This document shows, one piece after another, positions 1 through 64,000 of a DNA stretch of 64,000 nucleotides. Position 1 is the first letter of the stretch. Each line of letters begins with the position of its first letter. Made by a program: the position numbers and the translations under genes. The notes below the pieces were generated by a model, which was given only the letters and a program-made list of their open reading frames with translations, made no database searches and had not been told where the DNA came from. The DNA lies in NCBI RefSeq assembly GCF_000018405.1, contig NC_009943.1:272417-336416 (forward strand), written 5' to 3'. Origin of the DNA: Desulfosudis oleivorans Hxd3. Lineage in GTDB: Bacteria; Desulfobacterota; Desulfobacteria; Desulfobacterales; Desulfosudaceae.

Positions 1-803
1 AATGCCTGAATTTCAGCGACCTCAAGATATGCGGTCACGATGCGGTTGAGCAGATCCAGCTCTTCTTCGTTTAAATAATTCTTGGCCACTTCCACATCGC
101 GCTTGATCAGTTTATTGCCCGGATAATTGGTCACTCCCATATTGGTTCTCGCGGCATCGGCGCGTTCATAAATCAGTTCAGCCGCCGTGTGGCCATGGGC
201 GGCCCAGTGCATCATGTTTTGCACCTGCTTGAAAAACGACTGAGAGGTCTCAACCGTGGGATCATAGTCAATGCTGGTGGCATAAATATCCAGTACCTTG
301 CGCCAGAAAACCTTTTCCGAAGACCGGATATCACGGATACGGGCCAGCAACTCTTCAAAGTAGCGCCCGCCTTCCGGCTCTTTCAGCCGTTCATCATTTA
401 AGGCAAAACCCTTGACGATATATTCGCGCAGGCGCTGGGTGGCCCAGATGCGAAATTGCGTTCCCCGGATACTGTTGACCCGATATCCCACGGAAATGAT
501 GGCGTCCAGATTATAAAACTGGGCCTGATATTGCTTGCCGTCTTCGGCAGTATGTGCAAATTTTGCACATACTGCATCTTTTTCTAACTCTCCGGAATTA
601 AAGATGTTACGAAGATGTTTGGTGATAACGCTACGGTCCGTGGCAAACAGTTCCGACATCTGTGCCTGTGTCAGCCAGATGGTGTCATCGTAAAGCCGCA
701 CCTCCAGCTTCATGTCGCCATCCTTGCCCTGATAAACCAGCAGTTCACCCCTTGACGGGTCCATTTCAATGCTTTTCGTGGTTTTGTTTTTACGATTACT
801 CAT
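1..803 (-). CDS. RhuM family protein, C-terminus beyond window
   Basis: The first 267 codons of a RhuM-type (virulence RhuM) protein are visible; the reading frame is still open at the window edge, so the 3' end is missing. The start ATG at 803-801 follows a GGTGAGGTGG ribosome site. Seen residues include GYRVNSIRGTQFRIWA, typical of the family, preceded by a segment (WLTQAQMSELF) that resembles a DNA-binding winged-helix region. It is the last gene of the type I restriction operon, 32 bp after the metallopeptidase. RhuM genes are frequent passengers in type I RM loci, but their biochemical role is not established; I infer only an association with the restriction locus. Confidence 0.85.
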   Translation of the reverse strand, partial: MSNRKNKTTKSIEMDPSRGELLVYQGKDGDMKLEVRLYDDTIWLTQAQMSELFATDRSVITKHLRNIFNSGELEKDAVCAKFAHTAEDGKQYQAQFYNLDAIISVGYRVNSIRGTQFRIWATQRLREYIVKGFALNDERLKEPEGGRYFEELLARIRDIRSSEKVFWRKVLDIYATSIDYDPTVETSQSFFKQVQNMMHWAAHGHTAAELIYERADAARTNMGVTNYPGNKLIKRDVEVAKNYLNEEELDLLNRIVTAYLEVAEIQA

Positions 804-835
804 ATCCACCTCACCTTCGTGTGCGGACTCATAAA

Positions 836-1597
836 TTAACGATAAATCCGTCGGATTACCGGATTAACTTTGCTGGTATAATCACTTTTCCACTCTTCCG
901 CCGTCAGGGGTAGTTCATTGAGTTCCGCGCGGGCTTCACGCCAGAAAGGATAGTGCTTCTCAAGGAGGGCATAAAAGCGGTCGCTGTGCGACGGTTCAAT
1001 CAGGTGGGCCATTTCATGAACAACGACATATTCGACCAGGTCTTTTGGTTTTTTCACAAGCTCGGTATTTAGTCGAATGTGCCTTTTGGTGCAGTTACAG
1101 CTGCCCCACTTGGTTTTCATTCGCTGGAGAAAGTAGGCGTTCACCTTTACACCCAGCCTGGATTCCCACTTGCCGATAAGCCGGGGAACGGTTTCGTGCA
1201 GAAGCGACTTGTGCCATTCATGGATAACCGAGGCCCGTTTGGCCTGATCGCTGCCGGGCCGAACAAAAAGCGTAATCCGTTTATGGTCAACTGAAACAGA
1301 CGGTTTAGCGCTTCGTTCAACAACGGCCAGCAGATGGCGGCGGCCCCACAAATAATGGCTTTCACGTTCTATGAATTTTCGGGGCGTTTCCCGGGCCTGC
1401 CCGGCAAGCTTCTCCTGCTTGTCGCGAATCCAGGCGAGCTTGGAAATCGCATAGGCGCGGGCCACATCCAGACGTGTTCCCACGGGAATGGACATGGTCA
1501 CCCGTCCGTTGGGCGGATGGACCGAGAGGTGAACGTTCTTGATCTTTTTCCGCGTCACCGCAATCGAAATGTTGCCTATCCGAATATTTTCATTCAT
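836..1597 (-). CDS. YgjP/DUF45-type zinc metallopeptidase
   Basis: A 253-residue protein of the YgjP-like (SprT/WLM superfamily) metallopeptidase group. The catalytic zinc motif is HEMAH at about residues 193-197, with a third histidine six residues further on (SHSDRF). The GSC-x-C-T-rich strand before it is also typical. The ATG overlaps the hsdR stop as ATGA, so translation is probably coupled to hsdR. Proteins of this family regularly follow hsdR in type I RM operons; whether it cleaves HsdR, a phage protein or nothing is unknown. No signal peptide is seen, so it should be cytoplasmic. Confidence 0.88.
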
Positions 1598-4500
1598 GCG
1601 TAACCCGACATGTTTTTTATGAGTTCAAACGCCGCCATCGTTGCCTTGCGATTCCGTTTTAAAAGGGGAAACAACGCATTTAAAACCTGTTTTTCCCGGG
1701 TGTCATCCCCCTTCCATCCGGCCGGTGCGTGTTCCCGCATGGCGCGGTCGATTTCCAGGGCAAGCCCGAGCCGGGTAGCGCCGAAGCCGGTTACCGGATC
1801 CTGAACCATGTCTTCGGACGCAAGGTGCATCAGAATATCCGGCAGGTTATTGTAAATCACGGTTGCTTCGGGCCTTCCGTGAAGTTCCTGGGGAATATTT
1901 TTCCCAGGCTGCCCCTTGGACATTTTTTTAACCAGGGCCTCGGCCTGTTTGAGAAATTCTTCATAGGACTTTGTATCATCCTGCCGCTGTTTGATCAGAT
2001 CATCCAACAGCTTGGACATCTCTTCGTAGAATCGGGGATCGGCCAACTGCTCCCGAATGATGGTCTTGCGGATGTTGTGGATAATGCCCTCGGCAACCGC
2101 GGTCTTTGACAGCTTTCCCTTTTCGTTGAGTTTTTTTGCAATGGCGTCATGAATGCCGGTTTTGATGATAAGTTCCACCAGCGAGTACCGGTCCATTTCG
2201 CCCAGTGGATCGGCCGGATCAGCCTGAATATAGGTGTTGAGCAGATGACGCATGTCCGCTTCATAGGGCTTGATGTCCAACTCTTCGCCGGAATGTTTTT
2301 TAATGGCCGCCCGCGTATCACTGAAGAATTTGACCTCGTTGTTCAGCGTGGCAATTTCAGCGGCCGAATACCCCGCCTCGGCCAGGTATTGGGAAACAGC
2401 GGCAAACGCCCGCACAAACGTGGCCACTGACTTGTAGAACGATACGCGCAGGGCCTCTGTGTCGGTAAGCGCGTTCGGATTATCGGCGTTGCCGCAGAAA
2501 TAGAAAAGATACTGCTCCATTTCACGCGGCTCGGGAACCGGCGCGCAGAGATACTTCAGGGCCTCGCGGGTGTCATCAAGTTTCTTTTTGCCCTCTTTCA
2601 GCCAGTCCTTCAGGTGGATGTTGTTCTCCCCCCCGCCGCCCTCGTCTATATCCAGCTCATCGGAATTGTAAACGGCAATGGCCTGCTGCACATCGCCGAA
2701 CAGCTCCTTGAAGTCGACAATGTGGCCATACTCCTTGTCGTCACCATCCAGGCGGTTGGTGCGGCAGATAGCCTGAAACAGGGTGTGGTCATGCATCTCA
2801 TTATCAAGATAGATATAGGTGCAGGAGGGGGCGTCAAACCCGGTCAGCAGTTTGCTGACCACGATCAGCAGCTTGCAGTTGGCCGGCTCTTCAATAAAGC
2901 GCCGCCTGGTTTCCGCCTCGTATTTTTCCGTTGTGGTAAACGCATCCAAAACACACTGCTTATAGGTGTCAAACTTGTAGCGCTCATTGCTGTTGGCCGG
3001 TTCTTTGGAAATGGCGTTGGCGTTCGGCTCGTAAGAGGTGATGATGCCGCAGTACGCGCCAAAGCCGGTGTTTTGAAACAGCCGGAAATAGTGACAGGCG
3101 TCGTAAATCGAGGCCGTCACCAGAATGGCGGTGCCGCGATCATTGTTCAGGCGCGGTTTAAGGCTGAAATCCTGGATGATATCGGCAATAATGCGTTGCT
3201 TGCGCTCGCCCGCGCTCATCAGCTTTTCCATGGTGGCCCAGGTTTTTCTTACAATGGCCTTCTGAAAATTGTTCAGGTTTTTTGTCTTCTGCTCAAACCA
3301 GGCGTCAATGGCTTTTTGGGAAGTGAGGCGCTGCGGCACATTGCGGGCCTCATACTTGAGGTCCAGAATGACCTTGTCGGCCACGCCCTGGTGGAATTTA
3401 TAGGTGTGAATGTAGGTTCCAAAAACATCCCGGGTCATCAATTTGTCCCGGCGCAAAAGCGGGGTGCCGGTAAAGCCGATAAAAATCGCGTCCTGCATCC
3501 ACCGTTTCATCTGCCGGTTCATGTCCCCGCCCTGGGTGCGGTGACATTCATCCACAAAAATGTAGAAGCGCCCGTGAATCGGCGGCGGGTTGCCTTTCAG
3601 GTCGGTCGTCTCGAACTTGTGAATCAGAGCGCAGAGCAGGCGCGGCGTTGTCGCACCGATCTTTTCGACAAACTGCGCCCGCGAGGTAATGCGCGGCGAA
3701 GGTGCGTCCTCGCCGACCACCCCGGCGTTTCGCATTACATCCACAATCTGTTTGTCCAGTTCGTCCCGGTCCGTGATGACCAGAATACGCGCGTCAGGGT
3801 CGTGTTCCATCAGCCATTTGGCGATCAACACCATGAGGATGCTTTTGCCGCTGCCCTGGGTGTGCCAGATAACGCCGCCCTCGCGCCGGCGGATTCTCTC
3901 CTGGGCAGCCTTAAAACCGAAATACTGATGGGGCCGGGGCACCTTTTTCTGCCCGGCATCGAAAATAATGCAGTTGCGAATCAGGTCCAGCAACCGCTTT
4001 TTGTTGCACATCTGGGCCAGGGGCTTGTCAAGCAGGGTGCCGGGCGCAAGCGCACTGTCGCCTTCCTCGTCTTTCCATTGAACAAAGAACTGCTCCGGCG
4101 TGCCGGTGGTGCCGTAACGCAAGCCTTGAGAATCGCTGCCCGCAAACACAAGCTGCACCGTGGAAAAGAAACCCTCGTTGAATATCTTTTCCTGGTTGGT
4201 GATGAGCTGGCGAACCCCGTCGGCCACCTCCACCGAGCTGCGCTTGAGTTCAATCACGCCAATGGCCATGCCGTTGATGTACAATACCAGGTCGGGCCGC
4301 CGCTCGTAGCCACCTTTAAGGGTCACTTCCTCGGCCAGGGCAAAATCATTGTTTTCAGGATGTTCCCAGTCGATCAAATGCACATCCTCGTGCGGCTGGC
4401 CCGGCGCCAGCAGCACCTTCACCGGGTAGCGCAGCAGATTGTAGGTGCGCAGATTGGCCTGGTAAAGCGTCACCCCGGTGGTGCCGGCGGCGATTTCCAG

Positions 4501-4716
4501 TTGCAGCAGAGCGGCTGAAATATGGGCGTCCGAATAGCCGCGCTTTTTCAGGTTCGCCCGGAGATACTCCGCCTCAACGGGCCGGTTGTTGTCGCGCTTG
4601 CTCCAGTCACCCAGGTATTGATACCCAAGACAATCCGGCCGGGATTTGTCGGTAAACAGGGCAATCACGCGATTCTGGGTAATCCGCTCAGGGCGGGGTT
4701 TTTCAGGCATGGGCAT
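1594..4716 (-). CDS. hsdR: Type I restriction enzyme, R (endonuclease/translocase) subunit
   Basis: A 1040-residue HsdR of normal length. The N-terminal PD-(D/E)XK nuclease is at about residues 140-160 ([19 protein letters not shown]). The SF2 motor follows with Walker A QGSGKS near residue 287, motif II DECH near 388 (DECH in place of DEAH) and motif III TGTP. The helical C-terminus would bind HsdM. Two in-frame ATGs (4716 and 4710) overlap the 3' end of the upstream DUF262 gene. It should cut DNA after translocation in complex with the HsdM and HsdS encoded upstream. A second, truncated copy of its first 43 codons lies at 6795-6922, showing that this hsdR was brought in by recombination. 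Confidence 0.96.
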
Positions 4717-6676
4717 CTCCCGCCATCATTTCACGTTCAACATATTTGCGGAATGCCTGACCATCGGTAAAACAACGAAAACCGGCCTGACTGGCCAGGG
4801 CGATGGTGGCGGGCTCCTCATTAAGTAAGACAGCCACCGGCTGACTCAATTCCTCTTGCAGTCCCAGGGGCCAGGCCAGATCAAACACCGCGATCTGCCG
4901 GCCGGACTGGGCATCGGCATAGTCGTATGACATCACGCCGGAAGGCAGCCCAAGTGATTCTATCCAGGCATTAAGTTTGTCCAGTTCGGCCTCTTCATTT
5001 TCGCTGCTGATTCCCCCCACTACTATGGCAGGTTCCAGCTTCGGAGAGACGCCACTGGAAAGCCATTGTGTATCTCCGTGAAGCAACGTCTCCATCTGGT
5101 GATTCAGTTCAGCGGCTAACAGTTTTTGACGAGCCACCAGAAAGTCCCGGTACCGATCCAGCGTCCACAGTACAGGGTCATCGGGAATCCATTGCGAGGC
5201 CAGCGCACCGGGGTGAGCCGCTTCTATCTCGGGGAAATACTCCTCCGGCAGCCGGTCGCTTATTTTCAGGTTGCTGTCTTTGGTTAAAAAACAGAAGTTG
5301 GCCAGTGCGTTCACCTCCGGCTTTCGGAAGTCGAGGGCTTTGGCTTTGTAAAGTCTGGCCTTTGGGAAGATGTGATGCACTTCCAGCCGGTTCATTTTTC
5401 CAAGCAAATTTGCTTTGAGCGGCAGGCCGGTGCCCCAGTCCCGGGATCCCCCCATACGGGTCAACAGGTAAAGCACCGGGTAAAAACGTGCGCCCAGGCT
5501 CCAGCCGGTGAAATGCCCGGCCTCGACCCGCAGCCCCCCGTTCCAGAGGCGCAATTGTTCAAGAAGCGGATCGAGATTGCCGTCACCGTCGGCAATCGCC
5601 TCAAGATCCTTGTCGATGAAAGACTCTGTTGAACCGGAAAAACGCCCCCACATTGCGGCCTGGGCAAACCAAAAGAGGAGCTTGTCGCGTTCCTTCTCAT
5701 TCATTGAGCCGAGCTTGTTGCACTCGCGCTGGTCAAGATAACGGGCCATCACCGGCACGCCGAACCGGCCGAAGAACACCTGGTCATGATCCAGCCCGAG
5801 CCGGCCACTGATTAAGTTGAGGCAGGTATCAATATGCCTGGTGGCCCGGCTCAGCGCATCCTTGATCTCATCCGCGCTCTTCTCATGCAGATAAAGGAAC
5901 TTCGCCTCGCCGGTCAGCACGGTGTTAACCGAACGCAGCAACCAGTCGAGGTTGAAGTTATAATCCGCGTCAGCCCATTTTTTGAGCGTAGCCCGCATCA
6001 CATCGCGGCCCGCAGGCCACTCGGCGCAGATTTTGGCCAGGGCCAGGTCCCCTTTGGAAAGCTTGGTGCCACCGCTGTTGACGCGGTTGAAAATATCCAC
6101 CACCACATCCAGCGGCTTGTCCGCACCGGTCACCTCCTCGGCATGCAATTCGATTTCCAGAATCCCCAGCAGTTGACTTAGCCGGCCGGCAAAGTCACCG
6201 ATTTTGGGAGCCAGCTCAGGATTGGTGCTGAGCGTGGCAATGAATTTACCCAATCCGGCGGAGCCGTTTTTCATCAACCCGGTCACATCGATCCAAAGCG
6301 AATCATCCTTCATCTTAACCGGCTGATAGAATTCAAAGATTTCTGATTCCAGATGAAACCGCAGGCCGGTGAAAACTTGCAAATTGCCGTCAAAAAACTT
6401 CGGTGGCTTACCTCTCGCCACGCCGTACAGGGTGGTCATCCGTTGCTGGCCGTCCAGCAGCAGCTTGACAACACCAGCCGCCAGTGGCCCGTCGCCACGA
6501 TGGGTCGCGGACCTGGATTCGGTGGCCCAAACCAGCAAGCCACCCACCGGATGACGACGGTAAAGAGAATCGAACAAGGCACGCACCTGGTCGCGATTCC
6601 AGACATACCCACGCTGGAACTCCGGCAGTGCCATGTGGCCGCTGTCGATGTGGTCGAGAATTGTGGAGATTTTCAT
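4703..6676 (-). CDS. DUF262 + HNH (DUF1524) GmrSD-like protein
   Basis: A 657-residue GmrSD-family protein. The N-terminal DUF262 (ParB/Srx-fold NTPase) domain has [10 protein letters not shown] at residues 18-27 and DGQQRMTTL near 75. A DUF1524 HNH nuclease motif follows at about residue 430 (HHIFPK, then [10 protein letters not shown]). The C-terminal 130 residues are an extension I do not recognise. GmrSD enzymes are type IV restriction systems that cut modified DNA with NTP hydrolysis. The ATG at 6676 overlaps, as ATGA, the stop of an hsdS remnant (6673-6722), so this gene came with a second type I operon. It overlaps hsdR downstream by 14 bp. Confidence 0.92.
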
Positions 6677-6722
6677 AGCAGCCCCGTCTTTCCGGTTAAA
6701 AGTTCCTGTATCAATTCCAATG
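6673..6722 (-). pseudogene. 3' remnant of a second hsdS
   Basis: The 50 bp before the DUF262 gene read, in frame to a stop, [11 protein letters not shown], against QELLTGKTRLV at the end of the intact HsdS (stop at 11034). The remnant's stop overlaps the next ATG as ATGA, exactly as the intact hsdS does with its own DUF262 neighbour. Upstream of about 6722 the similarity ends in a GAATGG repeat. It is therefore the last ~14 codons of a lost hsdS. Confidence 0.8.
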
Positions 6723-6750
6723 GAGAATGGAGAGTGGAAAATTGAGAATT
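6719..6750. repeat. GAATGG-type dispersed short repeat (copy 1)
   Basis: The stretch ATGGAGAATGGAGAGTGG followed by AAAATTGAGAATT matches the repeats at 12170-12250 and 14279-14304. It lies exactly at the junction between the hsdS and hsdR remnants. Confidence 0.75.
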
Positions 6751-6794
6751 ACCTTCCACCCCTTAAAATGTTTGATTTATTTGGCCTTGCATTT

Positions 6795-6922
6795 CGGTTG
6801 TTGTCGCGCTTGCTCCAGTCACCCAGGTGTTGATACCCAAGACAGTCCGGCCGGGACTTGTCGGTAAACAGGGCAAGCACGCGATTCTGGGTAACCCGCT
6901 CAGGGCGGAGTTGTTCGGTCAT
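6795..6922 (-). pseudogene. 5' remnant of a second hsdR
   Basis: From an ATG at 6922 the frame encodes an N-terminus nearly identical to the intact HsdR (shared [18 protein letters not shown], then GDWSKRDNN). By eye there are about five substitutions over the first 110 bp plus a more divergent start. Homology stops abruptly after about 43 codons at 6795. It follows the DUF262 gene ending at 7049, so it marks where hsdR originally followed that gene. Confidence 0.9.
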
Positions 6923-7048
6923 GGTTTCACCTGCCTATGGCACACCTTTTGTGGATCAACGCAACACGGCATACCTGCTTTGATCGGCTCCGACTTAGCA
7001 CTGGCCATCTCAAAGGAGCGAACAGGATGCTTGAATTCAGCCGCCACT

Positions 7049-9193
7049 TTAGCCATTTTCCTTCTGCTCCGACATTTTTTTGTTCCTACCTTTAAAGGAA
7101 CCTGATGTATTCCAGATCGGACTAAGTTTTGGGAAATTGGCATCGCTCTCTTCGTATTGAGGCCGGTCTATCACCACATACATCCCTTCCTTAAGGAAGT
7201 TATCCTGCAATTTTTGGCTATACCATATCAGGGCTTTTCTCAAGGATGTCTCAGAAACAGGATCAATACTCTCTGGCCATTCGTCCTGTTTCATCTTCAA
7301 GAACTCGTTTGGGCTCTTATTCTTCTTCATAAAGTCTTGGAAAAATAGTCGGAATACCGTCGTGCTGGCCGCGACATTTTGCTCAACATTACCTTTACCC
7401 CGAATGGTTCGTCTCCAATCACTGAAATCGTAGTTTTTATGATACCATGGGCTGATGTGATGCCAGAATTCACCGTAATAAAGCAATATTTGGGCAATGG
7501 TGCGCTCTTCTTGTTTCTTGTTATCTTTTGGGAAAAGCCTGTAGAATGTTTCTTTGACATTATTAAGTGTTTCTAATGTCAACTGTTCGTTCAAATCGAC
7601 GAGATGGCTGATATTCTGGTTGTCAAGATCGCGGCCGTCTATGTTAAAAGGATGGTCTTCGATTTCCCATATGACCGCTTCAAAATGACGGCGTTCTTCG
7701 TCTCCCGTATTTTTAAGAAGGTTCCACTTTAATGCTTCCTCCTTGGATTCGGAACCTATAAACTCCGGAGAGTCATTAAACAGGATGTCTTTTACAGCCG
7801 CCGGTAGGGAAGCAACGGAGCGGTTATAGTTTTTGTATCGAAGCCAAAAAATTCTAATCGTTCGAAATATACGTTCAATATCATCAATATTAATTCTCAC
7901 GGGTTCCCAGTCATTTCTTTCAAAATAGCTGAAGATTGAAAGAAGACTGCCCCATATCAAAACCATCTTGTTGCGTTCTGTGGGTTTTTTATCGTCTTTA
8001 AAATTAGCGTCCCAATCCGTCATCGCCGGATTGTTAAAAACGCTCCATATTTCATTAAACCATGAATCGACCCACCCCGAGTAAGAGTATAATTTCTTGA
8101 AACTGCCTTTATTGTCTCCCAACCATTTAAGTGCGGATAAATATTTTTCTATGACTTCGAGAGATGTTTCTTCGCACTCGTTGCCTCCCTTGTTCTTCAG
8201 CTTCTCAAGATTTTTGATGCATGCCAGAAAGCTGTTGAATCCCCGGTCGGCATTGGGGTTATTATGCTTATCCTCAAGTCCCTTTCGACGTTTCTGCCAG
8301 AAGAAATCCTGCCATTCTTCCCATTTTTTCCCCCAATCTTCCTTTTTCTCATCAGATAGGGACTTAAGCAACTCCGCTTTTTTGTTCTCATTCGTTGCGG
8401 TACTTTCGCCGCGGGCGTTGAGATAGATATAAAGTTCCTCACCCTGAACGCTTTCATTGGTATCGAAATACCAACAATCCACAAGATCATCCAGGTATTT
8501 GAAAGCGTCATCTGAACAATCACTATCCAGTTCGTTCTCTAAATGCGAATAGATTTTAGTAAAATTATTGATCAGGTTTTTGACGGTTTTATCCTCGTCC
8601 AGTCTCTTCCGGTACCAGCTTTGTTGTTGGAGTGTTTCGGCATGCTCCGGATTTTCCAAAAGATAAGGTACGCAATGGTGGAAAAAATCGGTAATATGTT
8701 CCCGCAACCGATAATCAAGTTTGGTTGGAATTGCCTTTGCACCAGGATTGGCATCAGTCGACTGGAGGCAATAACGTGCTCGAAATCGCTCTTTAAGATC
8801 ATCGTTGCGAGAGGCTACTGCTAAAAGAACAAGGTATAATGTGGTTAGACGTTGCTGCCCATCAATCAGATAATATTGTCCAGGAAGATCGCCATCGCTG
8901 TATGCGTAGACAAATCCGATATTAGTGCCATGGTACCGCTGTGCATAGAACGCCGTGAAGTCGTTTTCCAGGGAAGGATGTTTTTCAATATCCTGAGGTT
9001 CTTCTGGAACAACTTTAAAACGAGGAGTCCCCTTTGCTTGTTTCCAATCATTGAAATTTTTTAGGATCGAGTCCAGCAAGCCCTGAACCTGCTCAGCTTT
9101 CCATACATAGTCGCGTTGTATCTCTGGAATCACCAGTTGCTCTATGTGGCGATTGCCAAACAGTTCAGCTATGCTGTAGCGTCCTGTCCTCAT
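7049..9193 (-). CDS. DUF262 protein without a visible HNH motif
   Basis: A 714-residue DUF262 protein. IPEIQRDYVW (residues 21-30) and DGQQRLTTL (near 108) define the ParB/Srx-type NTPase domain. The long helical C-terminus contains WEIEDHPF but no HNH or DUF1524 signature, so it may be a GmrS-like NTPase that works with a nuclease encoded elsewhere in the operon. I place the start at the ATG at 9193, not at the longer open frame, because it overlaps the upstream stop (ATGA) and follows GAGGAG. The gene is visibly more AT-rich than hsdM or hsdR, consistent with separate acquisition. Confidence 0.88.
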   Translation of the reverse strand: MRTGRYSIAELFGNRHIEQLVIPEIQRDYVWKAEQVQGLLDSILKNFNDWKQAKGTPRFKVVPEEPQDIEKHPSLENDFTAFYAQRYHGTNIGFVYAYSDGDLPGQYYLIDGQQRLTTLYLVLLAVASRNDDLKERFRARYCLQSTDANPGAKAIPTKLDYRLREHITDFFHHCVPYLLENPEHAETLQQQSWYRKRLDEDKTVKNLINNFTKIYSHLENELDSDCSDDAFKYLDDLVDCWYFDTNESVQGEELYIYLNARGESTATNENKKAELLKSLSDEKKEDWGKKWEEWQDFFWQKRRKGLEDKHNNPNADRGFNSFLACIKNLEKLKNKGGNECEETSLEVIEKYLSALKWLGDNKGSFKKLYSYSGWVDSWFNEIWSVFNNPAMTDWDANFKDDKKPTERNKMVLIWGSLLSIFSYFERNDWEPVRINIDDIERIFRTIRIFWLRYKNYNRSVASLPAAVKDILFNDSPEFIGSESKEEALKWNLLKNTGDEERRHFEAVIWEIEDHPFNIDGRDLDNQNISHLVDLNEQLTLETLNNVKETFYRLFPKDNKKQEERTIAQILLYYGEFWHHISPWYHKNYDFSDWRRTIRGKGNVEQNVAASTTVFRLFFQDFMKKNKSPNEFLKMKQDEWPESIDPVSETSLRKALIWYSQKLQDNFLKEGMYVVIDRPQYEESDANFPKLSPIWNTSGSFKGRNKKMSEQKENG

Positions 9194-11037
9194 GAACTCT
9201 TCTCCTCTATCAGTTCTTTCACACGTTTGACGATCTCTTTTTGATGGGACTCGATATCCGATTTTGACCATACTTGTAAACTGGTGTCTTTCCCGACAAT
9301 CATTTTGCTGAACACCTCGTATGTGTGACTGGGGACAAAACTTCCCCGGGCAATCCGGTCGCGAATCACCTTCCGCTTATCATCAAACATTAGACACCCC
9401 ATTGCTGTGTTATCTTTGCGGCTAAGCAGGCAGAGATTGCCAAGTTGATGTAGAAGAGGCACTTTTATTAGAATTTCATTAACCTTGGCCATCATTGTCT
9501 CGGCATTTTCCTGAGAAGCGCGTGCAATCTCGATATTTTTGCGCTCTTCCTCTGAAAGAATATTTCCTTCGTTATTGATCAGAACATCAAAAGCCGTTTT
9601 TTCCTGCTCATGTGTGAGCTTTGCCTCCTTGCCAAAAGGGGTTTGCGGGAATATATGTTCCAAAGACCAGTCTTCGTGCTGATAGGCAAAGAAATCAAAC
9701 CGCCCCCCAATCTCCCGTCCTCTAAACACGCTCAAGGCCAGCAGAATAGACTTGATCCGCTGATTGTCTTCACCGTATGCCAAAATTTGTTTTTCAGAAT
9801 CAGATTTTATAATCTCATTTCGCTGCTCCAGAAGGCACTTTCTTACCTCGACCTTTGTTGATTTCCCAAGAAGATCCTTGAGCAAAACTTTCTGTTCGGT
9901 TTCGTTTTTTTCAACAAGGCAGTACCCCAGTAGATGATAATCCTCAGTACATTCATACCATTCATCAAGAGTCGCATACGTATTGTTGAGCAATAAAAAT
10001 ATGGGTTCCCATCTACCTTGTTCACCTTGTTCGAGAAAATATTCGAATAGCGGATTCTCGGCCACGCTGCCTTTACTGGTTTGCTCATACGAGTTCTTCA
10101 TTTGCAAAGCCACCAGTTCCAGGATGTCATGCATGTGGTCATCTCCGCTGTTTTTGAATGCTGTGAAATAGAGTGAACGAATATTGGGCTGATTGGCCCA
10201 TCGAGAAATTTCGTCCCACTTCCGGCCAAGATGAATACGCTTTTCCAAAATTTCCCGGTATTGTCGTGGACGAGCCGTAGCTGATTCGCGTGCGACCCTT
10301 GTGAGCAAAAGCCCCTTGATGAGTTCGGTCTCGGTTAGAAAGACTCTGTTGGAATTTAGATTGCAGAAAATATCCTCGCCCCTGATGTGAGGTTCTACTG
10401 CGTTTACCAGCAGTTTTGTTTTTGTAAGTACAAAATTTTTGAGACCATTCAGCTTGTCATGGCCGCCATTGTTTTCCACTGAAATGGAATCTAACTCGCA
10501 AACACAGCGAAAAAATGCACATTTAAGATAGTAAACATCCTGCTGGGTTTCTTCTTCAACCCTCTGTTTTTCTTTAAGTTCTTCGAATGGGATGGCCTTC
10601 TCTTTTGTGGTGTCAACACAATTTTTAATCAGATCATCCAAACTCTGTTGTTCGTGGCGTATACTATAGAGGAGTTTGTCTGCCGCAATAGTTTTTCCGA
10701 AAACTTCCGGCTCGATCTGTCGTTCCAGCACATAGAGAAGGATAAAAAGCGTGGTCAAGCGTTGTTGGCCATCAATAACTTCCAAAAAATAATTTTTATT
10801 ACCGGATGAGTTTTTTTTCACAGTTATCGCTTGCAGGAGATATTCTTTTGCGCCGGCCTTCCAGGCTTTTATCAAATCGCTCAGCAGGCGTTCAACCGGC
10901 TGGTTGGTTTCAGACCCCCACTTATACCCCCGCTGGTATGATGGAATCCTGAAGGCGCTACACCCATGTTGTGTAAGACAGCCTTTCATGGTGGAAGAAT
11001 CGAATATTTCTTCAACCGTGTAAATGAATTCGCTCAT
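9190..11037 (-). CDS. DUF262 + HNH (DUF1524) GmrSD-like protein
   Basis: A 615-residue GmrSD-like protein. DUF262 motifs IPSYQRGYKWG (about residues 30-40) and DGQQRLTTL (near 86) are followed by a C-terminal DUF1524 HNH region (EHIFPQ near 457, then GNLCLLSRKDN). The frame is open further upstream, but the start is set at 11037: MSEFIYTVEE begins there and the ATG overlaps the hsdS stop as ATGA. It should be an NTP-dependent restriction nuclease. Its place directly after hsdS matches the hsdS-remnant/DUF262 junction at 6676, so hsdS-DUF262 appears to be an ancestral pair in this operon type. Confidence 0.92.
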   Translation of the reverse strand: MSEFIYTVEEIFDSSTMKGCLTQHGCSAFRIPSYQRGYKWGSETNQPVERLLSDLIKAWKAGAKEYLLQAITVKKNSSGNKNYFLEVIDGQQRLTTLFILLYVLERQIEPEVFGKTIAADKLLYSIRHEQQSLDDLIKNCVDTTKEKAIPFEELKEKQRVEEETQQDVYYLKCAFFRCVCELDSISVENNGGHDKLNGLKNFVLTKTKLLVNAVEPHIRGEDIFCNLNSNRVFLTETELIKGLLLTRVARESATARPRQYREILEKRIHLGRKWDEISRWANQPNIRSLYFTAFKNSGDDHMHDILELVALQMKNSYEQTSKGSVAENPLFEYFLEQGEQGRWEPIFLLLNNTYATLDEWYECTEDYHLLGYCLVEKNETEQKVLLKDLLGKSTKVEVRKCLLEQRNEIIKSDSEKQILAYGEDNQRIKSILLALSVFRGREIGGRFDFFAYQHEDWSLEHIFPQTPFGKEAKLTHEQEKTAFDVLINNEGNILSEEERKNIEIARASQENAETMMAKVNEILIKVPLLHQLGNLCLLSRKDNTAMGCLMFDDKRKVIRDRIARGSFVPSHTYEVFSKMIVGKDTSLQVWSKSDIESHQKEIVKRVKELIEEKSS

Positions 11038-12215
11038 ACCAGCCTCGTCTTTCCAGTTAAAAGTTCCTGCATCATGGCCTGTTTGATGTCTCTGGTTTTG
11101 TTGCGGCGCTGTTCCAGGGCGGCGATTTCGGCGTCCATGTCGGAGAGGACTTGGGCGATGGCGGTTTGTTCGGTGGGGGAGGGTAAAAAAATCTCGATAT
11201 TTTCGATAGTTTTTGCGTTTAAGCTGGGCACACCCGAAGCCTCGTTGTAAGTTCTCCAAGGGATTATAGAGAACTTGGAAAAAATGAACTTGGCGTTCGC
11301 TTCGGTAGAAATTTCCGTAAAAAACAACGTGTCCACCGTCCAAAAGGGAGAGTCCACATACTGTGGTGAATCAATCGTTCCTTTTCGCCCAATCAAAACA
11401 GAGGGCTTGTCGTAAATGCAGGTATTGGTTCGTCCAATTTCTCCACCGGATGCAAGAATCGGGTACTTCCCGTCAGACACAGAGATGCCGCGCTGACTCT
11501 TGCCGTGACGGACCATAAGTACATCCCCCAACCGTTTAATCTCCCACTCCCCCTTAAACCCCGGCAGGCGGGTTTGGCCGGTGAGGAGTTGCTGCATGGC
11601 GGCCTGTTTGAGGTCGCGCTTTTTGGCGATCAGCCGGTCGAGGCCATCCAGCAGGGCATCCACGTCGCTCAAGGCGGCAGCGATGGCGCGTTGTTCGGCT
11701 TCGGTATTTGGAATTGACAGAGGGCAAGAAAGGACGTCTTCCTTTCGGAGGTTCGTCTGTTTAGCACCATCATCAAATGTCAAATAGAACGGATTCCGGT
11801 CGAGTTTGTAATACAGAAGTTTGCCATCTATCCCACAAGGATTCAGGACACAAATACGCTGATTGACAGTGTAAGTATCTTCGCAATCTACCCAAAAACA
11901 TTTTGCAATGGCTCTTCCGTTTGGGACATCGCTCATCACCATGAGCACATCCCCTTTCTCCGCTGGGCAGAAACGCATTTGAGCAAATTTACGAATGATA
12001 CCTTCAGTTGAAATGAACTTGGAATTTACAACCACAAAATTGCCCGAATCCGTGATGCTTTGCTCGTGCGCCTTTCCGTTTGTGTATTTCACAACAAAAG
12101 CGAGAGGCTTAACTTCCCAATCCTCCGGAATCACCCCCACCTCGGTCTGTTTGTATCCCGGCGGAACCGATGGAGAATGGCGAGTTGAGAATTGAGAATT
12201 TTCTTTGCTTTTCAT
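11034..12215 (-). CDS. hsdS: Type I restriction enzyme, S (specificity) subunit
   Basis: A 393-residue HsdS with the usual two target-recognition halves. Each ends in a conserved helical spacer: QRAIAAALSDVDALLDGL and TEQTAIAQVLSDMDAEI, followed by QQLLTGQTRL and QELLTGKTRL respectively. It gives the DNA sequence specificity of the methylase and nuclease. The first ~20 residues (MKSKENSQFSTRHSP) are not HsdS sequence: they come from an inserted GAATGG repeat. True homology starts at GYKQTEVGVIPEDWEV. The ATG at 12215 overlaps the upstream stop as ATGA, and GGAGAATG inside the repeat probably serves as the ribosome site. Confidence 0.93.
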   Translation of the reverse strand: MKSKENSQFSTRHSPSVPPGYKQTEVGVIPEDWEVKPLAFVVKYTNGKAHEQSITDSGNFVVVNSKFISTEGIIRKFAQMRFCPAEKGDVLMVMSDVPNGRAIAKCFWVDCEDTYTVNQRICVLNPCGIDGKLLYYKLDRNPFYLTFDDGAKQTNLRKEDVLSCPLSIPNTEAEQRAIAAALSDVDALLDGLDRLIAKKRDLKQAAMQQLLTGQTRLPGFKGEWEIKRLGDVLMVRHGKSQRGISVSDGKYPILASGGEIGRTNTCIYDKPSVLIGRKGTIDSPQYVDSPFWTVDTLFFTEISTEANAKFIFSKFSIIPWRTYNEASGVPSLNAKTIENIEIFLPSPTEQTAIAQVLSDMDAEIAALEQRRNKTRDIKQAMMQELLTGKTRLV

Positions 12216-12250
12216 TCTCCATTCTCCATTTTCAATTCTCCATTCTCGCC
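12170..12250. repeat. GAATGG-type repeat pair spanning a stop/start junction
   Basis: Two arms in inverted orientation, one reading ATGGAGAATGGCGAGTTGAG and the other its complement (CATTCTCCATTCTCC), flank a TTTGCTTT centre. The right arm encodes the last residues of the ATPase (ENGELKMENGE) and the left arm the first residues of HsdS. The repeat thus carries the stop codon, the start codon and the probable ribosome site of the junction. Confidence 0.8.
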
Positions 12251-13363
12251 CGTCACCTCCCAGTGGCCTTCTTTTCTGCCACCCACGCGACAAAGAAAAC
12301 CATCGGTCTTCAATTTCTGAATATTCCTCTGGATAGAGCGTTCGGTAATGCCGATCAGTTCTGCCATTTCAGGTATGGTTATGGATGGATTTTCCCGACA
12401 GGCATCAAGAATCTTTCCCGACACTTTCCCGACGTTTTCCCGACGTTTTCCCGACGCTTCTGTTTCAGTTGGGGTTGCTTCTTCCACAGGAATCCGGCCT
12501 TTGAACATGACCATGAGACCAGTCGGCTCAAACCGAAAGGAGGGGAAATCCGTGCCGTTTTCCTCGCAGGCAGTGCGGACTTTTTCGATGCCGCGTCCCC
12601 AGGACTCGATATCGCCGGTGCGAAAAAAGGCGCCGGCAATGAGCGGATTGTGGGGTTTGGAGACATGGCGGGAAAGCAGATGCTCGACGGTAAAGTCCGG
12701 CGGAATGATGGCATCGTTGGCAATCCACAATTGATCCTCGTACACGCGAATCTGAATGGGCGCGCCGCTGCCGTAATCCCGATGCACCAGCGCGTTGAGG
12801 ATGAGCTCACGCAGGGCTTCGGGAGGAAAAAGAAATCGTTCCACCCGGGTGATGCCCTCGTAGCGGATATAAGCTTTCATGTATTTGGTCAGGAGCAGAT
12901 CGAGGGTTTTGCGGGCCTGATCAAAGAGGTTGCCCTGAACCTCATCCTGATAAATCAGATCGGCGTCGGTGCGGAAAAAGCCGATTTTCACATAGGCGCC
13001 GGTGATAAAACGTTCCGGGGTTTCGTGAAACAGCAGAACCGCCGCCCGGCGCAAATGGCCGCCTTCAATCAGATTCAGGTTTTCCAGAATGCGCCGCGGG
13101 CTGTCTTCCAGGACGCTCGCATCCATGCGACCGCTTTTGGCCGCAGCCCGTCGGAATTGTTTGAAGGCATTGGCATCCAGGTCCTCTTCTTTGGCATAGG
13201 GCGTCGGCACGCTGTCCCAATGCCGGCCCTGCTTGCGCAGCAGAAAGGTTTCCAGCGCCGCCCCTTTGAGCTGCTGTTTAGTGCTGCCGCTGCGATAATG
13301 ATATTCCCCTTTGTAGCTGATCGGGCTGGGATAAGGATTAACAATGGTCTGGGATTCTTTCAT
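12212..13363 (-). CDS. AlbA_2 (Schlafen-type) ATP-binding protein, N-terminally shortened
   Basis: A 383-residue protein of the AlbA_2/ATP-binding family often found in type I RM loci. SYKGEYHYRSGSTKQQLKG is the end of the AlbA_2 domain, followed by the ATPase-like region (PPEALRELILNALVHRDY, then GRGIEKVRTACEENG). The C-terminal winged helix (ENPSITIPEMAELIG) may bind DNA. The start overlaps the hsdM stop as ATGA, which removes roughly 80-90 residues of the usual AlbA_2 domain. The C-terminus ends in repeat-encoded ENGELKMENGE. It is either a shortened but translated variant or a decaying gene; the open frame and overlaps favour expression. Confidence 0.88.
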   Translation of the reverse strand: MKESQTIVNPYPSPISYKGEYHYRSGSTKQQLKGAALETFLLRKQGRHWDSVPTPYAKEEDLDANAFKQFRRAAAKSGRMDASVLEDSPRRILENLNLIEGGHLRRAAVLLFHETPERFITGAYVKIGFFRTDADLIYQDEVQGNLFDQARKTLDLLLTKYMKAYIRYEGITRVERFLFPPEALRELILNALVHRDYGSGAPIQIRVYEDQLWIANDAIIPPDFTVEHLLSRHVSKPHNPLIAGAFFRTGDIESWGRGIEKVRTACEENGTDFPSFRFEPTGLMVMFKGRIPVEEATPTETEASGKRRENVGKVSGKILDACRENPSITIPEMAELIGITERSIQRNIQKLKTDGFLCRVGGRKEGHWEVTGENGELKMENGE

Positions 13364-15786
13364 GGCTGATACCCCATTTTTTTCAGATGCGCATCAACCC
13401 GGCCGGAAAGGTCCGTCACTTCGTTCACCAGACGCGGCAGGGGCGTGGCGTAACGTTCGGCCAGCTGGCGAATGCGGGAGGTGAGGGTTTGCGAGACGCG
13501 ATCCAGTTCGCCCTGAACGGCCACGGCCAGGGTGGTCAGCCACTTGTCATCCACCACCAGTGTCTTGATTTCATCCTTGCTGAGCCGGGGGTATTTTTCA
13601 TAGGCCAACTTATCGAGCGCGGTATCGGCTTCCTTGATCTTGCTCTTGAGGCCGCTCTGTTGCTGTTCCAGCTTTGCCCACTGTTTTAGAATTTTTTCTT
13701 CGTCGGCATAGTCGGAATTGCCCTTGATCTCTTTTAAGCGCCTGTTGACCTCGCCCTTGTTGATCTTGTCCAGGTCGGCAAAAGCGCCCTCTTCACCGCC
13801 ATGTTCTTCTTCAAGCTCGGTGATCCGTGCAGTAACAGATTCCAGTTCACTTTGCAGGGCATCCAGCTCGGCCTGTTCCTTGGCAAAATAGCGGGCCACG
13901 ATATAGGGCTTGGGAATCAGGTCGCAGGCCCAGCCCTTGTCTTTCATCTCGCCCTTTTTTTTGCCGGCCTTGACCTCTTCCATGACGCGGTGGGGTTTGG
14001 CGACCCAGCCGTCGGCGGCAATCAGGTAACAGTCGTCCTGCATGGCCTCGGCCCAGTAGTCCATCAGGTGCTGGTAGACATCATAGGCGTCAAGCAGCGG
14101 GGCGCCGCGGAAGGCGGTCAACAGGTGTTCGGCAATGGCCTCGATCAGGGCTCTGGGGTGTCCTTTTTTGTCAAAGCCTTTCAGGGCCGGAGTGTTCGCC
14201 TTTTGCCACTTGTCAAAGATTTTTGTCACGGTCTTTTTAAAGGCCGTAAATTCGTCGTGACCCAGAATGGCTTGCTTCAATTGAGAATGGGGAATGGCGA
14301 GTTGCGCATAGCCGGGACGCAGGGGCTTAAAAAGCGCGGCGCGAACAGTGGGAAGAATTGCCCAGTAATCAGAAAGCGCGTCAATATCCCGGTCGGGAAT
14401 GCCCCCGCGCAGATGGCCGTCAATGTCCTGAATGTCTTCGGGTTCGGTGCCGTCGATGTAGCGCGGCAGATTGAGATTGTAGTCGTTTTTGGAATCAGCG
14501 ATCTCGTCAAAGGGCACCATGCGGGCATAGCGGGGCGTTTCGGCTTGCTTGCGGAAGGTATCGACAATTTTATGAATGTCCTGCTCGCGCAGGCGGTTCT
14601 TGTTGCCGTCCTTGATAAAGCCCCTGGAGGCGTCGATCATGAAAATGCCTTTGCGGGCCGTGGCGTTTTCCTTGTCCAGCACCAGGATGCAGGCCGGAAT
14701 GCCGGTGCCGTAAAACAGGTTGGCGGGCAGGCCGATGATGCCTTTCAGGTAGCCGGACCGGACAAGCCGCTTGCGGATGACGTTTTCCGCATTGCCGCGA
14801 AACAGCACGCCGTGCGGCAGAATGCAGGCCGCCTTGCCCGTGCTTTTCATCGAGCGGATAATGTGCAGCAGGTAAGCGTAATCGCCCTGCTTGGCCGGCG
14901 GCACCCCCCATTCAAAGCGCTGGTAGGGATCGTTTTCGGACGTGAGCCCGGTGCTCCAGGTTTTGTCAGAAAACGGGGGATTGGCGACCACAAAGTCATA
15001 GGTGCGCAGCTTTTCGCCGTCTTTGAATTTGGGAGAGGCCAGGGTGTTGCCATTGAGGATGTTGGCGGTTGGAAAGTCGTGCAGGATCATGTTCATGCGG
15101 GCCAGACCGGCGGTGGTCACGTCTTTTTCCTGCCCCTCAAGGGTAATGTGTTTGCCCGCCTCGGCCGCCACTTTCAACAGCAGCGACCCCGAGCCGCAGG
15201 TCGGGTCATAGGCCGTGGTGGAAGCAACGGCTTTTTGCGGCGAAATACCGATCACTTTGGCAATAATCCGGCTGACTTCCGAAGGCGTGTAGAATTGGCC
15301 CTTGCTTTTGCCGCTCTCCTGGGCAAAGTGGCGCATCAGGTATTCATAGGCATCGCCGAGAATATCGTCATGGTCGGCCCGGTTTTTGGAAAAATCCAGT
15401 TCCGGTTTCTGGAAGATGCTGATCAGGTTGGTCAGGCGATCCACCATGGCCTTGCCTTCGCCGAGCTTGTTGGGGTCGTTGAAGTCGGGAAAGTCGCTGC
15501 GGGCCAGGCGGGAGTTGCTGTCGATCAACGGCTGAATGATCTGGGTGTTGATCTTGTCGCCGATATCGCTCTTGCCCTTGAGCTTGACCATATCCTGAAA
15601 GCTTGCGCCCCTGGGGATGGTGACCGGCGGGGCGTAATCGTCGGAGGCGGCATATTTATCCGAGATGTATTTGATAAACAGCATGAACAGGACATAGTCT
15701 TTATACTGACTGGCATCCATGCCGCCGCGAAGCTCATCGCAGGAAGCCCAGAGTGAACTGTAAAGCTCCGATTTTTTAAGTGCCAC
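13360..15786 (-). CDS. hsdM: Type I restriction enzyme, M (N6-adenine methylase) subunit
   Basis: An 808-residue HsdM, longer than the common ~500. The SAM-binding motif YDPTCGSGS is near residue 193 and the catalytic NPPF near 267. The final ~250 residues are rich in heptad-like leucines and charged residues (coiled coil), an extension seen in one HsdM subgroup. The start is GTG at 15786, with AAGGAG about ten bases upstream. It is the promoter-proximal gene of the operon. A GAATGG repeat is inserted in frame at 14279-14304 (residues reading LAIPHSQLK). The enzyme methylates the HsdS target and is the core of the MTase and REase complexes. Confidence 0.95.
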   Translation of the reverse strand: MALKKSELYSSLWASCDELRGGMDASQYKDYVLFMLFIKYISDKYAASDDYAPPVTIPRGASFQDMVKLKGKSDIGDKINTQIIQPLIDSNSRLARSDFPDFNDPNKLGEGKAMVDRLTNLISIFQKPELDFSKNRADHDDILGDAYEYLMRHFAQESGKSKGQFYTPSEVSRIIAKVIGISPQKAVASTTAYDPTCGSGSLLLKVAAEAGKHITLEGQEKDVTTAGLARMNMILHDFPTANILNGNTLASPKFKDGEKLRTYDFVVANPPFSDKTWSTGLTSENDPYQRFEWGVPPAKQGDYAYLLHIIRSMKSTGKAACILPHGVLFRGNAENVIRKRLVRSGYLKGIIGLPANLFYGTGIPACILVLDKENATARKGIFMIDASRGFIKDGNKNRLREQDIHKIVDTFRKQAETPRYARMVPFDEIADSKNDYNLNLPRYIDGTEPEDIQDIDGHLRGGIPDRDIDALSDYWAILPTVRAALFKPLRPGYAQLAIPHSQLKQAILGHDEFTAFKKTVTKIFDKWQKANTPALKGFDKKGHPRALIEAIAEHLLTAFRGAPLLDAYDVYQHLMDYWAEAMQDDCYLIAADGWVAKPHRVMEEVKAGKKKGEMKDKGWACDLIPKPYIVARYFAKEQAELDALQSELESVTARITELEEEHGGEEGAFADLDKINKGEVNRRLKEIKGNSDYADEEKILKQWAKLEQQQSGLKSKIKEADTALDKLAYEKYPRLSKDEIKTLVVDDKWLTTLAVAVQGELDRVSQTLTSRIRQLAERYATPLPRLVNEVTDLSGRVDAHLKKMGYQP
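14279..14304. repeat. GAATGG-type repeat inside hsdM
   Basis: ATTGAGAATGGGGAATGGCG followed by AGTTGC lies in frame within hsdM and matches the copies at 6719-6750 and 12170-12250. It adds a few residues to HsdM without breaking the frame. Confidence 0.7.
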
Positions 15787-16127
15787 CTAAACTACTCCTT
15801 TTAAAACCATTATCCGGGTGCGCAGGTCCGCTGTATGTCTTTTTCGGGATTTCATTTGATTTCTGAGGCTCGCCGGAATAGCCCGCAACTTTTCATCCGC
15901 ACGCTTTGTTCCCCCTGTGAAAATTAAGTAATTGTCTATTAATATGGCAAAAAAATGCATGGGGCAAGTCTTCTTTCGCATCTTTTAACAAAATCCGGTT
16001 GAAGTTTTTCGCCGGCAAACCGCTGAAGGTCACACTTTCGACAAAAAGTTTTCACAGGGGGGCGATTTCTTTTGCCTGTGATGTCAACTTGATGGTGAAA
16101 ATCAACTTAACAGGATGGGGCATTGCC
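15787..16127. other. Intergenic region upstream of hsdM
   Basis: Divergent region between hsdM (minus) and the island nuclease (plus). The part near 15920-15960 is AT-rich and is the likely hsdM promoter, though I see no convincing -35/-10 pair. A 64-codon open frame here on the minus strand has no recognisable features. The palindromes beyond 16128 belong to the island. Confidence 0.5.
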
Positions 16128-16144
16128 GTTTCATAAGGTGGAAC
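16128..16144. promoter_or_regulatory. Operator-like palindrome A1 (one mismatch)
   Basis: GTTTC-ATAAGGT-GGAAC, followed by GATAG. It differs by one base from the GTTCC-N7-GGAAC consensus of the island. It lies 77 bp centre-to-centre from A2, and the same paired arrangement recurs at 29293 and 29369. Confidence 0.65.
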
Positions 16145-16204
16145 GATAGTGCGGATTGTGGAAAAGGGGGCGATCACAGGGCGGGGGTAAAAAGCCGGAG
16201 TTAT

Positions 16205-16221
16205 GTTCCGTGCTATGGAAC
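16205..16221. promoter_or_regulatory. Operator-like palindrome A2
   Basis: GTTCC-GTGCTAT-GGAAC, about 90 bp upstream of the island's first gene. The flank GTTTCTG after the right half is shared with site B2 at 29369. Confidence 0.75.
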
Positions 16222-16312
16222 GTTTCTGTTTTAGGGTGATGCTGTAATCAGGCATGCAGAGGTGAAATGCCGCCGGTTATGCGAAACCTTAACCCGAATA
16301 TAAAGGAAAGCC

Positions 16313-17314
16313 ATGCATCCGAATCTGTTTCACTTTGCCACATCCGAACTTTCACAGGATGCCGTTTTGTGCTGGCTGCTATCCTGGGCAGAAAACAACC
16401 ACAGGCAGCACTATCCACATCTGCATAAGGTGGCCAAAAATCTTTTAGACTCGATTTATCAACGTTCCGGGGCCAAAGCACCCGCGGCCTTCTCAAGTAT
16501 TGAGATACGAAAGCAAGACGGCGGCATTGATATTCTTTGCATCATAAATCATGAAATGGCCATCCTGATTGAAGATAAGGCTGGCATGAAGCAACACTCT
16601 GATCAACTGGCAAGATACAAAGAGTATGTATTCAAAAAGCTTGGTTTCGCTGCTGACAAGGTGATTCAAGTGTATATCCAGACAGGCGATCAAAGCGACT
16701 ACAGTGAAGTCGAAAAGCATGGGTATCAGGTTCTTAGACGACTGGACCTGCTTGATATTTTTGAAGATGAAGCCGGACTGGCGGCCAGGTCTCAAAGCGA
16801 TATTTTTCGTGATTTCAGCGATTATCTACGCCAGGAAGAAAACGAGGTACAGAGCTACCTTGTTTCCCCGCCATCCCAATGGTCCTGGAACGCCTGGAAA
16901 GGTTTTTACGCCGAGGTTCAGCAACAACTTCAGGATGGAAACTGGGATTATGTACCCAATCCAGCGGGTGGATTCCTCGGGTTTTGGTGGCATTTTGTTG
17001 GGACAGACGAATACGAGATCTATTTGCAACTTGAGCAGGAAAATCTTTGTTTCAAAATCTTTGTAGAGAATGCGGAAAAGCGGCGTCATCTTCGCCAACA
17101 CTGGTACGAGAAAATCATTTTAAAATGCTCGGAGCATGGGCTTAAAGCAAGGCGTCCAGGCCGTTTTGGCAACGGGCGATACATGACGGTTGCGATTATG
17201 GATCAAGATTATCGTGCAGTAGATGATAAGGGCATCATCAAAATGGCTGAAACCCTGAAAACACTTAAAGCGGCTCAGTCTGTTATGGATGGCTGTATGA
17301 TGGGGAAGAGATGA
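16313..17314 (+). CDS. PD-(D/E)XK nuclease superfamily protein
   Basis: A 333-residue protein resembling the PDDEXK_4 group: the N-terminal SELSQDAVLCWLLSWA is characteristic. The nuclease core has E64, D73 (GIDI) and E87-x-K89 (IEDK) in the right spacing. The C-terminal half resembles the associated beta-rich domain of unknown role. AAAGGAAAG precedes the ATG. The stop overlaps the next ATG as ATGA, coupling this nuclease to an FtsZ-like protein. It opens the island operon downstream of palindromes A1 and A2. A DNA nuclease function is inferred from the motif; its target and trigger are unknown. Confidence 0.85.
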   Translation: MHPNLFHFATSELSQDAVLCWLLSWAENNHRQHYPHLHKVAKNLLDSIYQRSGAKAPAAFSSIEIRKQDGGIDILCIINHEMAILIEDKAGMKQHSDQLARYKEYVFKKLGFAADKVIQVYIQTGDQSDYSEVEKHGYQVLRRLDLLDIFEDEAGLAARSQSDIFRDFSDYLRQEENEVQSYLVSPPSQWSWNAWKGFYAEVQQQLQDGNWDYVPNPAGGFLGFWWHFVGTDEYEIYLQLEQENLCFKIFVENAEKRRHLRQHWYEKIILKCSEHGLKARRPGRFGNGRYMTVAIMDQDYRAVDDKGIIKMAETLKTLKAAQSVMDGCMMGKR

Positions 17315-17859
17315 GCACCGGAATCGGGGAAACAGATTTTATGATTGCCGTTGCCGGGGGCGCGGGGATCAACTGCGCAAACCGCCTGATGGAAAGAAAG
17401 CTGAACCGGTCCTGGTTTATGGCGGTGGACACCGACGTGTCGGCTCTTGCCCGGTGCGCGGCCTTTCGAAAGATCACGGTAAACAGCCGGGAGACCGGGG
17501 CCGATTTTGAGCAGCGGGTGTCGCCCCTGCTTGGTCACCGGCGGCGGCTGTTTGTGATTGCGGGCCTTGGGGGCGAGGCCGGTTCCAGTTTTGCCCTGTG
17601 GCTTGCCGAATATGGCAGCAGGCGGCAGATGAGTGTGGAGTGCTTTGTGTTTCTGCCGTTTCTGTTTGAGGGCGCAAGAAATCAAAGGGCTGATGAAACA
17701 TTAGAAAAGCTGGAGCCGATTGTTTACCGGCTTCATGTGTTTAAAAACGATGACTTGAGAAACCGCAACTTAAACGCCATGACAATGACGCAGGTCTTTG
17801 ACGTGTTGCACGATGCGGTGTTTTGCAGGCTTGCCCCCTGTCTTGAACAAGGGGGCTGA
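17311..17859 (+). CDS. FtsZ/tubulin-like GTPase-domain protein A (short)
   Basis: A 182-residue protein matching only the N-terminal GTP-binding half of FtsZ. The T1-like loop is AVAGGAGINCANRL; the strand-turn AVDTDVSAL matches FtsZ AVNTDAQAL. The tubulin signature is degenerate: GLGGEAGSS (about residues 84-93) where FtsZ has GGGTGTG. FLPFLFEGARNQRADETLEKL aligns with the T5/H6 region. The protein ends in the helix equivalent to H7, before the catalytic T7 loop, so it has no activation domain. The start overlaps the nuclease stop (ATGA). It might bind nucleotide weakly or cap a filament; both are inferences. Confidence 0.82.
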   Translation: MSTGIGETDFMIAVAGGAGINCANRLMERKLNRSWFMAVDTDVSALARCAAFRKITVNSRETGADFEQRVSPLLGHRRRLFVIAGLGGEAGSSFALWLAEYGSRRQMSVECFVFLPFLFEGARNQRADETLEKLEPIVYRLHVFKNDDLRNRNLNAMTMTQVFDVLHDAVFCRLAPCLEQGG

Positions 17860-17916
17860 CCTTTATGTCCGGGATTTACAACCGGATAAAACTTGTACCA
17901 ATAAAAGGAGGTTATC

Positions 17917-18474
17917 ATGAACGCCAGGCTTATTATCAACAACCGTGAAGTGCTGCTGGGGCACCGGCATCTGGAAGAATTTGTATTTACTTTGGATGAT
18001 GACCCGGCTATGCGGGAGATTTTTCATGAACTGGCCAAGTCCCCTTCCAGCGAAATCCGCAAGGATATTTCCGGAAACCAGTACCTGTCCGAAGAAACCC
18101 GCCGGCTCCTGATCGCCGATACCTCTCTGGAAGTCATGCGCGCCATTATTCTTTCTGATGAGGCCCAGGCACTCATGACCCAAAGCGATCTGGAACGATA
18201 CCTGGCCACCGGCGATGCCGAGATCCTGAGGGCACTGGCCATTAATTTAAAAGAGTTGGCGCGGAAGTATAAAGTGTGCGACTTAAACTGGCTCTGCGAA
18301 AACCTGATCCGCCATCCTGATCCGGCAACCCGCTACAACCTGGCGGCAAATATATACACGCCGGCCGCTTTTTTGAAAAAACTGGCTGGCGATGATGACG
18401 TTGATGTTGCCCGAAAAGCAGCGGAAACCCTGCGGGAAGTCGGCAACGGCTTTGATCCGGATGATGATGAATAG
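17917..18474 (+). CDS. Leucine-rich-repeat-variant / HEAT-like protein
   Basis: A 185-residue all-helical repeat protein preceded by a strong AAAGGAGG. Short units such as SEIRKDISGN, EETRRLLIAD, LEVMRAIILS, AEILRALAIN and PATRYNLAAN recur every ~20-25 residues, as in LRV/HEAT-like scaffolds. There is no catalytic motif. It sits between two FtsZ-like genes, and its end overlaps the next start by 8-14 bp, so it is probably an adaptor for them. That role is inferred from context only. Confidence 0.75.
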   Translation: MNARLIINNREVLLGHRHLEEFVFTLDDDPAMREIFHELAKSPSSEIRKDISGNQYLSEETRRLLIADTSLEVMRAIILSDEAQALMTQSDLERYLATGDAEILRALAINLKELARKYKVCDLNWLCENLIRHPDPATRYNLAANIYTPAAFLKKLAGDDDVDVARKAAETLREVGNGFDPDDDE

Positions 18475-19075
18475 GCCGACAATTGCAATCGTTGGTGTCG
18501 GCGGCGCGGGCCTGAATATGGTGAACTACCTGAAACGCACCGGCATCAATGACCCTGATAGAGCACAATATATTGCGGTGAACTGTGACCGGGAGTCATT
18601 AAGTCGCTGTGAGGCGGACATCCTTCTGCCCATCGGCGTAAAATCTTTTGATGGCCCTGGCGCCAAGGGAAATGTTCGCCTGGGCCGGGACTGCGCCATT
18701 GAAAGCCGGGATACCATCATGCCGGCACTGGAGGCCTTCCAACTGGTTTTTATTGTTGCCGGCCTTGGCGGCGGCACCGGTACCGGCGCCGCCATTGAAA
18801 TCGCACGAATGGGCAGGGACCTGGGCGCCATCACTGTGGCACTGGTCACACTGCCCTTTTCTTTTGAATCAAAAAAGCGAATGCAAAATGCCGAAAAGGG
18901 GCTGGCCGTCCTGGGCCAATTTACGGATGCGTTAATCGTCCTGCCCAACAACCGGCTTCGGCGGCTGGCGTCACTCCAACTTACCATAAAAGAACTGTTC
19001 GATTTGAGCAGTGAGCATATCCGCCAGGCCATCAGCGGTTTTATCCCGCTGTTGTATCAGGCAGAGGGATTATGA
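18467..19075 (+). CDS. FtsZ/tubulin-like GTPase-domain protein B (canonical G-box)
   Basis: A 202-residue FtsZ-like protein with an intact nucleotide site: T1 VGVGGAGLNMVNYL near the N-terminus, a T3-like GPGAKGNVRLGRD, the tubulin signature GLGGGTGTGAA at about residues 100-110, and T5/H6 LPFSFESKKRMQNAEKGL, close to FtsZ KPFNFEGKKRM. It ends within the H7-equivalent helix (HIRQAISGFIPLL), directly before the T7 loop, so it lacks the residues that hydrolyse GTP in the neighbouring subunit. Three ATGs (18461, 18464, 18467) overlap the previous gene; MNRPTIAIVG fits the fold best. It likely binds GTP but would need a T7 loop from another protein. Confidence 0.88.
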   Translation: MNRPTIAIVGVGGAGLNMVNYLKRTGINDPDRAQYIAVNCDRESLSRCEADILLPIGVKSFDGPGAKGNVRLGRDCAIESRDTIMPALEAFQLVFIVAGLGGGTGTGAAIEIARMGRDLGAITVALVTLPFSFESKKRMQNAEKGLAVLGQFTDALIVLPNNRLRRLASLQLTIKELFDLSSEHIRQAISGFIPLLYQAEGL

Positions 19076-19110
19076 ATAAAAGCCATAAGTCACTGAGAGA
19101 GGAAAGATGC

Positions 19111-19617
19111 ATGGAACAAACAAAAGTACTGGTGTATTTTAACCAGAAAAAAGGGGTATTCAGTGTTGAAACCCTTGAAGGCGAAAATAAAGGGAGGGTT
19201 ATTGCCCACGTTCAAAAAATAACGCTCACGGAGTGCAGGTTCAGCAAAAATAAAGACAAAACAGCCGGTATAATCGGCATGTGGCAGGAACGGTTCAGGG
19301 ATATGGATCCGTCAAGGGCTGTGGGCCACTATTTTGAGGCCGAAGAAGACGCAGACGGGTTTTCACCTGTTTATTATGGTGAACTATTTAAGTATGATTC
19401 CAGGTCTGAACGGTATATTGTAGATGATGATGGCGATTTCATGGCCTTCTCTCACGAGACGAGCCAGGAACTCCAGAACGACCCGAATTTTGAACAGGCA
19501 ACCCTTGACAAACCGGCCCTGGTCTGTATGGATCTATGGGAGGACGAAGACCCGAAGGCAGAGGATGTAAGGGGGATCGCCTATTATTGGCGAAAAAAAA
19601 GCAAAAAACTTTCATGA
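19111..19617 (+). CDS. Uncharacterised island protein
   Basis: 168 residues if started at 19111, where GAGAGGAAAG is well spaced. An earlier ATG at 19072 overlaps the upstream stop as ATGA and would add 13 residues. The N-terminal part (GRVIAHVQKITLTECRF) resembles short phage- and plasmid-borne proteins of unknown function. The rest is acidic, and the last residues are very basic (WRKKSKKLS). No catalytic motif, membrane segment or signal peptide is visible. It is co-oriented with, and coupled to, FtsZ-like B. Confidence 0.7.
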   Translation: MEQTKVLVYFNQKKGVFSVETLEGENKGRVIAHVQKITLTECRFSKNKDKTAGIIGMWQERFRDMDPSRAVGHYFEAEEDADGFSPVYYGELFKYDSRSERYIVDDDGDFMAFSHETSQELQNDPNFEQATLDKPALVCMDLWEDEDPKAEDVRGIAYYWRKKSKKLS

Positions 19618-19672
19618 AACAATCGGGTCGGGAGGAAAAACGGCTTGCGACACCTTTAGAGGGGGGTATCAA

Positions 19673-20095
19673 ATGTCTGAAAAAGATACAATTACCGGCG
19701 TTAAGCCCTGTCCGTTTTGCGGGCAAGCGGATATATCTGTGCGTTCAGAGACCATCCCTGTTCTCGGGGGGACTGGGGATCTGCAGGAAGTAACTATATA
19801 TCAGGTGTGCTGCAAGACCTGTAACGCCGAAGGCCCCTCCCTCATGGTAAAAACAACCGCAAAGCACGCCGAATCTGAAGCCGCAGTCCTTGAACAGTGG
19901 AACCAACGCCTCGGGCGGCACAAGGATGCACCTCCCAATCTTAAAAACTGCCCCTTCTGCGGGGAACAGCCGGAAGTGCTTCGCGACCCTGAACCTGCAC
20001 CCATACTCGTTGAAATCTTCTGCTCCGACTGCGGCGCCACAGGCCCGGCAAATGATAAAGACGATCTGATGGTGCTCTGGAATAAACGAGCGTGA
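19673..20095 (+). CDS. Tandem Lar-like zinc-ribbon protein
   Basis: A 140-residue protein made of two copies of the Lar (restriction alleviation) zinc-ribbon fold. Copy 1: KPCPFCGQ, then CCKTCNAEGP, ending LEQWNQRLG. Copy 2: KNCPFCGEQ, then CSDCGATGP, ending LWNKRA. Phage Lar proteins modulate type I restriction, but a single copy is usual. The same doublet is fused to the C-terminus of the DnaE protein encoded at 23250-26903. GAGGGGGG precedes the ATG, and the stop overlaps the next start (GTGA). A DNA- or protein-binding role within the island is inferred. Confidence 0.82.
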   Translation: MSEKDTITGVKPCPFCGQADISVRSETIPVLGGTGDLQEVTIYQVCCKTCNAEGPSLMVKTTAKHAESEAAVLEQWNQRLGRHKDAPPNLKNCPFCGEQPEVLRDPEPAPILVEIFCSDCGATGPANDKDDLMVLWNKRA

Positions 20096-20727
20096 CTGAC
20101 ACCATTATGGAATATAAAATTCAAGCAGATCCCGAACAACTGCAACCCTGGCCGGCTTTAAAGAAAAAACTCAGCACCAGCGCCCCGGAAATACCTGGGG
20201 GTGGATTCAGGCAATCCCGACGGGTCCAGGGGATGATAGATTGCCACAGCCTGGCAAGGGGCTACAGCCAGCTCTTTATTTATATACAAAAGGGGTTGGG
20301 TGCGTATGCGGTAGAAATATCGAAAATGATCAAAACAATTTATTCCATTAAAGACAGTGATATAAGGCTCCGGCTTTACCTGGCCGCATTTGGCGACCCG
20401 GAGTTGACCGTCCACCCCCGGCCATACACGACCTACGGGTACAAAACAGCAACAAGGACAATAGTGGAAAACTTGGCCGGTGAGGGCATAAAAACGCCTT
20501 GCCTCCTGGATACCCTGGATATGAATCCTTATTTAAAAGCCGGGCAATACAGAAGGGCTGACAGGGGCTTGATCATCATTTTTGCAAGTGCGTTGGAAGA
20601 TGTGCGGTTTTCAGAAACAGCCATGGAAAAACTGTCGAGGCAGAAAAACAGCTATATAGTGGCGGTAAGCGGAGAAGAGGTTAAGGGTGCATTGTTGCGG
20701 CAACCAAATTTTGAACAGGAGGGTTAA
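20092..20727 (+). CDS. Uncharacterised island protein
   Basis: 211 residues from a GTG at 20092 that overlaps the previous stop; an ATG at 20107 is the alternative. Alternating hydrophobic strands (SQLFIYIQKGL, RADRGLIIIFASAL, SYIVAVSGEEV) suggest an alpha/beta fold, possibly a degenerate von Willebrand A-like domain, but no metal-binding motif is visible, so I do not assign it. It is in the middle of the island operon, with the next gene starting 1 bp after its stop. Confidence 0.68.
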   Translation: MTDTIMEYKIQADPEQLQPWPALKKKLSTSAPEIPGGGFRQSRRVQGMIDCHSLARGYSQLFIYIQKGLGAYAVEISKMIKTIYSIKDSDIRLRLYLAAFGDPELTVHPRPYTTYGYKTATRTIVENLAGEGIKTPCLLDTLDMNPYLKAGQYRRADRGLIIIFASALEDVRFSETAMEKLSRQKNSYIVAVSGEEVKGALLRQPNFEQEG

Positions 20728-20728
20728 C

Positions 20729-21697
20729 ATGCAAACTTTAGTTCGAGACGTAGAAAAATTATGGAACGGCAAGAAAGCTTCCTTTGAGCAAAGGATCGCT
20801 GGTTGGGTAAATGACGTTAATAAAAACAAAGCAAAGACGGAAGAAGCAAGAAAGAGGTTTCACCAGTGGGACCCTCTCCGAGTGTACACGAGTGTATCAA
20901 GAATAAAAAATGCTCCGGCTTACTTTTCGCTCCGTTTCTTTGGGCAGGAAGTAGCAGTGATTCAGGCAAATGGGAAACAAGCGGTCCAGCTTAGCATTGA
21001 GCCAAAGCATGTAAACTGGACCGAAAGAGACTTTGATAAAAATTTTCGTTCTAAGTTTAATGCAGGTAAAATCCCATGGGATAGTGCACGCGCAAAGCGT
21101 TTTAGAGAACTATTCAAGGCAATTAAAAATCCGACGCCACATTCTCGTGAGCACCTTGTTGAGACAGAGATTATAAATAGCATGAAAAAGTTTCCGAGTA
21201 AGTCAGGAATTTCTAATATTCAACCCGTTTTCTTTGCAGATTGCCCTCTCCAGGTCCCTCTCCCAATAAAAGGTTCTTCAGGTGTTCCTGAGGAGAGTCG
21301 TGGTGGAAATATGGACATACTGGCTCGAAGAGGAAAAGGTGGAAGAAATGCAAGGCTTTCTGTGTGGGAATTGAAAAAACCGGGTATGCCAAACGCTGCT
21401 CTAATAAAAGCTATCAAGCAGAGTATTATATATGCGAGTACTCTCAGAATGGTGTTGCGTTCACAGTCAGGGCCAGAATGGTATAAGCTATTTGGCTTTA
21501 ATGGTCGTCTTCCTAAAAATTTAAAAATTGAGGCTGTTCTAACAATCGCCCATAAAGATAAAGATGAATTTGAGCAGGCCAAAAAGACACTTTCACCATG
21601 GACACCATTATGCATGGGCAACGACTCTATTCTTCCACATGTTGCCTACTACAATGACGCGACGTACAAGGTCCAACAAATCATACCCATTAATTAA
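20729..21697 (+). CDS. Second PD-(D/E)XK nuclease-like protein
   Basis: A 322-residue protein with AGGAGGG just before the ATG at 20729; a longer open frame begins at 20687 but lacks a site. The nuclease-like core has E145/E147 (VETEI), D196 (GGNMDILARR) and E214-x-K216 (VWELKKPG), the PD-(D/E)XK pattern. The C-terminal region contains the strand EAVLTIAH typical of such folds. It is distinctly more AT-rich than the flanking genes, so it may have joined the island separately. It shares no obvious similarity with the first island nuclease beyond the fold motif. Confidence 0.78.
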   Translation: MQTLVRDVEKLWNGKKASFEQRIAGWVNDVNKNKAKTEEARKRFHQWDPLRVYTSVSRIKNAPAYFSLRFFGQEVAVIQANGKQAVQLSIEPKHVNWTERDFDKNFRSKFNAGKIPWDSARAKRFRELFKAIKNPTPHSREHLVETEIINSMKKFPSKSGISNIQPVFFADCPLQVPLPIKGSSGVPEESRGGNMDILARRGKGGRNARLSVWELKKPGMPNAALIKAIKQSIIYASTLRMVLRSQSGPEWYKLFGFNGRLPKNLKIEAVLTIAHKDKDEFEQAKKTLSPWTPLCMGNDSILPHVAYYNDATYKVQQIIPIN

Positions 21698-21708
21698 ATA
21701 GGGGAAAA

Positions 21709-23034
21709 ATGCAAATAATTCCCCACAAAGGCACCCACATGATCGGCGGGACCTGTGTTGAGCTGCGGGCTGAAGGGCAAGGCCTGCTGCTGGACATGGG
21801 CATGCCCCTGGTCAACCCGAATGGAACGGAGTTTGATGAGAATACGGTCAAGCGGCCGATAGAAAAACTGATGGCGGACGACATTCTGCCCCGGGTGCCG
21901 GGCCTGTATGACAAGTCTGAATGCAACCTTGCCGGTATCGTGCTGACCCATGCCCACCGGGATCATTTCGGCCTGAGCCAGTTTGTAAAACCCGACATTC
22001 CGATATTTGCCGGCCAGACCACGGCCGACCTGATCGGCGCTATCCGCCTGTTTTTTCCGGATCAGCTTGACCCCGCCCGCCTGACAATCATCAAGGCGCA
22101 CTGGCAGCCGGTTACTGTCGGCCCCTTTACCATCAAATCGCATCCAGTGGACCATTCCGCACCGGGCGCCATGGCCGTGGAAGTGGAAGCCGCCGGCAAA
22201 AAGGTGTTTTTTACCGGGGATCTCCGCGCCCACGGCTATAAATACCGGACATTTGAAAATCTTCTTAAAAATCCACCGAAAAACGTGGATGCCATGCTGA
22301 TGGAGGGATCATCCCTGGGCAGAGGCCCCACGGAATACGCCTACCCCGATGAGTCTTCGGTTAAAGAAGCCCTGATCAACGAAATTAAAGATGACCCTAA
22401 CCTGGTACTTTTGTTCTGCTCCTCCCAGAATGTGGACCGGGTTGTCAGCGCCTGCCGGGCAGCTCAAGCAACAGGCCGTGAACTGGTGATGGATTATTAT
22501 ACTGCCTACATTTTGTATCTTTTAAAGAACACATCAAGAAACATTCCCCAATTTTTCTGGGATGAAGTCCGTCTTCTGTCGTGGCCATGGCACGTTCACG
22601 CATTAGAAGAAAATGGGCACAAGGGGTTTGTTATTACACTTAACAACAAGGGCGGCACCGTCAAGCCGGAGGAAATTTTCAACAACCCTGACAAATTTCT
22701 TGTTCTGGCCAAACCCAACAGGACCCTGCCGACTCTGACTAAAGGCCTTGGGGCCGATCAGATCACCTGCATGTGGTCCATGTGGTCCGGCTACCTGAAA
22801 GACCCGGAAAAAAATTTTGCCGCCTTTCTCCGGACTAAAAATATCCCCGACGGGCAGATCAAACACATCCACACCAGCGGCCATGCCACCATCAAGGACC
22901 TGGGCCGATTGGTCAAAGCCGTCAATCCCGGACTCCTTATCCCCATCCACACCTTCCACCCGGATGATTATGATCAGTTCATCGACCCGGCCAGGGTCAA
23001 GGTATTAAATGACGGGGATGTTTGGGAGATTTAA
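21709..23034 (+). CDS. RNase J-like metallo-beta-lactamase (beta-CASP) protein
   Basis: A 441-residue protein with the full set of MBL/beta-CASP motifs: THAHRDH near residues 80-86, DHSAPGA near 147, GDLRAHG near 170, SGHA near 388 and PIHTFHP near 411. These coordinate two zinc ions in RNase J and related 5' exo/endonucleases of RNA or DNA. Its order (MBL, beta-CASP insertion, MBL) is complete, so it should be active. GGGGAAA precedes the ATG. It is the last gene before palindrome C and dnaE. Whether RNA or DNA is its substrate cannot be told from sequence. Confidence 0.9.
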   Translation: MQIIPHKGTHMIGGTCVELRAEGQGLLLDMGMPLVNPNGTEFDENTVKRPIEKLMADDILPRVPGLYDKSECNLAGIVLTHAHRDHFGLSQFVKPDIPIFAGQTTADLIGAIRLFFPDQLDPARLTIIKAHWQPVTVGPFTIKSHPVDHSAPGAMAVEVEAAGKKVFFTGDLRAHGYKYRTFENLLKNPPKNVDAMLMEGSSLGRGPTEYAYPDESSVKEALINEIKDDPNLVLLFCSSQNVDRVVSACRAAQATGRELVMDYYTAYILYLLKNTSRNIPQFFWDEVRLLSWPWHVHALEENGHKGFVITLNNKGGTVKPEEIFNNPDKFLVLAKPNRTLPTLTKGLGADQITCMWSMWSGYLKDPEKNFAAFLRTKNIPDGQIKHIHTSGHATIKDLGRLVKAVNPGLLIPIHTFHPDDYDQFIDPARVKVLNDGDVWEI

Positions 23035-23088
23035 AGCGAATATTTCACCCTTCGCCCGGTGTCAGTTGTTTTTCAAAAGCGTCTTATC

Positions 23089-23105
23089 GTTCCGTCATCT
23101 GGAAC
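23089..23105. promoter_or_regulatory. Operator-like palindrome C
   Basis: GTTCC-GTCATCT-GGAAC, about 145 bp upstream of the dnaE start in a 215-bp gap. It matches the consensus found at the other island promoters. Confidence 0.75.
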
Positions 23106-23249
23106 AACCCAAATCTATAATTTGATTAAACAGGATCGCTGCGCATTGAATGGCAGGAGCAGACCTGCGTGTCTGCCCGGTCAAAGGGCGGACACAAGGT
23201 TCGCCCCTGCGTAAATATCGATTAAACAGTTAAGTCCAAAGGAGCCGCC

Positions 23250-26200
23250 ATGACGACCGTCCCAGATCAATTTGTCCATCTTCATGTTCACACCTGCTAC
23301 AGCCTGCTGGACGGGATAATTCGCCCGGACGATCTGGTTGCGCGGGCCGTTGAATACAAGATGCCGGCCGTGGCCATCACCGACCACGGCACCATGTTCG
23401 GCGTTATTCAATTTTACATGGAAGCCGTCAGGGCGGGCATTAAACCCATAATCGGCTGTGAATGCTATGTGGCGCCGCGGACCATCGCCGACAAAACACC
23501 GGCAGACCACGCCGGCCTGTCCCATCTTGTTTTGCTGGCCGAAACCATGGAAGGCTATCGCAACCTCTGCCGGTTGGCCACTATCGCCCAGCAGGACGGT
23601 TTTTTTCACAAACCCCGGATTGATAAAGCATTGCTACAAAAACACGCCAAAGGCCTGATCGGTCTGTCTGCCTGCCTGAAAGGAGAAATACCCCACCTGA
23701 TCTGCAGGGGCAGGCAGGACGAAGCCGATGCCGCGGCACGGCAGTATTGCGATATGCTGGGGGACAGAAATTTTTTTCTGGAAGTCCAGAACAACGGCCT
23801 GCCCGAACAGGAAACGGTCAACAACGCCCTGCTGGACATGAGCCGGCGACTTTCCATCCCCCTGGTGGGCACCAATGACTGTCATTACCTGGACCCTGAA
23901 GACAGCCGTGCCCACGAGATTGCCTTATGTCTTCAGACAGGCCAGACCATCCACGATACCGACCGGCTTAAGTTTGATACCAACCAGCTCAACTTCAAGT
24001 CCACCGGGGAGATGTGCGTTTTTCTGGAGCCCTTTCCCAGGGCCGCGGCCAACACCGTAGCCATTGCAGAGCGGTGCCAGGTGGCCTTTGACTTCAGCGC
24101 CCGGCATTTTCCCGTGCTTGAAACACCACCGGGCAAGACCATGGCTGACATGCTTGAAGATAGCGCCATGGCCGGCCTGAAAAAACGATGGCAGCACATT
24201 TGCAAGCAGAGCAGCCACGCCGATAAATCGGTTTATCAACAGCGGTTAGCGTATGAGCTGGCTGTAATCAATGAGATGGGGGCCCCCGGCTACTTTCTGA
24301 TCATAGCCGATTTTATTGCGTATGCTAAAAACAACGGTATCCTCACCGGCCCGGGCCGGGGATCTGCGCCCGGCAGCCTGGTCTGTTACTGCCTGGGCAT
24401 CACCGGTGTTGATCCCATCGAGCACGGTCTGCTGTTTGAACGGTTTTTGAACCCGGAACGAAACGTCATGCCGGATATCGACGTGGACATCTGCATTAAC
24501 GGCCGGGAAAAAATACACCAATATCTGATGGACAAATACAACCGGGATGACGGGGAGGACTATGCGGCCTGTATCGCAACTTTAGGCACCATGAGAAGCA
24601 GGGCCGCTCTCCGGGAGGTGGGTCGGGCGCTGATTATGCCGTTGGACGACGTGAACAAAGTCGCAAAGCTGATACCGCCTGGCGCCAGAAGTCTGGACGA
24701 CGCCCTGAAAAAAGAGCCGGCCTTGAGGGCACTGATCGATTCAAAACCAGAGTTTGGTGAGCTGATGGACGTCATCCGGAAGCTGGAAGGGTTGCCGTTC
24801 CATATTCTTATGAACGCCGCCGGGATTGTCTTGAGCGATAAACCGTTGACCTGTTACACGCCCTTATATCGTTTTAAAGGTGAAATGATAACCCAGCTTG
24901 ACGCCCGGTCGTTGGAAACCATGGGGTTGGCCAGGCTGGACCTGCTGGGCATGAGGGACCTGACGGTTATCAGCGATACCTTGCAACTGATAAAGAACCA
25001 GGGCCGGCAAACGCCGGACCTTTCCCGGATAGACACCACGGACGCCGCCACCTGTCAGCTTCTGTCCAAAGGAGACACTTTCGGTGTGTTTCAGCTTGCA
25101 AGCACCGGCATGAAAGAGCTGCTGGTAAAAGCCCGGCCGCGATCGCTGTCTGAAGTTGCCGTGCTGATCGCCCTGTATCGTCCAGGCCTTTTGGAAAATG
25201 GCATGGTTGCAGATTACCTTGGAAGAAAACAAGGCCTGAAAGACACAACTTATCCCACGGCGAAACTGGAACCGATTTTAAAAGAGACCTGTGGCCTGCC
25301 GGTCTATCAGGAGCAGATCATGCAGGCGGTCCAGGTGCTGGCAGGCTACACGCCGGGACAATCCGACGATTTTCGCAAGGCGATGGGAAAAAGGATAGCC
25401 GAAAAAATTGCAGATCACCGCCAACGGTTTATTAACGGCGCCGCCGCCAAAGGCATTGACAAAGCCACGGCGTTGCAACTGTTTGAACAACTCGAATACT
25501 TTGGCGCCTATGGATTCAACAAAGCCCACAGCATCGCCTATGCCTTCATTGCCTGGCAGATGGCATGTCTCAAAGCGCACTTTCCAGCTGAATTCATGGC
25601 GGTGTGGCTGGACATAAGTTTCGGGTGTGTAGACAGGATCGCCCGCTTAATTGGTGAATGCCGCGACAGCAACATCCCTGTCCTGCCGCCGGATGTCAAT
25701 CAAAGTGCCAGACAATTTACAGTGGTCAACGGGCAGATACGATGCGGTCTGGCATGCGTCAAGAAAACAGACAAAGGACTGATAGACGCAATTATTGCCG
25801 AGCGCACCGCCGCCGGTCCATTTGTATCCCTGTCTGATTTCTGTAACCGCATGTCGGCCGGGCGTCCGGAACTACTGCAGGATAGAAAAGCTCTTGAAAA
25901 CCTGGTCAAAGCCGGTGCGTTTGACAGCACCGGCGCCACCCGGTCGCAAATGATGGCAGTTCTTGATGAGATTTTGAAGCCGTCACTCGATCTACAACAG
26001 CCCCGAAAGCCGGCTGTCCCGGCTCTGCCGGAGGTCGGCGAATGGTCCCCACACCTTCGGCGGGCCCTTGAAAAAAGGGCGATGGGAATCTGTTTAACCC
26101 CGGCGCCCCCGGCATATTGTCATGCAAAATTGAAGCGCCCGACTACTACCCCCCTGTGCTCCATTTACGAAAATCCTCAAGGCGGCCGGGTCGCTGTCGA

Positions 26201-26903
26201 TGGTATCTGGAAAGCGGTTGAGTATAAGCAGGGCAAAGATGGGTGTCCCATGGCCCTGGCGGAGCTGGAAGACAACAATGCGGCAATCGAAGTCGTCATT
26301 CCGGCTGAAATTTACGAGTCTGCCCGGCACGCCTTGCTGCCGGGCAGGCCGGTCATCGTGGAAGGTCGCTATGAATGTGATGAAGTTAGAATAAGTCCAT
26401 TGCAGGCTGAGCGGATAATCCCGTTGACCGATATTACTTTTCCCGGGCTGCCGCAGGGCAAAAAAGAAGACTTGCCCCGCAGCCTGGCATGTCCTTTTTG
26501 CGGCCACGCCCAGACATGGCTGCGCATGGAATATGCACCGCCAGAAGATTTAAAAACAAGCACGGACATGGAAATTGCATGTCAACTGCGTTGTGGGTAC
26601 TGCCGGGCTGTCGGTCCCGTTACTACCGTAGGAATAACCGCTGACCGTGTGCAGGTTGAAATCGCCGCCATCGGCCAATGGAACCAACGTGCCGGTCATG
26701 GAACAGATGATACCCGGAAGCTGAAGCCCTGTGCTTTTTGCGGCCATCATCCCCCCGACATAGAATATGTAATTGATCCTGATCCCCTCGAAGAAATAGA
26801 GACCGGGGTAATCAACCAGATTACCTGTCCGCAATGCGGCGCTGCCGTCCATTCCATGTGCTTTTGCGACCCATGTCTGACAAAGTGGAACCTGAGACAA
26901 TAA
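23250..26903 (+). CDS. dnaE: Accessory DNA polymerase III alpha (DnaE-type) fused to two Lar-like zinc ribbons
   Basis: A 1217-residue C-family polymerase. The PHP domain is intact (HLHVHT at 10-15, TDHG near 50, GCECY), so proofreading is possible. Palm motifs are GPGRGSAPGS near 368 and the catalytic PDIDVD at about 408-413. YGFNKAHSIAYAF near 752 marks the polymerase fingers, and an OB-fold is at about 980-1065. The polymerase alone is ~1070 residues, near DnaE2/ImuC length, with no tau-binding tail. The last ~140 residues are two Lar-like domains (ACPFCGH...WNQRA, then PCAFCGH...KWNLRQ), a fusion I do not know from standard DnaE. AAAGGAG precedes the ATG. No imuA/imuB is present in the window. 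Confidence 0.93.
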   Translation: MTTVPDQFVHLHVHTCYSLLDGIIRPDDLVARAVEYKMPAVAITDHGTMFGVIQFYMEAVRAGIKPIIGCECYVAPRTIADKTPADHAGLSHLVLLAETMEGYRNLCRLATIAQQDGFFHKPRIDKALLQKHAKGLIGLSACLKGEIPHLICRGRQDEADAAARQYCDMLGDRNFFLEVQNNGLPEQETVNNALLDMSRRLSIPLVGTNDCHYLDPEDSRAHEIALCLQTGQTIHDTDRLKFDTNQLNFKSTGEMCVFLEPFPRAAANTVAIAERCQVAFDFSARHFPVLETPPGKTMADMLEDSAMAGLKKRWQHICKQSSHADKSVYQQRLAYELAVINEMGAPGYFLIIADFIAYAKNNGILTGPGRGSAPGSLVCYCLGITGVDPIEHGLLFERFLNPERNVMPDIDVDICINGREKIHQYLMDKYNRDDGEDYAACIATLGTMRSRAALREVGRALIMPLDDVNKVAKLIPPGARSLDDALKKEPALRALIDSKPEFGELMDVIRKLEGLPFHILMNAAGIVLSDKPLTCYTPLYRFKGEMITQLDARSLETMGLARLDLLGMRDLTVISDTLQLIKNQGRQTPDLSRIDTTDAATCQLLSKGDTFGVFQLASTGMKELLVKARPRSLSEVAVLIALYRPGLLENGMVADYLGRKQGLKDTTYPTAKLEPILKETCGLPVYQEQIMQAVQVLAGYTPGQSDDFRKAMGKRIAEKIADHRQRFINGAAAKGIDKATALQLFEQLEYFGAYGFNKAHSIAYAFIAWQMACLKAHFPAEFMAVWLDISFGCVDRIARLIGECRDSNIPVLPPDVNQSARQFTVVNGQIRCGLACVKKTDKGLIDAIIAERTAAGPFVSLSDFCNRMSAGRPELLQDRKALENLVKAGAFDSTGATRSQMMAVLDEILKPSLDLQQPRKPAVPALPEVGEWSPHLRRALEKRAMGICLTPAPPAYCHAKLKRPTTTPLCSIYENPQGGRVAVDGIWKAVEYKQGKDGCPMALAELEDNNAAIEVVIPAEIYESARHALLPGRPVIVEGRYECDEVRISPLQAERIIPLTDITFPGLPQGKKEDLPRSLACPFCGHAQTWLRMEYAPPEDLKTSTDMEIACQLRCGYCRAVGPVTTVGITADRVQVEIAAIGQWNQRAGHGTDDTRKLKPCAFCGHHPPDIEYVIDPDPLEEIETGVINQITCPQCGAAVHSMCFCDPCLTKWNLRQ

Positions 26904-26939
26904 GGACCCGAGAAGGTCAGCAGGTATAAAACCTGTCCC

Positions 26940-26956
26940 GTTCCTACTTATGGAAC
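26940..26956. promoter_or_regulatory. Operator-like palindrome D
   Basis: GTTCC-TACTTAT-GGAAC, about 40 bp upstream of the FtsZ-like C start. An outer CCCG/CGGG pair surrounds it imperfectly. Confidence 0.75.
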
Positions 26957-26995
26957 ATCATAGCGGGATATTCAAAATAAAAAAAGGACTACACC

Positions 26996-27964
26996 ATGAC
27001 CACAACCCGAACTATAAGTCGCTGCGACTTTCTTCTGAACGCTCTGGCCGCATGCGCCGGAACCGTTCTCCCATTGTCGTTATCTGCACCCTCGCCGACC
27101 GACTCGCTGGCGCCATCGCCCCGGCCCATAGAAATAAAAAGGCTTGCTCCTATGACTCATCCTGATGATTCTTTCAAAACAACAGTCTTCTGCATGGGCA
27201 GACCCGGCCTGTATGCTGTTTCACGGATGGTCCACCGGTTCGGCCACATCGACCGCAACGTGGACTACCTCTTTGTGGACACGCACGACACAGAAGACAC
27301 CAACCTGTATCTGCCGGAAGCAACCCGCACCCTTCTCACAGATTTGTTGGCCGAAAGCCACCTGGCACTCATTGTCGCCGACACGGAAAGGGGTATACCC
27401 GAAGCACTGCGCACTCAATTTGCCGAATGGCGCAGACAATCTTCCAACATGACCGTAACCTTTTGCCTGGCCCCGGCCGCGCCGGCAAATGCCCGGCAAC
27501 CTGTATGGACCCGGCAGCCAAACGACGTCATTGTGAACGTCCCCGCAACACCAGCCGACACAACCGCATTAATGCCGTACGCGATTTTTGGCCTCTGTCA
27601 CCCGGTCTATTATCCGGGGCTTGTGGGCCTTGATCTTGACGACATCAAAACCGTTTTAAGCCGTACAGGGGGCATACGATTTGGCATGGCTACCGCGGTC
27701 GGCGAAAATCGCCCGGCAACAGCCATGCGGAAGGCGCTGAAGCAAGTCTATGCCGGCATTCCCCCGTCCGCCGTGCAAACAGGGCTCCTCGCCTTCATCA
27801 CAACCAACGACGAAGATGATCTCTCCTTCGAAGATCTGACAGAGGCCGCGGACCTGCTGCACGAAGCCCTTCGCCCTTTTGATAATGCGGAGTATACCTG
27901 GGCGCACCGCGTGACGCCCAGCGTGAAAAAAGGCGAGGTGCTGGTCACGGTTTATGCCGGATAA
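26996..27964 (+). CDS. FtsZ-like protein C: T7 loop kept, GTP signature lost
   Basis: A 322-residue FtsZ-like protein of full two-domain length. The region equivalent to GGGTGTG reads VADTERGIPEAL, so the nucleotide-binding signature is gone. The second domain is clear: PGLVGLDLDDIKTVL (about residues 207-221) matches FtsZ PGLMNVDFADVRTVM, the T7 loop with its catalytic aspartates. VGENRPATAMRKAL matches the next FtsZ segment. The N-terminus ISRCDFLLNALAACAG resembles a Tat signal with one arginine replaced by cysteine; if real, it would anchor or export the protein. An internal ATG at 27152 would remove it. It is complementary to FtsZ-like A and B. Confidence 0.8.
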   Translation: MTTTRTISRCDFLLNALAACAGTVLPLSLSAPSPTDSLAPSPRPIEIKRLAPMTHPDDSFKTTVFCMGRPGLYAVSRMVHRFGHIDRNVDYLFVDTHDTEDTNLYLPEATRTLLTDLLAESHLALIVADTERGIPEALRTQFAEWRRQSSNMTVTFCLAPAAPANARQPVWTRQPNDVIVNVPATPADTTALMPYAIFGLCHPVYYPGLVGLDLDDIKTVLSRTGGIRFGMATAVGENRPATAMRKALKQVYAGIPPSAVQTGLLAFITTNDEDDLSFEDLTEAADLLHEALRPFDNAEYTWAHRVTPSVKKGEVLVTVYAG

Positions 27965-27967
27965 TGA

Positions 27968-28474
27968 CTATGCGCTTAAACTGGAATCAAACGGAATCTT
28001 CTGAATCATTTTAAAATCAAGGCCAAAAATGATTTGGTGCTCAGACTCTGAATAGAATTTTTCAAGACACCCTTCTTCCTCAAAGCCAAATTTTACATAT
28101 AATCTGATAGCGTTTTTATAAAATTTATGGCTACTGGTATTAACAAACAGCTTTCGAGCATTTTTCTTTTTAAGTTGCTCTATGACAAAATCAAGAAGAG
28201 TGGAAGCATATCCTTTGCATTTGTGGTGTTGGGATGTATACAGCCAATTAAGCCAATAAATACCCTTAACTCCTTCCGATTGCTCTAAACAATAACCGGC
28301 AGTCCCAACTATTTCGCCTTCTTTTTCTAAAACAAAAACAACGTCTGCATCATGCTTTCCATCAAAAAAATTTTTATAATACGATTGCGCTGATTCATAG
28401 TCATATGATTTAGGCCAGCTTTTAAAAATAGCCATAATGCCTTCAAGATCGTCTTTTTTTGCAATTCTGATCAT
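27968..28474 (-). CDS. GNAT family N-acetyltransferase
   Basis: 168 residues from the ATG at 28474, where AGAGGG is well placed; an ATG at 28522 (after GGAAAGGA) would add 16 residues. The GNAT acetyl-CoA motif A is HHKCKGYASTLL, and FYKNAIRLYVKFGFEEEG is the typical C-terminal motif. It is AT-rich and runs against the island operons, and it has no palindrome upstream, so it is probably a passenger. The substrate is unknown. Confidence 0.88.
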   Translation of the reverse strand: MIRIAKKDDLEGIMAIFKSWPKSYDYESAQSYYKNFFDGKHDADVVFVLEKEGEIVGTAGYCLEQSEGVKGIYWLNWLYTSQHHKCKGYASTLLDFVIEQLKKKNARKLFVNTSSHKFYKNAIRLYVKFGFEEEGCLEKFYSESEHQIIFGLDFKMIQKIPFDSSLSA

Positions 28475-28657
28475 GCGCCCTCTTAAAACGATGCTGTTAC
28501 TGTGAAGTGTCAGTTTTGCCATAAAGATTCCTTTCCGGGGACGTCATTTTTGATACTGGATGCCGGGTTGCGCCCGCCATAACAAATAAAGTATTGACTT
28601 GTTTGTTCAGAGACCCTCTGCTATGGGGTCGTCCGGGCAGGCCTGCGGTTATGATAA

Positions 28658-29251
28658 TTACTGCTTTTCCGTGTCATGCTGTTTGAGCCGGCACAAAAGT
28701 TCTTCAAAGCTCACCGGAGTGATGCCCGGTTCAAGAATGACATCCGGCACCGGCTCCCCGGCCAGGCCATCCTTGAAGCTGAAATACTGGCCCCTGGTGC
28801 GAAGTATCCGCTGCCGGTTCAGGCTGGCTTTGAGCTCTTTTAATGCCTTTAACACCATGCCAATGGAGGGAAGTCCTGTTCGGACAAACTGTTTGCAGGA
28901 TGCGCAGATGCCGGTGGCCCGATTGATGCCGGACAGGGGGGACCCGCCTGCCGAGAAGATGTAAAGCCTGCCCGCGCAGTGGGGGCAAAGGGCCATCAAC
29001 AGGTCCTGCTGCCACAACCGCAAAAGGACGCCGATGGGCGCCCGGTGGCCGCCCATGTAAATCAGGCCGATGACGGCATCAACCGGGCCGGAATGAAACA
29101 GTTCCGGAGAAGCAAGAATCATATCCTGGTGTTTGAGGATCAATTCAAGGTTTTCCTGAAGCAGCTGAAGATCCCGTGCCTTTTCTTTTCTTGACTGTTT
29201 GGGAAGAAGCACCTCTTTTTCTATGATGGTCTGTTTTTCTCCAAGTGTCAT
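28658..29251 (-). CDS. Uncharacterised two-CxxC (zinc-binding) protein
   Basis: 197 residues from an ATG at 29251 preceded by AAAGGGGG; a longer frame to 29299 is less likely. The N-terminal third is a charged helix (EKEVLLPKQSRKEKARDLQ). A central pair CPHC and CASC, about 25 residues apart, should bind zinc. No known DNA-binding domain is obvious. Its promoter contains palindrome B1, 42 bp upstream of the ATG, so it is a candidate for the regulator of the palindrome regulon, or simply a regulon member. Confidence 0.7.
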   Translation of the reverse strand: MTLGEKQTIIEKEVLLPKQSRKEKARDLQLLQENLELILKHQDMILASPELFHSGPVDAVIGLIYMGGHRAPIGVLLRLWQQDLLMALCPHCAGRLYIFSAGGSPLSGINRATGICASCKQFVRTGLPSIGMVLKALKELKASLNRQRILRTRGQYFSFKDGLAGEPVPDVILEPGITPVSFEELLCRLKQHDTEKQ

Positions 29252-29292
29252 GGTTTTGCCCCCTTTTTGTAAAGCCAGAATAGACCATGGCT

Positions 29293-29309
29293 GTTCCATA
29301 GGACGGAAC
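29293..29309. promoter_or_regulatory. Operator-like palindrome B1
   Basis: GTTCC-ATAGGAC-GGAAC followed by GATAG, as at A1. It lies 42 bp upstream of the two-CxxC gene (minus strand) and 76 bp centre-to-centre from B2. Confidence 0.75.
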
Positions 29310-29368
29310 GATAGCTTTGTTTGCAGGGAAGGTGGGCGCTCAACGGAGCATTAGGAAAGTGGTTTTGC

Positions 29369-29385
29369 GTTCCGTTTTATGGAAC
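29369..29385. promoter_or_regulatory. Operator-like palindrome B2
   Basis: GTTCC-GTTTTAT-GGAAC followed by GTTTCTG, as at A2. It is in the divergent region before the DraG-phosphatase gene. Confidence 0.75.
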
Positions 29386-29746
29386 GTTTCTGAGTTACGG
29401 TGGCGTTGCAACCAGAGTTGCCGGCCGGCAAGGGCTGGTGCGGGAGCTGCTGGCCCGCCTTTTTCCGTTGTCACCGGCTCTTGTTGCTGTAACAGCCGTA
29501 ATAGTGGATCATGTGTTCCCTGCGGTTTGGGGATAAAATAAGATTCGTTGCTGATTGAATAATTTGTGAGAGTTTGATATGGCAATAATAATCAAATATT
29601 TAGGGGATGGGAGAAAAAGTATGCCCCAAAGCCTCAGTATTGTAAAAAACCGACTATTCAAATGTACCGGCCTGTCTGCTCCTTTTCATTTGATGCGCTG
29701 AACGGCATTTTTAAGTTACGGGTATGAATTAAGGAAAAAGGAAAAA
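29386..29746. other. Leader region of the DraG-phosphatase gene
   Basis: A possible hairpin with a T-tract (GCGGG ... CCCGCCTTTTT, 29440-29463) lies here. A 40-codon frame at 29579-29701 has no supporting features. The DraG start at 29747 follows AAGGAAAAAGG. I see nothing else. Confidence 0.4.
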
Positions 29747-31366
29747 ATGGAGAATAGACATAAGATTGAGCATTATGAGGGCTGCCTGTTGGGCGGCGCG
29801 GTGGGTGACGCCCTTGGTGCGCCTGTGGAGTTTATGTCGCTTGACGACATCCTTCGTCGGTTCGGCCCGTCCGGGATAGTAGATTACGCCCCTGTCTCCG
29901 GTAAAACCGGTGCTATCACGGATGATACCCAGATGACCCTGTTTACGGCCGAAGGTATGCTGCGGTCTGTTACCCGGTGGCGGCATAAAGGGGTTTGTTA
30001 TCCACCCGCCGTTGTTTATTATTCATATCAACGCTGGCTGATGACCCAAGATAGCAGTGTTGATAAGGATGGGGATGTCAGCTGGCTGATGGATATCCCG
30101 GAACTACACAGCGAACGAGCGCCGGGCAGTTCCTGTCTGTCCGCATTACGGTCTTCTCGCCAGGGCAGCATGAAAGAACCGATTAATGACAGCAAAGGGT
30201 GCGGCGGTGTTATGCGGATCGCCCCGGTTGGACTGACCCAGGCTCTGGAGATAGTTTTTGAAACGGGCTGCGAGGTGGCGGCCCTTACCCATGGCCACCC
30301 AACGGGCTATCTTGCGGCCGGATGCCTGGCCCAGATCATCCGGCACATTATCGATGGATACAGCCTTATCCAGGCAATTGAAGCCACCCAGGCCATCCTT
30401 GCGGAGCAGAGAGACTGTGAAGAATGCCGGGATGCAATCGGGGCCGCTCTTCTTGCCTGGCGGCGTAAACAACCTTCCTTTGAAACCGTAGAGACCCTGG
30501 GGGAAGGGTGGATTGCCGAAGAGGCCCTTGCCATAGGAATTTACTGCGCGCTGGTGGGCGGTGATGATTTTGAAAGGGGCGTCACCCTGGCGGTGAACCA
30601 CAGCGGCGATTCCGACAGCACCGGCGCTATCACGGGAAACATTATGGGCGCCCTGCTAGGGGTATCCGCCATTCCCCAGCGGTATCTGGATCAACTGGAA
30701 CTAAAAGACGTCATCACGGAGCTTGCCGACGACTTATATACGGGTTTTAAAGAGGGTGACGGGTGGTGGAATAAATACCCGGGCAGCGGGCTATACTTCC
30801 GGTCTAAAGAAGAGGATGTTGAACACTATACCGTTCCTTTTGACCGTTGTTACTGGGTTGTCCCCGGTAAACTGATGGCCGGGTGTTATCCGGGTGGTCT
30901 GAATAAAGAAGAGGCCCGAAAAACATTGCAGGGCCTGCTGGACCACGGTATCCGGCATGTGGTCAGCCTGATGGAGCCCGATGAAAAGGACCACGCCGGC
31001 AAGCCGTTCATCTCATACGAACCGCTTATGCAGTCTCTGGCGATTGCAGCGGGTAAAGCCGTCACGTTTGCCCGGTTTCCAATAAAGGATCAGAATATCC
31101 CCACAGAAGATGAAATGGTCGGCATTCTGGATCATATTGGCCGGGAAATTGATGCCTCAATACCTGTGTATGTGCATTGCTGGGGTGGCAAGGGAAGAAC
31201 CGGCACGGTAGTTGGGTGTTATCTGGCCAGGCATGGCCTTGCGTCCGGTAAAAGTGCTTTGCGGGGCATACAGGAACTCAGGCGAGATGTGGCAGACGCC
31301 CATCATGCCTCTCCCGAAACAGACCCACAAAAGAAGATGGTTATTTCCTGGGCGCGGGGCCAGTAA
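29747..31366 (+). CDS. ADP-ribosylglycohydrolase (DraG-type) fused to dual-specificity phosphatase
   Basis: A 539-residue two-domain enzyme. Residues 1 to ~330 form a DraG/ARH fold: GAVGDALGAPVEF, DDTQMT near 57 and GDSDSTGA near 287 supply the two-metal site that removes ADP-ribose from proteins. Residues ~350-539 are a tyrosine/dual-specificity phosphatase with the catalytic loop HCWGGKGRTG (C-x5-R) near 476 and an upstream acidic segment. Both active sites look intact. It lies downstream of palindromes B1 and B2 and ends the island. It could reverse two kinds of protein modification, or act on linked nucleotide substrates; neither can be decided here. Confidence 0.92.
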   Translation: MENRHKIEHYEGCLLGGAVGDALGAPVEFMSLDDILRRFGPSGIVDYAPVSGKTGAITDDTQMTLFTAEGMLRSVTRWRHKGVCYPPAVVYYSYQRWLMTQDSSVDKDGDVSWLMDIPELHSERAPGSSCLSALRSSRQGSMKEPINDSKGCGGVMRIAPVGLTQALEIVFETGCEVAALTHGHPTGYLAAGCLAQIIRHIIDGYSLIQAIEATQAILAEQRDCEECRDAIGAALLAWRRKQPSFETVETLGEGWIAEEALAIGIYCALVGGDDFERGVTLAVNHSGDSDSTGAITGNIMGALLGVSAIPQRYLDQLELKDVITELADDLYTGFKEGDGWWNKYPGSGLYFRSKEEDVEHYTVPFDRCYWVVPGKLMAGCYPGGLNKEEARKTLQGLLDHGIRHVVSLMEPDEKDHAGKPFISYEPLMQSLAIAAGKAVTFARFPIKDQNIPTEDEMVGILDHIGREIDASIPVYVHCWGGKGRTGTVVGCYLARHGLASGKSALRGIQELRRDVADAHHASPETDPQKKMVISWARGQ

Positions 31367-31502
31367 ACGGTTTAAAAAAATTATAGAGAAAAATATGGGG
31401 GTATTTTAGGGGGCATTTTTCTAAACTAAAAATCAAAAATATAATTATTCCAAAATATTAATTATTAAATTCGATGGTGCGCTGGGGAGCCACAACATCC
31501 GA

Positions 31503-31530
31503 GGCAGCAGGAATCTCTGCTGCCTTTTTT
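31503..31530 (+). terminator. Rho-independent terminator after the island
   Basis: Perfect 8-bp stem GGCAGCAG / CTGCTGCC with a 6-base loop and a run of six T. It follows the DraG-phosphatase gene by 136 bp, across an AT-rich stretch. Confidence 0.9.
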
Positions 31531-31548
31531 ATTTGATACCATATGTCA

Positions 31549-31800
31549 GTAGTGTCCGGTTAATTTTTCAGAAAAGCTTATAAGGTTTTATAATGTTTGA
31601 CAATAATAACCCAAAAGACTGTTGTCGACTTGAAGTTTGACGCTTGTGGAACATAATCCTTTCGAACCTTAAAACGAAAGGATGTTCCCATGAACCAAGG
31701 CCGTACAGTATTTTCACAAATTTTAGACTTTTTACCAATGCACAAATTCCGTCAGTCGTATGGCATGAAATTTGACATAATGGAAAGATAAGACCAAAAA
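31549..31800 (+). mobile_element. IS4-type insertion sequence remnant
   Basis: Starts with AGTGTCCGGTTAA, a familiar left end of this IS group, and contains the first codons of its transposase. The rest of the element and the right end are missing. It separates the island from core genes. Confidence 0.7.
31690..31791 (+). pseudogene. IS4-family transposase N-terminal stub
   Basis: 33 codons beginning MNQGRTVFSQILDFLPMHKF, the conserved start of an IS4-group transposase, then unrelated residues and a stop. Non-functional. Confidence 0.8.
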
Positions 31801-31837
31801 AATTTCTACTTGCGAGCCTGTATGTCAAAAGATGCTT

Positions 31838-32923
31838 TTACCCCAAACTTAAAACAGCCCGCTCGGCGCTGGACAGGGCGCCTTCGAGGTAACCGCCGAA
31901 ATCGTCTGCTGTTTCTGAGCCGGCAAAGTGGAGGGTGTTGTTCCAGGTGCTTGTTTTTCCGGAAGGTGGCAGGAACTCGGGGTGGTTGTGGGCCGTCCGC
32001 TGGTCATATTCGGTGGCGGTAAATGGTTCCTGCGCCCAGTCCTGGTAGTAGACGCTGACCGGTTGTGCGGCTGTGTGGCCGTAAAGAAGAGCAAGCTGGC
32101 CAAGGATGGCCTGGATCATGGTCTGGCTGTCCTTGCGCCGCAATGCCGGAATGCCGACAAATCCGGTCAGTCCGTAAGGGCTGTCGGTTTTGCCGGATCC
32201 GTCATGAATTTCCCCCAGGGGGCCGCACAGGCTGAACCCCTGGCCTGAAAGGCCGGACCGCCGCCAGTCCGCTTTGTCATAAAGCGCGAAAAATTTGGCC
32301 TGTCCCGCCATCCAGGTGCTTGCCCTTAACATGGCCTGGGTAAGGTCGTGGGGCAGGTCTGGTGTAAACAAAATGGAACCGGCGGCAAGACGGGGCGGCA
32401 AGGCAAGAATAACGCTGGATGCCTCCAGCCGGCATTGAGGCACCTGGTCAAGACAGCCGACCGTAACCCGGGCACCATTGTCCAGCCGTTTGATTTTGCA
32501 AACCGGATGGTTGAGCCGGATGCGATCCCCGGGAATCCGGGAGCAGAGGCCGTTGACAAGCGATATCATGCCGTTGTCAAGCCGCCATCCGGGCGGGTTC
32601 ATCGGATATCCCGGAATGGTCTCCGTCTGGCCGTCCCGTGCCTGGAACCGGCACAGGCCTGATTCAAACTGGGGGTATCCGGCCAGGTCCAGCGCCTTTA
32701 CCAGCGCGTTTACCCTGGGGTTTCTCGCGGGCCAGTACCAGGAAGGCCCCAGGTCGGTAAAAAAGCCGTTATGCGCCGGGCTTAAAATCCTGCCACCCAC
32801 ACGGGGCCGGGCCTCAAGCAAAACAAATGATTTTTTCTTTTTGGTCAGCATAAAGGCTGTGTAAAGCCCGCTGAGACCGCCCCCTATAATAATGGTATCG
32901 ACGCTTTCCTGTTCGGCAGACAT
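31838..32923 (-). CDS. FAD-dependent amine oxidase family protein
   Basis: A 361-residue flavoprotein, somewhat shorter than typical monoamine oxidases. The N-terminal dinucleotide-binding motif IIGGGLSGLYTA (residues 11-22) is followed by EARPRVGGR, the FAD-binding second motif. The C-terminal FAD motif is LHFAGSETADDFGGYLEGA. The substrate (amine, carotenoid or other) cannot be inferred. There is no signal peptide. It stands alone, on the opposite strand to the cytochrome gene. Confidence 0.9.
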   Translation of the reverse strand: MSAEQESVDTIIIGGGLSGLYTAFMLTKKKKSFVLLEARPRVGGRILSPAHNGFFTDLGPSWYWPARNPRVNALVKALDLAGYPQFESGLCRFQARDGQTETIPGYPMNPPGWRLDNGMISLVNGLCSRIPGDRIRLNHPVCKIKRLDNGARVTVGCLDQVPQCRLEASSVILALPPRLAAGSILFTPDLPHDLTQAMLRASTWMAGQAKFFALYDKADWRRSGLSGQGFSLCGPLGEIHDGSGKTDSPYGLTGFVGIPALRRKDSQTMIQAILGQLALLYGHTAAQPVSVYYQDWAQEPFTATEYDQRTAHNHPEFLPPSGKTSTWNNTLHFAGSETADDFGGYLEGALSSAERAVLSLG

Positions 32924-33437
32924 ATTTATTGTAAATGCTCGCGTTTCCGGTTTTTATTCGCACAACAGGTCCCTTGATGCGTTATGCGCCTCTAAAATCA
33001 AAAAATCAAGGGGTTCGCGGTCTGGCACATAAGCCTGAATAAAAGATGTCAAAGTTGATGGCTTCGTAAAAAGCCCAATATCTGCGTTGCGCTGCACCCC
33101 TCGTCACTGCGGCGTACGACAAGTACGCCTCATTCCTCGGGATTTGCGGCGCCTTGATATTGAACTTTTTACTTTGCCATCCCAAACAGACTTTTTACGA
33201 GAGCATCAAAGTTGACAACCGGCTTGTTCTGAAAAGAAAAATGCGGTAGTGTCTCCGGCATAAAATTTTTATTGGGCATTTTAAAACAGGCAAAAAGATC
33301 AATCGGCGCGCCCGCGGCGTGAAAAAATTTGCGTCTTATGATATGGAATGCCGGAAGTCACCTGTCCCAAAGGTGCTTTGGAACACACGGGGCAGATCAA
33401 AATACATGACCGGATTTGGTTTACAGGAGGAGTGTTT
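32924..33437. other. Intergenic region with a MITE-like repeat
   Basis: The 514-bp region between divergent amine oxidase and cytochrome genes is mostly filled by the repeat at 33049-33216. The cytochrome promoter must lie between 33217 and 33425, but no clear -35/-10 pair is visible. Confidence 0.5.
33049..33216. repeat. MITE-like palindromic repeat
   Basis: Its ends are imperfect inverted repeats: GATGGCTTCGTAAAAAGCC at the left and CTTTTTACGAGAGCATC at the right. It contains inner palindromic segments including GCGGCGTACGACAAGTACGCC. A shorter relative is at 36832-36900. It has no coding capacity and is probably mobilised in trans. Confidence 0.75.
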
Positions 33438-34046
33438 ATGAAACGGTTTTTACTGATGTTCGGAATTTTCTTTGTGGTGTCTTCATTTGTTCTTACCGGT
33501 TGCGGTAAGCCCCCTGACAGCAAGAGCAAGCCGCCGAAGGGGTATGTCGCAAAGCCTGTTTCAAGGCCGGCGCCGAAAGCGGAAAAGCCGGCACCGGCGA
33601 CCCCGGCCCAACAGGAAGCTCCGTCCGTTGCCGAGGCCCCGGCAAAACCGGCCCCTGCGGCCCCTGCCGCCGGTGAGGCCGGTGACGTTATTGAAATGAA
33701 GAACACAAAGGCCTTTGACCCCCATAAAATGGGGATCGTCATGTTCACCCACACCAAACATTTTTCCGCCAAGCCCGACGGATACGGCATTGCCTGCGGC
33801 GATTGTCACCACGACAAGGAGGGCAAGCCTCTGGCGTTGAAAGTCGGGGATTCGGTGCAGGGATGCATGGAGTGCCATGACAAGCCGGGCAAGACCCCGA
33901 GAAAACCGGCCGGAATTTCCCCGGCGGAGTGGGACGCCATGCAGCTGGAGTATTATTACGGCGCAATCCACATCAACTGCATCGACTGCCACAAGGCCGG
34001 CGGCGCCGGCCCGGTGAAATGCACGGACTGTCATATCAAGCCCTGA
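33438..34046 (+). CDS. Tetrahaem class III cytochrome c (c3-type) lipoprotein
   Basis: 202 residues starting at 33438 after GGAGGAG. A lipoprotein signal (hydrophobic stretch then SFVLTGC) should anchor it to a membrane on the periplasmic side. A Pro/Ala/Lys-rich linker follows (residues ~25-80). The C-terminal domain has four haem sites: CGDCH, CMECH, CIDCH and CTDCH, as in cytochrome c3/c7-like proteins. It would carry low-potential electrons, for example from periplasmic hydrogenase or formate dehydrogenase. It is monocistronic, with a strong terminator downstream. Confidence 0.95.
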   Translation: MKRFLLMFGIFFVVSSFVLTGCGKPPDSKSKPPKGYVAKPVSRPAPKAEKPAPATPAQQEAPSVAEAPAKPAPAAPAAGEAGDVIEMKNTKAFDPHKMGIVMFTHTKHFSAKPDGYGIACGDCHHDKEGKPLALKVGDSVQGCMECHDKPGKTPRKPAGISPAEWDAMQLEYYYGAIHINCIDCHKAGGAGPVKCTDCHIKP

Positions 34047-34120
34047 CAGCAGGCATCTGATGAAGAACCGGCGCGGTTTTGCTTCCGGTTCACAACGGGT
34101 TTGCCAGGAAAAAAAAGCAA

Positions 34121-34154
34121 AAAAGGACAGCAGGGCCTCCTGCTGTCCTTTTTG
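34121..34154 (+). terminator. Terminator of the cytochrome gene
   Basis: Perfect 14-bp stem AAAAGGACAGCAGG / CCTGCTGTCCTTTT, loop GCCT, then T-rich sequence. Because of its symmetry it could also stop minus-strand transcription. Confidence 0.95.
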
Positions 34155-34292
34155 TTCCGTCAGGGCCACATCTGTATGTTAATACTTGCAAAAAAACCGG
34201 TGATCGCTTATGAACAGTAGACGATAAACTTCGCCGGGTCCGCCGCATCCTGCCGGAGCCACCGGCCATACACGTAAAGGAGTTTGTATTTT

Positions 34293-36188
34293 ATGCTTCA
34301 ATTCATGCGACAAAAAGCCTCATCCATTATCATCAAAGGGGTTTTAAGCCTGGTCATTCTGGCCTTTATTTTTCTGGGCATCGGCAATTTCCGGGAGCAG
34401 CAGGAGGTGACGGCGGCCACGGTCAACGAGGAGATTGTTACCGGCCGGGAGTTCCAATACACCTACCAGCGGCTTCTGGATACCTACCGCCAGCAGTTCG
34501 GCGGTGCCTTAAACGACGACCTGCTCAAGATGCTCAACCTCAAGGAGCAGGCCATGAACCAGCTGATCTCGGAAAAGATCATTCTGCAGCAGGCGGACAA
34601 ACTGGGCCTGAACGTGTCGGACAGCGAGCTGGCCGCAACCATCAGCAGCATTCCCGCCTTTCAGAACAACGGCCGGTTTGACAAGACCCGGTATAACCGG
34701 CTGCTGCAGAGCAACCGCATGACCGCCGCCGCCTTTGAGCAGAGCCAGAAACAGGGCCTTTTGGTCGACAAGTTGCGCACCCTGATCACCGACAGCGTTC
34801 TGGTGTCTGACAACGAGGCCCGGCAGTGGTTTGACTGGGAAAACGCCCGGGTGAAGATCACGGCCGCCGTGTTTGCGGCAGAGGGCCGTACCGACGTTGA
34901 TCCCGCCGAAGCGGCGGTGGCCGCCTATTATGAGGAACACAAGGATCAATACAAAACACCGGAAAAACGGAAAATCACCTATGTGCGCGTGGCGCCCGCC
35001 CGCTACCTGTCCGAGGTAAAGGTGACCGAAGAAGAGATCGCCGATTTTTACCAGGCCAACCAGGATTTCTACTGGAACGAAGAGACCGTGGAGGCCCGGC
35101 ATATCCTGATTTCCCTGGAACAGGACGCGGACGAGGCCCGGGTGGAGGAAGCCCGGCAGAAAGCCGCTGATATTTACGTTATGGTGACGGACGGGGGCAA
35201 GGACTTTGCTGAAACCGCCAGGCAGTATTCAGAGGGTCCCAGCGCCGGCGAGGGCGGCTACCTGGGCGCCTTTACCCGGGAAGACATGGTGGCGCCTTTT
35301 TCGGAAAAGGCCTTTTCCATGGCGCCGGGAGAGATCAGCGAGCCGGTGAGAAGCCAGTTCGGCTGGCACATCATCAAGGTGGAAAAGGTCAACGCGGCAT
35401 TCACCACGCCCCTGGACGAGGTCCGGGCGGACATTGAAAAGCAGCTGCTGGACCAGAAGGCCGGAGAGTACGCCTATGAGGAGGCCCTGACCCTGTTTGA
35501 CATGGCCCTGGACACCGACAGCGTTGAACAGGCCGCCGCCTCCCGGAACCTGACGGCCGTCACTACCGACGCCATTACGCAGAACGATACCCTGGCCGAT
35601 GTTGAAGCCGGCCGCACCATGGTACGCCAGGCCTTTGACTTTGTTGAAAAAGAGATCAGCGATGTGATTACCGAAGGCAATACGCATTTTCTTTTTCAGG
35701 TGACGGAAGTGATGCCGGCCGCGGTGCCCCCGCTGGAGAACGTTCAGGCCCGCGTGATAGAAGATCTGCGGGAACAGATGCGGAAAGAGGCGGCCCAGGC
35801 CGAGGCCGAAAGCGTGCTTGAAAAGGTAAAGGCGGGCCAGCCCCTGGAGGCGGCCTGTGCCGGCACGCAGGCCGAGATCGTGGCCACCGGCTTTTTCGGC
35901 CGAACCGGCGCTGTTCCCGATATCGGCAACGAGCCGGCCCTGTCCAGAGCCGCTTTTGACCTGACCAAAAATCAGCCGGTTGCCCCGAATGTGGTGGAGG
36001 GGAGAACCGGTTATTACGTTGTGGTGTTAAACGACCAAAAGGCACCCGAGGCCTCGGAATTCGAAGAGAAGCGGGACGCTGTTGTCAAGCGGCTGACCGC
36101 GCAGAAGAAAAACGAGGTGTTCATGTCCTGGCTGAAGACCATGCGCCAGGAAAGCGACATCACCATTGACGAGGCGTTCCTGAGGTAA
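34293..36188 (+). CDS. SurA/PpiD-type periplasmic peptidyl-prolyl isomerase
   Basis: 631 residues from the ATG at 34293 (AAAGGAG upstream). One N-terminal membrane segment (about residues 14-33, IIIKGVLSLVILAFIFLGIG) anchors the protein with the rest in the periplasm. A SurA-N chaperone region follows, and a parvulin (PPIC) domain at about 265-370 begins ARHILISLEQ and contains GGYLGAF and FGWHIIKVE. This layout is that of PpiD, which assists folding of exported proteins. It is a stand-alone core gene. Confidence 0.92.
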   Translation: MLQFMRQKASSIIIKGVLSLVILAFIFLGIGNFREQQEVTAATVNEEIVTGREFQYTYQRLLDTYRQQFGGALNDDLLKMLNLKEQAMNQLISEKIILQQADKLGLNVSDSELAATISSIPAFQNNGRFDKTRYNRLLQSNRMTAAAFEQSQKQGLLVDKLRTLITDSVLVSDNEARQWFDWENARVKITAAVFAAEGRTDVDPAEAAVAAYYEEHKDQYKTPEKRKITYVRVAPARYLSEVKVTEEEIADFYQANQDFYWNEETVEARHILISLEQDADEARVEEARQKAADIYVMVTDGGKDFAETARQYSEGPSAGEGGYLGAFTREDMVAPFSEKAFSMAPGEISEPVRSQFGWHIIKVEKVNAAFTTPLDEVRADIEKQLLDQKAGEYAYEEALTLFDMALDTDSVEQAAASRNLTAVTTDAITQNDTLADVEAGRTMVRQAFDFVEKEISDVITEGNTHFLFQVTEVMPAAVPPLENVQARVIEDLREQMRKEAAQAEAESVLEKVKAGQPLEAACAGTQAEIVATGFFGRTGAVPDIGNEPALSRAAFDLTKNQPVAPNVVEGRTGYYVVVLNDQKAPEASEFEEKRDAVVKRLTAQKKNEVFMSWLKTMRQESDITIDEAFLR

Positions 36189-36235
36189 GCGCTTCAGGCG
36201 GAACATAATGAGCCACGGGCAGAGGGAGGTGCGTG

Positions 36236-36487
36236 ATGTTTGGCAAACGAACATCGTCAGGCAAGGGCCGGGGCGACGAGCCCGTCTATCGTTCCTATAA
36301 ACAGTGCCCGGACTGTCTTGCCAGGATGCCGCTGAACGCGACCAGGTGTCCGGAATGCAACCAGCGTGTGGGGGAGATTCAGGCCGACGGCAAGGCCCTT
36401 AAACCCACCGACTGGAAGAGCTATATCGTTACCGCCATTCTGTTTGCCCTGTTCTATTTTTTTGTGCGATGGGCCTTTTTTACCTGA
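36236..36487 (+). CDS. Small zinc-ribbon membrane protein
   Basis: 83 residues. An N-terminal zinc ribbon (CPDC ... CPEC) is followed by one C-terminal membrane segment (YIVTAILFALFYFFVRWAFF). A GGGAGG site precedes the ATG. Function unknown; it is a plausible small membrane-associated adaptor in the same run as ppiD. Confidence 0.8.
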   Translation: MFGKRTSSGKGRGDEPVYRSYKQCPDCLARMPLNATRCPECNQRVGEIQADGKALKPTDWKSYIVTAILFALFYFFVRWAFFT

Positions 36488-36557
36488 TTCGACGGCGCCG
36501 TTGTCAGGCCCGGCGTTTGACAACCCTTGATTTACAAATTTTCAGAGGACGGAGCAG

Positions 36558-36836
36558 ATGCTGAATAGTAAAAATTTCTGGTATGCCAACATGGCCGGTG
36601 CTGTTGCGGGATGGGCTTTTATCATTTTCGGCGCGGCCGCGCCCTTTTCCGGCCTTCTGTACGGCCTCTGGGTCGTTGTTACCCTGCTGTGGGTCATCGG
36701 CCACCCCCTGGAACTGGCCATGGCCATTCCCGTGGCCATGAAAGCCGGCTATTCGCCCGCTGCCGCCGTGGTCTATACCCTTGTTTTCGGTATCACCTGG
36801 TGGATACCGGTCAAGTGGGGCGTCTTCAAACCCTGA
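36558..36836 (+). CDS. Small membrane protein
   Basis: 92 residues with about three hydrophobic segments (AGAVAGWAFIIFGAAAPF, YGLWVVVTLLWVIG, AAVVYTLVFGITWWIPVKW). AGAGGACGGAG lies upstream. No recognised domain. The last codons (GVFKP) and stop are duplicated 84 bp downstream at 36903-36926, flanking a dispersed repeat. Confidence 0.78.
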   Translation: MLNSKNFWYANMAGAVAGWAFIIFGAAAPFSGLLYGLWVVVTLLWVIGHPLELAMAIPVAMKAGYSPAAAVVYTLVFGITWWIPVKWGVFKP

Positions 36837-36935
36837 CGGCTTTGTAAAAAGCCCAATTTCTGCGTTGCGCCGCATTCCTCGTCACTGCGGCGTACGCAAA
36901 GCGGGGCGTCTTCAAACCTGACGGCTATTGCTGAA
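36832..36935. repeat. Dispersed palindromic repeat with flanking duplication
   Basis: TTTGTAAAAAGCCCAATTTC and the following CTGCGTTGCGCCGCATTCC match the left part of the repeat at 33049. The sequence GGGGCGTCTTCAAACC occurs on both sides (36819 and 36903), as if duplicated on insertion. Confidence 0.7.
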
Positions 36936-36951
36936 AAGCGGGGATTCTTTT

Positions 36952-37038
36952 TACACCGCAAAGGCGCAAAGAGCGCAAAGAGTTATATTTTCTCCTTTAT
37001 ATGTAGCGTTCATGTTTGCCTTTGCGTCTCCGCGGTGA
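36952..37038. repeat. Second dispersed inverted repeat
   Basis: CACCGCAAAGGCGCAAAG at the left is complemented by CTTTGCGTCTCCGCGGTG at the right. This is a common short non-coding repeat type in environmental bacteria. No gene lies in this 302-bp gap. Confidence 0.65.
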
Positions 37039-37138
37039 ATTTAGTTTTTCGAGGTTTCCTGAAGGCTGCCGGTGTCACACAACAGGCCCGGCATACACAC
37101 GTCTGGAGCGCACTGTAAACAGAAAAGGAGTGTTGGCA

Positions 37139-37990
37139 ATGGAAGTTAAAACCATAATGGTTATCGGCGCCGGCCAGATGGGCAACGGCATCGCCCAGGT
37201 GGCGGCCCAGGCCGGTTATACCACCTTTATGAACGATATCTCCGAAGACCTGGTGGACAGGGGCATGACCGCCATTGCCGGCAGCCTGGACCGGATGGTT
37301 AAAAAAGAAAAAATCACGGCTGACGACAAGACCGCCATCCTGGGCCGGATCACACCGGCGGTGACCCTGGACCCGGCGTCCGAATGCGACCTGGTAATAG
37401 AGGCGGTGGTGGAAAAAATGTCGATCAAGGCCGATATTTTCAGCGCCCTGGACCGGCTGGCCCCTGGCCACGCCATTCTGGCCAGCAACACATCCTCGCT
37501 TCCCATCACCGGCATTGCCGCCCATACCGGACGGCCGGAAAAGGTGATCGGCATGCATTTTATGAACCCTGTGCCGGTGATGAAGCTGGTGGAGGTCATC
37601 AACGGCCTGGCCACGACCCCGGAGGTGACGGCCACGGTGCGCGCGGTGGCCGAAGCCATGGGCAAAATACCGGTGGAGTGCCGGGACGTGCCCGGATTTG
37701 TCTCCAACCGGGTGCTCATGGTCATGATCAACGAGGCCCTGTGGGAACTTTACGAAGGCGTGGCCACGGCCGAAGGCATCGACCAGATTATGAAGCTGGG
37801 CATGAACCATCCCATGGGTCCCCTGGCCCTGGCCGACCTGATCGGCCTGGACACGGTGCTGGCCATTCTGGGCGTGCTTCAGGACGGGTACGGCGACCCC
37901 AAGTACCGGCCCTCTCCGCTGCTCAAGTCCTACGTGGCCGCCGGCTGGCTGGGCCGCAAAACCGGCAGGGGTATCTACGAATATAAGTAA
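37139..37990 (+). CDS. 3-hydroxyacyl-CoA (3-hydroxybutyryl-CoA) dehydrogenase
   Basis: 283 residues, the usual length of the short NAD-dependent enzyme. The Rossmann motif VIGAGQMGNGIA is at the N-terminus. The catalytic region is SNTSSLPIT, then IGMHFMNPVPVMKLVEVI, with the active-site histidine in GMHFMNP. The C-terminal helical domain includes DVPGFVSNRV and HPMGPLALADLIGLD. It oxidises 3-hydroxyacyl-CoA to 3-ketoacyl-CoA in beta-oxidation or in butyrate-type metabolism. The ATG at 37139 follows AAAAGGAG. Followed closely by two small genes. Confidence 0.95.
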   Translation: MEVKTIMVIGAGQMGNGIAQVAAQAGYTTFMNDISEDLVDRGMTAIAGSLDRMVKKEKITADDKTAILGRITPAVTLDPASECDLVIEAVVEKMSIKADIFSALDRLAPGHAILASNTSSLPITGIAAHTGRPEKVIGMHFMNPVPVMKLVEVINGLATTPEVTATVRAVAEAMGKIPVECRDVPGFVSNRVLMVMINEALWELYEGVATAEGIDQIMKLGMNHPMGPLALADLIGLDTVLAILGVLQDGYGDPKYRPSPLLKSYVAAGWLGRKTGRGIYEYK

Positions 37991-38004
37991 GAGGAACCGG
38001 TTTT

Positions 38005-38181
38005 ATGCCGACTATTGATGAGCTCAAAGCCCAACTGGCGGCCCTGGAAGAAAAACTGGAAGAGGCCCGTGCCCGTATGCCGGCCCACTCCACAAAGCCC
38101 CTTACGATGCGCACCCTTCTCGACCTGGAAGACGAGCGGGACGCCCTGCTGGGGAAAATTGAAAAGGCGGGAAAAGAGTAG
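38005..38181 (+). CDS. Small helical (coiled-coil) protein
   Basis: 58 residues, MPTIDELKAQLAALEEKLEE and onward, with strong heptad pattern in the first half. GAGGAA precedes the ATG. It lies 14 bp after the dehydrogenase and 10 bp before the next gene, so it is probably co-transcribed. Function unknown. Confidence 0.75.
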   Translation: MPTIDELKAQLAALEEKLEEARARMPAHSTKPLTMRTLLDLEDERDALLGKIEKAGKE

Positions 38182-38191
38182 CGGTTGATCC

Positions 38192-38422
38192 ATGACACGC
38201 TGTAATCACACCAACCTGGCCCTGATACCCGAGAACCGGCCCCGGGTGCGGTGTCGGCACTGCCACCTGACCATCGAAGTCAAGGAGCTGGGAGACGGTT
38301 ACTGCCCGGAGTGTTTTGAATCATCCGGCCGGAAGCATTATGCGTTTGAGCCGGTTGCGACCGATACCACCGGCCCGTCAAGGTACCGGTGTGAAGATTG
38401 CGGCGTGGTGATCGAAGCGTGA
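38192..38422 (+). CDS. Small double zinc-ribbon protein
   Basis: 76 residues with two likely zinc knuckles: CRHCH with CPEC, and a C-terminal CEDC with an N-terminal CNH. GATCC-type spacing and the preceding gene suggest one short operon with the dehydrogenase. No assigned function. Confidence 0.75.
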   Translation: MTRCNHTNLALIPENRPRVRCRHCHLTIEVKELGDGYCPECFESSGRKHYAFEPVATDTTGPSRYRCEDCGVVIEA

Positions 38423-38458
38423 TCGCTGGTGCCATGCCGCCTCTTTCTGGCTTTTGAC

Positions 38459-39184
38459 TCATGCCGCACTTTTCTTCCGGCCGCGAATCCGCAGGTTCAA
38501 GACCTCCACGAACACGGAAAACCCCATGGCAAAATAGATGTAGCCGCGCGGAATGTGCAGGTCCACCCCGTCGCCGATCAGGGCCAGGCCCACCAGCAGC
38601 AGAAAGGAGAGGGCCAGCATCTTGACCGTGGGGTGCTTTTCGATAAAGGCGCTCACCATGTCGGCCATCACGATCATCACCCCCACGGCAATCACGATGG
38701 CCGTGACCATCACCCATATCTGCTGGGCCAGGCCGATGGCCGTGATCACCGAATCCAGGGAAAACACGATATCCAGCACCATGATCTGGGTTACCACGGA
38801 AAAAAAGGAGGGCGCGATGCCGCCCTTTCGTTCCGCGTGCCTGTCCGCTTCTCCCTCGATGGCCGCGTGAATCTCCACCGTGCTCTTGGCCAGCAGAAAC
38901 AAACCCCCGGCGATTAAAATGATGTCCCGGCCCGACACCGGGTTGTCCAGCACCGAAAACAGGGGCGCGGTCAGCCGCATGATCCAGGTCAGGGAAAAAA
39001 GCAAAAGGATTCGGGTAATCAGGGCCAGGGCCAGGCCCACGCGCCTTCCCGCGGCCTGCTGATCTTCCGGCAGCCGGCCCGCCAGAATGGCGATAAACAC
39101 GATGTTGTCAATGCCCAGAACAATCTCTAAGGCCGTCAGCGCCGTCAGGGCCAGCCAGATATTGGGGTCTGCCAGGTGTTCCAT
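38459..39184 (-). CDS. TerC family integral membrane protein
   Basis: 241 residues with about seven membrane segments. The TerC signature ALEIVLGIDNIVFIAILAGR lies at the N-terminus, and the second acidic repeat MVLDIVFSLDSVITAIGLAQ in the second half. These conserved Asp residues bind metal; relatives export manganese or act in envelope metal supply. The ATG follows AAGGAAAGG. It is a single gene transcribed toward the zinc-ribbon genes. Confidence 0.93.
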   Translation of the reverse strand: MEHLADPNIWLALTALTALEIVLGIDNIVFIAILAGRLPEDQQAAGRRVGLALALITRILLLFSLTWIMRLTAPLFSVLDNPVSGRDIILIAGGLFLLAKSTVEIHAAIEGEADRHAERKGGIAPSFFSVVTQIMVLDIVFSLDSVITAIGLAQQIWVMVTAIVIAVGVMIVMADMVSAFIEKHPTVKMLALSFLLLVGLALIGDGVDLHIPRGYIYFAMGFSVFVEVLNLRIRGRKKSAA

Positions 39185-39241
39185 GGGCCTTTCCTTATTT
39201 TCTGTGGTGGGTATAGTCGGGGGGTTGTCTTTTCAGAAACC

Positions 39242-39274
39242 AAAAAAGGGGCTCGTTGTAAACGATAACCCCTT
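39242..39274 (-). terminator. Original terminator of the tRNA-fMet gene, displaced by the element
   Basis: Read on the minus strand, AAGGGG ... CCCCTT with an inner CGTT/AACG pair forms a hairpin followed by six T. It lies directly beyond the attachment core and now sits 21 kb from the tRNA it once ended. Confidence 0.8.
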
Positions 39275-39329
39275 GTTTTTATTTTGGTAGCGGGGACAGG
39301 ATTCGAACCTGTGACCTTCGGGTTATGAG
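39266..39329. repeat. Attachment site (distal copy)
   Basis: A 64-bp direct repeat identical to 60178-60241. It contains the 3' part of tRNA-fMet (from the anticodon loop to CCA) and the first arm of the tRNA terminator. It marks the far end of the integrative element. Confidence 0.95.
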
Positions 39330-39853
39330 TCCGATAACCGTTAATAATAGTAAATCCCATAAACCCAAGACAGTCAACGCTTTGCCCCACCCACAGTGCT
39401 TTAAGCTCATTTGCTCAGCATGAAATTGATGAAATAAGCGAAATAGGATGTGGTCCCAGTGTACCAGTTTTGACCCAGTGCCAGCACTCGGCATCCTGCC
39501 TAAATCCAGGGTCGATTCATCTCCTGAGAGCTTTCCCATCGCGGTCAAAAATTCTAAAATGATTAAAGTGTGCCTCACTGTTGACGATGATTTCGTTGGC
39601 GGGTGAACAACTGCCCCACCTTTTTCCAGTCTGCGGAAGATTATTCCTGTTACCTCTAACCCAGCCCCTGGCTCTCCCCCATTTTATTCAAAAATTGCTT
39701 GGCAAAAGCCCTATTATATTATTGTATAGGACTATACTATAAAATAAACGTCACCTACAAGAGATAGGTTTATAGTTAGATAGTCGTATATGTTAAGAAG
39801 TAGTTGTCACTCTGTTCCATAACCACCAACGCAGTCATAATGCCGAGGGTGCT
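39330..39853. other. Left-end intergenic region of the element
   Basis: 524 bp between the distal attachment site and the first cargo gene. It is AT-rich near 39690-39790 (likely promoter of the radical SAM gene). A 99-codon minus frame here is tRNA-derived read-through sequence and is not a gene. Confidence 0.5.
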
Positions 39854-41884
39854 ATGGCCTACAAAACCAGACGTGAAGAGCCATCAGCAATCATGGCCTC
39901 ACCTGAATCTTCTGTAAAGCCCGATCACATCAAGATTATCAAGGGCTCTACCGACATCCTGCTCATCGCTCCCCACGCTTGCATTCGGGACGGTAAGCCC
40001 AAGGACGACGAAAACACGGGACCCATTACAGAGATGGTGGCACATCAAATCGGATGCTCGGCCATCATCAATACCCATTTTCACAAACCCGACTCGAAAA
40101 AATACCCTCGTGGCATGGGAAAGGGCAACTTGGACTTGAATGTCATTGCCGATGCTGAAATGGTACCGGGTTATTTGGATGCGATACGTGCTGTTGTCGA
40201 GGCACCAGGTAAAACGACGGTGATTTGGATTCACGGGGCCGACAACGCAAATGCTATTGAAGTTGCGTCCGAGGCTACTTACGATTTCCCAGGGGACGAA
40301 ATCCACGCCTTCATCGGCTATGGCCAAGGTGGGAGCCGCCCTAAAAGCGGGTGCAAAAACCTATTTACCGCAAAACCGGAAACAGTAGAGCGGTTCCGTG
40401 ATGCCCTCATCAGCAATAGAATGAATGCTGTGCTCACCGATAAAGATGCCGTCAACTACCGGGGCCGTAGAACAAAGGGGATGAACCAGTGGTTCCTGAA
40501 TCAAGAATACACCCTGGACCAAGTGGAGTCCATACAACTGGAAATCCGCAAAGCAGGCTTCCGAGACCTTCATCATAACATCGAGAAAACGGCCGGCATC
40601 CTGATTGAAGCATTGAGCCAGGAAGCACTGGTTCCAGTTATTCCAGAGGAAACCGTAGCCGACGAACACCTGGTGGACATTGCCTTCAACCACCTTCGAG
40701 GCATCTTCGCCAAGCACATACACGAGGCGATGCTTCAAGCCGGTCGGTATTTGGTGCGGACCTTTTACGGCACCTATGAAAAAGCCCGAAAGAAAGAGAA
40801 AATCCGAAAACAGTCGTTCGCCAAACTCGAAGAGAGGCTGAACAATGGCACCGGCGATGTTCCCAAAAAGACCTGGATTTACGATGCCGTCAAGGTGGCC
40901 GTAGACGATCACTTTTTCAGAAAGGAAAGCAAAGCATTTTTCCTGACGTACGGAAAACTTGGACACAGCCAAAAGGTCCTGCTTACCCAAGTCAAAGATA
41001 CAAATCAAAAAAAGGAGTTAGTGGAAAAGGCTGTTGAGACGCCACAGACCGTAAAACAGTTCCGAGAAAGCATCCAGGCCATCAAGAAAAAGAAGCGGAA
41101 ATCAAAGCGTAAAGGCGGACATAGCGATTGGACAAAGCCAGAAAACAACGTCAGTTTTTGTAGTGGCTGTGAAAATGACTGTATCTATTGCTATGGACGA
41201 TACTTTGCCGCCAATCGAAATCAAATAGCCCCAAATCACTGGTCTAAAATGAAAATAAGGGAGCATCATGTTACAAAAAAACGAACATTACATGCAGGGC
41301 TGATTGGCTTTCCATCAACGCACGACATTCTTCCCAGCAATCTCGACGCCACGCTCCTTGTCTTGGGAAAACTTTTACGAGCCGGAAACAAAGTGCTGAT
41401 TATGTCTAAGCCCCGGCTTGACTGTATCAAAAGACTCTGCTCGGCCTGTGAGTTTTTCAAAGACACAATTCTGTTTCGTTTTACCATTGGGGCAATGGAC
41501 GATGATATCCTTGGCTTCTGGGAACCCAATGCCCCGACCTATGAGGAACGAAAGGAATGCTTGGCATACGCCCGCAATCAAGGATTTCAGACTTCGGTCA
41601 GTATGGAGCCGATGCTCGATACCGAAAATCTGGATGCGTTGATAAAAGCTTTGCGACCTTTGGTGTCAGATAAAATCTGGCTTGGAACAATGGAGTACTT
41701 GGGTTGGATAGGAACCCGTATCAAGGCCGATTCCAAGGGCGAGTTAGAAAGACTGGAACAGGGGCAAACACCGGATAAGCTAGTGTCCATCTTCAACAGA
41801 TACGAAGACGATCCAATGATTGAGTGGAAAACAGTAGCGTTGAAAATAATAGAAGCCCATAAACAACAGGAGAGAAAACCATAA
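39854..41884 (+). CDS. N-formylglutamate amidohydrolase-like domain fused to a radical SAM domain
   Basis: A 676-residue fusion. Residues ~30-150 resemble N-formylglutamate amidohydrolases (LLIAPHACIRDG, DENTGPITEMVAHQIG, AIINTHFHK). A helical middle with a lysine-rich linker (IKKKKRKSKRKGG) leads to a radical SAM domain beginning near residue 436, with the FeS motif CENDCIYC (C-x3-C-x2-C) and a GAMDDDILGFWEPNAP region like that of spore-photoproduct-lyase relatives. The start codon at 39854 is the best supported. What the radical domain modifies is unknown. It is the first gene of the element and faces its cargo. Confidence 0.8.
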   Translation: MAYKTRREEPSAIMASPESSVKPDHIKIIKGSTDILLIAPHACIRDGKPKDDENTGPITEMVAHQIGCSAIINTHFHKPDSKKYPRGMGKGNLDLNVIADAEMVPGYLDAIRAVVEAPGKTTVIWIHGADNANAIEVASEATYDFPGDEIHAFIGYGQGGSRPKSGCKNLFTAKPETVERFRDALISNRMNAVLTDKDAVNYRGRRTKGMNQWFLNQEYTLDQVESIQLEIRKAGFRDLHHNIEKTAGILIEALSQEALVPVIPEETVADEHLVDIAFNHLRGIFAKHIHEAMLQAGRYLVRTFYGTYEKARKKEKIRKQSFAKLEERLNNGTGDVPKKTWIYDAVKVAVDDHFFRKESKAFFLTYGKLGHSQKVLLTQVKDTNQKKELVEKAVETPQTVKQFRESIQAIKKKKRKSKRKGGHSDWTKPENNVSFCSGCENDCIYCYGRYFAANRNQIAPNHWSKMKIREHHVTKKRTLHAGLIGFPSTHDILPSNLDATLLVLGKLLRAGNKVLIMSKPRLDCIKRLCSACEFFKDTILFRFTIGAMDDDILGFWEPNAPTYEERKECLAYARNQGFQTSVSMEPMLDTENLDALIKALRPLVSDKIWLGTMEYLGWIGTRIKADSKGELERLEQGQTPDKLVSIFNRYEDDPMIEWKTVALKIIEAHKQQERKP

Positions 41885-41908
41885 AGCTTAAGCGAGGATA
41901 ATTTGGAT

Positions 41909-43666
41909 ATGAACCGTATGACAATATCAATTCTGCTCGTTGTTTCTATTTTAACTTTCAATTCAGCCTTCTTGTGTGCGGATAGTAAATTTCTTGATTC
42001 TTCAAAAACACCAGAAAAAGAGATGGACTATAAGTTCATAGCACCGAAGACGACAATAGAGACAGGAGTAATAATGACAAAAGACGGTCAAAATATTGTA
42101 GCTCGAAAAATTTCTGAGGATAACAATGTTATAGTCTATTATTTAGGGCATATAGCCCATGGAATAACCGTAGACAAAGTGTTAAGCATTGCGAACACAA
42201 GTGGATCGGGACTGATAGGCTTTTCAGAAGGTGATCGGCGAGATAGTTTGAACGGTTCTGGTTTCCAGGCTGAACCCAAGACGTCTATTACAAAAGTAGA
42301 AAATTTGGATGATGTAAATTTTATCGATGGAGGAAAATTTTTTGAAAAAGGAAACTATACAGAAGCGATTCAAGCATATAGTTTATATTTGAGATATTAC
42401 CCTAAATCCCCAACCGGATATTCAAATTTGGGTTTATGTTATTTACAAAAGGGAAATTTTAAAGAGGCTCTAAAGTACCATACGAAAGCGATAGAGCTTG
42501 ATGACAATAGAGCAAATCTGTATATAGCGAGAAGTGTTTCATACTGGAAAATGGGATTAAATGACCTTGCTTTTGCTGATATAGAAAAAGCTATTGAGTT
42601 AAATCCCAATAACAAGGATGCCTATTTAAAGAAAGGAAAATTCCTGTTTAATAAAGAAGAATACAAAAATGCTATCAAACCATTTTTAAAATATTTGGAA
42701 TTGGGAGGCAATAACTGGGAGGCACTATCAGCTTTGGGTTGGGCATATCATAAAACCGACAATGACAGAGATGCACTAAAATATTTAATGATCGCTCATC
42801 AAAGTAACGAGGGTTCCTATGATAATAATATAAGGATGGCCGACGTTTACAGGGGGCTTAAGGAATATGAAAATGCTATAAAATATTATACGTTGGCTTT
42901 GAATACTGACAAAAAAGATATATTCCTCTATTTGTATAGAGGCATATCTTATATGGAAAAGGGAGACTATTCGCTAGCTGAATTGGATTTTAAAAAAGCA
43001 CTTGAATTGAAGGAAAATGATCCTGTTGTATTGTGTAATTATGCACAACTTTACATTTATCAAGACAAAGATAGAAAAGCGATACCTTTACTTAAAAAGG
43101 TTTTAGAGGTATCGAAAGATGAGGAATGTAATATTTGGTCGAAGTTTACCCTAGAGGAAATATCAAAAAGCCGTAAAAAGACAAGAAACGTAATTGCACT
43201 CTTTTTAATTTTTATTGCATTAATTTTTTTAATATTGTTGGGCGTTTTAAAACTAAAAAAAAGTGCAGGATTAATGAGAGTAAATGTCACAAAAAAATTA
43301 AAATATATATCGACTGCAACTGTTCTTATGTGTGGTGTAATGTTTTTTATACTGTCTCAACAAACAGAAAAAAGTACGGAAAGAGCTAAGGCAGAGCCAG
43401 CAATACGACAGGCACTTCAGGCCGTTGATTTAGGTCGGTATTCTATAGCGTCAGATTTCTATCATAAGGCAATTGAATTCGATCCTGACCGGAAAGAAGA
43501 GTTTGATAGAAGAATTAATGCAATGATGGACCGTAGGCTACAAGAACTGTGGTCTGGTCAATATGACTTCGGTAAAATGAGACGGTACCCTGAATGGGAG
43601 GCGGCACGGAAGGCAGATGCGTTTGTTCAAAAGGAGATACAAAAATTTCACAGGGATTTTAAATAA
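41909..43666 (+). CDS. TPR-repeat protein with signal/membrane segments
   Basis: 585 residues from the ATG at 41909. An N-terminal hydrophobic signal (ISILLVVSILTFNSAFLC) is followed by a small beta domain and about seven tetratricopeptide repeats (for example YSNLGLCYLQKGNFKEALKY). Two C-terminal membrane segments lie near residues 435-455 and 470-485, then a last TPR-like piece. The gene is much more AT-rich than its neighbours, a sign of separate origin. The role is probably as a membrane-anchored scaffold; nothing more can be supported. Confidence 0.85.
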   Translation: MNRMTISILLVVSILTFNSAFLCADSKFLDSSKTPEKEMDYKFIAPKTTIETGVIMTKDGQNIVARKISEDNNVIVYYLGHIAHGITVDKVLSIANTSGSGLIGFSEGDRRDSLNGSGFQAEPKTSITKVENLDDVNFIDGGKFFEKGNYTEAIQAYSLYLRYYPKSPTGYSNLGLCYLQKGNFKEALKYHTKAIELDDNRANLYIARSVSYWKMGLNDLAFADIEKAIELNPNNKDAYLKKGKFLFNKEEYKNAIKPFLKYLELGGNNWEALSALGWAYHKTDNDRDALKYLMIAHQSNEGSYDNNIRMADVYRGLKEYENAIKYYTLALNTDKKDIFLYLYRGISYMEKGDYSLAELDFKKALELKENDPVVLCNYAQLYIYQDKDRKAIPLLKKVLEVSKDEECNIWSKFTLEEISKSRKKTRNVIALFLIFIALIFLILLGVLKLKKSAGLMRVNVTKKLKYISTATVLMCGVMFFILSQQTEKSTERAKAEPAIRQALQAVDLGRYSIASDFYHKAIEFDPDRKEEFDRRINAMMDRRLQELWSGQYDFGKMRRYPEWEAARKADAFVQKEIQKFHRDFK

Positions 43667-44024
43667 GACAAATAAAGCCTTTCAGTGATGAAGTTCGAAA
43701 GGCCTCAATTTATCGGGTGACCCGTGTAAAACTTGTGTTACCCGAAAAGTGTGCGTCATAGATACCCGTGACACTGTAATTACAGATGACACCTGAAAGT
43801 GTCACAAAACGGTTAAAAGTGTAAAACAGGCGTAATTACAAAACTTTATAGTGTAACAATTCTGTTGCACTTATTCTCTCCCCGTTCCGTCTATCCTTCA
43901 AACAAACTTCCGGTAATTAGGCTGAAACTATGGGGAAATGCTGTTGATATGAAACAAATATGGGTGTAAATAAAGGGATGGGGAGCAGTCAGGCCAATAA
44001 ACCAATACAGGAGCAACAGACAAA
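43667..44024. promoter_or_regulatory. Regulatory region before the second hsdM
   Basis: A GCCTTTC/GAAAGGC hairpin (43680-43706) may end the TPR transcript. Downstream are two GTAATTAC palindromes (43776-43783 and 43832-43839, 56 bp apart) and an inverted GTGACAC/GTGTCAC pair (about 43768-43804). AGGAG lies about 12 bases before the GTG at 44025. These look like control sites for the RM operon; the binding protein is unknown. Confidence 0.5.
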
Positions 44025-45734
44025 GTGAACAACTTCCAGGACAAGGCTAATTTTATCTGGCAGGTCGCAGATGACATTCTACGAGGCACTTTCAAGCAGC
44101 ATGAGTATGGCGATGTCATTCTTCCGTTTGTCGTTTTCCGCCGGCTGGACTGTGTTTTAAACGGCAAAAAAGACGAAATCATCGACACATACAAAAAGTT
44201 CCAGAAGAAGCTGGATGACCCGTCTGCTGTTGTTTTGCAGGCTACCGGAGGGTTGAAGTTTTACAATGTCTCCCTGTATGACCTTCAGCGGCTGACCCAG
44301 GATGCCGGCAATATCGAAGCCAACTTTAACAACTACATCAACGGGTACAGCAAGAATGTTCGGGAAATCATCGACAACTTCAGCATCGAGAAGATAATAG
44401 CCAAGCTGGCCAAGAACGAGCTTCTGTTCATGCTGGTGGACAAGTTCACCGAGATAGACCTTCACCCCGACAAAGTCAAAAATCATGAGATGGGCTACAT
44501 TTTTGAGGAACTGCTTCGCCGTTTTTCAGAAATGTCAAATGAGACTGCTGGAGAGCACTACACCCCCCGTGAGGTCATCCGCCTCATGGTCAACCTGTTA
44601 TTTGCCGAGCAGAAGGAAGAACTCAAGGGCAAGGGCATTGTCCGTTCTGTTTATGATCCGGCCTGTGGTACAGGCGGCATGTTGACCATCACCAAAGAGC
44701 ATATCCAGAAACACATCAACCCCAAGCTGGAGGTCATTCTGTTCGGCCAGGAGCTCAACGAGCAGACCTATGCCATTGCAAAATCGGATGTCCTGATGAC
44801 AGGCGGTGAGCCGGACAACATCAAGCTGGGCACCAGTTTCAGCAATGACCAGTTCAGGGATAAACGGTTCAACTTCATGCTTTCCAATCCACCTTTCGGT
44901 GTCAGCTGGAAAAAGGAACAGTCCTTTATTAACAATGAAGCGGAAGACCCCGGCGGTCGTTTCCATGCCGGCCTGCCAAGGGTAAGTGACGGGGCCATGC
45001 TGTTTCTCCAGCACATGATTTCAAAAATGGAGCCCACCGGCAGCCGTATCGCCATCATTCACAACGGCTCTCCCCTGTTCACCGGAGATGCCGGGTCAGG
45101 AGAAAGCAACATCCGCAAATGGATTATTGAAAGTGACTGGCTGGAGGCCATTGTGGCCCTGCCCACGGAGCTTTTCTTTAACACCGGTATCGCCACCTAC
45201 ATCTGGATTGTCACCAACCGCAAGCCTGCCCATCGTCGAGGTAAGGTCCAGCTTGTCAATGCGGTTTCCTTTGCCCAGAAAATGCGGAAAAGTCTGGGCA
45301 GCAAGAGAAACTTCATCACCACCGAACAGATACAGCAGATAACGGATATCTACACCGGCTTTAAAGACGGGGAGTTCTGCAAGGTTTTTGACAACGAGGA
45401 CTTCGGCTTTACCAAGGTGACGGTTGAACGACCGGAGATGAAGAAAGACAAGATCGTTAAGGACAAGAACGGCAACCCCAAGCCAGATACCTCTTTACGG
45501 GATTATGAAAAGATACCGCTGAAGGTGGATATCGACGAATACTTCAAGCGTGAAGTCCTGCCCCATGTGCCGGATGCCTGGATGGACCGCAGCAAGGATA
45601 AGGTCGGCTATGAAATCAATTTCACGAAATACTTTTACAAGTATCAGCCCCTGCGGTCCCTGGATGAAATCAAGGCCGACATCCTTGCTTTGGAGAAAGA
45701 GACAGATGGATTGCTGAGCGAGGTGCTGTCCTGA
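44025..45734 (+). CDS. hsdM: Type I restriction enzyme, M subunit (second system)
   Basis: A 569-residue HsdM starting with GTG. The N-terminal helical HsdM_N domain is followed by the SAM motif YDPACGTGG near residue 212 and the catalytic NPPF near 287. It is clearly a different subfamily from the 808-residue HsdM of the first system and lacks the long coiled-coil tail. The stop and next start overlap as TGATG. It forms the N6-adenine methylase with the HsdS encoded next. Confidence 0.95.
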   Translation: MNNFQDKANFIWQVADDILRGTFKQHEYGDVILPFVVFRRLDCVLNGKKDEIIDTYKKFQKKLDDPSAVVLQATGGLKFYNVSLYDLQRLTQDAGNIEANFNNYINGYSKNVREIIDNFSIEKIIAKLAKNELLFMLVDKFTEIDLHPDKVKNHEMGYIFEELLRRFSEMSNETAGEHYTPREVIRLMVNLLFAEQKEELKGKGIVRSVYDPACGTGGMLTITKEHIQKHINPKLEVILFGQELNEQTYAIAKSDVLMTGGEPDNIKLGTSFSNDQFRDKRFNFMLSNPPFGVSWKKEQSFINNEAEDPGGRFHAGLPRVSDGAMLFLQHMISKMEPTGSRIAIIHNGSPLFTGDAGSGESNIRKWIIESDWLEAIVALPTELFFNTGIATYIWIVTNRKPAHRRGKVQLVNAVSFAQKMRKSLGSKRNFITTEQIQQITDIYTGFKDGEFCKVFDNEDFGFTKVTVERPEMKKDKIVKDKNGNPKPDTSLRDYEKIPLKVDIDEYFKREVLPHVPDAWMDRSKDKVGYEINFTKYFYKYQPLRSLDEIKADILALEKETDGLLSEVLS

Positions 45735-46975
45735 TGAAACGGTATCCGAAGTATAAGGACAGCGGGGTTGAGTGGATAGGCGAAGTGCCGGAACAGTGGG
45801 AAGTAAAGCGGTTAAAATTTCTGGCTAAGAATGTGAACGAACAGACAAACACAAAAAAACAAGATGAAATCTATATTGCTCTTGAGAATGTTGAAAGCTG
45901 GACCGGTCGTATAAGCCCTCAAGACAATGAAATTACTTTTGAAAGCCAAGCAAAGTGTTTTTGTTCCAATGATATTTTGTTTGGGAAGCTTCGTCCGTAT
46001 CTTGCTAAAGTAGCTCGGCCGAACAAATCCGGTGTCTGTGTCGGAGAATTCCTTGTCCTCCGAGTTCTTGACAATGAGGTCCTTCCCGAGTTTCTTGAAC
46101 AAAAGCTACGGTCACAATGGTTTATTGAGTTGGTCAACAGCTCAACCTTTGGTGCGAAGATGCCAAGAGCAGATTGGACATTCATCAGTAATGTCAAGCT
46201 TACATATCCATCGCCAAAAGAACAAAATCATATCGCCTCTTACCTCGACCACAAAACCCGCCTCATCGACACCTTGATTGAAAAGAAACAGAAGCTGGTT
46301 GAACTGCTCCAGGAGCAGCGGACAGCCCTTATCAGCCATGCTGTCACCAAAGGGCTGAACCCCAAGACCAAGATGAAGGATACCGGGATTGAGTGGCTAG
46401 GTAAGGTGCCGGAGCATTGGGCAACAGCATCGTTAAGATGGTATTTAAGAATTGGCAGCGGAGAGTTCCTATCAAACAATGATTTTCTAACTGAAGCTTC
46501 TGATCAGAAGAACATTCCGGTAATTGGTGGTAATGGAGTAATGGGGTATACAAGCAAGACGAATATTCAGGAGCCAACAATAGCAATCGGACGGGTCGGA
46601 GCTCTTTGTGGAAATGTTCATTTGGTTAATCCACCCGCCTGGATAACTGATAATGCTCTTCGTCTTTCTAATATTAAGGATTTTCTCATTGATTACCTTT
46701 CATTGTTTCTTGGGGTTTTGGATTTAAATAGATTGGCTAATCAAAATGCACAGCCACTGATAACGGGAAGCATGATAAAATCACAAAAAGTTCCTATTCC
46801 GCCGATACCAGAACAGAAAGACATTCTTCAGTATTGTTCTAAATTTTCGCAAACGATTGATCATGGTATAAATACATTGCACAAGCAAATAGCCGTTTTA
46901 CAAGAATACCGCACCACTCTAATATCCGATGTGGTTACCGGAAAAATCGATGTAAGAGACGAGGTCATCCCATGA
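45734..46975 (+). CDS. hsdS: Type I restriction enzyme, S subunit (second system)
   Basis: A 413-residue HsdS. Two recognition halves begin SGVEWIGEVPEQWEVKRL and TGIEWLGKVPEHW, each ending in a helical spacer (KEQNHIASYLDHKTRLIDTL and PEQKDILQYCSKFSQTIDHG) followed by LQEQRTALIS and LQEYRTTLIS. The internal repeat is obvious, as expected for two half-site recognition. TGATG overlap with hsdM and ATGA overlap with hsdR give a tightly coupled trio. Confidence 0.95.
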   Translation: MKRYPKYKDSGVEWIGEVPEQWEVKRLKFLAKNVNEQTNTKKQDEIYIALENVESWTGRISPQDNEITFESQAKCFCSNDILFGKLRPYLAKVARPNKSGVCVGEFLVLRVLDNEVLPEFLEQKLRSQWFIELVNSSTFGAKMPRADWTFISNVKLTYPSPKEQNHIASYLDHKTRLIDTLIEKKQKLVELLQEQRTALISHAVTKGLNPKTKMKDTGIEWLGKVPEHWATASLRWYLRIGSGEFLSNNDFLTEASDQKNIPVIGGNGVMGYTSKTNIQEPTIAIGRVGALCGNVHLVNPPAWITDNALRLSNIKDFLIDYLSLFLGVLDLNRLANQNAQPLITGSMIKSQKVPIPPIPEQKDILQYCSKFSQTIDHGINTLHKQIAVLQEYRTTLISDVVTGKIDVRDEVIP

Positions 46976-49941
46976 GCCCTGGTTATCTGGAACAGGATTT
47001 CGAAGAACACATTGAACAGCACCTGCTAAAGTCAGGCTACCATAAGCGAAAGCCGGAAGAATACGACAAGGAAGCCTGCCTGATACCTGCTGAAGTCCTC
47101 AAGTTTATTCAATCGTCTCAGCCCAAGGAGTACAAGAAACTTCAGGGGTACCTCAAATCAGAAACCGACCAGAAGATACTCTCCCGATTGTCTGCTGAAG
47201 TTGCCAAGTCCGGTGCCCTGAGCGTTTTACGGAAAGGGTTTAAGACAAGAGGCTGTACGTTCAAGATGGCCTTTTTCAAACCGACCAGCGGCATGAACCC
47301 TGAAACACAGAAGGTTTACAAGGACAACCGGTTTGCCATTATCCGGCAGCTTAAATACAGTGTCAAAAACGAGAACAGCCTGGATATTGCCCTATTTTTA
47401 AACGGTGTGCCCATTATCACCGCTGAATTGAAAAACTCCCTGACAGGCCAGTTTGTTGAAAATGCCATCAAGCAATACAAGCAGGACCGGGACCCCAGAG
47501 AGCAGCTGTTCAAATTCAAACGCTGCCTGGTCCACTTCGCTGTTGGCAACGAAAAAGCCTTTATGACCACCCGGCTCCAGCAGGACAAGACGACCTTCCT
47601 GCCGTTCAACCTTGACACGGAAAACCCCGTAAACCCCGGCGGACACAAAACCGCTTACCTGTGGGAAGATATTCTTCAGCCGGATACCCTGCTGGACTTA
47701 ATCCAGAACTACCTGCATATCCAGAAGGTCAAGGAGCAGTATTACGATAAGGCCAGCGGCAAGGTTAAAAGCCAGGAGCATGAAGTGTTTATCTTTCCCC
47801 GGTTCCACCAGCTTGATGCCGTCAGAAAGATACTGGCGGCAGTCAGGGAAGATGGAGCCGGTAACAATTACCTGGTTCAGCACTCCGCAGGTTCGGGCAA
47901 ATCCAATTCTATTGCATGGCTGGCCCATCATCTGGCCAGTTTTTACAAAACCAGCAAAGACACGGCCAGAATGTTTGACTGTATCGTGGTGGTGTCTGAC
48001 AGAAAGGTGCTGGACAAGCAGCTTCAGGACACCATCAAGCAGTTCGAGCAGGTCAAGGGTGTGGTCCAACCCATAGACAAAACATCGGGCCAGTTGAAAG
48101 AGGCCCTTGAAAAGGGCAAAAGCATCATTATCACCACTATCCAGAAGTTCCCGGTGATTTCAAAAACCATGACCGAACTGAAGGGAAAGCGGTTTGCGGT
48201 TATCATCGACGAAGCTCATTCCAGCCAATCCGGCGAAACATCCAAGCATTTGAAAAAAGTGCTGTCCGTCAACCTGGAGGAAGCTGAAGAAGAAGACACG
48301 GTAGAATTTGACCTGGAAGATGAGATTGTCGAAGAAATCACTTCCCGTGGCCGGCAGCCGCACATCAGCTTTTTCGCCTTTACCGCCACACCCAAGGGCA
48401 AAACCCTGGAACTGTTCGGCAGAAAAAATTCTGCCGGCAAGTTTGTCGCCTTTCACACTTACTCCATGCGGCAGGCCATCGAGGAGCATTTTATTCTGGA
48501 TGTGCTGGAAAACTACACCACATTCAAACGGTATTTTAAGCTGGCCAAAAAGGTCGAGGGTGACAAAGAGTACGAAAAAAAGAAAGCTCTTCGGCTGCTC
48601 ATGTCCTATGTGGATTTACATCCGCACGAAATCGAAATGAAGTCCCGTATCATGCTGGACCATTTTCTGGAAAAAACAGCCAATGCCGTCCAGGGAAAGG
48701 GCCGGGCCATGGTTGTTACCCGGTCCCGGCTTCATGCTCTCCGGTTTTATCTGAACTTTAAACGGCTGATGAAGGAGATGAACCTCCCCTTCAAACCCCT
48801 GGTGGCATTCTCCGGCACGGTCAAAGACCCGGACAGCGGGGACGAACACACCGAGACCAGCCTTAATGAACTGCCCTCCAGCCAGATCGTCACGGCATTT
48901 AAAACCCCGATTTACCGTATCATGATTGTCGCCAACAAATTCCAGACCGGATTTGACGAGCCGATGCTTCATACCATGTATGTTGATAAAAAACTTGGCG
49001 GTGTTAATGCCGTTCAGACATTGAGCCGCTTAAATCGTACCATGCGGGGTAAGAGCAGCACCATGGTTCTGGATTTTGTCAATGATACTGAAGCGATTAG
49101 GCTGGCTTTTCAGGATTATTACCAGACCGTATTCCTGGAAGAAGAAACAGACCCTGACAAGCTGTACGATTTACAGGCCGAGATCGAGGGCTTTTCCCTT
49201 TTTATATCCAAGGAGGTGGACGCCTTTGCTGAAATCTTTTTCCATCCCTCTGAGCCGATGGAAAAACTCCAGCCCATTCTGGACACCGTTGTAAAACGAT
49301 GGAAGGCTATTCCGGACGACAACACAAAAGAGGACTTTCGCTCTGCCCTTCAAAGCTTCATCCGGCTTTACGGGTACATCTCTCAGATTATAACTTTTCA
49401 GGATGTCGAGCTGGAGAAGCTGTATGTATTCTGCCGCAACCTGAACCGCAAACTGCCGAAGCGGAAAGGCCAACTGCCCTATGAGATTCAGGATGCCATT
49501 GACCTGGCATCGTTTCGGATGCAAGAAACCTCATCCGGCTGGATTCGCCTTGAGAAGACAGACGGTGAAGCCAAGGGCATCAGCCTCGGCACCCCCCAGC
49601 ACACGAATGATGAGAAAGACCTGCTGTCAAACATTATTAAGACACTGAACGACACCTATGGCATTGAACTGACGGATGATGACAGGGTGGATATCGGAAA
49701 AATGCAGGAGAAGCTTCAGCAACGGGATGACCTGCGGGAAGTAATGACCGGTGACAACACACTTGAAAATATGCGATACAAGTTTGACAAAGTGGTGGAT
49801 GAACTGCTGTTGGATTTTGTCCACACCAAGCTCAACCTTTACAAAAAGCTCAGTGATGAGAAAGTGAACCCGCTGTTCAAATCAAAATGGTTTGAAGGGT
49901 ACCTGAGGGATAGCAGAACAGACGTTCATCAGCGGGTTTGA
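46972..49941 (+). CDS. hsdR: Type I restriction enzyme, R subunit (second system)
   Basis: A 989-residue HsdR. The nuclease core is LDIALFLNGVPIITAELKNS at about residues 136-155, Walker A AGSGKS is near 306 and the motif II DEAH near 412, with TATPKGKTLE after it. It belongs to a different HsdR branch from the first system, so the two RM systems are unlikely to swap subunits. All expected motifs are intact. Confidence 0.95.
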   Translation: MSPGYLEQDFEEHIEQHLLKSGYHKRKPEEYDKEACLIPAEVLKFIQSSQPKEYKKLQGYLKSETDQKILSRLSAEVAKSGALSVLRKGFKTRGCTFKMAFFKPTSGMNPETQKVYKDNRFAIIRQLKYSVKNENSLDIALFLNGVPIITAELKNSLTGQFVENAIKQYKQDRDPREQLFKFKRCLVHFAVGNEKAFMTTRLQQDKTTFLPFNLDTENPVNPGGHKTAYLWEDILQPDTLLDLIQNYLHIQKVKEQYYDKASGKVKSQEHEVFIFPRFHQLDAVRKILAAVREDGAGNNYLVQHSAGSGKSNSIAWLAHHLASFYKTSKDTARMFDCIVVVSDRKVLDKQLQDTIKQFEQVKGVVQPIDKTSGQLKEALEKGKSIIITTIQKFPVISKTMTELKGKRFAVIIDEAHSSQSGETSKHLKKVLSVNLEEAEEEDTVEFDLEDEIVEEITSRGRQPHISFFAFTATPKGKTLELFGRKNSAGKFVAFHTYSMRQAIEEHFILDVLENYTTFKRYFKLAKKVEGDKEYEKKKALRLLMSYVDLHPHEIEMKSRIMLDHFLEKTANAVQGKGRAMVVTRSRLHALRFYLNFKRLMKEMNLPFKPLVAFSGTVKDPDSGDEHTETSLNELPSSQIVTAFKTPIYRIMIVANKFQTGFDEPMLHTMYVDKKLGGVNAVQTLSRLNRTMRGKSSTMVLDFVNDTEAIRLAFQDYYQTVFLEEETDPDKLYDLQAEIEGFSLFISKEVDAFAEIFFHPSEPMEKLQPILDTVVKRWKAIPDDNTKEDFRSALQSFIRLYGYISQIITFQDVELEKLYVFCRNLNRKLPKRKGQLPYEIQDAIDLASFRMQETSSGWIRLEKTDGEAKGISLGTPQHTNDEKDLLSNIIKTLNDTYGIELTDDDRVDIGKMQEKLQQRDDLREVMTGDNTLENMRYKFDKVVDELLLDFVHTKLNLYKKLSDEKVNPLFKSKWFEGYLRDSRTDVHQRV

Positions 49942-50070
49942 TTGCTTGCTTCATAAATATGATAAGAATATCTTTCCAGCCTAAGGCAATATGACTTTTA
50001 TGCTTCTGTATGATGTTATGGTGGGTATGCTGATAAAAAGAAGGGGGCTAATACGCATAGGGGGATTAAA

Positions 50071-51192
50071 ATGGGCACATGCACCGCAAAGGACACAAAC
50101 CCGGAATACTGGTCAGACTATTCAAATCTACAGCACGTGAAGCATAAAATAATTCAGAATTACCTCAATGGTTGGTTCCCCAAATTAGGTAGATGGTCTG
50201 GCCGGATATGCTACTTTGATACACATGCTGGCAGAGGTCGCCATAAAGGCGGTCAGGAAGGATCTCCACTGGTAGCACTTGGTTGTATTTTGAATCACAA
50301 ACACAGGGAATCTCATTTGTCAGGGTGCGAAATAAAAATGTTTTTCATTGAAGCAGACGACCAAAACTGTTGTGCCTTGCAAAATGAGATTAATCGTTTG
50401 GGACCGCTTCCAAAGCAGGTTCAGGTCCATACTATTACAGAGAATTGTTTTGACACTCTTCAGTCGATTCTGGAGCATCTGAACGAATCTGGGAATTCAT
50501 TGGCCCCTGCGTTTATTTTCGTTGACCCGTATGGCTTCAAAGTACCTGGTGCGGTTCTTCGTAAATTGATGGCGTTTGACCGCGTTGAACTTTTTGTAAA
50601 CGTAATCTGGCGTGAGTTAAGTATGGCTATTGCCCAAGGTGAAACTCAACCAGGCATGGCTAACACGCTCAATGAGATATTTGAAGGAGAGCAATGGCAT
50701 GGCTTGGTTGGAATGGCATTTGACGAACAAGCGAATGCCTGTATTAACTTAATTCGCAAAAATACAGGAGCAAAATGGGCAACCCACATTCGTATGCTTG
50801 GCCCTAATGGAGCAACAAGATATATGCTCATGCATCTGACCAATCACGATTCAGGTAGAAACCTTATGAAAGATTGTGTCTGGAAAGCCTGCCCAGAAAA
50901 CGGATACTATGCCAGAGCAAAAGACGACCCAAAGCAACAGTTCCTCATAAGACCTGAGCCAGATCTGAAACCCCTTGAGGACTGGGTTATCAAGATTCTT
51001 TCTTCCGGCCCGACAAAATGGAAAGACCTGCTAGAACAAAATCTTTCGGAAATATGGAGAGACACACATCTCAACAAAGTCATTAAACAATGTCGTAAGT
51101 CGGGACGAATTGGTGCCAGAAACTACGAAGGCAGATTTGCACTGACCAACAATCCAGAATTATTTATATATAAGAGGGGCTTTTTTCAATGA
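50071..51192 (+). CDS. tcmP: Three-Cys-motif partner protein TcmP
   Basis: A 373-residue TcmP. Hallmarks are YFDTHAGRGRHKGGQEGSP near residue 50 and FIFVDPYGFKVP near 150; the fold resembles methyltransferase-like proteins. The C-terminal part is a winged-helix-like region. The stop overlaps the next ATG (ATGA), and the next gene is the three-Cys protein for which this family is named as partner. The pair is common in mobile elements, with a suspected conflict role. Confidence 0.9.
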   Translation: MGTCTAKDTNPEYWSDYSNLQHVKHKIIQNYLNGWFPKLGRWSGRICYFDTHAGRGRHKGGQEGSPLVALGCILNHKHRESHLSGCEIKMFFIEADDQNCCALQNEINRLGPLPKQVQVHTITENCFDTLQSILEHLNESGNSLAPAFIFVDPYGFKVPGAVLRKLMAFDRVELFVNVIWRELSMAIAQGETQPGMANTLNEIFEGEQWHGLVGMAFDEQANACINLIRKNTGAKWATHIRMLGPNGATRYMLMHLTNHDSGRNLMKDCVWKACPENGYYARAKDDPKQQFLIRPEPDLKPLEDWVIKILSSGPTKWKDLLEQNLSEIWRDTHLNKVIKQCRKSGRIGARNYEGRFALTNNPELFIYKRGFFQ

Positions 51193-51932
51193 AAAGCAAA
51201 ATTGAATGGACTGAATCCACTTGGAACCCTTTCACCGGATGCACAAAGATAAGCTCCGGTTGCCAGAATTGCTATGCAGAAAAAATGGCCCGTAGGCTTA
51301 AGGCGATGGGAAACCCAAAATATAAGAATGGATTCAAGTTCACAATTCATAGGGAGCTGTTTGAATTTCCACAACAACACAGAAAGCCGCTTACCATCTT
51401 CGTCAACTCGATGAGTGATACTTTTCACGAAAAGGCAGATGATGATGTTGTTGTTTCGCTCTTCGATTCAATGGCAAAAGCACCCTGGCACACATTCCAA
51501 GTATTAACCAAAAGGTCTATGCGGGCGAAAGACATCGCCGCTCAAATTGAATGGGCCAAAAACGTATGGCTTGGTGTTACTGTTGAATCAACAGAAAACC
51601 TATTCCGATTGGACCATCTTAAGGATATTCCTGCGGCAGTGAGGTTTTTATCATTGGAACCACTTCTCGGTCCATTACCCAATTTGGATCTTAATGGAAT
51701 AGACTGGGTTATCGTCGGCGGCGAGTCAGGGCCAAAATCACGCCCGATGGAAGAAGATTGGGTGCTCGAGATTAAAGAACTCTGTCTCCAAGCTAAAGTA
51801 CCATTCTTCTTTAAACAATGGGGCGGTATAAACAAAAAGCGAGCGGGTAGGTTGCTTGAAAACCGAACATGGAATAACTATCCAAGAACAAACCGAAAAA
51901 TTTATCGTGGTCATAGAACTCAACTTGTTTAA
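51189..51932 (+). CDS. DUF5131 (phage Gp37/Gp68) three-Cys protein
   Basis: 247 residues. The N-terminal cysteine cluster is C18, C25 and C28 (WNPFTGC ... GCQNCYAE), the three-Cys motif. VTVESTENLFRLDHL, LSLEPLLGP and VIVGGESGP are standard family blocks. The fold is related to radical SAM enzymes, although the C-x6-C-x2-C spacing differs from the classic motif. It forms a pair with TcmP, by overlap and by family association. Confidence 0.92.
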   Translation: MKSKIEWTESTWNPFTGCTKISSGCQNCYAEKMARRLKAMGNPKYKNGFKFTIHRELFEFPQQHRKPLTIFVNSMSDTFHEKADDDVVVSLFDSMAKAPWHTFQVLTKRSMRAKDIAAQIEWAKNVWLGVTVESTENLFRLDHLKDIPAAVRFLSLEPLLGPLPNLDLNGIDWVIVGGESGPKSRPMEEDWVLEIKELCLQAKVPFFFKQWGGINKKRAGRLLENRTWNNYPRTNRKIYRGHRTQLV

Positions 51933-52235
51933 ATTTATCGCCACAGGCACCTAGTGTATGAGGCTAGAACGATTTACGATATAATTTTTTATGCCCCCAG
52001 AGTCAGTATACTATTTATTTGGATAATTCAATAAAAGATAACTACTACATGGAAGATACTAAACACACATAAAGATAGATAATTGTTGACTATTTCAATC
52101 TTATTGATAGAATTAGCAAATTCAGGGGTTGAATTAGGGTGGATAATCTATCTTGTAGGCTTATTCGGTGGAGTTGAAGATGGTTTAGTAAACTCCACCT
52201 ATATCTAATCTCATCCTATAACAAAGGAGGGTCAA
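51933..52235 (+). promoter_or_regulatory. Promoter and hairpin leader of a small membrane protein gene
   Basis: A -35/-10 pair TTGACT-N16-TAGAAT lies at 52086-52113. Downstream, a perfect 9-bp hairpin GGTGGAGTT / AACTCCACC (52167-52175 and 52191-52199) sits before AAAGGAGGG and the ATG at 52236. There is no T-tract, so it looks like a leader structure and not a terminator. The remainder is AT-rich. Confidence 0.55.
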
Positions 52236-52691
52236 ATGGACATGCAATCAGCAATGAAAAAGCTGGAAAGCCCTGATTTTAAAGAGCGTTTTGTCGCATT
52301 AATTGTACTCATACAAGTTTCTGCATTTTTAGTTAGTCTTGTGATGCGTATATTATTTGAATTCCAATTATTTAAAACCGGTCTATTCCTTTTTGCGTTA
52401 TTTATAATATGTGGAGTTATCGTAATGACTGCGGGGCTTCTTTCCTTGCGTGCTAGAACAATCACTTATTTGTTTTCCGCAGCCTTTTATTTTGCTTGTG
52501 CCGTTTTGTTTGCATCAATACTGTCCAAAATTTTTACGGACGCTTTCAGTATAATAGCTGTAGGGACAACCTTGTTTGGCACATTGGCTAGTGCCAACAT
52601 TTTGATAAGCACTGCAATGTTTATAGTTGCATTATTCCGGCTGCTCGTATTAGGTGCTGCAAAAGATTACGAGCGGTCACCAAAGAATTGA
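52236..52691 (+). CDS. Small polytopic membrane protein
   Basis: 151 residues with about four membrane segments (FVALIVLIQVSAFLVSLVM, LFLFALFIICGVIVMTAGLL, ITYLFSAAFYFACAVLFASI, ILISTAMFIVALFRLLVL). The ATG follows a strong AAAGGAGGG. No family is recognised. It is AT-rich. It has its own apparent promoter and lies between the TcmP pair and the recombination genes. Confidence 0.75.
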   Translation: MDMQSAMKKLESPDFKERFVALIVLIQVSAFLVSLVMRILFEFQLFKTGLFLFALFIICGVIVMTAGLLSLRARTITYLFSAAFYFACAVLFASILSKIFTDAFSIIAVGTTLFGTLASANILISTAMFIVALFRLLVLGAAKDYERSPKN

Positions 52692-53100
52692 AACAAAAAA
52701 TAGACAAGCTGAAGAAAACCGAGTAACCCGTTTTAGCGTAAAATTTTTATCCACAATCAAAGGCGGTCTTCTATGTCACAGTGGTGTCCATAATTTGTGG
52801 ACATCACCCTACAAAATGATTTCCGTACGTACGGAAAAATCCTCACTGTTTCATCCCAGTCATTTGTATCCTGGGGATGTCCGTTTATCAGGCGTTCCCT
52901 TTTAAACATCACTCCTGTTGATGTGATGCAAATATCATAATCAACAAAACAAGCCAGTAGAGAGGGCAGTCGCCGGTTTTACCGCCGGGGCTGCCCTTTT
53001 GTGTTGGGGGCAAGGAAAGCCTCCCGATGTCAGCCTGGTGAGCCCTGATGCTTGCCGGGCTTTTTGCGTTTTAACCACCATAAACTCAAAGGAGAAGCCC
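52692..53100 (+). promoter_or_regulatory. Control region of the recombination operon
   Basis: Contains a near-palindrome around GGTGTCCA/TGGACATC (52784-52806) and a perfect 18-bp palindrome TTTCCGTACGTACGGAAA (52820-52837), both suited to a repressor. Two terminator-like hairpins follow: GGGCAG ... CTGCCCTTTT (52964-53000) and AGCCC ... GGGCTTTTT (53041-53066). The gene start at 53101 follows AAAGGAG. Confidence 0.6.
52964..53000 (+). terminator. Terminator-like hairpin upstream of the annealing protein gene
   Basis: GGGCAG / CTGCCC outer stem with an inner CCGG-rich stem, followed by TTTT. It is placed before the gene rather than after one. Confidence 0.6.
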
Positions 53101-53724
53101 ATGAACAGAGAAATCCTCGAAAAACCATTTGGCCCGGAGCAAATCAAACAGCGTGAAGGCAACTTTGGCAAGATGCTGGCCTACATCGAAGGTCATGTCG
53201 TCATTCAAAGGCTCAACGATGCTTTTGACGCGGATTGGTCGTTTACTATTCTTCATCACGAAATCCTGAAGGATACCGATGAGGTCATTGTAATCGGTGA
53301 ATTGAAGGCGGGTGGCGTCGTAAAAAGCCAATTCGGTTCAAGCCGGATTACCCGTGCCAGGGAGACTGGAGAGATCCTCTCCCTTTCCGATGACCTGAAA
53401 GCCGCCACAACGGATGCCCTGAAAAAGGCGGCCACGCTGCTGGGTGTCGGCCTTCATATCTATGGCGGCAACGGACAGCAGCAAGGTAAGCCCCTTGCCG
53501 CCGGCGACAATGGAGACCACTCACAGGGGCCATCCAACGGCAATGGTGGCGGCAACGGCCGCATCACCGGCAACCAGTATAAGTACATGATACGGCTTAA
53601 TGAGGACCAGGGCCGTACACTGGAGGACCTCAATCAGCAGTGCCTGACAATGTACGGGGCTGTGGCTCAACACCTGTCAAAGGCGGATGCGTCGTCAGTT
53701 ATAAAACAGCTTCTGGCAAACTGA
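53101..53724 (+). CDS. Rad52-like single-strand annealing protein
   Basis: 207 residues. The N-terminal domain is Rad52/Rad22-like (LNDAFDADWSF, then ATTDALKKAATLLGVGLHIYG). A glycine-rich linker joins it to a small C-terminal domain (ITGNQYKYMIRL) also seen in phage recombinases. It anneals complementary single strands. The next gene is a RecB-type exonuclease, the classic partner, so the two should form a phage-style recombination module. Confidence 0.88.
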   Translation: MNREILEKPFGPEQIKQREGNFGKMLAYIEGHVVIQRLNDAFDADWSFTILHHEILKDTDEVIVIGELKAGGVVKSQFGSSRITRARETGEILSLSDDLKAATTDALKKAATLLGVGLHIYGGNGQQQGKPLAAGDNGDHSQGPSNGNGGGNGRITGNQYKYMIRLNEDQGRTLEDLNQQCLTMYGAVAQHLSKADASSVIKQLLAN

Positions 53725-53750
53725 CATCCCCATCATCAACCCACGCATGA

Positions 53751-53786
53751 AAAGGGAAAGGCCGGCACGGGTCTTTCCCTTTTTGC
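53751..53786 (+). terminator. Hairpin between annealing protein and exonuclease genes
   Basis: Perfect 10-bp stem AAAGGGAAAG / CTTTCCCTTT with a 12-base loop and following TTTT. It sits about 25 bp before the exonuclease start. Confidence 0.7.
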
Positions 53787-53810
53787 GTTTTCAAACAGAA
53801 AGGAAATGTC

Positions 53811-54650
53811 ATGTCAAGAAATCTGGCGTTACAGGATTTTAACCAGGAAATACATATCAGCCATAACCAGATATTCACCTATTGCAACTGTTCCCTTAAA
53901 TATCGTTTCCAGTATGTCGAGCACCGGAAACCTGAACGAGTCAACATCGCTTTGCCGTTCGGGTCGGCGATACATGCCGCTATTGAAATGTATTACCGGA
54001 CCCTCAAGAACCATGGCCATGAAGAGAGTGTGACGGCTATCTGTGAGCGTTTTCAGACCTGTCTGGAACTGGACCTGGACAACACGGATGTTCCGGTCAT
54101 TTTCAAAAAGGACCTGCCGGACCGGAAGGCAGCCGTCGAAATGGGCCACGCCATGTTGCGGGCTTTCCATGAGAACACCGTCCAGACCGCCCAGACCGCT
54201 CAACAGATTGTCGCTGTTGAACTGCCCCTTACCAGCACGCTTTACACGGAAGAAGGGCACGCCACGGAATACAAGCTGGCGGGCATTTTGGATTTGGTGC
54301 TTCGGGATGAGTCCGGTGAAATTGTGGTGGTTGACAACAAAACAGCGGCCAGGCCAATGGCACAAGGCACCGCAAATCACGATAACCAGATGACGGCCTA
54401 CGCAACGCTGCTCGCCTCAAACCGGTACGTCCTGCCCAAGGCGAAAGTCAAATGCCGCTTCGATATCCTGCGGAAACTGAAAAAACCCAAGCTGGAGCAG
54501 GTAAACACCACACGTAACGCGGAACAGCGAAAACGCTTCGCCAAGATTGCCAATGCCGTCCTGGCAGGAATTGATGCCGGCATCTTTCTGCCGCAGCCGT
54601 CATGGATGTGCGGTGATTGTGCTTATTCTAACGCGTGCAGAGAGTGGTAA
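53811..54650 (+). CDS. RecB-family (PD-(D/E)XK) exonuclease
   Basis: 279 residues. The nuclease core has GSAIHAAIEMYY, then AGILDLVLRDESGEIVVVDNKT, which supplies D and the catalytic D-N-K. C-terminal cysteines MCGDCAYSNAC, with an N-terminal CNCS, suggest an FeS cluster, as in Cas4/AddB-type nucleases. It resects DNA ends for the annealing protein encoded just upstream. A GGAAATG site precedes the start; an alternative start lies at 53806. Confidence 0.88.
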   Translation: MSRNLALQDFNQEIHISHNQIFTYCNCSLKYRFQYVEHRKPERVNIALPFGSAIHAAIEMYYRTLKNHGHEESVTAICERFQTCLELDLDNTDVPVIFKKDLPDRKAAVEMGHAMLRAFHENTVQTAQTAQQIVAVELPLTSTLYTEEGHATEYKLAGILDLVLRDESGEIVVVDNKTAARPMAQGTANHDNQMTAYATLLASNRYVLPKAKVKCRFDILRKLKKPKLEQVNTTRNAEQRKRFAKIANAVLAGIDAGIFLPQPSWMCGDCAYSNACREW

Positions 54651-54766
54651 CAACCCAAGGCACAAGAAAAGCGAGAACGCCCTTCTGTGAGCCCGTCACG
54701 GCTTCAGGGGGGCATTTTATTTCAGGGGAAGGCCCCTGTGTCAAAACGTCCATGAAAGGAGAACTC

Positions 54767-55723
54767 ATGAAGACAACAACAACGACTTTGGAAAGGGTAA
54801 TCGAAAAAGTTCACGAAGCATCTGCCGGTCATTATGACGAGGTGGTGCCGGTGCAGGAGATGGAATTCGACAGTCTGTCCAGAATGTGGATTGCAGGACA
54901 GCAAACGGAAATCTTGCCCGGTGCCCAGCGGCTCTTGTCCAACAGGCTCCGGGTGCCTTTTTCTTATCTGTCCCGCTGCCCGGCCAACCTGCAGGCCGAA
55001 AATCTGAATTTCTGGATTGAACAGGAACGACTGAATCGGGAAACCTTTTTCTGCCGGTTTGATGGGCATCGGCTGAGAGCCGTGTTTACCGAGCGGTATA
55101 AGCCCCTGGACAACATGGATGTGCTTTCGCAACTGCTCCGGCACGGCTTCGACCCAGACACGCAGGTTCAGTACGCTATTGATGACGGCATGTTCCTGGT
55201 CAGGATTCCAGAGTATGCCAGAGCCTTTGGCGTGAATCCCGGATACGGCAAACTGGATGAAATCGTGCCCGGCGTGTCGTTTGCAAACAGTGAAGTCGGC
55301 TTGCTTGCCTTTAGCATCGAGGCGTTCTTTTATCGGCTGGTCTGCACCAACGGGCTCATTTCAAAGACATCATCGACCTTTTCCCGCTTTAAACATATCA
55401 GCAACCGGGGGCTGGAAAACTTTCCCGAAACCATTGCCGGTGTTATCGAGGATTCCGTCCGGAAGCAGGAACAGTTCAAGCTGTCCCGGCAATCTCCTGT
55501 TGAAAATCCTATCCGTTCTATTGAGACCTTTGCCAGGCAGTTCGGTCTGGCCCATTTGGAAACCGAAGTGGTCTGTAAAGCCTATCTGCTTGAGCAAGGT
55601 GCCACGATGTTTCACATCATCAATGCATTCACACGGGCGGCCCAGGACAAACACCTGGACACTTTGCAATCCTATCGGCTGGAATCGGCCGGTGGTCAGA
55701 TTTTAAGTTTGGTTCGGCCCTGA
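54767..55723 (+). CDS. DUF932 phage/plasmid-like protein
   Basis: 318 residues starting at 54767 after AAAGGAG. Family blocks include VPVQEMEFDS, HRLRAVFTERYKPLDN and GVSFANSEVGLLAFSIEAFF. DUF932 proteins are common in phages and plasmids, often beside recombination genes, with no proven biochemistry. The longer open frame upstream (to 54635) has no ribosome site and is rejected. Confidence 0.88.
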   Translation: MKTTTTTLERVIEKVHEASAGHYDEVVPVQEMEFDSLSRMWIAGQQTEILPGAQRLLSNRLRVPFSYLSRCPANLQAENLNFWIEQERLNRETFFCRFDGHRLRAVFTERYKPLDNMDVLSQLLRHGFDPDTQVQYAIDDGMFLVRIPEYARAFGVNPGYGKLDEIVPGVSFANSEVGLLAFSIEAFFYRLVCTNGLISKTSSTFSRFKHISNRGLENFPETIAGVIEDSVRKQEQFKLSRQSPVENPIRSIETFARQFGLAHLETEVVCKAYLLEQGATMFHIINAFTRAAQDKHLDTLQSYRLESAGGQILSLVRP

Positions 55724-55745
55724 CCTTCATCAACAATCAACCCGG

Positions 55746-55785
55746 AAGCCCAGTCATCAAAAGGTGGCTGGGCTTTCTGTTTTTA
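55746..55785 (+). terminator. Hairpin after DUF932
   Basis: AAGCCCAG / CTGGGCTT 8-bp stem, 14-base loop, then TCTGTTTTT. It lies about 12 bp before the next start codon. Confidence 0.7.
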
Positions 55786-55796
55786 CGGAGAACAAC

Positions 55797-55988
55797 ATGA
55801 CAAAAGAAAAGAAAGCCTGTTATGGAGAACCCGAGCAGTTGGGAGAAATTTTGATGCGAGTGCTGGAGGGCAGGAAATTCCGCCTGGAGTGTGGGCATTA
55901 CGTCACTTTTGGCTCCCACCTCGGAAATGACATCACAATTTACAACGGCAAAAAATTCAAAATCATTTGCAGCCAGTGCGGCTATTAA
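55797..55988 (+). CDS. Small zinc-binding protein
   Basis: 63 residues beginning MTKEKKACYGEPEQLG. A C-terminal CSQC and an upstream CGHY suggest one zinc site. ACGGAG precedes the ATG. Unknown function; it belongs to the recombination gene run. Confidence 0.65.
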   Translation: MTKEKKACYGEPEQLGEILMRVLEGRKFRLECGHYVTFGSHLGNDITIYNGKKFKIICSQCGY

Positions 55989-56014
55989 TCCGCCGGCTTG
56001 AAAGGAGACAACAC

Positions 56015-56182
56015 ATGGATGATTTCTGTGACGACTTTGACGGCATTGATTGGGAAGACTGGATGATTATCGGTCCCCTGTCCGAGGACATCGCCAGGGA
56101 AAAACGGGAACAGGACCGTATCCAGAACGAACTGGACGATGAGGGTGACGAGTATTGGGACATTATCAACGAAAAGTGGTGA
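56015..56182 (+). CDS. Small acidic protein
   Basis: 55 residues, very acidic (MDDFCDDFDGIDWEDW at the N-terminus). AAAGGAG precedes the ATG. Such small acidic proteins are typical of phages and can mimic DNA or inhibit host enzymes, but that is only a possibility here. Confidence 0.6.
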   Translation: MDDFCDDFDGIDWEDWMIIGPLSEDIAREKREQDRIQNELDDEGDEYWDIINEKW

Positions 56183-56288
56183 TTCCCATTGCCCCCCCGA
56201 TTATGACACTGACGTGAATAAACTGACCTCATTATAGTAGAGGAGATGTGTTTTTTCTCCTTAATAAAAATAATCGGAGGACAAAACA

Positions 56289-56558
56289 ATGAGAAACCAA
56301 CACACTTATTCAATTGGAGAAGCTTCGGCAATGACAGGCATCAGCCAGCGACAACTGCGGGATTGGGAGGGTAAATACATCCCGAAGCCGGCCAGGATTT
56401 CAGTCGGTGAACGGTTTTATCGACGCTACACCTCGAACGACATCCGCCTGTTGAAAAAAATCCAGGAGAACCTGGCAGAGGGTTTCACCCTATCCGCCGC
56501 AGCCCAAAATGCAGCGGCAACCAAAATATACCAGGAGGAGGCCGGCCATGAAGAATAA
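56289..56558 (+). CDS. MerR-like helix-turn-helix regulator
   Basis: 89 residues: a MerR-type N-terminal domain (YSIGEASAMTGISQRQLRDWE, then RRYTSNDIRLLKKIQ) without an effector domain. CGGAGG precedes the ATG. The gene overlaps the HIRAN gene by 11 bp. It could control the element's core genes or excision. Confidence 0.82.
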   Translation: MRNQHTYSIGEASAMTGISQRQLRDWEGKYIPKPARISVGERFYRRYTSNDIRLLKKIQENLAEGFTLSAAAQNAAATKIYQEEAGHEE

Positions 56559-56874
56559 ATTTTCGCCCATTCAAACCCGGTTGACCGGGGTCACCTTTGA
56601 TGATTGCCAAGCCAACATTCGCAAGTGGGGGTATCCTGACATCGGCACCTATGCCCTGGTCCGAGAACCAGAAAATCCCCACGACCCCAATGCGGTGCGG
56701 GTCAGTCTCTTCGGCATTTACGAGATGGGCTATCTGCCCCGGTGGCTGGCTAAGGACATCGCCTCGCAGATGGATGCCGGCAAAGCCTTTCTGGCCGAGT
56801 TCATCTGTCGCAATGAATATGAGGCTTATAAAAATATCGGACTGACGGTCCGTATAGTGGAGGCCACTGAATAA
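56548..56874 (+). CDS. HIRAN domain protein
   Basis: 108 residues from the ATG at 56548 after AGGAGG. LVREPENPHDPNAVRVSL and MGYLPRWLAKDIASQMDAG are the core of the HIRAN domain, which binds DNA ends or stalled-fork DNA in helicases. Here it stands alone, so it probably recognises DNA ends for the neighbouring enzymes. Confidence 0.85.
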   Translation: MKNKFSPIQTRLTGVTFDDCQANIRKWGYPDIGTYALVREPENPHDPNAVRVSLFGIYEMGYLPRWLAKDIASQMDAGKAFLAEFICRNEYEAYKNIGLTVRIVEATE

Positions 56875-56883
56875 ACAAGAACC

Positions 56884-58548
56884 ATGAAACAGTTGTCAAA
56901 AAAAACGAACGATAGACACCGTGATGGGAAAGATTGGTTGGCAGATGCGGTAAAAATGAGACCGATGGAATCATCGAGCCGTCGGCTGGATGCCTTTGTA
57001 GACGCGATGTTCGAGGAGGTCGCTTCCTTCATGAAGGTGTCCAGCCGGACCCGACAAACAAAGGCCTTACGGGCTGTCCTGTTGAACCTCATAAACGCTC
57101 ACCATCTCGACAGGCCGGTTAGGTATTCCCGCAACAAAAATCGTTATACACGGGATAGGCGATATGGTCAGCATCATTACACCTACGACCGGCTTATTCC
57201 CATCATCGATGCGTTGGAACGGCTCGGATACATCGAGCAGAGTTCATACTACAAGGACCCAGACGATGATAGATACGGCCTTCAAACGCGTATGTGGGGT
57301 ACTGAACTGCTTTGGGCACGGTGTCGTAGATACAGGGTGACACATTATTTCGGCCTGGCCCTAAACCCGCCGGAAGAAAAAGAGGTCATCGTCCTTCGCA
57401 ACAAAGAGAAACAAGACCGTCCATACCGGGAAACACACCAAACCCGGCAGATGAGGGACGACCTGGAACGTTACAACGGTTTCATCGACAGGAACTTTAT
57501 CTCGGTACGACTGACCGGCGATTCCATCGTTGACAATCGCTGGCTGGTCGAAAATCTGTATCAGAACATCAGTAAAAGTGAAACCTGGATACAATCTGTC
57601 ATACTAAACAATAGTCACAGTAAATATAAATATACAACTCCTATACCCACATTTACCAAACATCTATTACCTTTCCATACAAACCCGTATCGAATAATCC
57701 AATCTACCAGAGACAGGATACCAATAAACAACCCCATTCCCATTACTAATACGAAACGCGGGAAAGTCTTGCTGGACGTGCTTCTACAGCGTTTCTGGTC
57801 TGAAGCCCATTTTTTTGAAAAAGACCTCTACAAACGCAGTATCGAGATTGGCCGGATTCCCTTAGATAAACGTCGAAAAGTGTTGGATGTCAAATCTCCG
57901 CTCCAAGACATTGGCGTTGATGAACTGGTGTTCGTGCTCGACCACGAGCACCTGCGACGCATCTTCAATCGTGAATCCTGGGAATACGGTGGACGAGCTT
58001 ATGGAGCCCTTCATCAGAGTATGCTCCGCAGACCGATGCGAAAGAACGTTCTGATTGACGGTGAACCGACCGTTGAAATCGATTATTCCGCTTTTCACAT
58101 TCGCATGCTCTACCACAGGGAGGGCATAGATTACACGGACGACCCGTATCTTGAATGCGAAGGCCATGAAATGCGGGACATCTATAAGGCGGTGGGGCTT
58201 ATTGCCATAAACTCCACGGAAAGGGATGCTTGCGGTGCCATACGCGACGAACTGGAAAACAGGGGACTGGCACCGCCGGACCGAGAAAAACCGTATGCAA
58301 GCCTTGTCAGTGGCTTCAAACAGACCCATCCTGCCATTGCCCACCATCTCTTTTCAGACGTGGGCATCAGGCTACAAAATATCGATTCGATAATAATGAA
58401 CGCCATTCTGGTTCGGCTGATGGACAACGGCATTCTCGGCCTGCCGGTATACGACAGCGTTATTGTTCAGCAACAGCACGGGACATTTACACGGGAGGTG
58501 ATGACTGAGGAATACAGGAAGCAAACGGGTTTCAATCCCAAGTTTTGA
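56884..58548 (+). CDS. Possible DNA polymerase family A-like palm protein
   Basis: A 554-residue protein without a clear family assignment. Near residues 399-410, EIDYSAFHIRML resembles polymerase motif A (DYSQIELR-type); near 519-531, LPVYDSVIV resembles motif C (VHDE-type). The regions between are consistent with a palm, but the nucleotide-binding O-helix is not obvious. An AT-rich, low-complexity stretch spans about 57600-57760. It may replicate the element. Confidence in the polymerase reading is moderate; the coding call is secure. Confidence 0.8.
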   Translation: MKQLSKKTNDRHRDGKDWLADAVKMRPMESSSRRLDAFVDAMFEEVASFMKVSSRTRQTKALRAVLLNLINAHHLDRPVRYSRNKNRYTRDRRYGQHHYTYDRLIPIIDALERLGYIEQSSYYKDPDDDRYGLQTRMWGTELLWARCRRYRVTHYFGLALNPPEEKEVIVLRNKEKQDRPYRETHQTRQMRDDLERYNGFIDRNFISVRLTGDSIVDNRWLVENLYQNISKSETWIQSVILNNSHSKYKYTTPIPTFTKHLLPFHTNPYRIIQSTRDRIPINNPIPITNTKRGKVLLDVLLQRFWSEAHFFEKDLYKRSIEIGRIPLDKRRKVLDVKSPLQDIGVDELVFVLDHEHLRRIFNRESWEYGGRAYGALHQSMLRRPMRKNVLIDGEPTVEIDYSAFHIRMLYHREGIDYTDDPYLECEGHEMRDIYKAVGLIAINSTERDACGAIRDELENRGLAPPDREKPYASLVSGFKQTHPAIAHHLFSDVGIRLQNIDSIIMNAILVRLMDNGILGLPVYDSVIVQQQHGTFTREVMTEEYRKQTGFNPKF

Positions 58549-58690
58549 TGACACGCACGTCATCGTGTCCCCTTGCCGGGACAGGCACTACGCCAAACTT
58601 TGAGCGGAATCTCGTAAAACTACCAGGCCCAAACACCTCGGGTCACAAGCTGTGGATCAGCATATTCCACTTGAGTGAGGTGCAAATATT

Positions 58691-58972
58691 ATGAAAAGAA
58701 AGGAAAGTTTATGGGGTAGAGAATTATGGACGCAGCAGGAGGTTGCCAGACATTTTAGGGTATCAGCCAATACAATAAAAAACTGGCGAAGGCGGGGTTT
58801 GTTTAGTTACTTTGTTGCCCCAGGCTCAGACAGGGTATTATATTATCGTACAGAGATTGAACATTTTCAGAAAACCTTCACAGAATGGAGAAAGGAGGAA
58901 CAAAAAGGTCAAAAGCATGTGGGTGGGGTAAAGCCAAGGCTGTCTTCCGATAATGATTGGAGGATAAGCTGA
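58691..58972 (+). CDS. Excisionase-like helix-turn-helix protein
   Basis: 93 residues with a MerR/excisionase-type HTH (LWTQQEVARHFRVSANTIKN, then WRRRGLF). Its stop overlaps the integrase ATG as TGATG, so the two are coupled. Proteins of this size and position bend DNA and direct excision. Confidence 0.85.
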   Translation: MKRKESLWGRELWTQQEVARHFRVSANTIKNWRRRGLFSYFVAPGSDRVLYYRTEIEHFQKTFTEWRKEEQKGQKHVGGVKPRLSSDNDWRIS

Positions 58973-60168
58973 TGGCGAAAAAACAAGACAGGTATTTGCA
59001 GAAGCGTGACAACACCTTTTATTTCCGTAAAAAGCATAATGGCAAAGTGTTTAAGCGATCATTGAATACAACTGACAAGCGGACAGCTAGGGACCTTCGG
59101 AATTTTTACCTCAGAAACCTCGTTGAATACGGACAACTGGATGCACCTGAAAAGGTGGACTATGATGTCATCACTTTCGGGGAGGTTGCGAAAGAATGGG
59201 CTTCCATACACAAGAAAGAGGTTCGGTATTCTACGTGGCCGGATTACGTGTCATCAATGAACGGTCATATCCTGCCTAATTTCAAAGACATGCCAATAGC
59301 TGAAATCACCTACGGAGATGTGCTGAAATTCAGAAGCGGGTTGAAGGTTGGAGCCAAAAGAGCGAACAACATTTTAGTGCCAATGAAATCTGTTTTTGAT
59401 TATGCTGATAGGGAAGGGATTATTCAGGATAACGTGATGCGGAAGATAAAACGACTTTCAGAAGAAGCACCGGAGATTCATCCTTTCTCTTATGATGAGG
59501 TCAATCGACTTCTAGACGCAGTGCATCCCTGGTATCAACCGTATTTGATTGTAGCGTTTTTTACGGGCATGCGGGCGGGAGAGCAAAATGGTCTGTGTTG
59601 GTCAGATTTTCTTGAAGATATGCAACCAGAGCCACGGATTTTTATCCGTAAAACGTATGTGTATAAAAAGGACGGCATCCCGAAGACCAAAAAGTCAAAG
59701 CGTTATATAAAGTGTCTTCCGCAGGTGCTTGAGGCTCTATCGGAGCAACGGAAACTGACCGGTAAAAATAAACATATCTTTCTGACCATTGACGGAAGAC
59801 GGATGACCCCGGATCACATCCGGAAGGAGGTATGGATTCCCGCACTAGAAAAGGCGGGTATTGAATATCGTCCGCCCATTCAGACAAGGCATACTTTCGC
59901 TACCATGATGCTTTCTGCCGGTGAGGATATTGGTTGGGTCCAGAACATGCTTGGACACTCCTCGTTGCAGATGATTTTCCAGCGGTATTATGCCTGGGTA
60001 CCGGAGAAAACCCGTTCAGACGGTCATGCGTTCATGAAGTACGTTGGATGCCTATCCGTAACGCAAAAACAGGATGCCGGGAGTGCAGGTGAGATAAAGG
60101 TAAAAACGGACGAAGGGTGTACCAATCTTGTACCACTGGACAAATATAGGCATAAAAAAAGAGGCTAG
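58972..60168 (+). CDS. int: Tyrosine recombinase (integrase)
   Basis: 398 residues. An N-terminal arm-binding domain (QKRDNTFYFRKKHNGK) and a core-binding domain precede the catalytic domain: Arg in FTGMRAGE near residue 200, RHTFATMM near 305 and the catalytic Tyr in QRYYAWVPE near 338. Box II reads QTRHTF, so the usual first His is replaced, a variant common among mobile-element integrases. It lies beside the intact tRNA, as expected for the enzyme that made the 64-bp repeats. Confidence 0.95.
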   Translation: MAKKQDRYLQKRDNTFYFRKKHNGKVFKRSLNTTDKRTARDLRNFYLRNLVEYGQLDAPEKVDYDVITFGEVAKEWASIHKKEVRYSTWPDYVSSMNGHILPNFKDMPIAEITYGDVLKFRSGLKVGAKRANNILVPMKSVFDYADREGIIQDNVMRKIKRLSEEAPEIHPFSYDEVNRLLDAVHPWYQPYLIVAFFTGMRAGEQNGLCWSDFLEDMQPEPRIFIRKTYVYKKDGIPKTKKSKRYIKCLPQVLEALSEQRKLTGKNKHIFLTIDGRRMTPDHIRKEVWIPALEKAGIEYRPPIQTRHTFATMMLSAGEDIGWVQNMLGHSSLQMIFQRYYAWVPEKTRSDGHAFMKYVGCLSVTQKQDAGSAGEIKVKTDEGCTNLVPLDKYRHKKRG

Positions 60169-60177
60169 ATTTTATTC

Positions 60178-60185
<8 letters not shown>
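60153..60185 (-). terminator. Replacement terminator of tRNA-fMet carried by the element
   Basis: On the minus strand, AGGGGTTAGA / TCTAGCCTCT forms a 10-bp stem with two G-U pairs, followed by seven T. The first arm belongs to the attachment core and the second to the element, overlapping the integrase stop codon. The tRNA keeps a terminator after insertion. Confidence 0.75.
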
Positions 60186-60273
<88 letters not shown>

Positions 60274-60338
60274 TCATCTAATCTGCTGTTTGTATACCAC
60301 CTGCATGGGCCTGTCAAGGGGTTTTTAGGGAAAACCCG

Positions 60339-60650
60339 TCAATAGCCGGCCAGCAGTGCCTTTATTCTTGCGGCTTCCTGCTTTCCGGCGGCATTTGGAG
60401 ACAGGGCGAGGCACACCTCTTTTCGTTTGGAGGCCGCGCCCGCGGCAATGGTGATCGATGTTTTGGGAATGCCCAGAAGCCGGGAGAGAAAGGCCACGCA
60501 CATCTCGTTGGCCCTGCCATCCACCGGGGGCGCCGTAATCTTGATCTTCAGGGCGTTGTCGTGGGCCCCCACCACCATGTTTTTCGAGGAGCGGGGCGCC
60601 ACCAGCAGGGGAAAGCAAAGCGTGTGGGCGTGCTCTTTGACGGGTATCAT
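60339..60650 (-). CDS. DUF167 (YggU-like) protein
   Basis: 103 residues. APPVDGRANEMCVAFLSRLL and the KIKITAPPVDG strand are the family signature. It starts immediately after the thrH stop. Its function is not known. Confidence 0.9.
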   Translation of the reverse strand: MIPVKEHAHTLCFPLLVAPRSSKNMVVGAHDNALKIKITAPPVDGRANEMCVAFLSRLLGIPKTSITIAAGAASKRKEVCLALSPNAAGKQEAARIKALLAGY

Positions 60651-61256
60651 CTATTTTGCCAGGGAATCGGCCAGCAGCTCCCGCACCGTGTCGTAATCGG
60701 TGGCCACGGGAAACTGGGGAAACTCCCGGACCACGTTTTCCGGGGGCCGGAACAGAATGCCCAGGTCGGCCTCGGCAAGCATGCCGGTGTCATTGTAGGA
60801 GTCGCCCATGGCCGTGATATGGTAGTTCAGCGTGCGAAGGGCCAGCACGGTTTGTCGCTTGCCATCCTTCTGCCGCAGGTTGTAGTCCACGATGGCGCCA
60901 TCATCCCCGATGGTCAGGGTGTTGCAGAACAGGGTGGGCAGAAGCAGCTTTTCCATCAGGGGGCCGGCAAACTGGGTGAAGGTGTCGGACACGATGATGA
61001 CCTGGGTCTGTTTTCTCAGCCAGGTGAGAAACTCAAGGGCGCCTTCAAGGGGGTCAATAGTGGCGATCACGTCGGCGATATCGGCAAGCTTCAGGCCATG
61101 GTCCGCCAGAATGGCCAGCCGTTTTTTCATCAGCACGTCATAGTCGGAGATATCCCGGGTGGTGAGCCTGAGTTCGTCGATGCCGGTCTTTTTGGCCACG
61201 TTGATCCATATTTCCGGAACAAACACCCCTTCCAGGTCACAGCAGACAATGTTCAT
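60651..61256 (-). CDS. thrH: Phosphoserine phosphatase / homoserine phosphotransferase ThrH
   Basis: A 201-residue HAD enzyme of the ThrH type. The catalytic DLEG (residues 8-11) replaces the usual DxD, IIVSDTF is motif II, and AMGDSYNDTGML is motif IV. ThrH moves a phosphate from phosphoserine to homoserine, making homoserine phosphate for threonine without a classic homoserine kinase. The gene follows homoserine dehydrogenase by 22 bp, which supports that role. Confidence 0.93.
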   Translation of the reverse strand: MNIVCCDLEGVFVPEIWINVAKKTGIDELRLTTRDISDYDVLMKKRLAILADHGLKLADIADVIATIDPLEGALEFLTWLRKQTQVIIVSDTFTQFAGPLMEKLLLPTLFCNTLTIGDDGAIVDYNLRQKDGKRQTVLALRTLNYHITAMGDSYNDTGMLAEADLGILFRPPENVVREFPQFPVATDYDTVRELLADSLAK

Positions 61257-61278
61257 GTATGTTCAGCGCCTTTCTGCT

Positions 61279-62595
61279 TTATAAACCGCCGTTGTCCTCT
61301 TCGATGCGGACCACGATGGGATCGTCGGCCACGATGTGAAGGGCCGCGATGTCGGCCAGGGCCTTTTTCATGTCCGCCTCGCAGGCCTTGTAGGTCATCA
61401 TCACCAGGGGGGTGTGGTCTCCGTAAAACCGGCCCTTCTGGTTGACCGACTTGATGCTGATGTTGTGGCTGCCCAGGGCACCGGCGATCTTGGAGAGCAC
61501 GCCGGGCTGGTTTTCCGCGGTAAATCGCAGGTAGTAGCGGGTGTGCAGCCGGTCGATGGGCAGCACCGGTATGGTGCGAATCGCTTCGGGCCGGTAAGCA
61601 AGGGCCGGAATCCGGCCAGGGGCCCCGAACACGAGGTTGCGGGCGATGTCCACGATGTCGCTTACAACGGCGCTGGCCGTGGGCATTTTCCCCGCGCCGT
61701 GGCCGTAAAGCAGAACATTTTCCACGCAGTCGCCGGAAACCGTTACCGCGTTTAACGAGCCGTTGACGCTGGCCAGGATATTATCGTGGGAGATCATGGT
61801 GGGATGGACCCGCGCCTCCACGGCGCCGTTGGTCTGCTTGCTGATGGCCAGCAGCTTGACCGTGTAGCCGAAGTCCGCGGCAAACTCGATGTCCATGGGC
61901 GTGATCCGGCGAATGCCCTCTACATAGACGTCCTCCAGGTTGATGGTCATGCCGAAGGCGATGGCGTTTAAGATGGCCAGTTTGTGGGCCGCGTCAAACC
62001 CGTCTACGTCAAGGGTGGGATCGGCCTCGGCAAACCCGTTTGCCTGGGCGTCGGCCAGCACCTCGTCAAAGGCGCATCCCTCGGCGGTCATGCGGGAGAG
62101 AATGTAGTTGCAGGTGCCGTTTAAAATACCCCGGATGGAGCCGATGGCGTTGCCCACCAGGGACTCCCGGATCGACTTGATAATGGGCATGCACCCGCCC
62201 ACACTGGCCTCGTAGGCCAGGTCCACCCCTCTTTGTGCGGCCAGGGGAAAGAGGGTGTTGCCATGGGCCGACAGCAGGGCCTTGTTGGCGGTGACAATGT
62301 GCTTGCCGTTGTCAATGGCCCGGGTGATCAGCTCCTTGGCCAGGGTCTTGCCGCCGATCAGCTCCACGATGATCTGAATTTCCGGGTCGTCCACCACGGC
62401 CCCGGCATCGGTTGTCATGACCCCGTCTGCCAGGGGCAGGTCTTTGCCCCGGGTGGGATCAATGTCGGCAATGCTTTTCAGGTGAACATTGATGCCGGTG
62501 CGGTCTGAAATCAGCTTCTGTTTTTCCAGCAGGATACGGGCCGTGCCGCTGCCCACGGTGCCGCAGCCCAAGATGCCTATGTTGATCTGTTTCAT
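61279..62595 (-). CDS. hom: Homoserine dehydrogenase
   Basis: 438 residues of full length with a C-terminal ACT domain. The N-terminal Rossmann motif is GILGCGTVGSGTA. The catalytic block is GGKTLAKELI, then ANKALLSAHG and GILNGTCNYILSRM. The ACT domain (ENQPGVLSKIAGALG) senses an amino acid, probably threonine. It makes homoserine from aspartate semialdehyde. The ATG at 62595 follows AAGGA. Confidence 0.97.
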   Translation of the reverse strand: MKQINIGILGCGTVGSGTARILLEKQKLISDRTGINVHLKSIADIDPTRGKDLPLADGVMTTDAGAVVDDPEIQIIVELIGGKTLAKELITRAIDNGKHIVTANKALLSAHGNTLFPLAAQRGVDLAYEASVGGCMPIIKSIRESLVGNAIGSIRGILNGTCNYILSRMTAEGCAFDEVLADAQANGFAEADPTLDVDGFDAAHKLAILNAIAFGMTINLEDVYVEGIRRITPMDIEFAADFGYTVKLLAISKQTNGAVEARVHPTMISHDNILASVNGSLNAVTVSGDCVENVLLYGHGAGKMPTASAVVSDIVDIARNLVFGAPGRIPALAYRPEAIRTIPVLPIDRLHTRYYLRFTAENQPGVLSKIAGALGSHNISIKSVNQKGRFYGDHTPLVMMTYKACEADMKKALADIAALHIVADDPIVVRIEEDNGGL

Positions 62596-62604
62596 TATCA
62601 ATCC

Positions 62605-63780
62605 TTACAATATTTTCTTGATGCCCCTTACCGCCTGGTTGGTGCGCATCTCGTTTTCAATCAGGGCGAACCGGACATAGTCGTCCCCGTACTCGCCGAA
62701 TCCAAGGCCCGGTGACACCGCCACCTGGGCCTCGCGGATCATCATTTTGGAAAACTCCACCGACCCCAGGTGCCGGTGTTTTTCCGGAATTTGGGCCCAC
62801 ACGAACATGGTAGCCTTGGGCTTTTCAATCTCCCATCCCACGCGATTTAAGCCGTTGACCAGGGTGTCCCGGCGGGACCGGTAGGTTTCTCGAATATCGG
62901 CCACGCACTGCTGGTCTTCGTTCAGCGCAATGATGGAGGCGATCTGAAGGGGCTGGAAAATGCCGTAATCCAGGTAGCTCTTGATGCGGCGCAGTGCCGC
63001 CACGATGTGGGGGTTGCCCACGCAGAACCCCACGCGCCAGCCGGCCATGGAGTAACTTTTGGACAGGGAAAAGAACTCCACGCCCACGTCCCTGGCCCCC
63101 TCCACCTGGAGAAAGCTGGGCGCTTCGTATCCGTCAAACACCAGGTCGGCGTAGGCAAAGTCGTGAATGATCATCACGTCGTATTTTTTGGCGTAGGCCA
63201 CAATTTCCTTGAAAAAGTTCAGGTCGACCACCTCGGTGGTGGGGTTGTGGGGATAGCTGATCACCAGCACTTTGGGCTTGGGCCAGCTCTGCCGGGTGCC
63301 GTCAATGAGGTTTTTTAAAAAATCCTGGCCCGGCCCCACGGGAATGCCCCGCACGTTGCCACCGGCGATGATGGTGGCGTAGGGATGAATGGGGTATGTG
63401 GGGTTGGGCGTAAACACCAGGTCCCCGGGATTGATGGTCACCAGGATCAGGTGGGAAAATCCCTCCTTTACGCCGATGGTGACAATGGCCTCCTCCTCAT
63501 GGTCGATGGGCACGTCGTACCGGCGTTTATACCAGTCCGAAATGGCCAGGCGCAGCTTGCGAATGCCCATGGAGGCTGAATACCTATGGTTGTGGGGCTT
63601 GCGGGCCGCCTCCACCATCTTTTCGATAATGTGGTTCGGCGTGGGCAGGTCGGGATTGCCCATGCCCAGGTCGATGATGTCCCTGCCCGCCCGGCGCGCC
63701 TCCATCTTGATGGCGTTTACCGTAGCAAAAACATAGGGTTGCAGCCGGTCCAGCCGCCCAAATTTTTTTGTCATGTCCAT
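62605..63780 (-). CDS. Class I/II aminotransferase (alanine/diaminopimelate-type)
   Basis: 391 residues. The PLP lysine is in [27 protein letters not shown] and [13 protein letters not shown] are standard fold-I motifs, and the C-terminal [10 protein letters not shown] is typical of the AlaC/LL-diaminopimelate aminotransferase clade. Its placement before hom and thrH suggests a role in the aspartate-family amino acids, but alanine synthesis is also likely. AAGGAAGGCGG precedes the start. Confidence 0.94.
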
Positions 63781-64000
63781 GGCCTGATTTTCCGCCTTCC
63801 TTGCAGCGTAAAAGGTTAAACTTTAATAAAATACACAAGGCACAGACACATGTCAAAAATATTCTGGTTTTCATCCATAAATGGCCTTTTTCCGCATTTC
63901 TGGATTGGAAACACCACATGGGGTCCTTCATGTTACATATATAGGCACTAATTTGGATTTATTTATGGCCCCGCGGCACCTGTAAAACAGGCGTCGGCCG
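63781..64000. other. Upstream region of the amino-acid operon
   Basis: 220 bp to the window edge. No riboswitch or attenuator is recognisable. An AT-rich stretch near 63815-63835 may include the promoter. Confidence 0.4.

What the first reader, a model, noticed from the sequence alone, without database searches (positions are those of the whole stretch)
23250..26903. DnaE polymerase fused to two Lar-like zinc ribbons
The last ~140 residues of this polymerase are two CPFCGH-type ribbons each ending in W-N-[QL]-R. The same doublet is a separate gene at 19673. Lar proteins act on type I restriction in phages. A polymerase carrying them could recruit to, or shield from, a restriction complex. The PHP metal residues are intact and the tau-binding tail is absent.
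Basis: partly seen in the sequence, partly recalled or inferred. Interest (0 to 1): 0.8.

Follow-up and report, generated by a model that had tools for sequence, protein, structure and literature searches.

The report
Spare DNA polymerase with zinc tail
A bacterium carries a second copy of its replication polymerase that has lost the parts that plug it into the replication machine and gained a zinc-ribbon tail, in a gene cluster that looks like anti-phage defence; the fusion was noted in print in 2013 without a function, and what the protein does is still untested.

Summary
In detail: ORF 23250-26903 is a complete DnaE1-type polymerase with two Lar-like ribbons at its C-terminus, and ORF 19673-20095 is the same doublet alone. 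The fusion is not new: Timinskas et al. 2013 (PMC3919608) report a second DnaE1 copy in Desulfococcus oleovorans whose C-terminal domain is replaced by a Lar-related domain, evidently this gene. New here: (1) the polymerase is a family-specific duplicate of the host's DnaE1 (55% identical), not a phage enzyme; (2) it lost the clamp-binding motif as well as the tau-binding domain but keeps its catalytic and PHP residues; (3) the tail resembles the neighbouring doublet ribbon by ribbon; (4) a same-family genome has two sister copies cut near residue 788, PHP ligands changed, one with two of three catalytic aspartates lost; (5) these polymerases sit with FtsZ paralogues, nucleases or a HEAT-repeat gene, and elsewhere in the order that HEAT gene sits with truncated DnaB paralogues and WYL regulators. 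My preferred reading is a bait or decoy module for phage proteins that target replication and division; an active tethered polymerase is nearly as likely.

The parts
23250..26903 (+). accessory DnaE1 paralogue with C-terminal Lar doublet (1217 aa)
23277..23792 (+). PHP domain; motifs HLHVHT, TDHG, GCECY, LSHL, SACLKGE, TNDCHY as in the own DnaE1
24150..24950 (+). polymerase core with PDIDVD and LARLDLLG catalytic aspartates
26010..26018 (+). site where the clamp-binding motif of the own DnaE1 (QMSLF) is deleted (about aa 922)
26484..26693 (+). first Lar ribbon (aa 1079-1148)
26730..26900 (+). second Lar-like ribbon (aa 1161-1217)
19673..20095 (+). standalone Lar doublet, the only relative of the polymerase tail found in 96 genomes
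17917..18474 (+). HEAT-repeat protein, marker of the module in other genomes
17311..17859 (+). degenerate FtsZ/tubulin-like protein (Tubulin E 4.7e-10)
18392..19075 (+). FtsZ GTPase domain alone (Tubulin E 8e-37); the true start is probably later, as the ORF overlaps the HEAT gene
26996..27964 (+). divergent FtsZ-like protein with a Tat-like leader (row of alignment A2); no Pfam match on its own
19072..19617 (+). mycobacteriophage L5 gp82-like protein
20092..20727 (+). unknown protein, no Pfam match at E 0.01
20687..21697 (+). conserved partner, no Pfam match at E 0.01; looks like a PD-(D/E)XK nuclease by eye; 54% identical copy beside the accessory DnaE of G002 contig 7
21709..23034 (+). metallo-beta-lactamase/RMMBL hydrolase; 67% identical copy beside the accessory DnaE of G002 contig 7
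16313..17314 (+). PDDEXK_4 nuclease; matches PADLOC candidate family PDC-S26
1594..15786 (-). type I restriction-modification system with three GmrSD-type genes: HsdR 1594-4716, HsdS 11034-12293, HsdM 13360-15786
44025..49941 (+). second type I restriction-modification system: HsdM, HsdS, HsdR

Best explanation
Supported by sequence: a paralogue of the host's own DnaE1, most likely arisen in the ancestor of this bacterial family, cut off from the replisome (no clamp motif, no tau domain), whose C-terminal domain was replaced by what looks like a duplicate of the Lar doublet encoded 3.2 kb upstream. It belongs to a small accessory DnaE group whose neighbours include a HEAT-repeat protein, FtsZ paralogues and nuclease-like genes. 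Inferred: the module is anti-phage, and the DnaE, DnaB and FtsZ paralogues are baits or decoys for phage proteins that bind the host's replication and division proteins; binding titrates the phage protein or trips a neighbouring nuclease or HEAT effector. The Lar ribbons would add a second bait or an anchor, for DNA or for the type I restriction complexes.
For: 55% identity to the own DnaE1 over aa 4-1061, against at most 39.8% for the listed phage rows and 39.4% for the listed plasmid rows. The three accessory copies form one clade, support 100/99 and 100/98, with 12 residues shared by all three and by none of 30 DnaE1s; 500 random triplets share 0.05 on average, 2 at most. The G002 contig 7 copy lost two of three catalytic Asp, and both G002 copies have changed PHP ligands, yet their frames stay open for 794 and 814 codons, so their kept role is not ordinary DNA synthesis, at least for contig 7. 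In two further genomes the same HEAT gene sits beside a DnaB C-domain paralogue without the N-domain and a Tat-leader FtsZ-like gene. WYL/WCX regulators lie at the HEAT gene in five genomes; BrxR-type WYL regulators often co-localise with defence systems (PMC9122601, abstract seen). The neighbouring PDDEXK_4 gene matches a PADLOC candidate family.
Against: The window copy keeps the catalytic and PHP residues checked, which a pure bait would not need. No defence activity is shown, and HEAT, FtsZ-like genes and DnaE-Lar match no PADLOC model at E 0.001. Long branches make the tree less sure, and over aa 64-535 the window copy is nearer in identity to DnaE1s (62-64%) than to its sisters (49-50%). 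The HEAT loci are few, 8 strong ones among 389 genomes, and three of the eight have no FtsZ-like and four no DnaE or DnaB neighbour in what was seen. No enrichment test was made.
Confidence: 0.33

Rival explanations
1. Active specialised polymerase: a distributive DnaE that fills gaps or ends made by the neighbouring nucleases, held on DNA by its zinc ribbons instead of the clamp.
For: Catalytic and PHP residues intact; HhH and the OB-like region retained; metallo-beta-lactamase and nuclease-like partners conserved with the accessory DnaE in G002 contig 7; the Lar profile also picks up, below its cut-off, a DnaG-type zinc ribbon, so such ribbons may touch DNA.
Against: The sister copy beside the same two partners lost two catalytic Asp.
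Confidence: 0.3
2. One reading: the Lar tail recruits the polymerase to, or shields newly made DNA from, the type I restriction enzymes in the same region.
For: Two type I systems in the window, one directly beside the cluster; phage lambda Ral, a restriction alleviation protein, turns M.EcoKI into a de novo methyltransferase (PMC3874165, passages seen).
Against: Sister polymerases in similar clusters have no Lar tail. That Lar itself alleviates restriction is recalled for one E. coli prophage protein; no call here tested or showed it, and PMC3874165 does not name Lar.
Confidence: 0.13
3. Replication gene of a mobile element (phage or plasmid relic) that captured the host lineage's DnaE1 and FtsZ.
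For: The gp82-like and Lar genes have phage relatives; many phages and plasmids carry DnaE; a tyrosine integrase stands by a tRNA-Met gene in the right part of the window.
Against: No structural or packaging gene among the cluster genes scanned; tail, metallo-beta-lactamase and HEAT gene gave no relative in viral contigs; the integrase is 32 kb away.
Confidence: 0.13
4. A decaying duplicate with no function.
For: Many residues invariant in DnaE1 are changed: 56 of 288 up to aa 785, against 21 in the own DnaE1.
Against: Open frame of 1217 codons at 45% divergence, catalytic residues kept, neighbours conserved in G002.
Confidence: 0.06

Closest known systems
Second DnaE1 copy of Desulfococcus oleovorans with Lar replacing the CTD (Timinskas et al. 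2013, PMC3919608)
   Different: In what was seen of the paper (passages; sections 14 and 17) there is nothing on the doublet next door, on the lost clamp motif of this copy, on sister copies, gene context or function. Its supplements were not read.
DnaE1 replicative polymerase
   Same: Domains PHP, Pol3, finger, HhH and an OB-like region; closest relatives are DnaE1s of the same family.
   Different: No clamp-binding motif, no tau-binding CTD, extra copy.
DnaE2 (ImuC)
   Same: Accessory DnaE without CTD.
   Different: The own DnaE2-like gene is elsewhere, 31% identical, behind genes that look LexA-like and Y-family by eye.
DnaEX with uracil DNA glycosylase in place of OB and CTD (same paper)
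   Same: Extra DnaE whose C-terminus was replaced by another domain.
   Different: Different domain and hosts.
Lar restriction alleviation family (PF14354, TIGR03655)
   Same: Profile match above both curated cut-offs.
   Different: Fused to a polymerase and doubled; function not tested.

Membership tests
DnaE1 (C-family DNA polymerase) | PHP, Pol3 and HhH domains | tested here: met
   Pfam matches
DnaE1 (C-family DNA polymerase) | three catalytic aspartates | tested here: met
   PDIDVD and LARLDLLG aligned with DnaE1s
DnaE1 (C-family DNA polymerase) | clamp-binding motif (QxxLF type) | tested here: not met
   absent from the C-terminal part (only QDGFF at aa 115); 30 of 30 DnaE1s compared have it after aa 850
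DnaE1 (C-family DNA polymerase) | tau-binding CTD | tested here: not met
   the match to DnaE1 ends at aa 1061 and Lar ribbons follow; so it is a DnaE1 paralogue, not a replicative DnaE1
DnaE1 (C-family DNA polymerase) | groups with DnaE1 in a tree | tested here: met
   next to the family's DnaE1s among DnaE1s of the order; DnaE2 and DnaE3 were not put in the tree
DnaE2 | closest to DnaE2 in sequence | tested here: not met
   31% to the own DnaE2-like gene, 55% to the own DnaE1
DnaE3 | closest to DnaE3 in sequence | not tested
   no DnaE3 was compared as such
Lar (PF14354) | profile score over the curated cut-off | tested here: met
   45.6 bits against 28.6, 45.9 against 39.6; Pfam reports the first ribbon only
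Lar (PF14354) | zinc binding | not testable with these tools
   the cysteine pairs are present
Lar (PF14354) | alleviation of type I restriction | not testable with these tools
   needs an assay
Known anti-phage defence system (PADLOC, 2023) | core genes match PADLOC models | tested here: not met
   HEAT, three FtsZ-like genes and DnaE-Lar: no match at E 0.001; ORF 20687 and the metallo-beta-lactamase: none. Type I restriction genes and PDDEXK_4 do match; the standalone Lar doublet has a weak match to candidate PDC-M14A, E 2.5e-4

The most novel reading that the evidence does not exclude
A defence module made of altered copies of host replication and division proteins (DnaE1, DnaB, FtsZ) that serve as bait for phage proteins aimed at the real ones, with a HEAT-repeat adaptor and swappable nuclease partners; DnaE-Lar is the version that also carries a bait or anchor for the restriction conflict.
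Probability: 0.22. Interest if true: 0.85.

Novelty: new variant of a known kind. Interest (0 to 1): 0.5.

Why it matters
The fusion itself has been in print since 2013, so it scores little alone. What would matter is the pattern around it: replication and division paralogues that have lost their contacts with the real machines, kept as long open frames beside nuclease-like genes and restriction systems. If they are bait, bacteria would have a general way to sense attack on the replisome and the divisome, and the host proteins that phages of these bacteria attack could be read off the paralogues.

Tried and rejected
Phage origin of the polymerase: rejected; the listed phage rows (40 of 1,372 records) are at most 39.8% identical, best segments in viral contigs at most 36%, own DnaE1 55%.

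Other DnaE-Lar fusions: none found. Tail against 95 other genomes of relatives: 0 of 95. Pattern scan of genome contigs: 45 stretches, none a relative. Viral contigs: 2 stretches, none a relative. Phages at E up to 10: 13 records, best E 0.5, none annotated as DnaE, two of them without annotation. Plasmids: 2 records, E 2 or worse. These need close likeness to this tail. PF14354 in 395 genomes of the phylum: 70 with a match, 6 over the cut-off, of which only the own genome has it in a polymerase-size frame; one weak match in a 1018-aa frame proved to be a DnaG-type zinc ribbon; the other sub-threshold matches, several in frames of about 700-900 aa, were not examined. Of the 48 viral loci, 11 frames of 600 aa or more passed a crude DnaE pattern and none had a CPxCG pair near its end.

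G001 as a third accessory copy: rejected; it is a DnaE1 cut by the contig end with stops inside, about 74% to the family's DnaE1s over the longest piece.

Structure models: the FtsZ-like 26996 model is poor (pLDDT 42) and was not searched. The tail model (pLDDT 71) has no Foldseek match at E 0.001 or better; VIA-align best Z 6.3 in a mixed list with double-stranded RNA-binding domains; uninformative.

Solved structures by sequence: tail best E 0.61, doublet best E 0.32, both unrelated proteins. Paper searches for a described module with DnaE, DnaB or FtsZ paralogues in defence islands: searches found no paper; in the listings (3 papers each; 12 of 1,640 listed; 12 of 49 listed) I saw none on it; only listings were looked at. 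In PMC12707154 only passages were seen. Alignment A3 had a badly placed row and was not used. The shuffled z-scores are less clear than the raw scores: tail 2 with ribbon 2 has z 5.4, tail 1 with ribbon 2 has 5.7.
Full report
What is there. The ORF at 23250-26903 encodes 1217 residues without a stop. Pfam finds PHP, polymerase core, finger and HhH domains, and a Lar domain at 1079-1148 with E 8.3e-12; NCBIfam's Lar model also passes its cut-off. Two ribbons start at residues 1081 and 1161 and end WNQR and WNLR. Only the first is a significant Pfam hit. The ORF at 19673-20095 is a Lar doublet with E 5.5e-30. By raw alignment score, tail ribbon 1 goes with doublet ribbon 1 (112, against 46 for the cross pair) and tail ribbon 2 with doublet ribbon 2 (63 against 28); the shuffled z-scores favour the first pair clearly (8.4) but do not set the second pair apart (5.4 against 5.7 for tail 1 with ribbon 2). 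The doublet was the only relative of the tail found in 96 genomes searched. So the tail is most simply a copy of the neighbouring doublet taken as a unit.

Already in print. Timinskas et al. 2013 (PMC3919608; passages, sections 14 and 17 read) state that a second DnaE1 copy of Desulfococcus oleovorans has its CTD replaced by a Lar-related domain. The fusion is thus known, without function.

Where the polymerase comes from. The genome has three DnaE genes. The window copy is 55% identical to the own chromosomal DnaE1 over aa 4-1061, and 56% to the DnaE1 of G002, a genome of the same family; the own DnaE2-like gene is 31%. G002 has two more DnaE frames, on contigs 8 and 7, matching up to aa 788. 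The family holds three genomes here; the third, G001, shows only a DnaE1 cut by a contig end. In a tree of 33 rows the three accessory copies lie together (100/99) and next to the family's two DnaE1s, apart from 28 other DnaE1s of the order (the program warns of long branches). On 17 of those rows (12 of the 28 others) and aa 6-785, a tree that groups the window copy with the family's DnaE1s is rejected (AU p 0.007), and one with the own DnaE1 alone too (p 0.009); the groups were chosen after seeing the first tree. Independently of tree models, 12 residues are shared by all three accessory copies and by none of 30 DnaE1s (500 random triplets: mean 0.05, maximum 2), and 6 are shared by the accessories and the family's two DnaE1s only (0 for 500 random pairs). 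Against this: over aa 64-535 the window copy is 62-64% identical to the DnaE1s but 49-50% to its sisters, which fits fast evolution of the sisters but also independent duplications.

What was lost. In the alignment with DnaE1s the clamp-binding motif (QMSLF in the own DnaE1) is deleted and the C-terminal domain is replaced. A QxxLF-type motif after aa 850 occurs in 30 of 30 DnaE1s and not in the window copy. The six PHP motifs looked at and the catalytic aspartates are intact in the window copy. In the contig 8 copy PHP ligands are changed and the catalytic aspartates kept; in the contig 7 copy PHP ligands and two of three catalytic aspartates are changed. Of 288 columns invariant in the 28 DnaE1s up to aa 785, the window copy breaks 56, contig 8 88, contig 7 98, and the two family DnaE1s 21 each. 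Both G002 copies have no Pfam domain after the finger domain.

The gene cluster. Around the polymerase lie a PDDEXK_4 nuclease, two FtsZ-related genes and a HEAT-repeat gene, a gp82-like gene, an unknown gene, a conserved gene that looks like a nuclease by eye, a metallo-beta-lactamase and, behind the polymerase, an FtsZ-like gene with a Tat-like leader. Five such Tat-leader proteins aligned as a profile match the own FtsZ with 98.5% probability over the C-terminal half; singly they give sub-threshold or no Pfam matches. In G002, contig 8 has HEAT, Tat-leader FtsZ-like and DnaE in a row; contig 7 has DnaE with the 54% identical nuclease-like gene and the 67% identical metallo-beta-lactamase, a gene like PDDEXK_4 by eye, and a double AAA ATPase. 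A 57% identical copy of that ATPase lies about 3.5 kb left of the window in the own genome, next to a WYL/WCX regulator that is 43% identical to the one at the HEAT gene of G652. A type I restriction system stands directly left of the cluster; a second lies about 16 kb to its right, beyond ordinary genes. PADLOC: the PDDEXK_4 gene matches candidate family PDC-S26; HEAT, FtsZ-like genes and DnaE-Lar match nothing; the ATPase resembles IetA and other AAA proteins.

The HEAT gene elsewhere. It matches in 12 of 389 genomes of the order at E 0.001 and, with the 8-row profile at E 1e-10, in 1 of 395 of the phylum, the own one; no relative in viral contigs. Of the 8 genomes with E below 1e-30, 5 have FtsZ-related neighbours (window, G002, G652, G677, G726) and 4 have a replisome paralogue: DnaE in the window and G002 (found through DnaE, so not independent) and a DnaB C-terminal domain in G652 and G726; the other four (G752, G677, G605, G583) showed none in the stretches seen, some of which end near the gene. 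The G726 DnaB paralogue is 51% identical to its host's full-length DnaB; both paralogues lack the N-terminal domain, the LRESG motif of the four host DnaBs is lost in both, and the Walker lysine is kept. At the HEAT gene a WCX domain above its cut-off was found in G652, G677, G726, G605 and G752, with WYL above its cut-off in three of the five (G652, G726, G752); in G583 such a gene is seen only by eye and in two pieces. In G752 the Tat-leader neighbour is a non-specific endonuclease instead. No enrichment test against random loci was made.

Reading. The firm part is a non-replisomal DnaE1 paralogue in a defence-like island. The step to bait or decoy is inference: it explains the shared loss of partner contacts, the sister copy with lost catalytic residues, and the choice of proteins (DnaE, DnaB, FtsZ, which from general knowledge are phage targets). 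The intact active sites of the window copy speak for a working polymerase, which I rate nearly as high. The Lar tail was found in this copy only; whether it touches restriction complexes, DNA or phage proteins is open.

Noticed in passing
L256:3016-4014, L259:8577-9470, L255:3435-4310, L216:8749-9906, window 26996-27964: FtsZ-like proteins with a Tat-type leader (SRRxF in most) near a HEAT gene; an FtsZ relative with an export signal is odd, and in L254:7592-8338 the same kind of leader stands before a non-specific endonuclease.
   Followed up: partly
L256:4119-5027 and L259:7533-8420: DnaB C-terminal domain paralogues without N-domain, beside the HEAT and FtsZ-like genes.
   Followed up: partly
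L220:5743-11440 (genome C1, left of the window): Genes that look LexA-like and Y-family by eye, then the DnaE2-like gene: probably a normal SOS mutagenesis cassette close to the island.
   Followed up: no
window 52999-60273: Rad52-like and PDDEXK_1 genes and a tyrosine integrase next to tRNA-Met: perhaps a separate integrated element.
   Followed up: no
window 29747-31366: ADP-ribosylglycohydrolase fused to a dual-specificity phosphatase-like domain.
   Followed up: no
window 4703-11343: Three GmrSD-type genes inside a type I restriction gene cluster.
   Followed up: no
L230, L231, L232: The nuclease-like gene (ORF 20687 type, in two pieces in L232) and the metallo-beta-lactamase (21709 type) occur as a pair in three other genomes of the order, with no DnaE match in the stretches fetched.
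   Followed up: partly
L222 (G078) and long frames in G008, G024, G034, G043: DnaE1 genes that seem split or lengthened by inserts, perhaps inteins.
   Followed up: no
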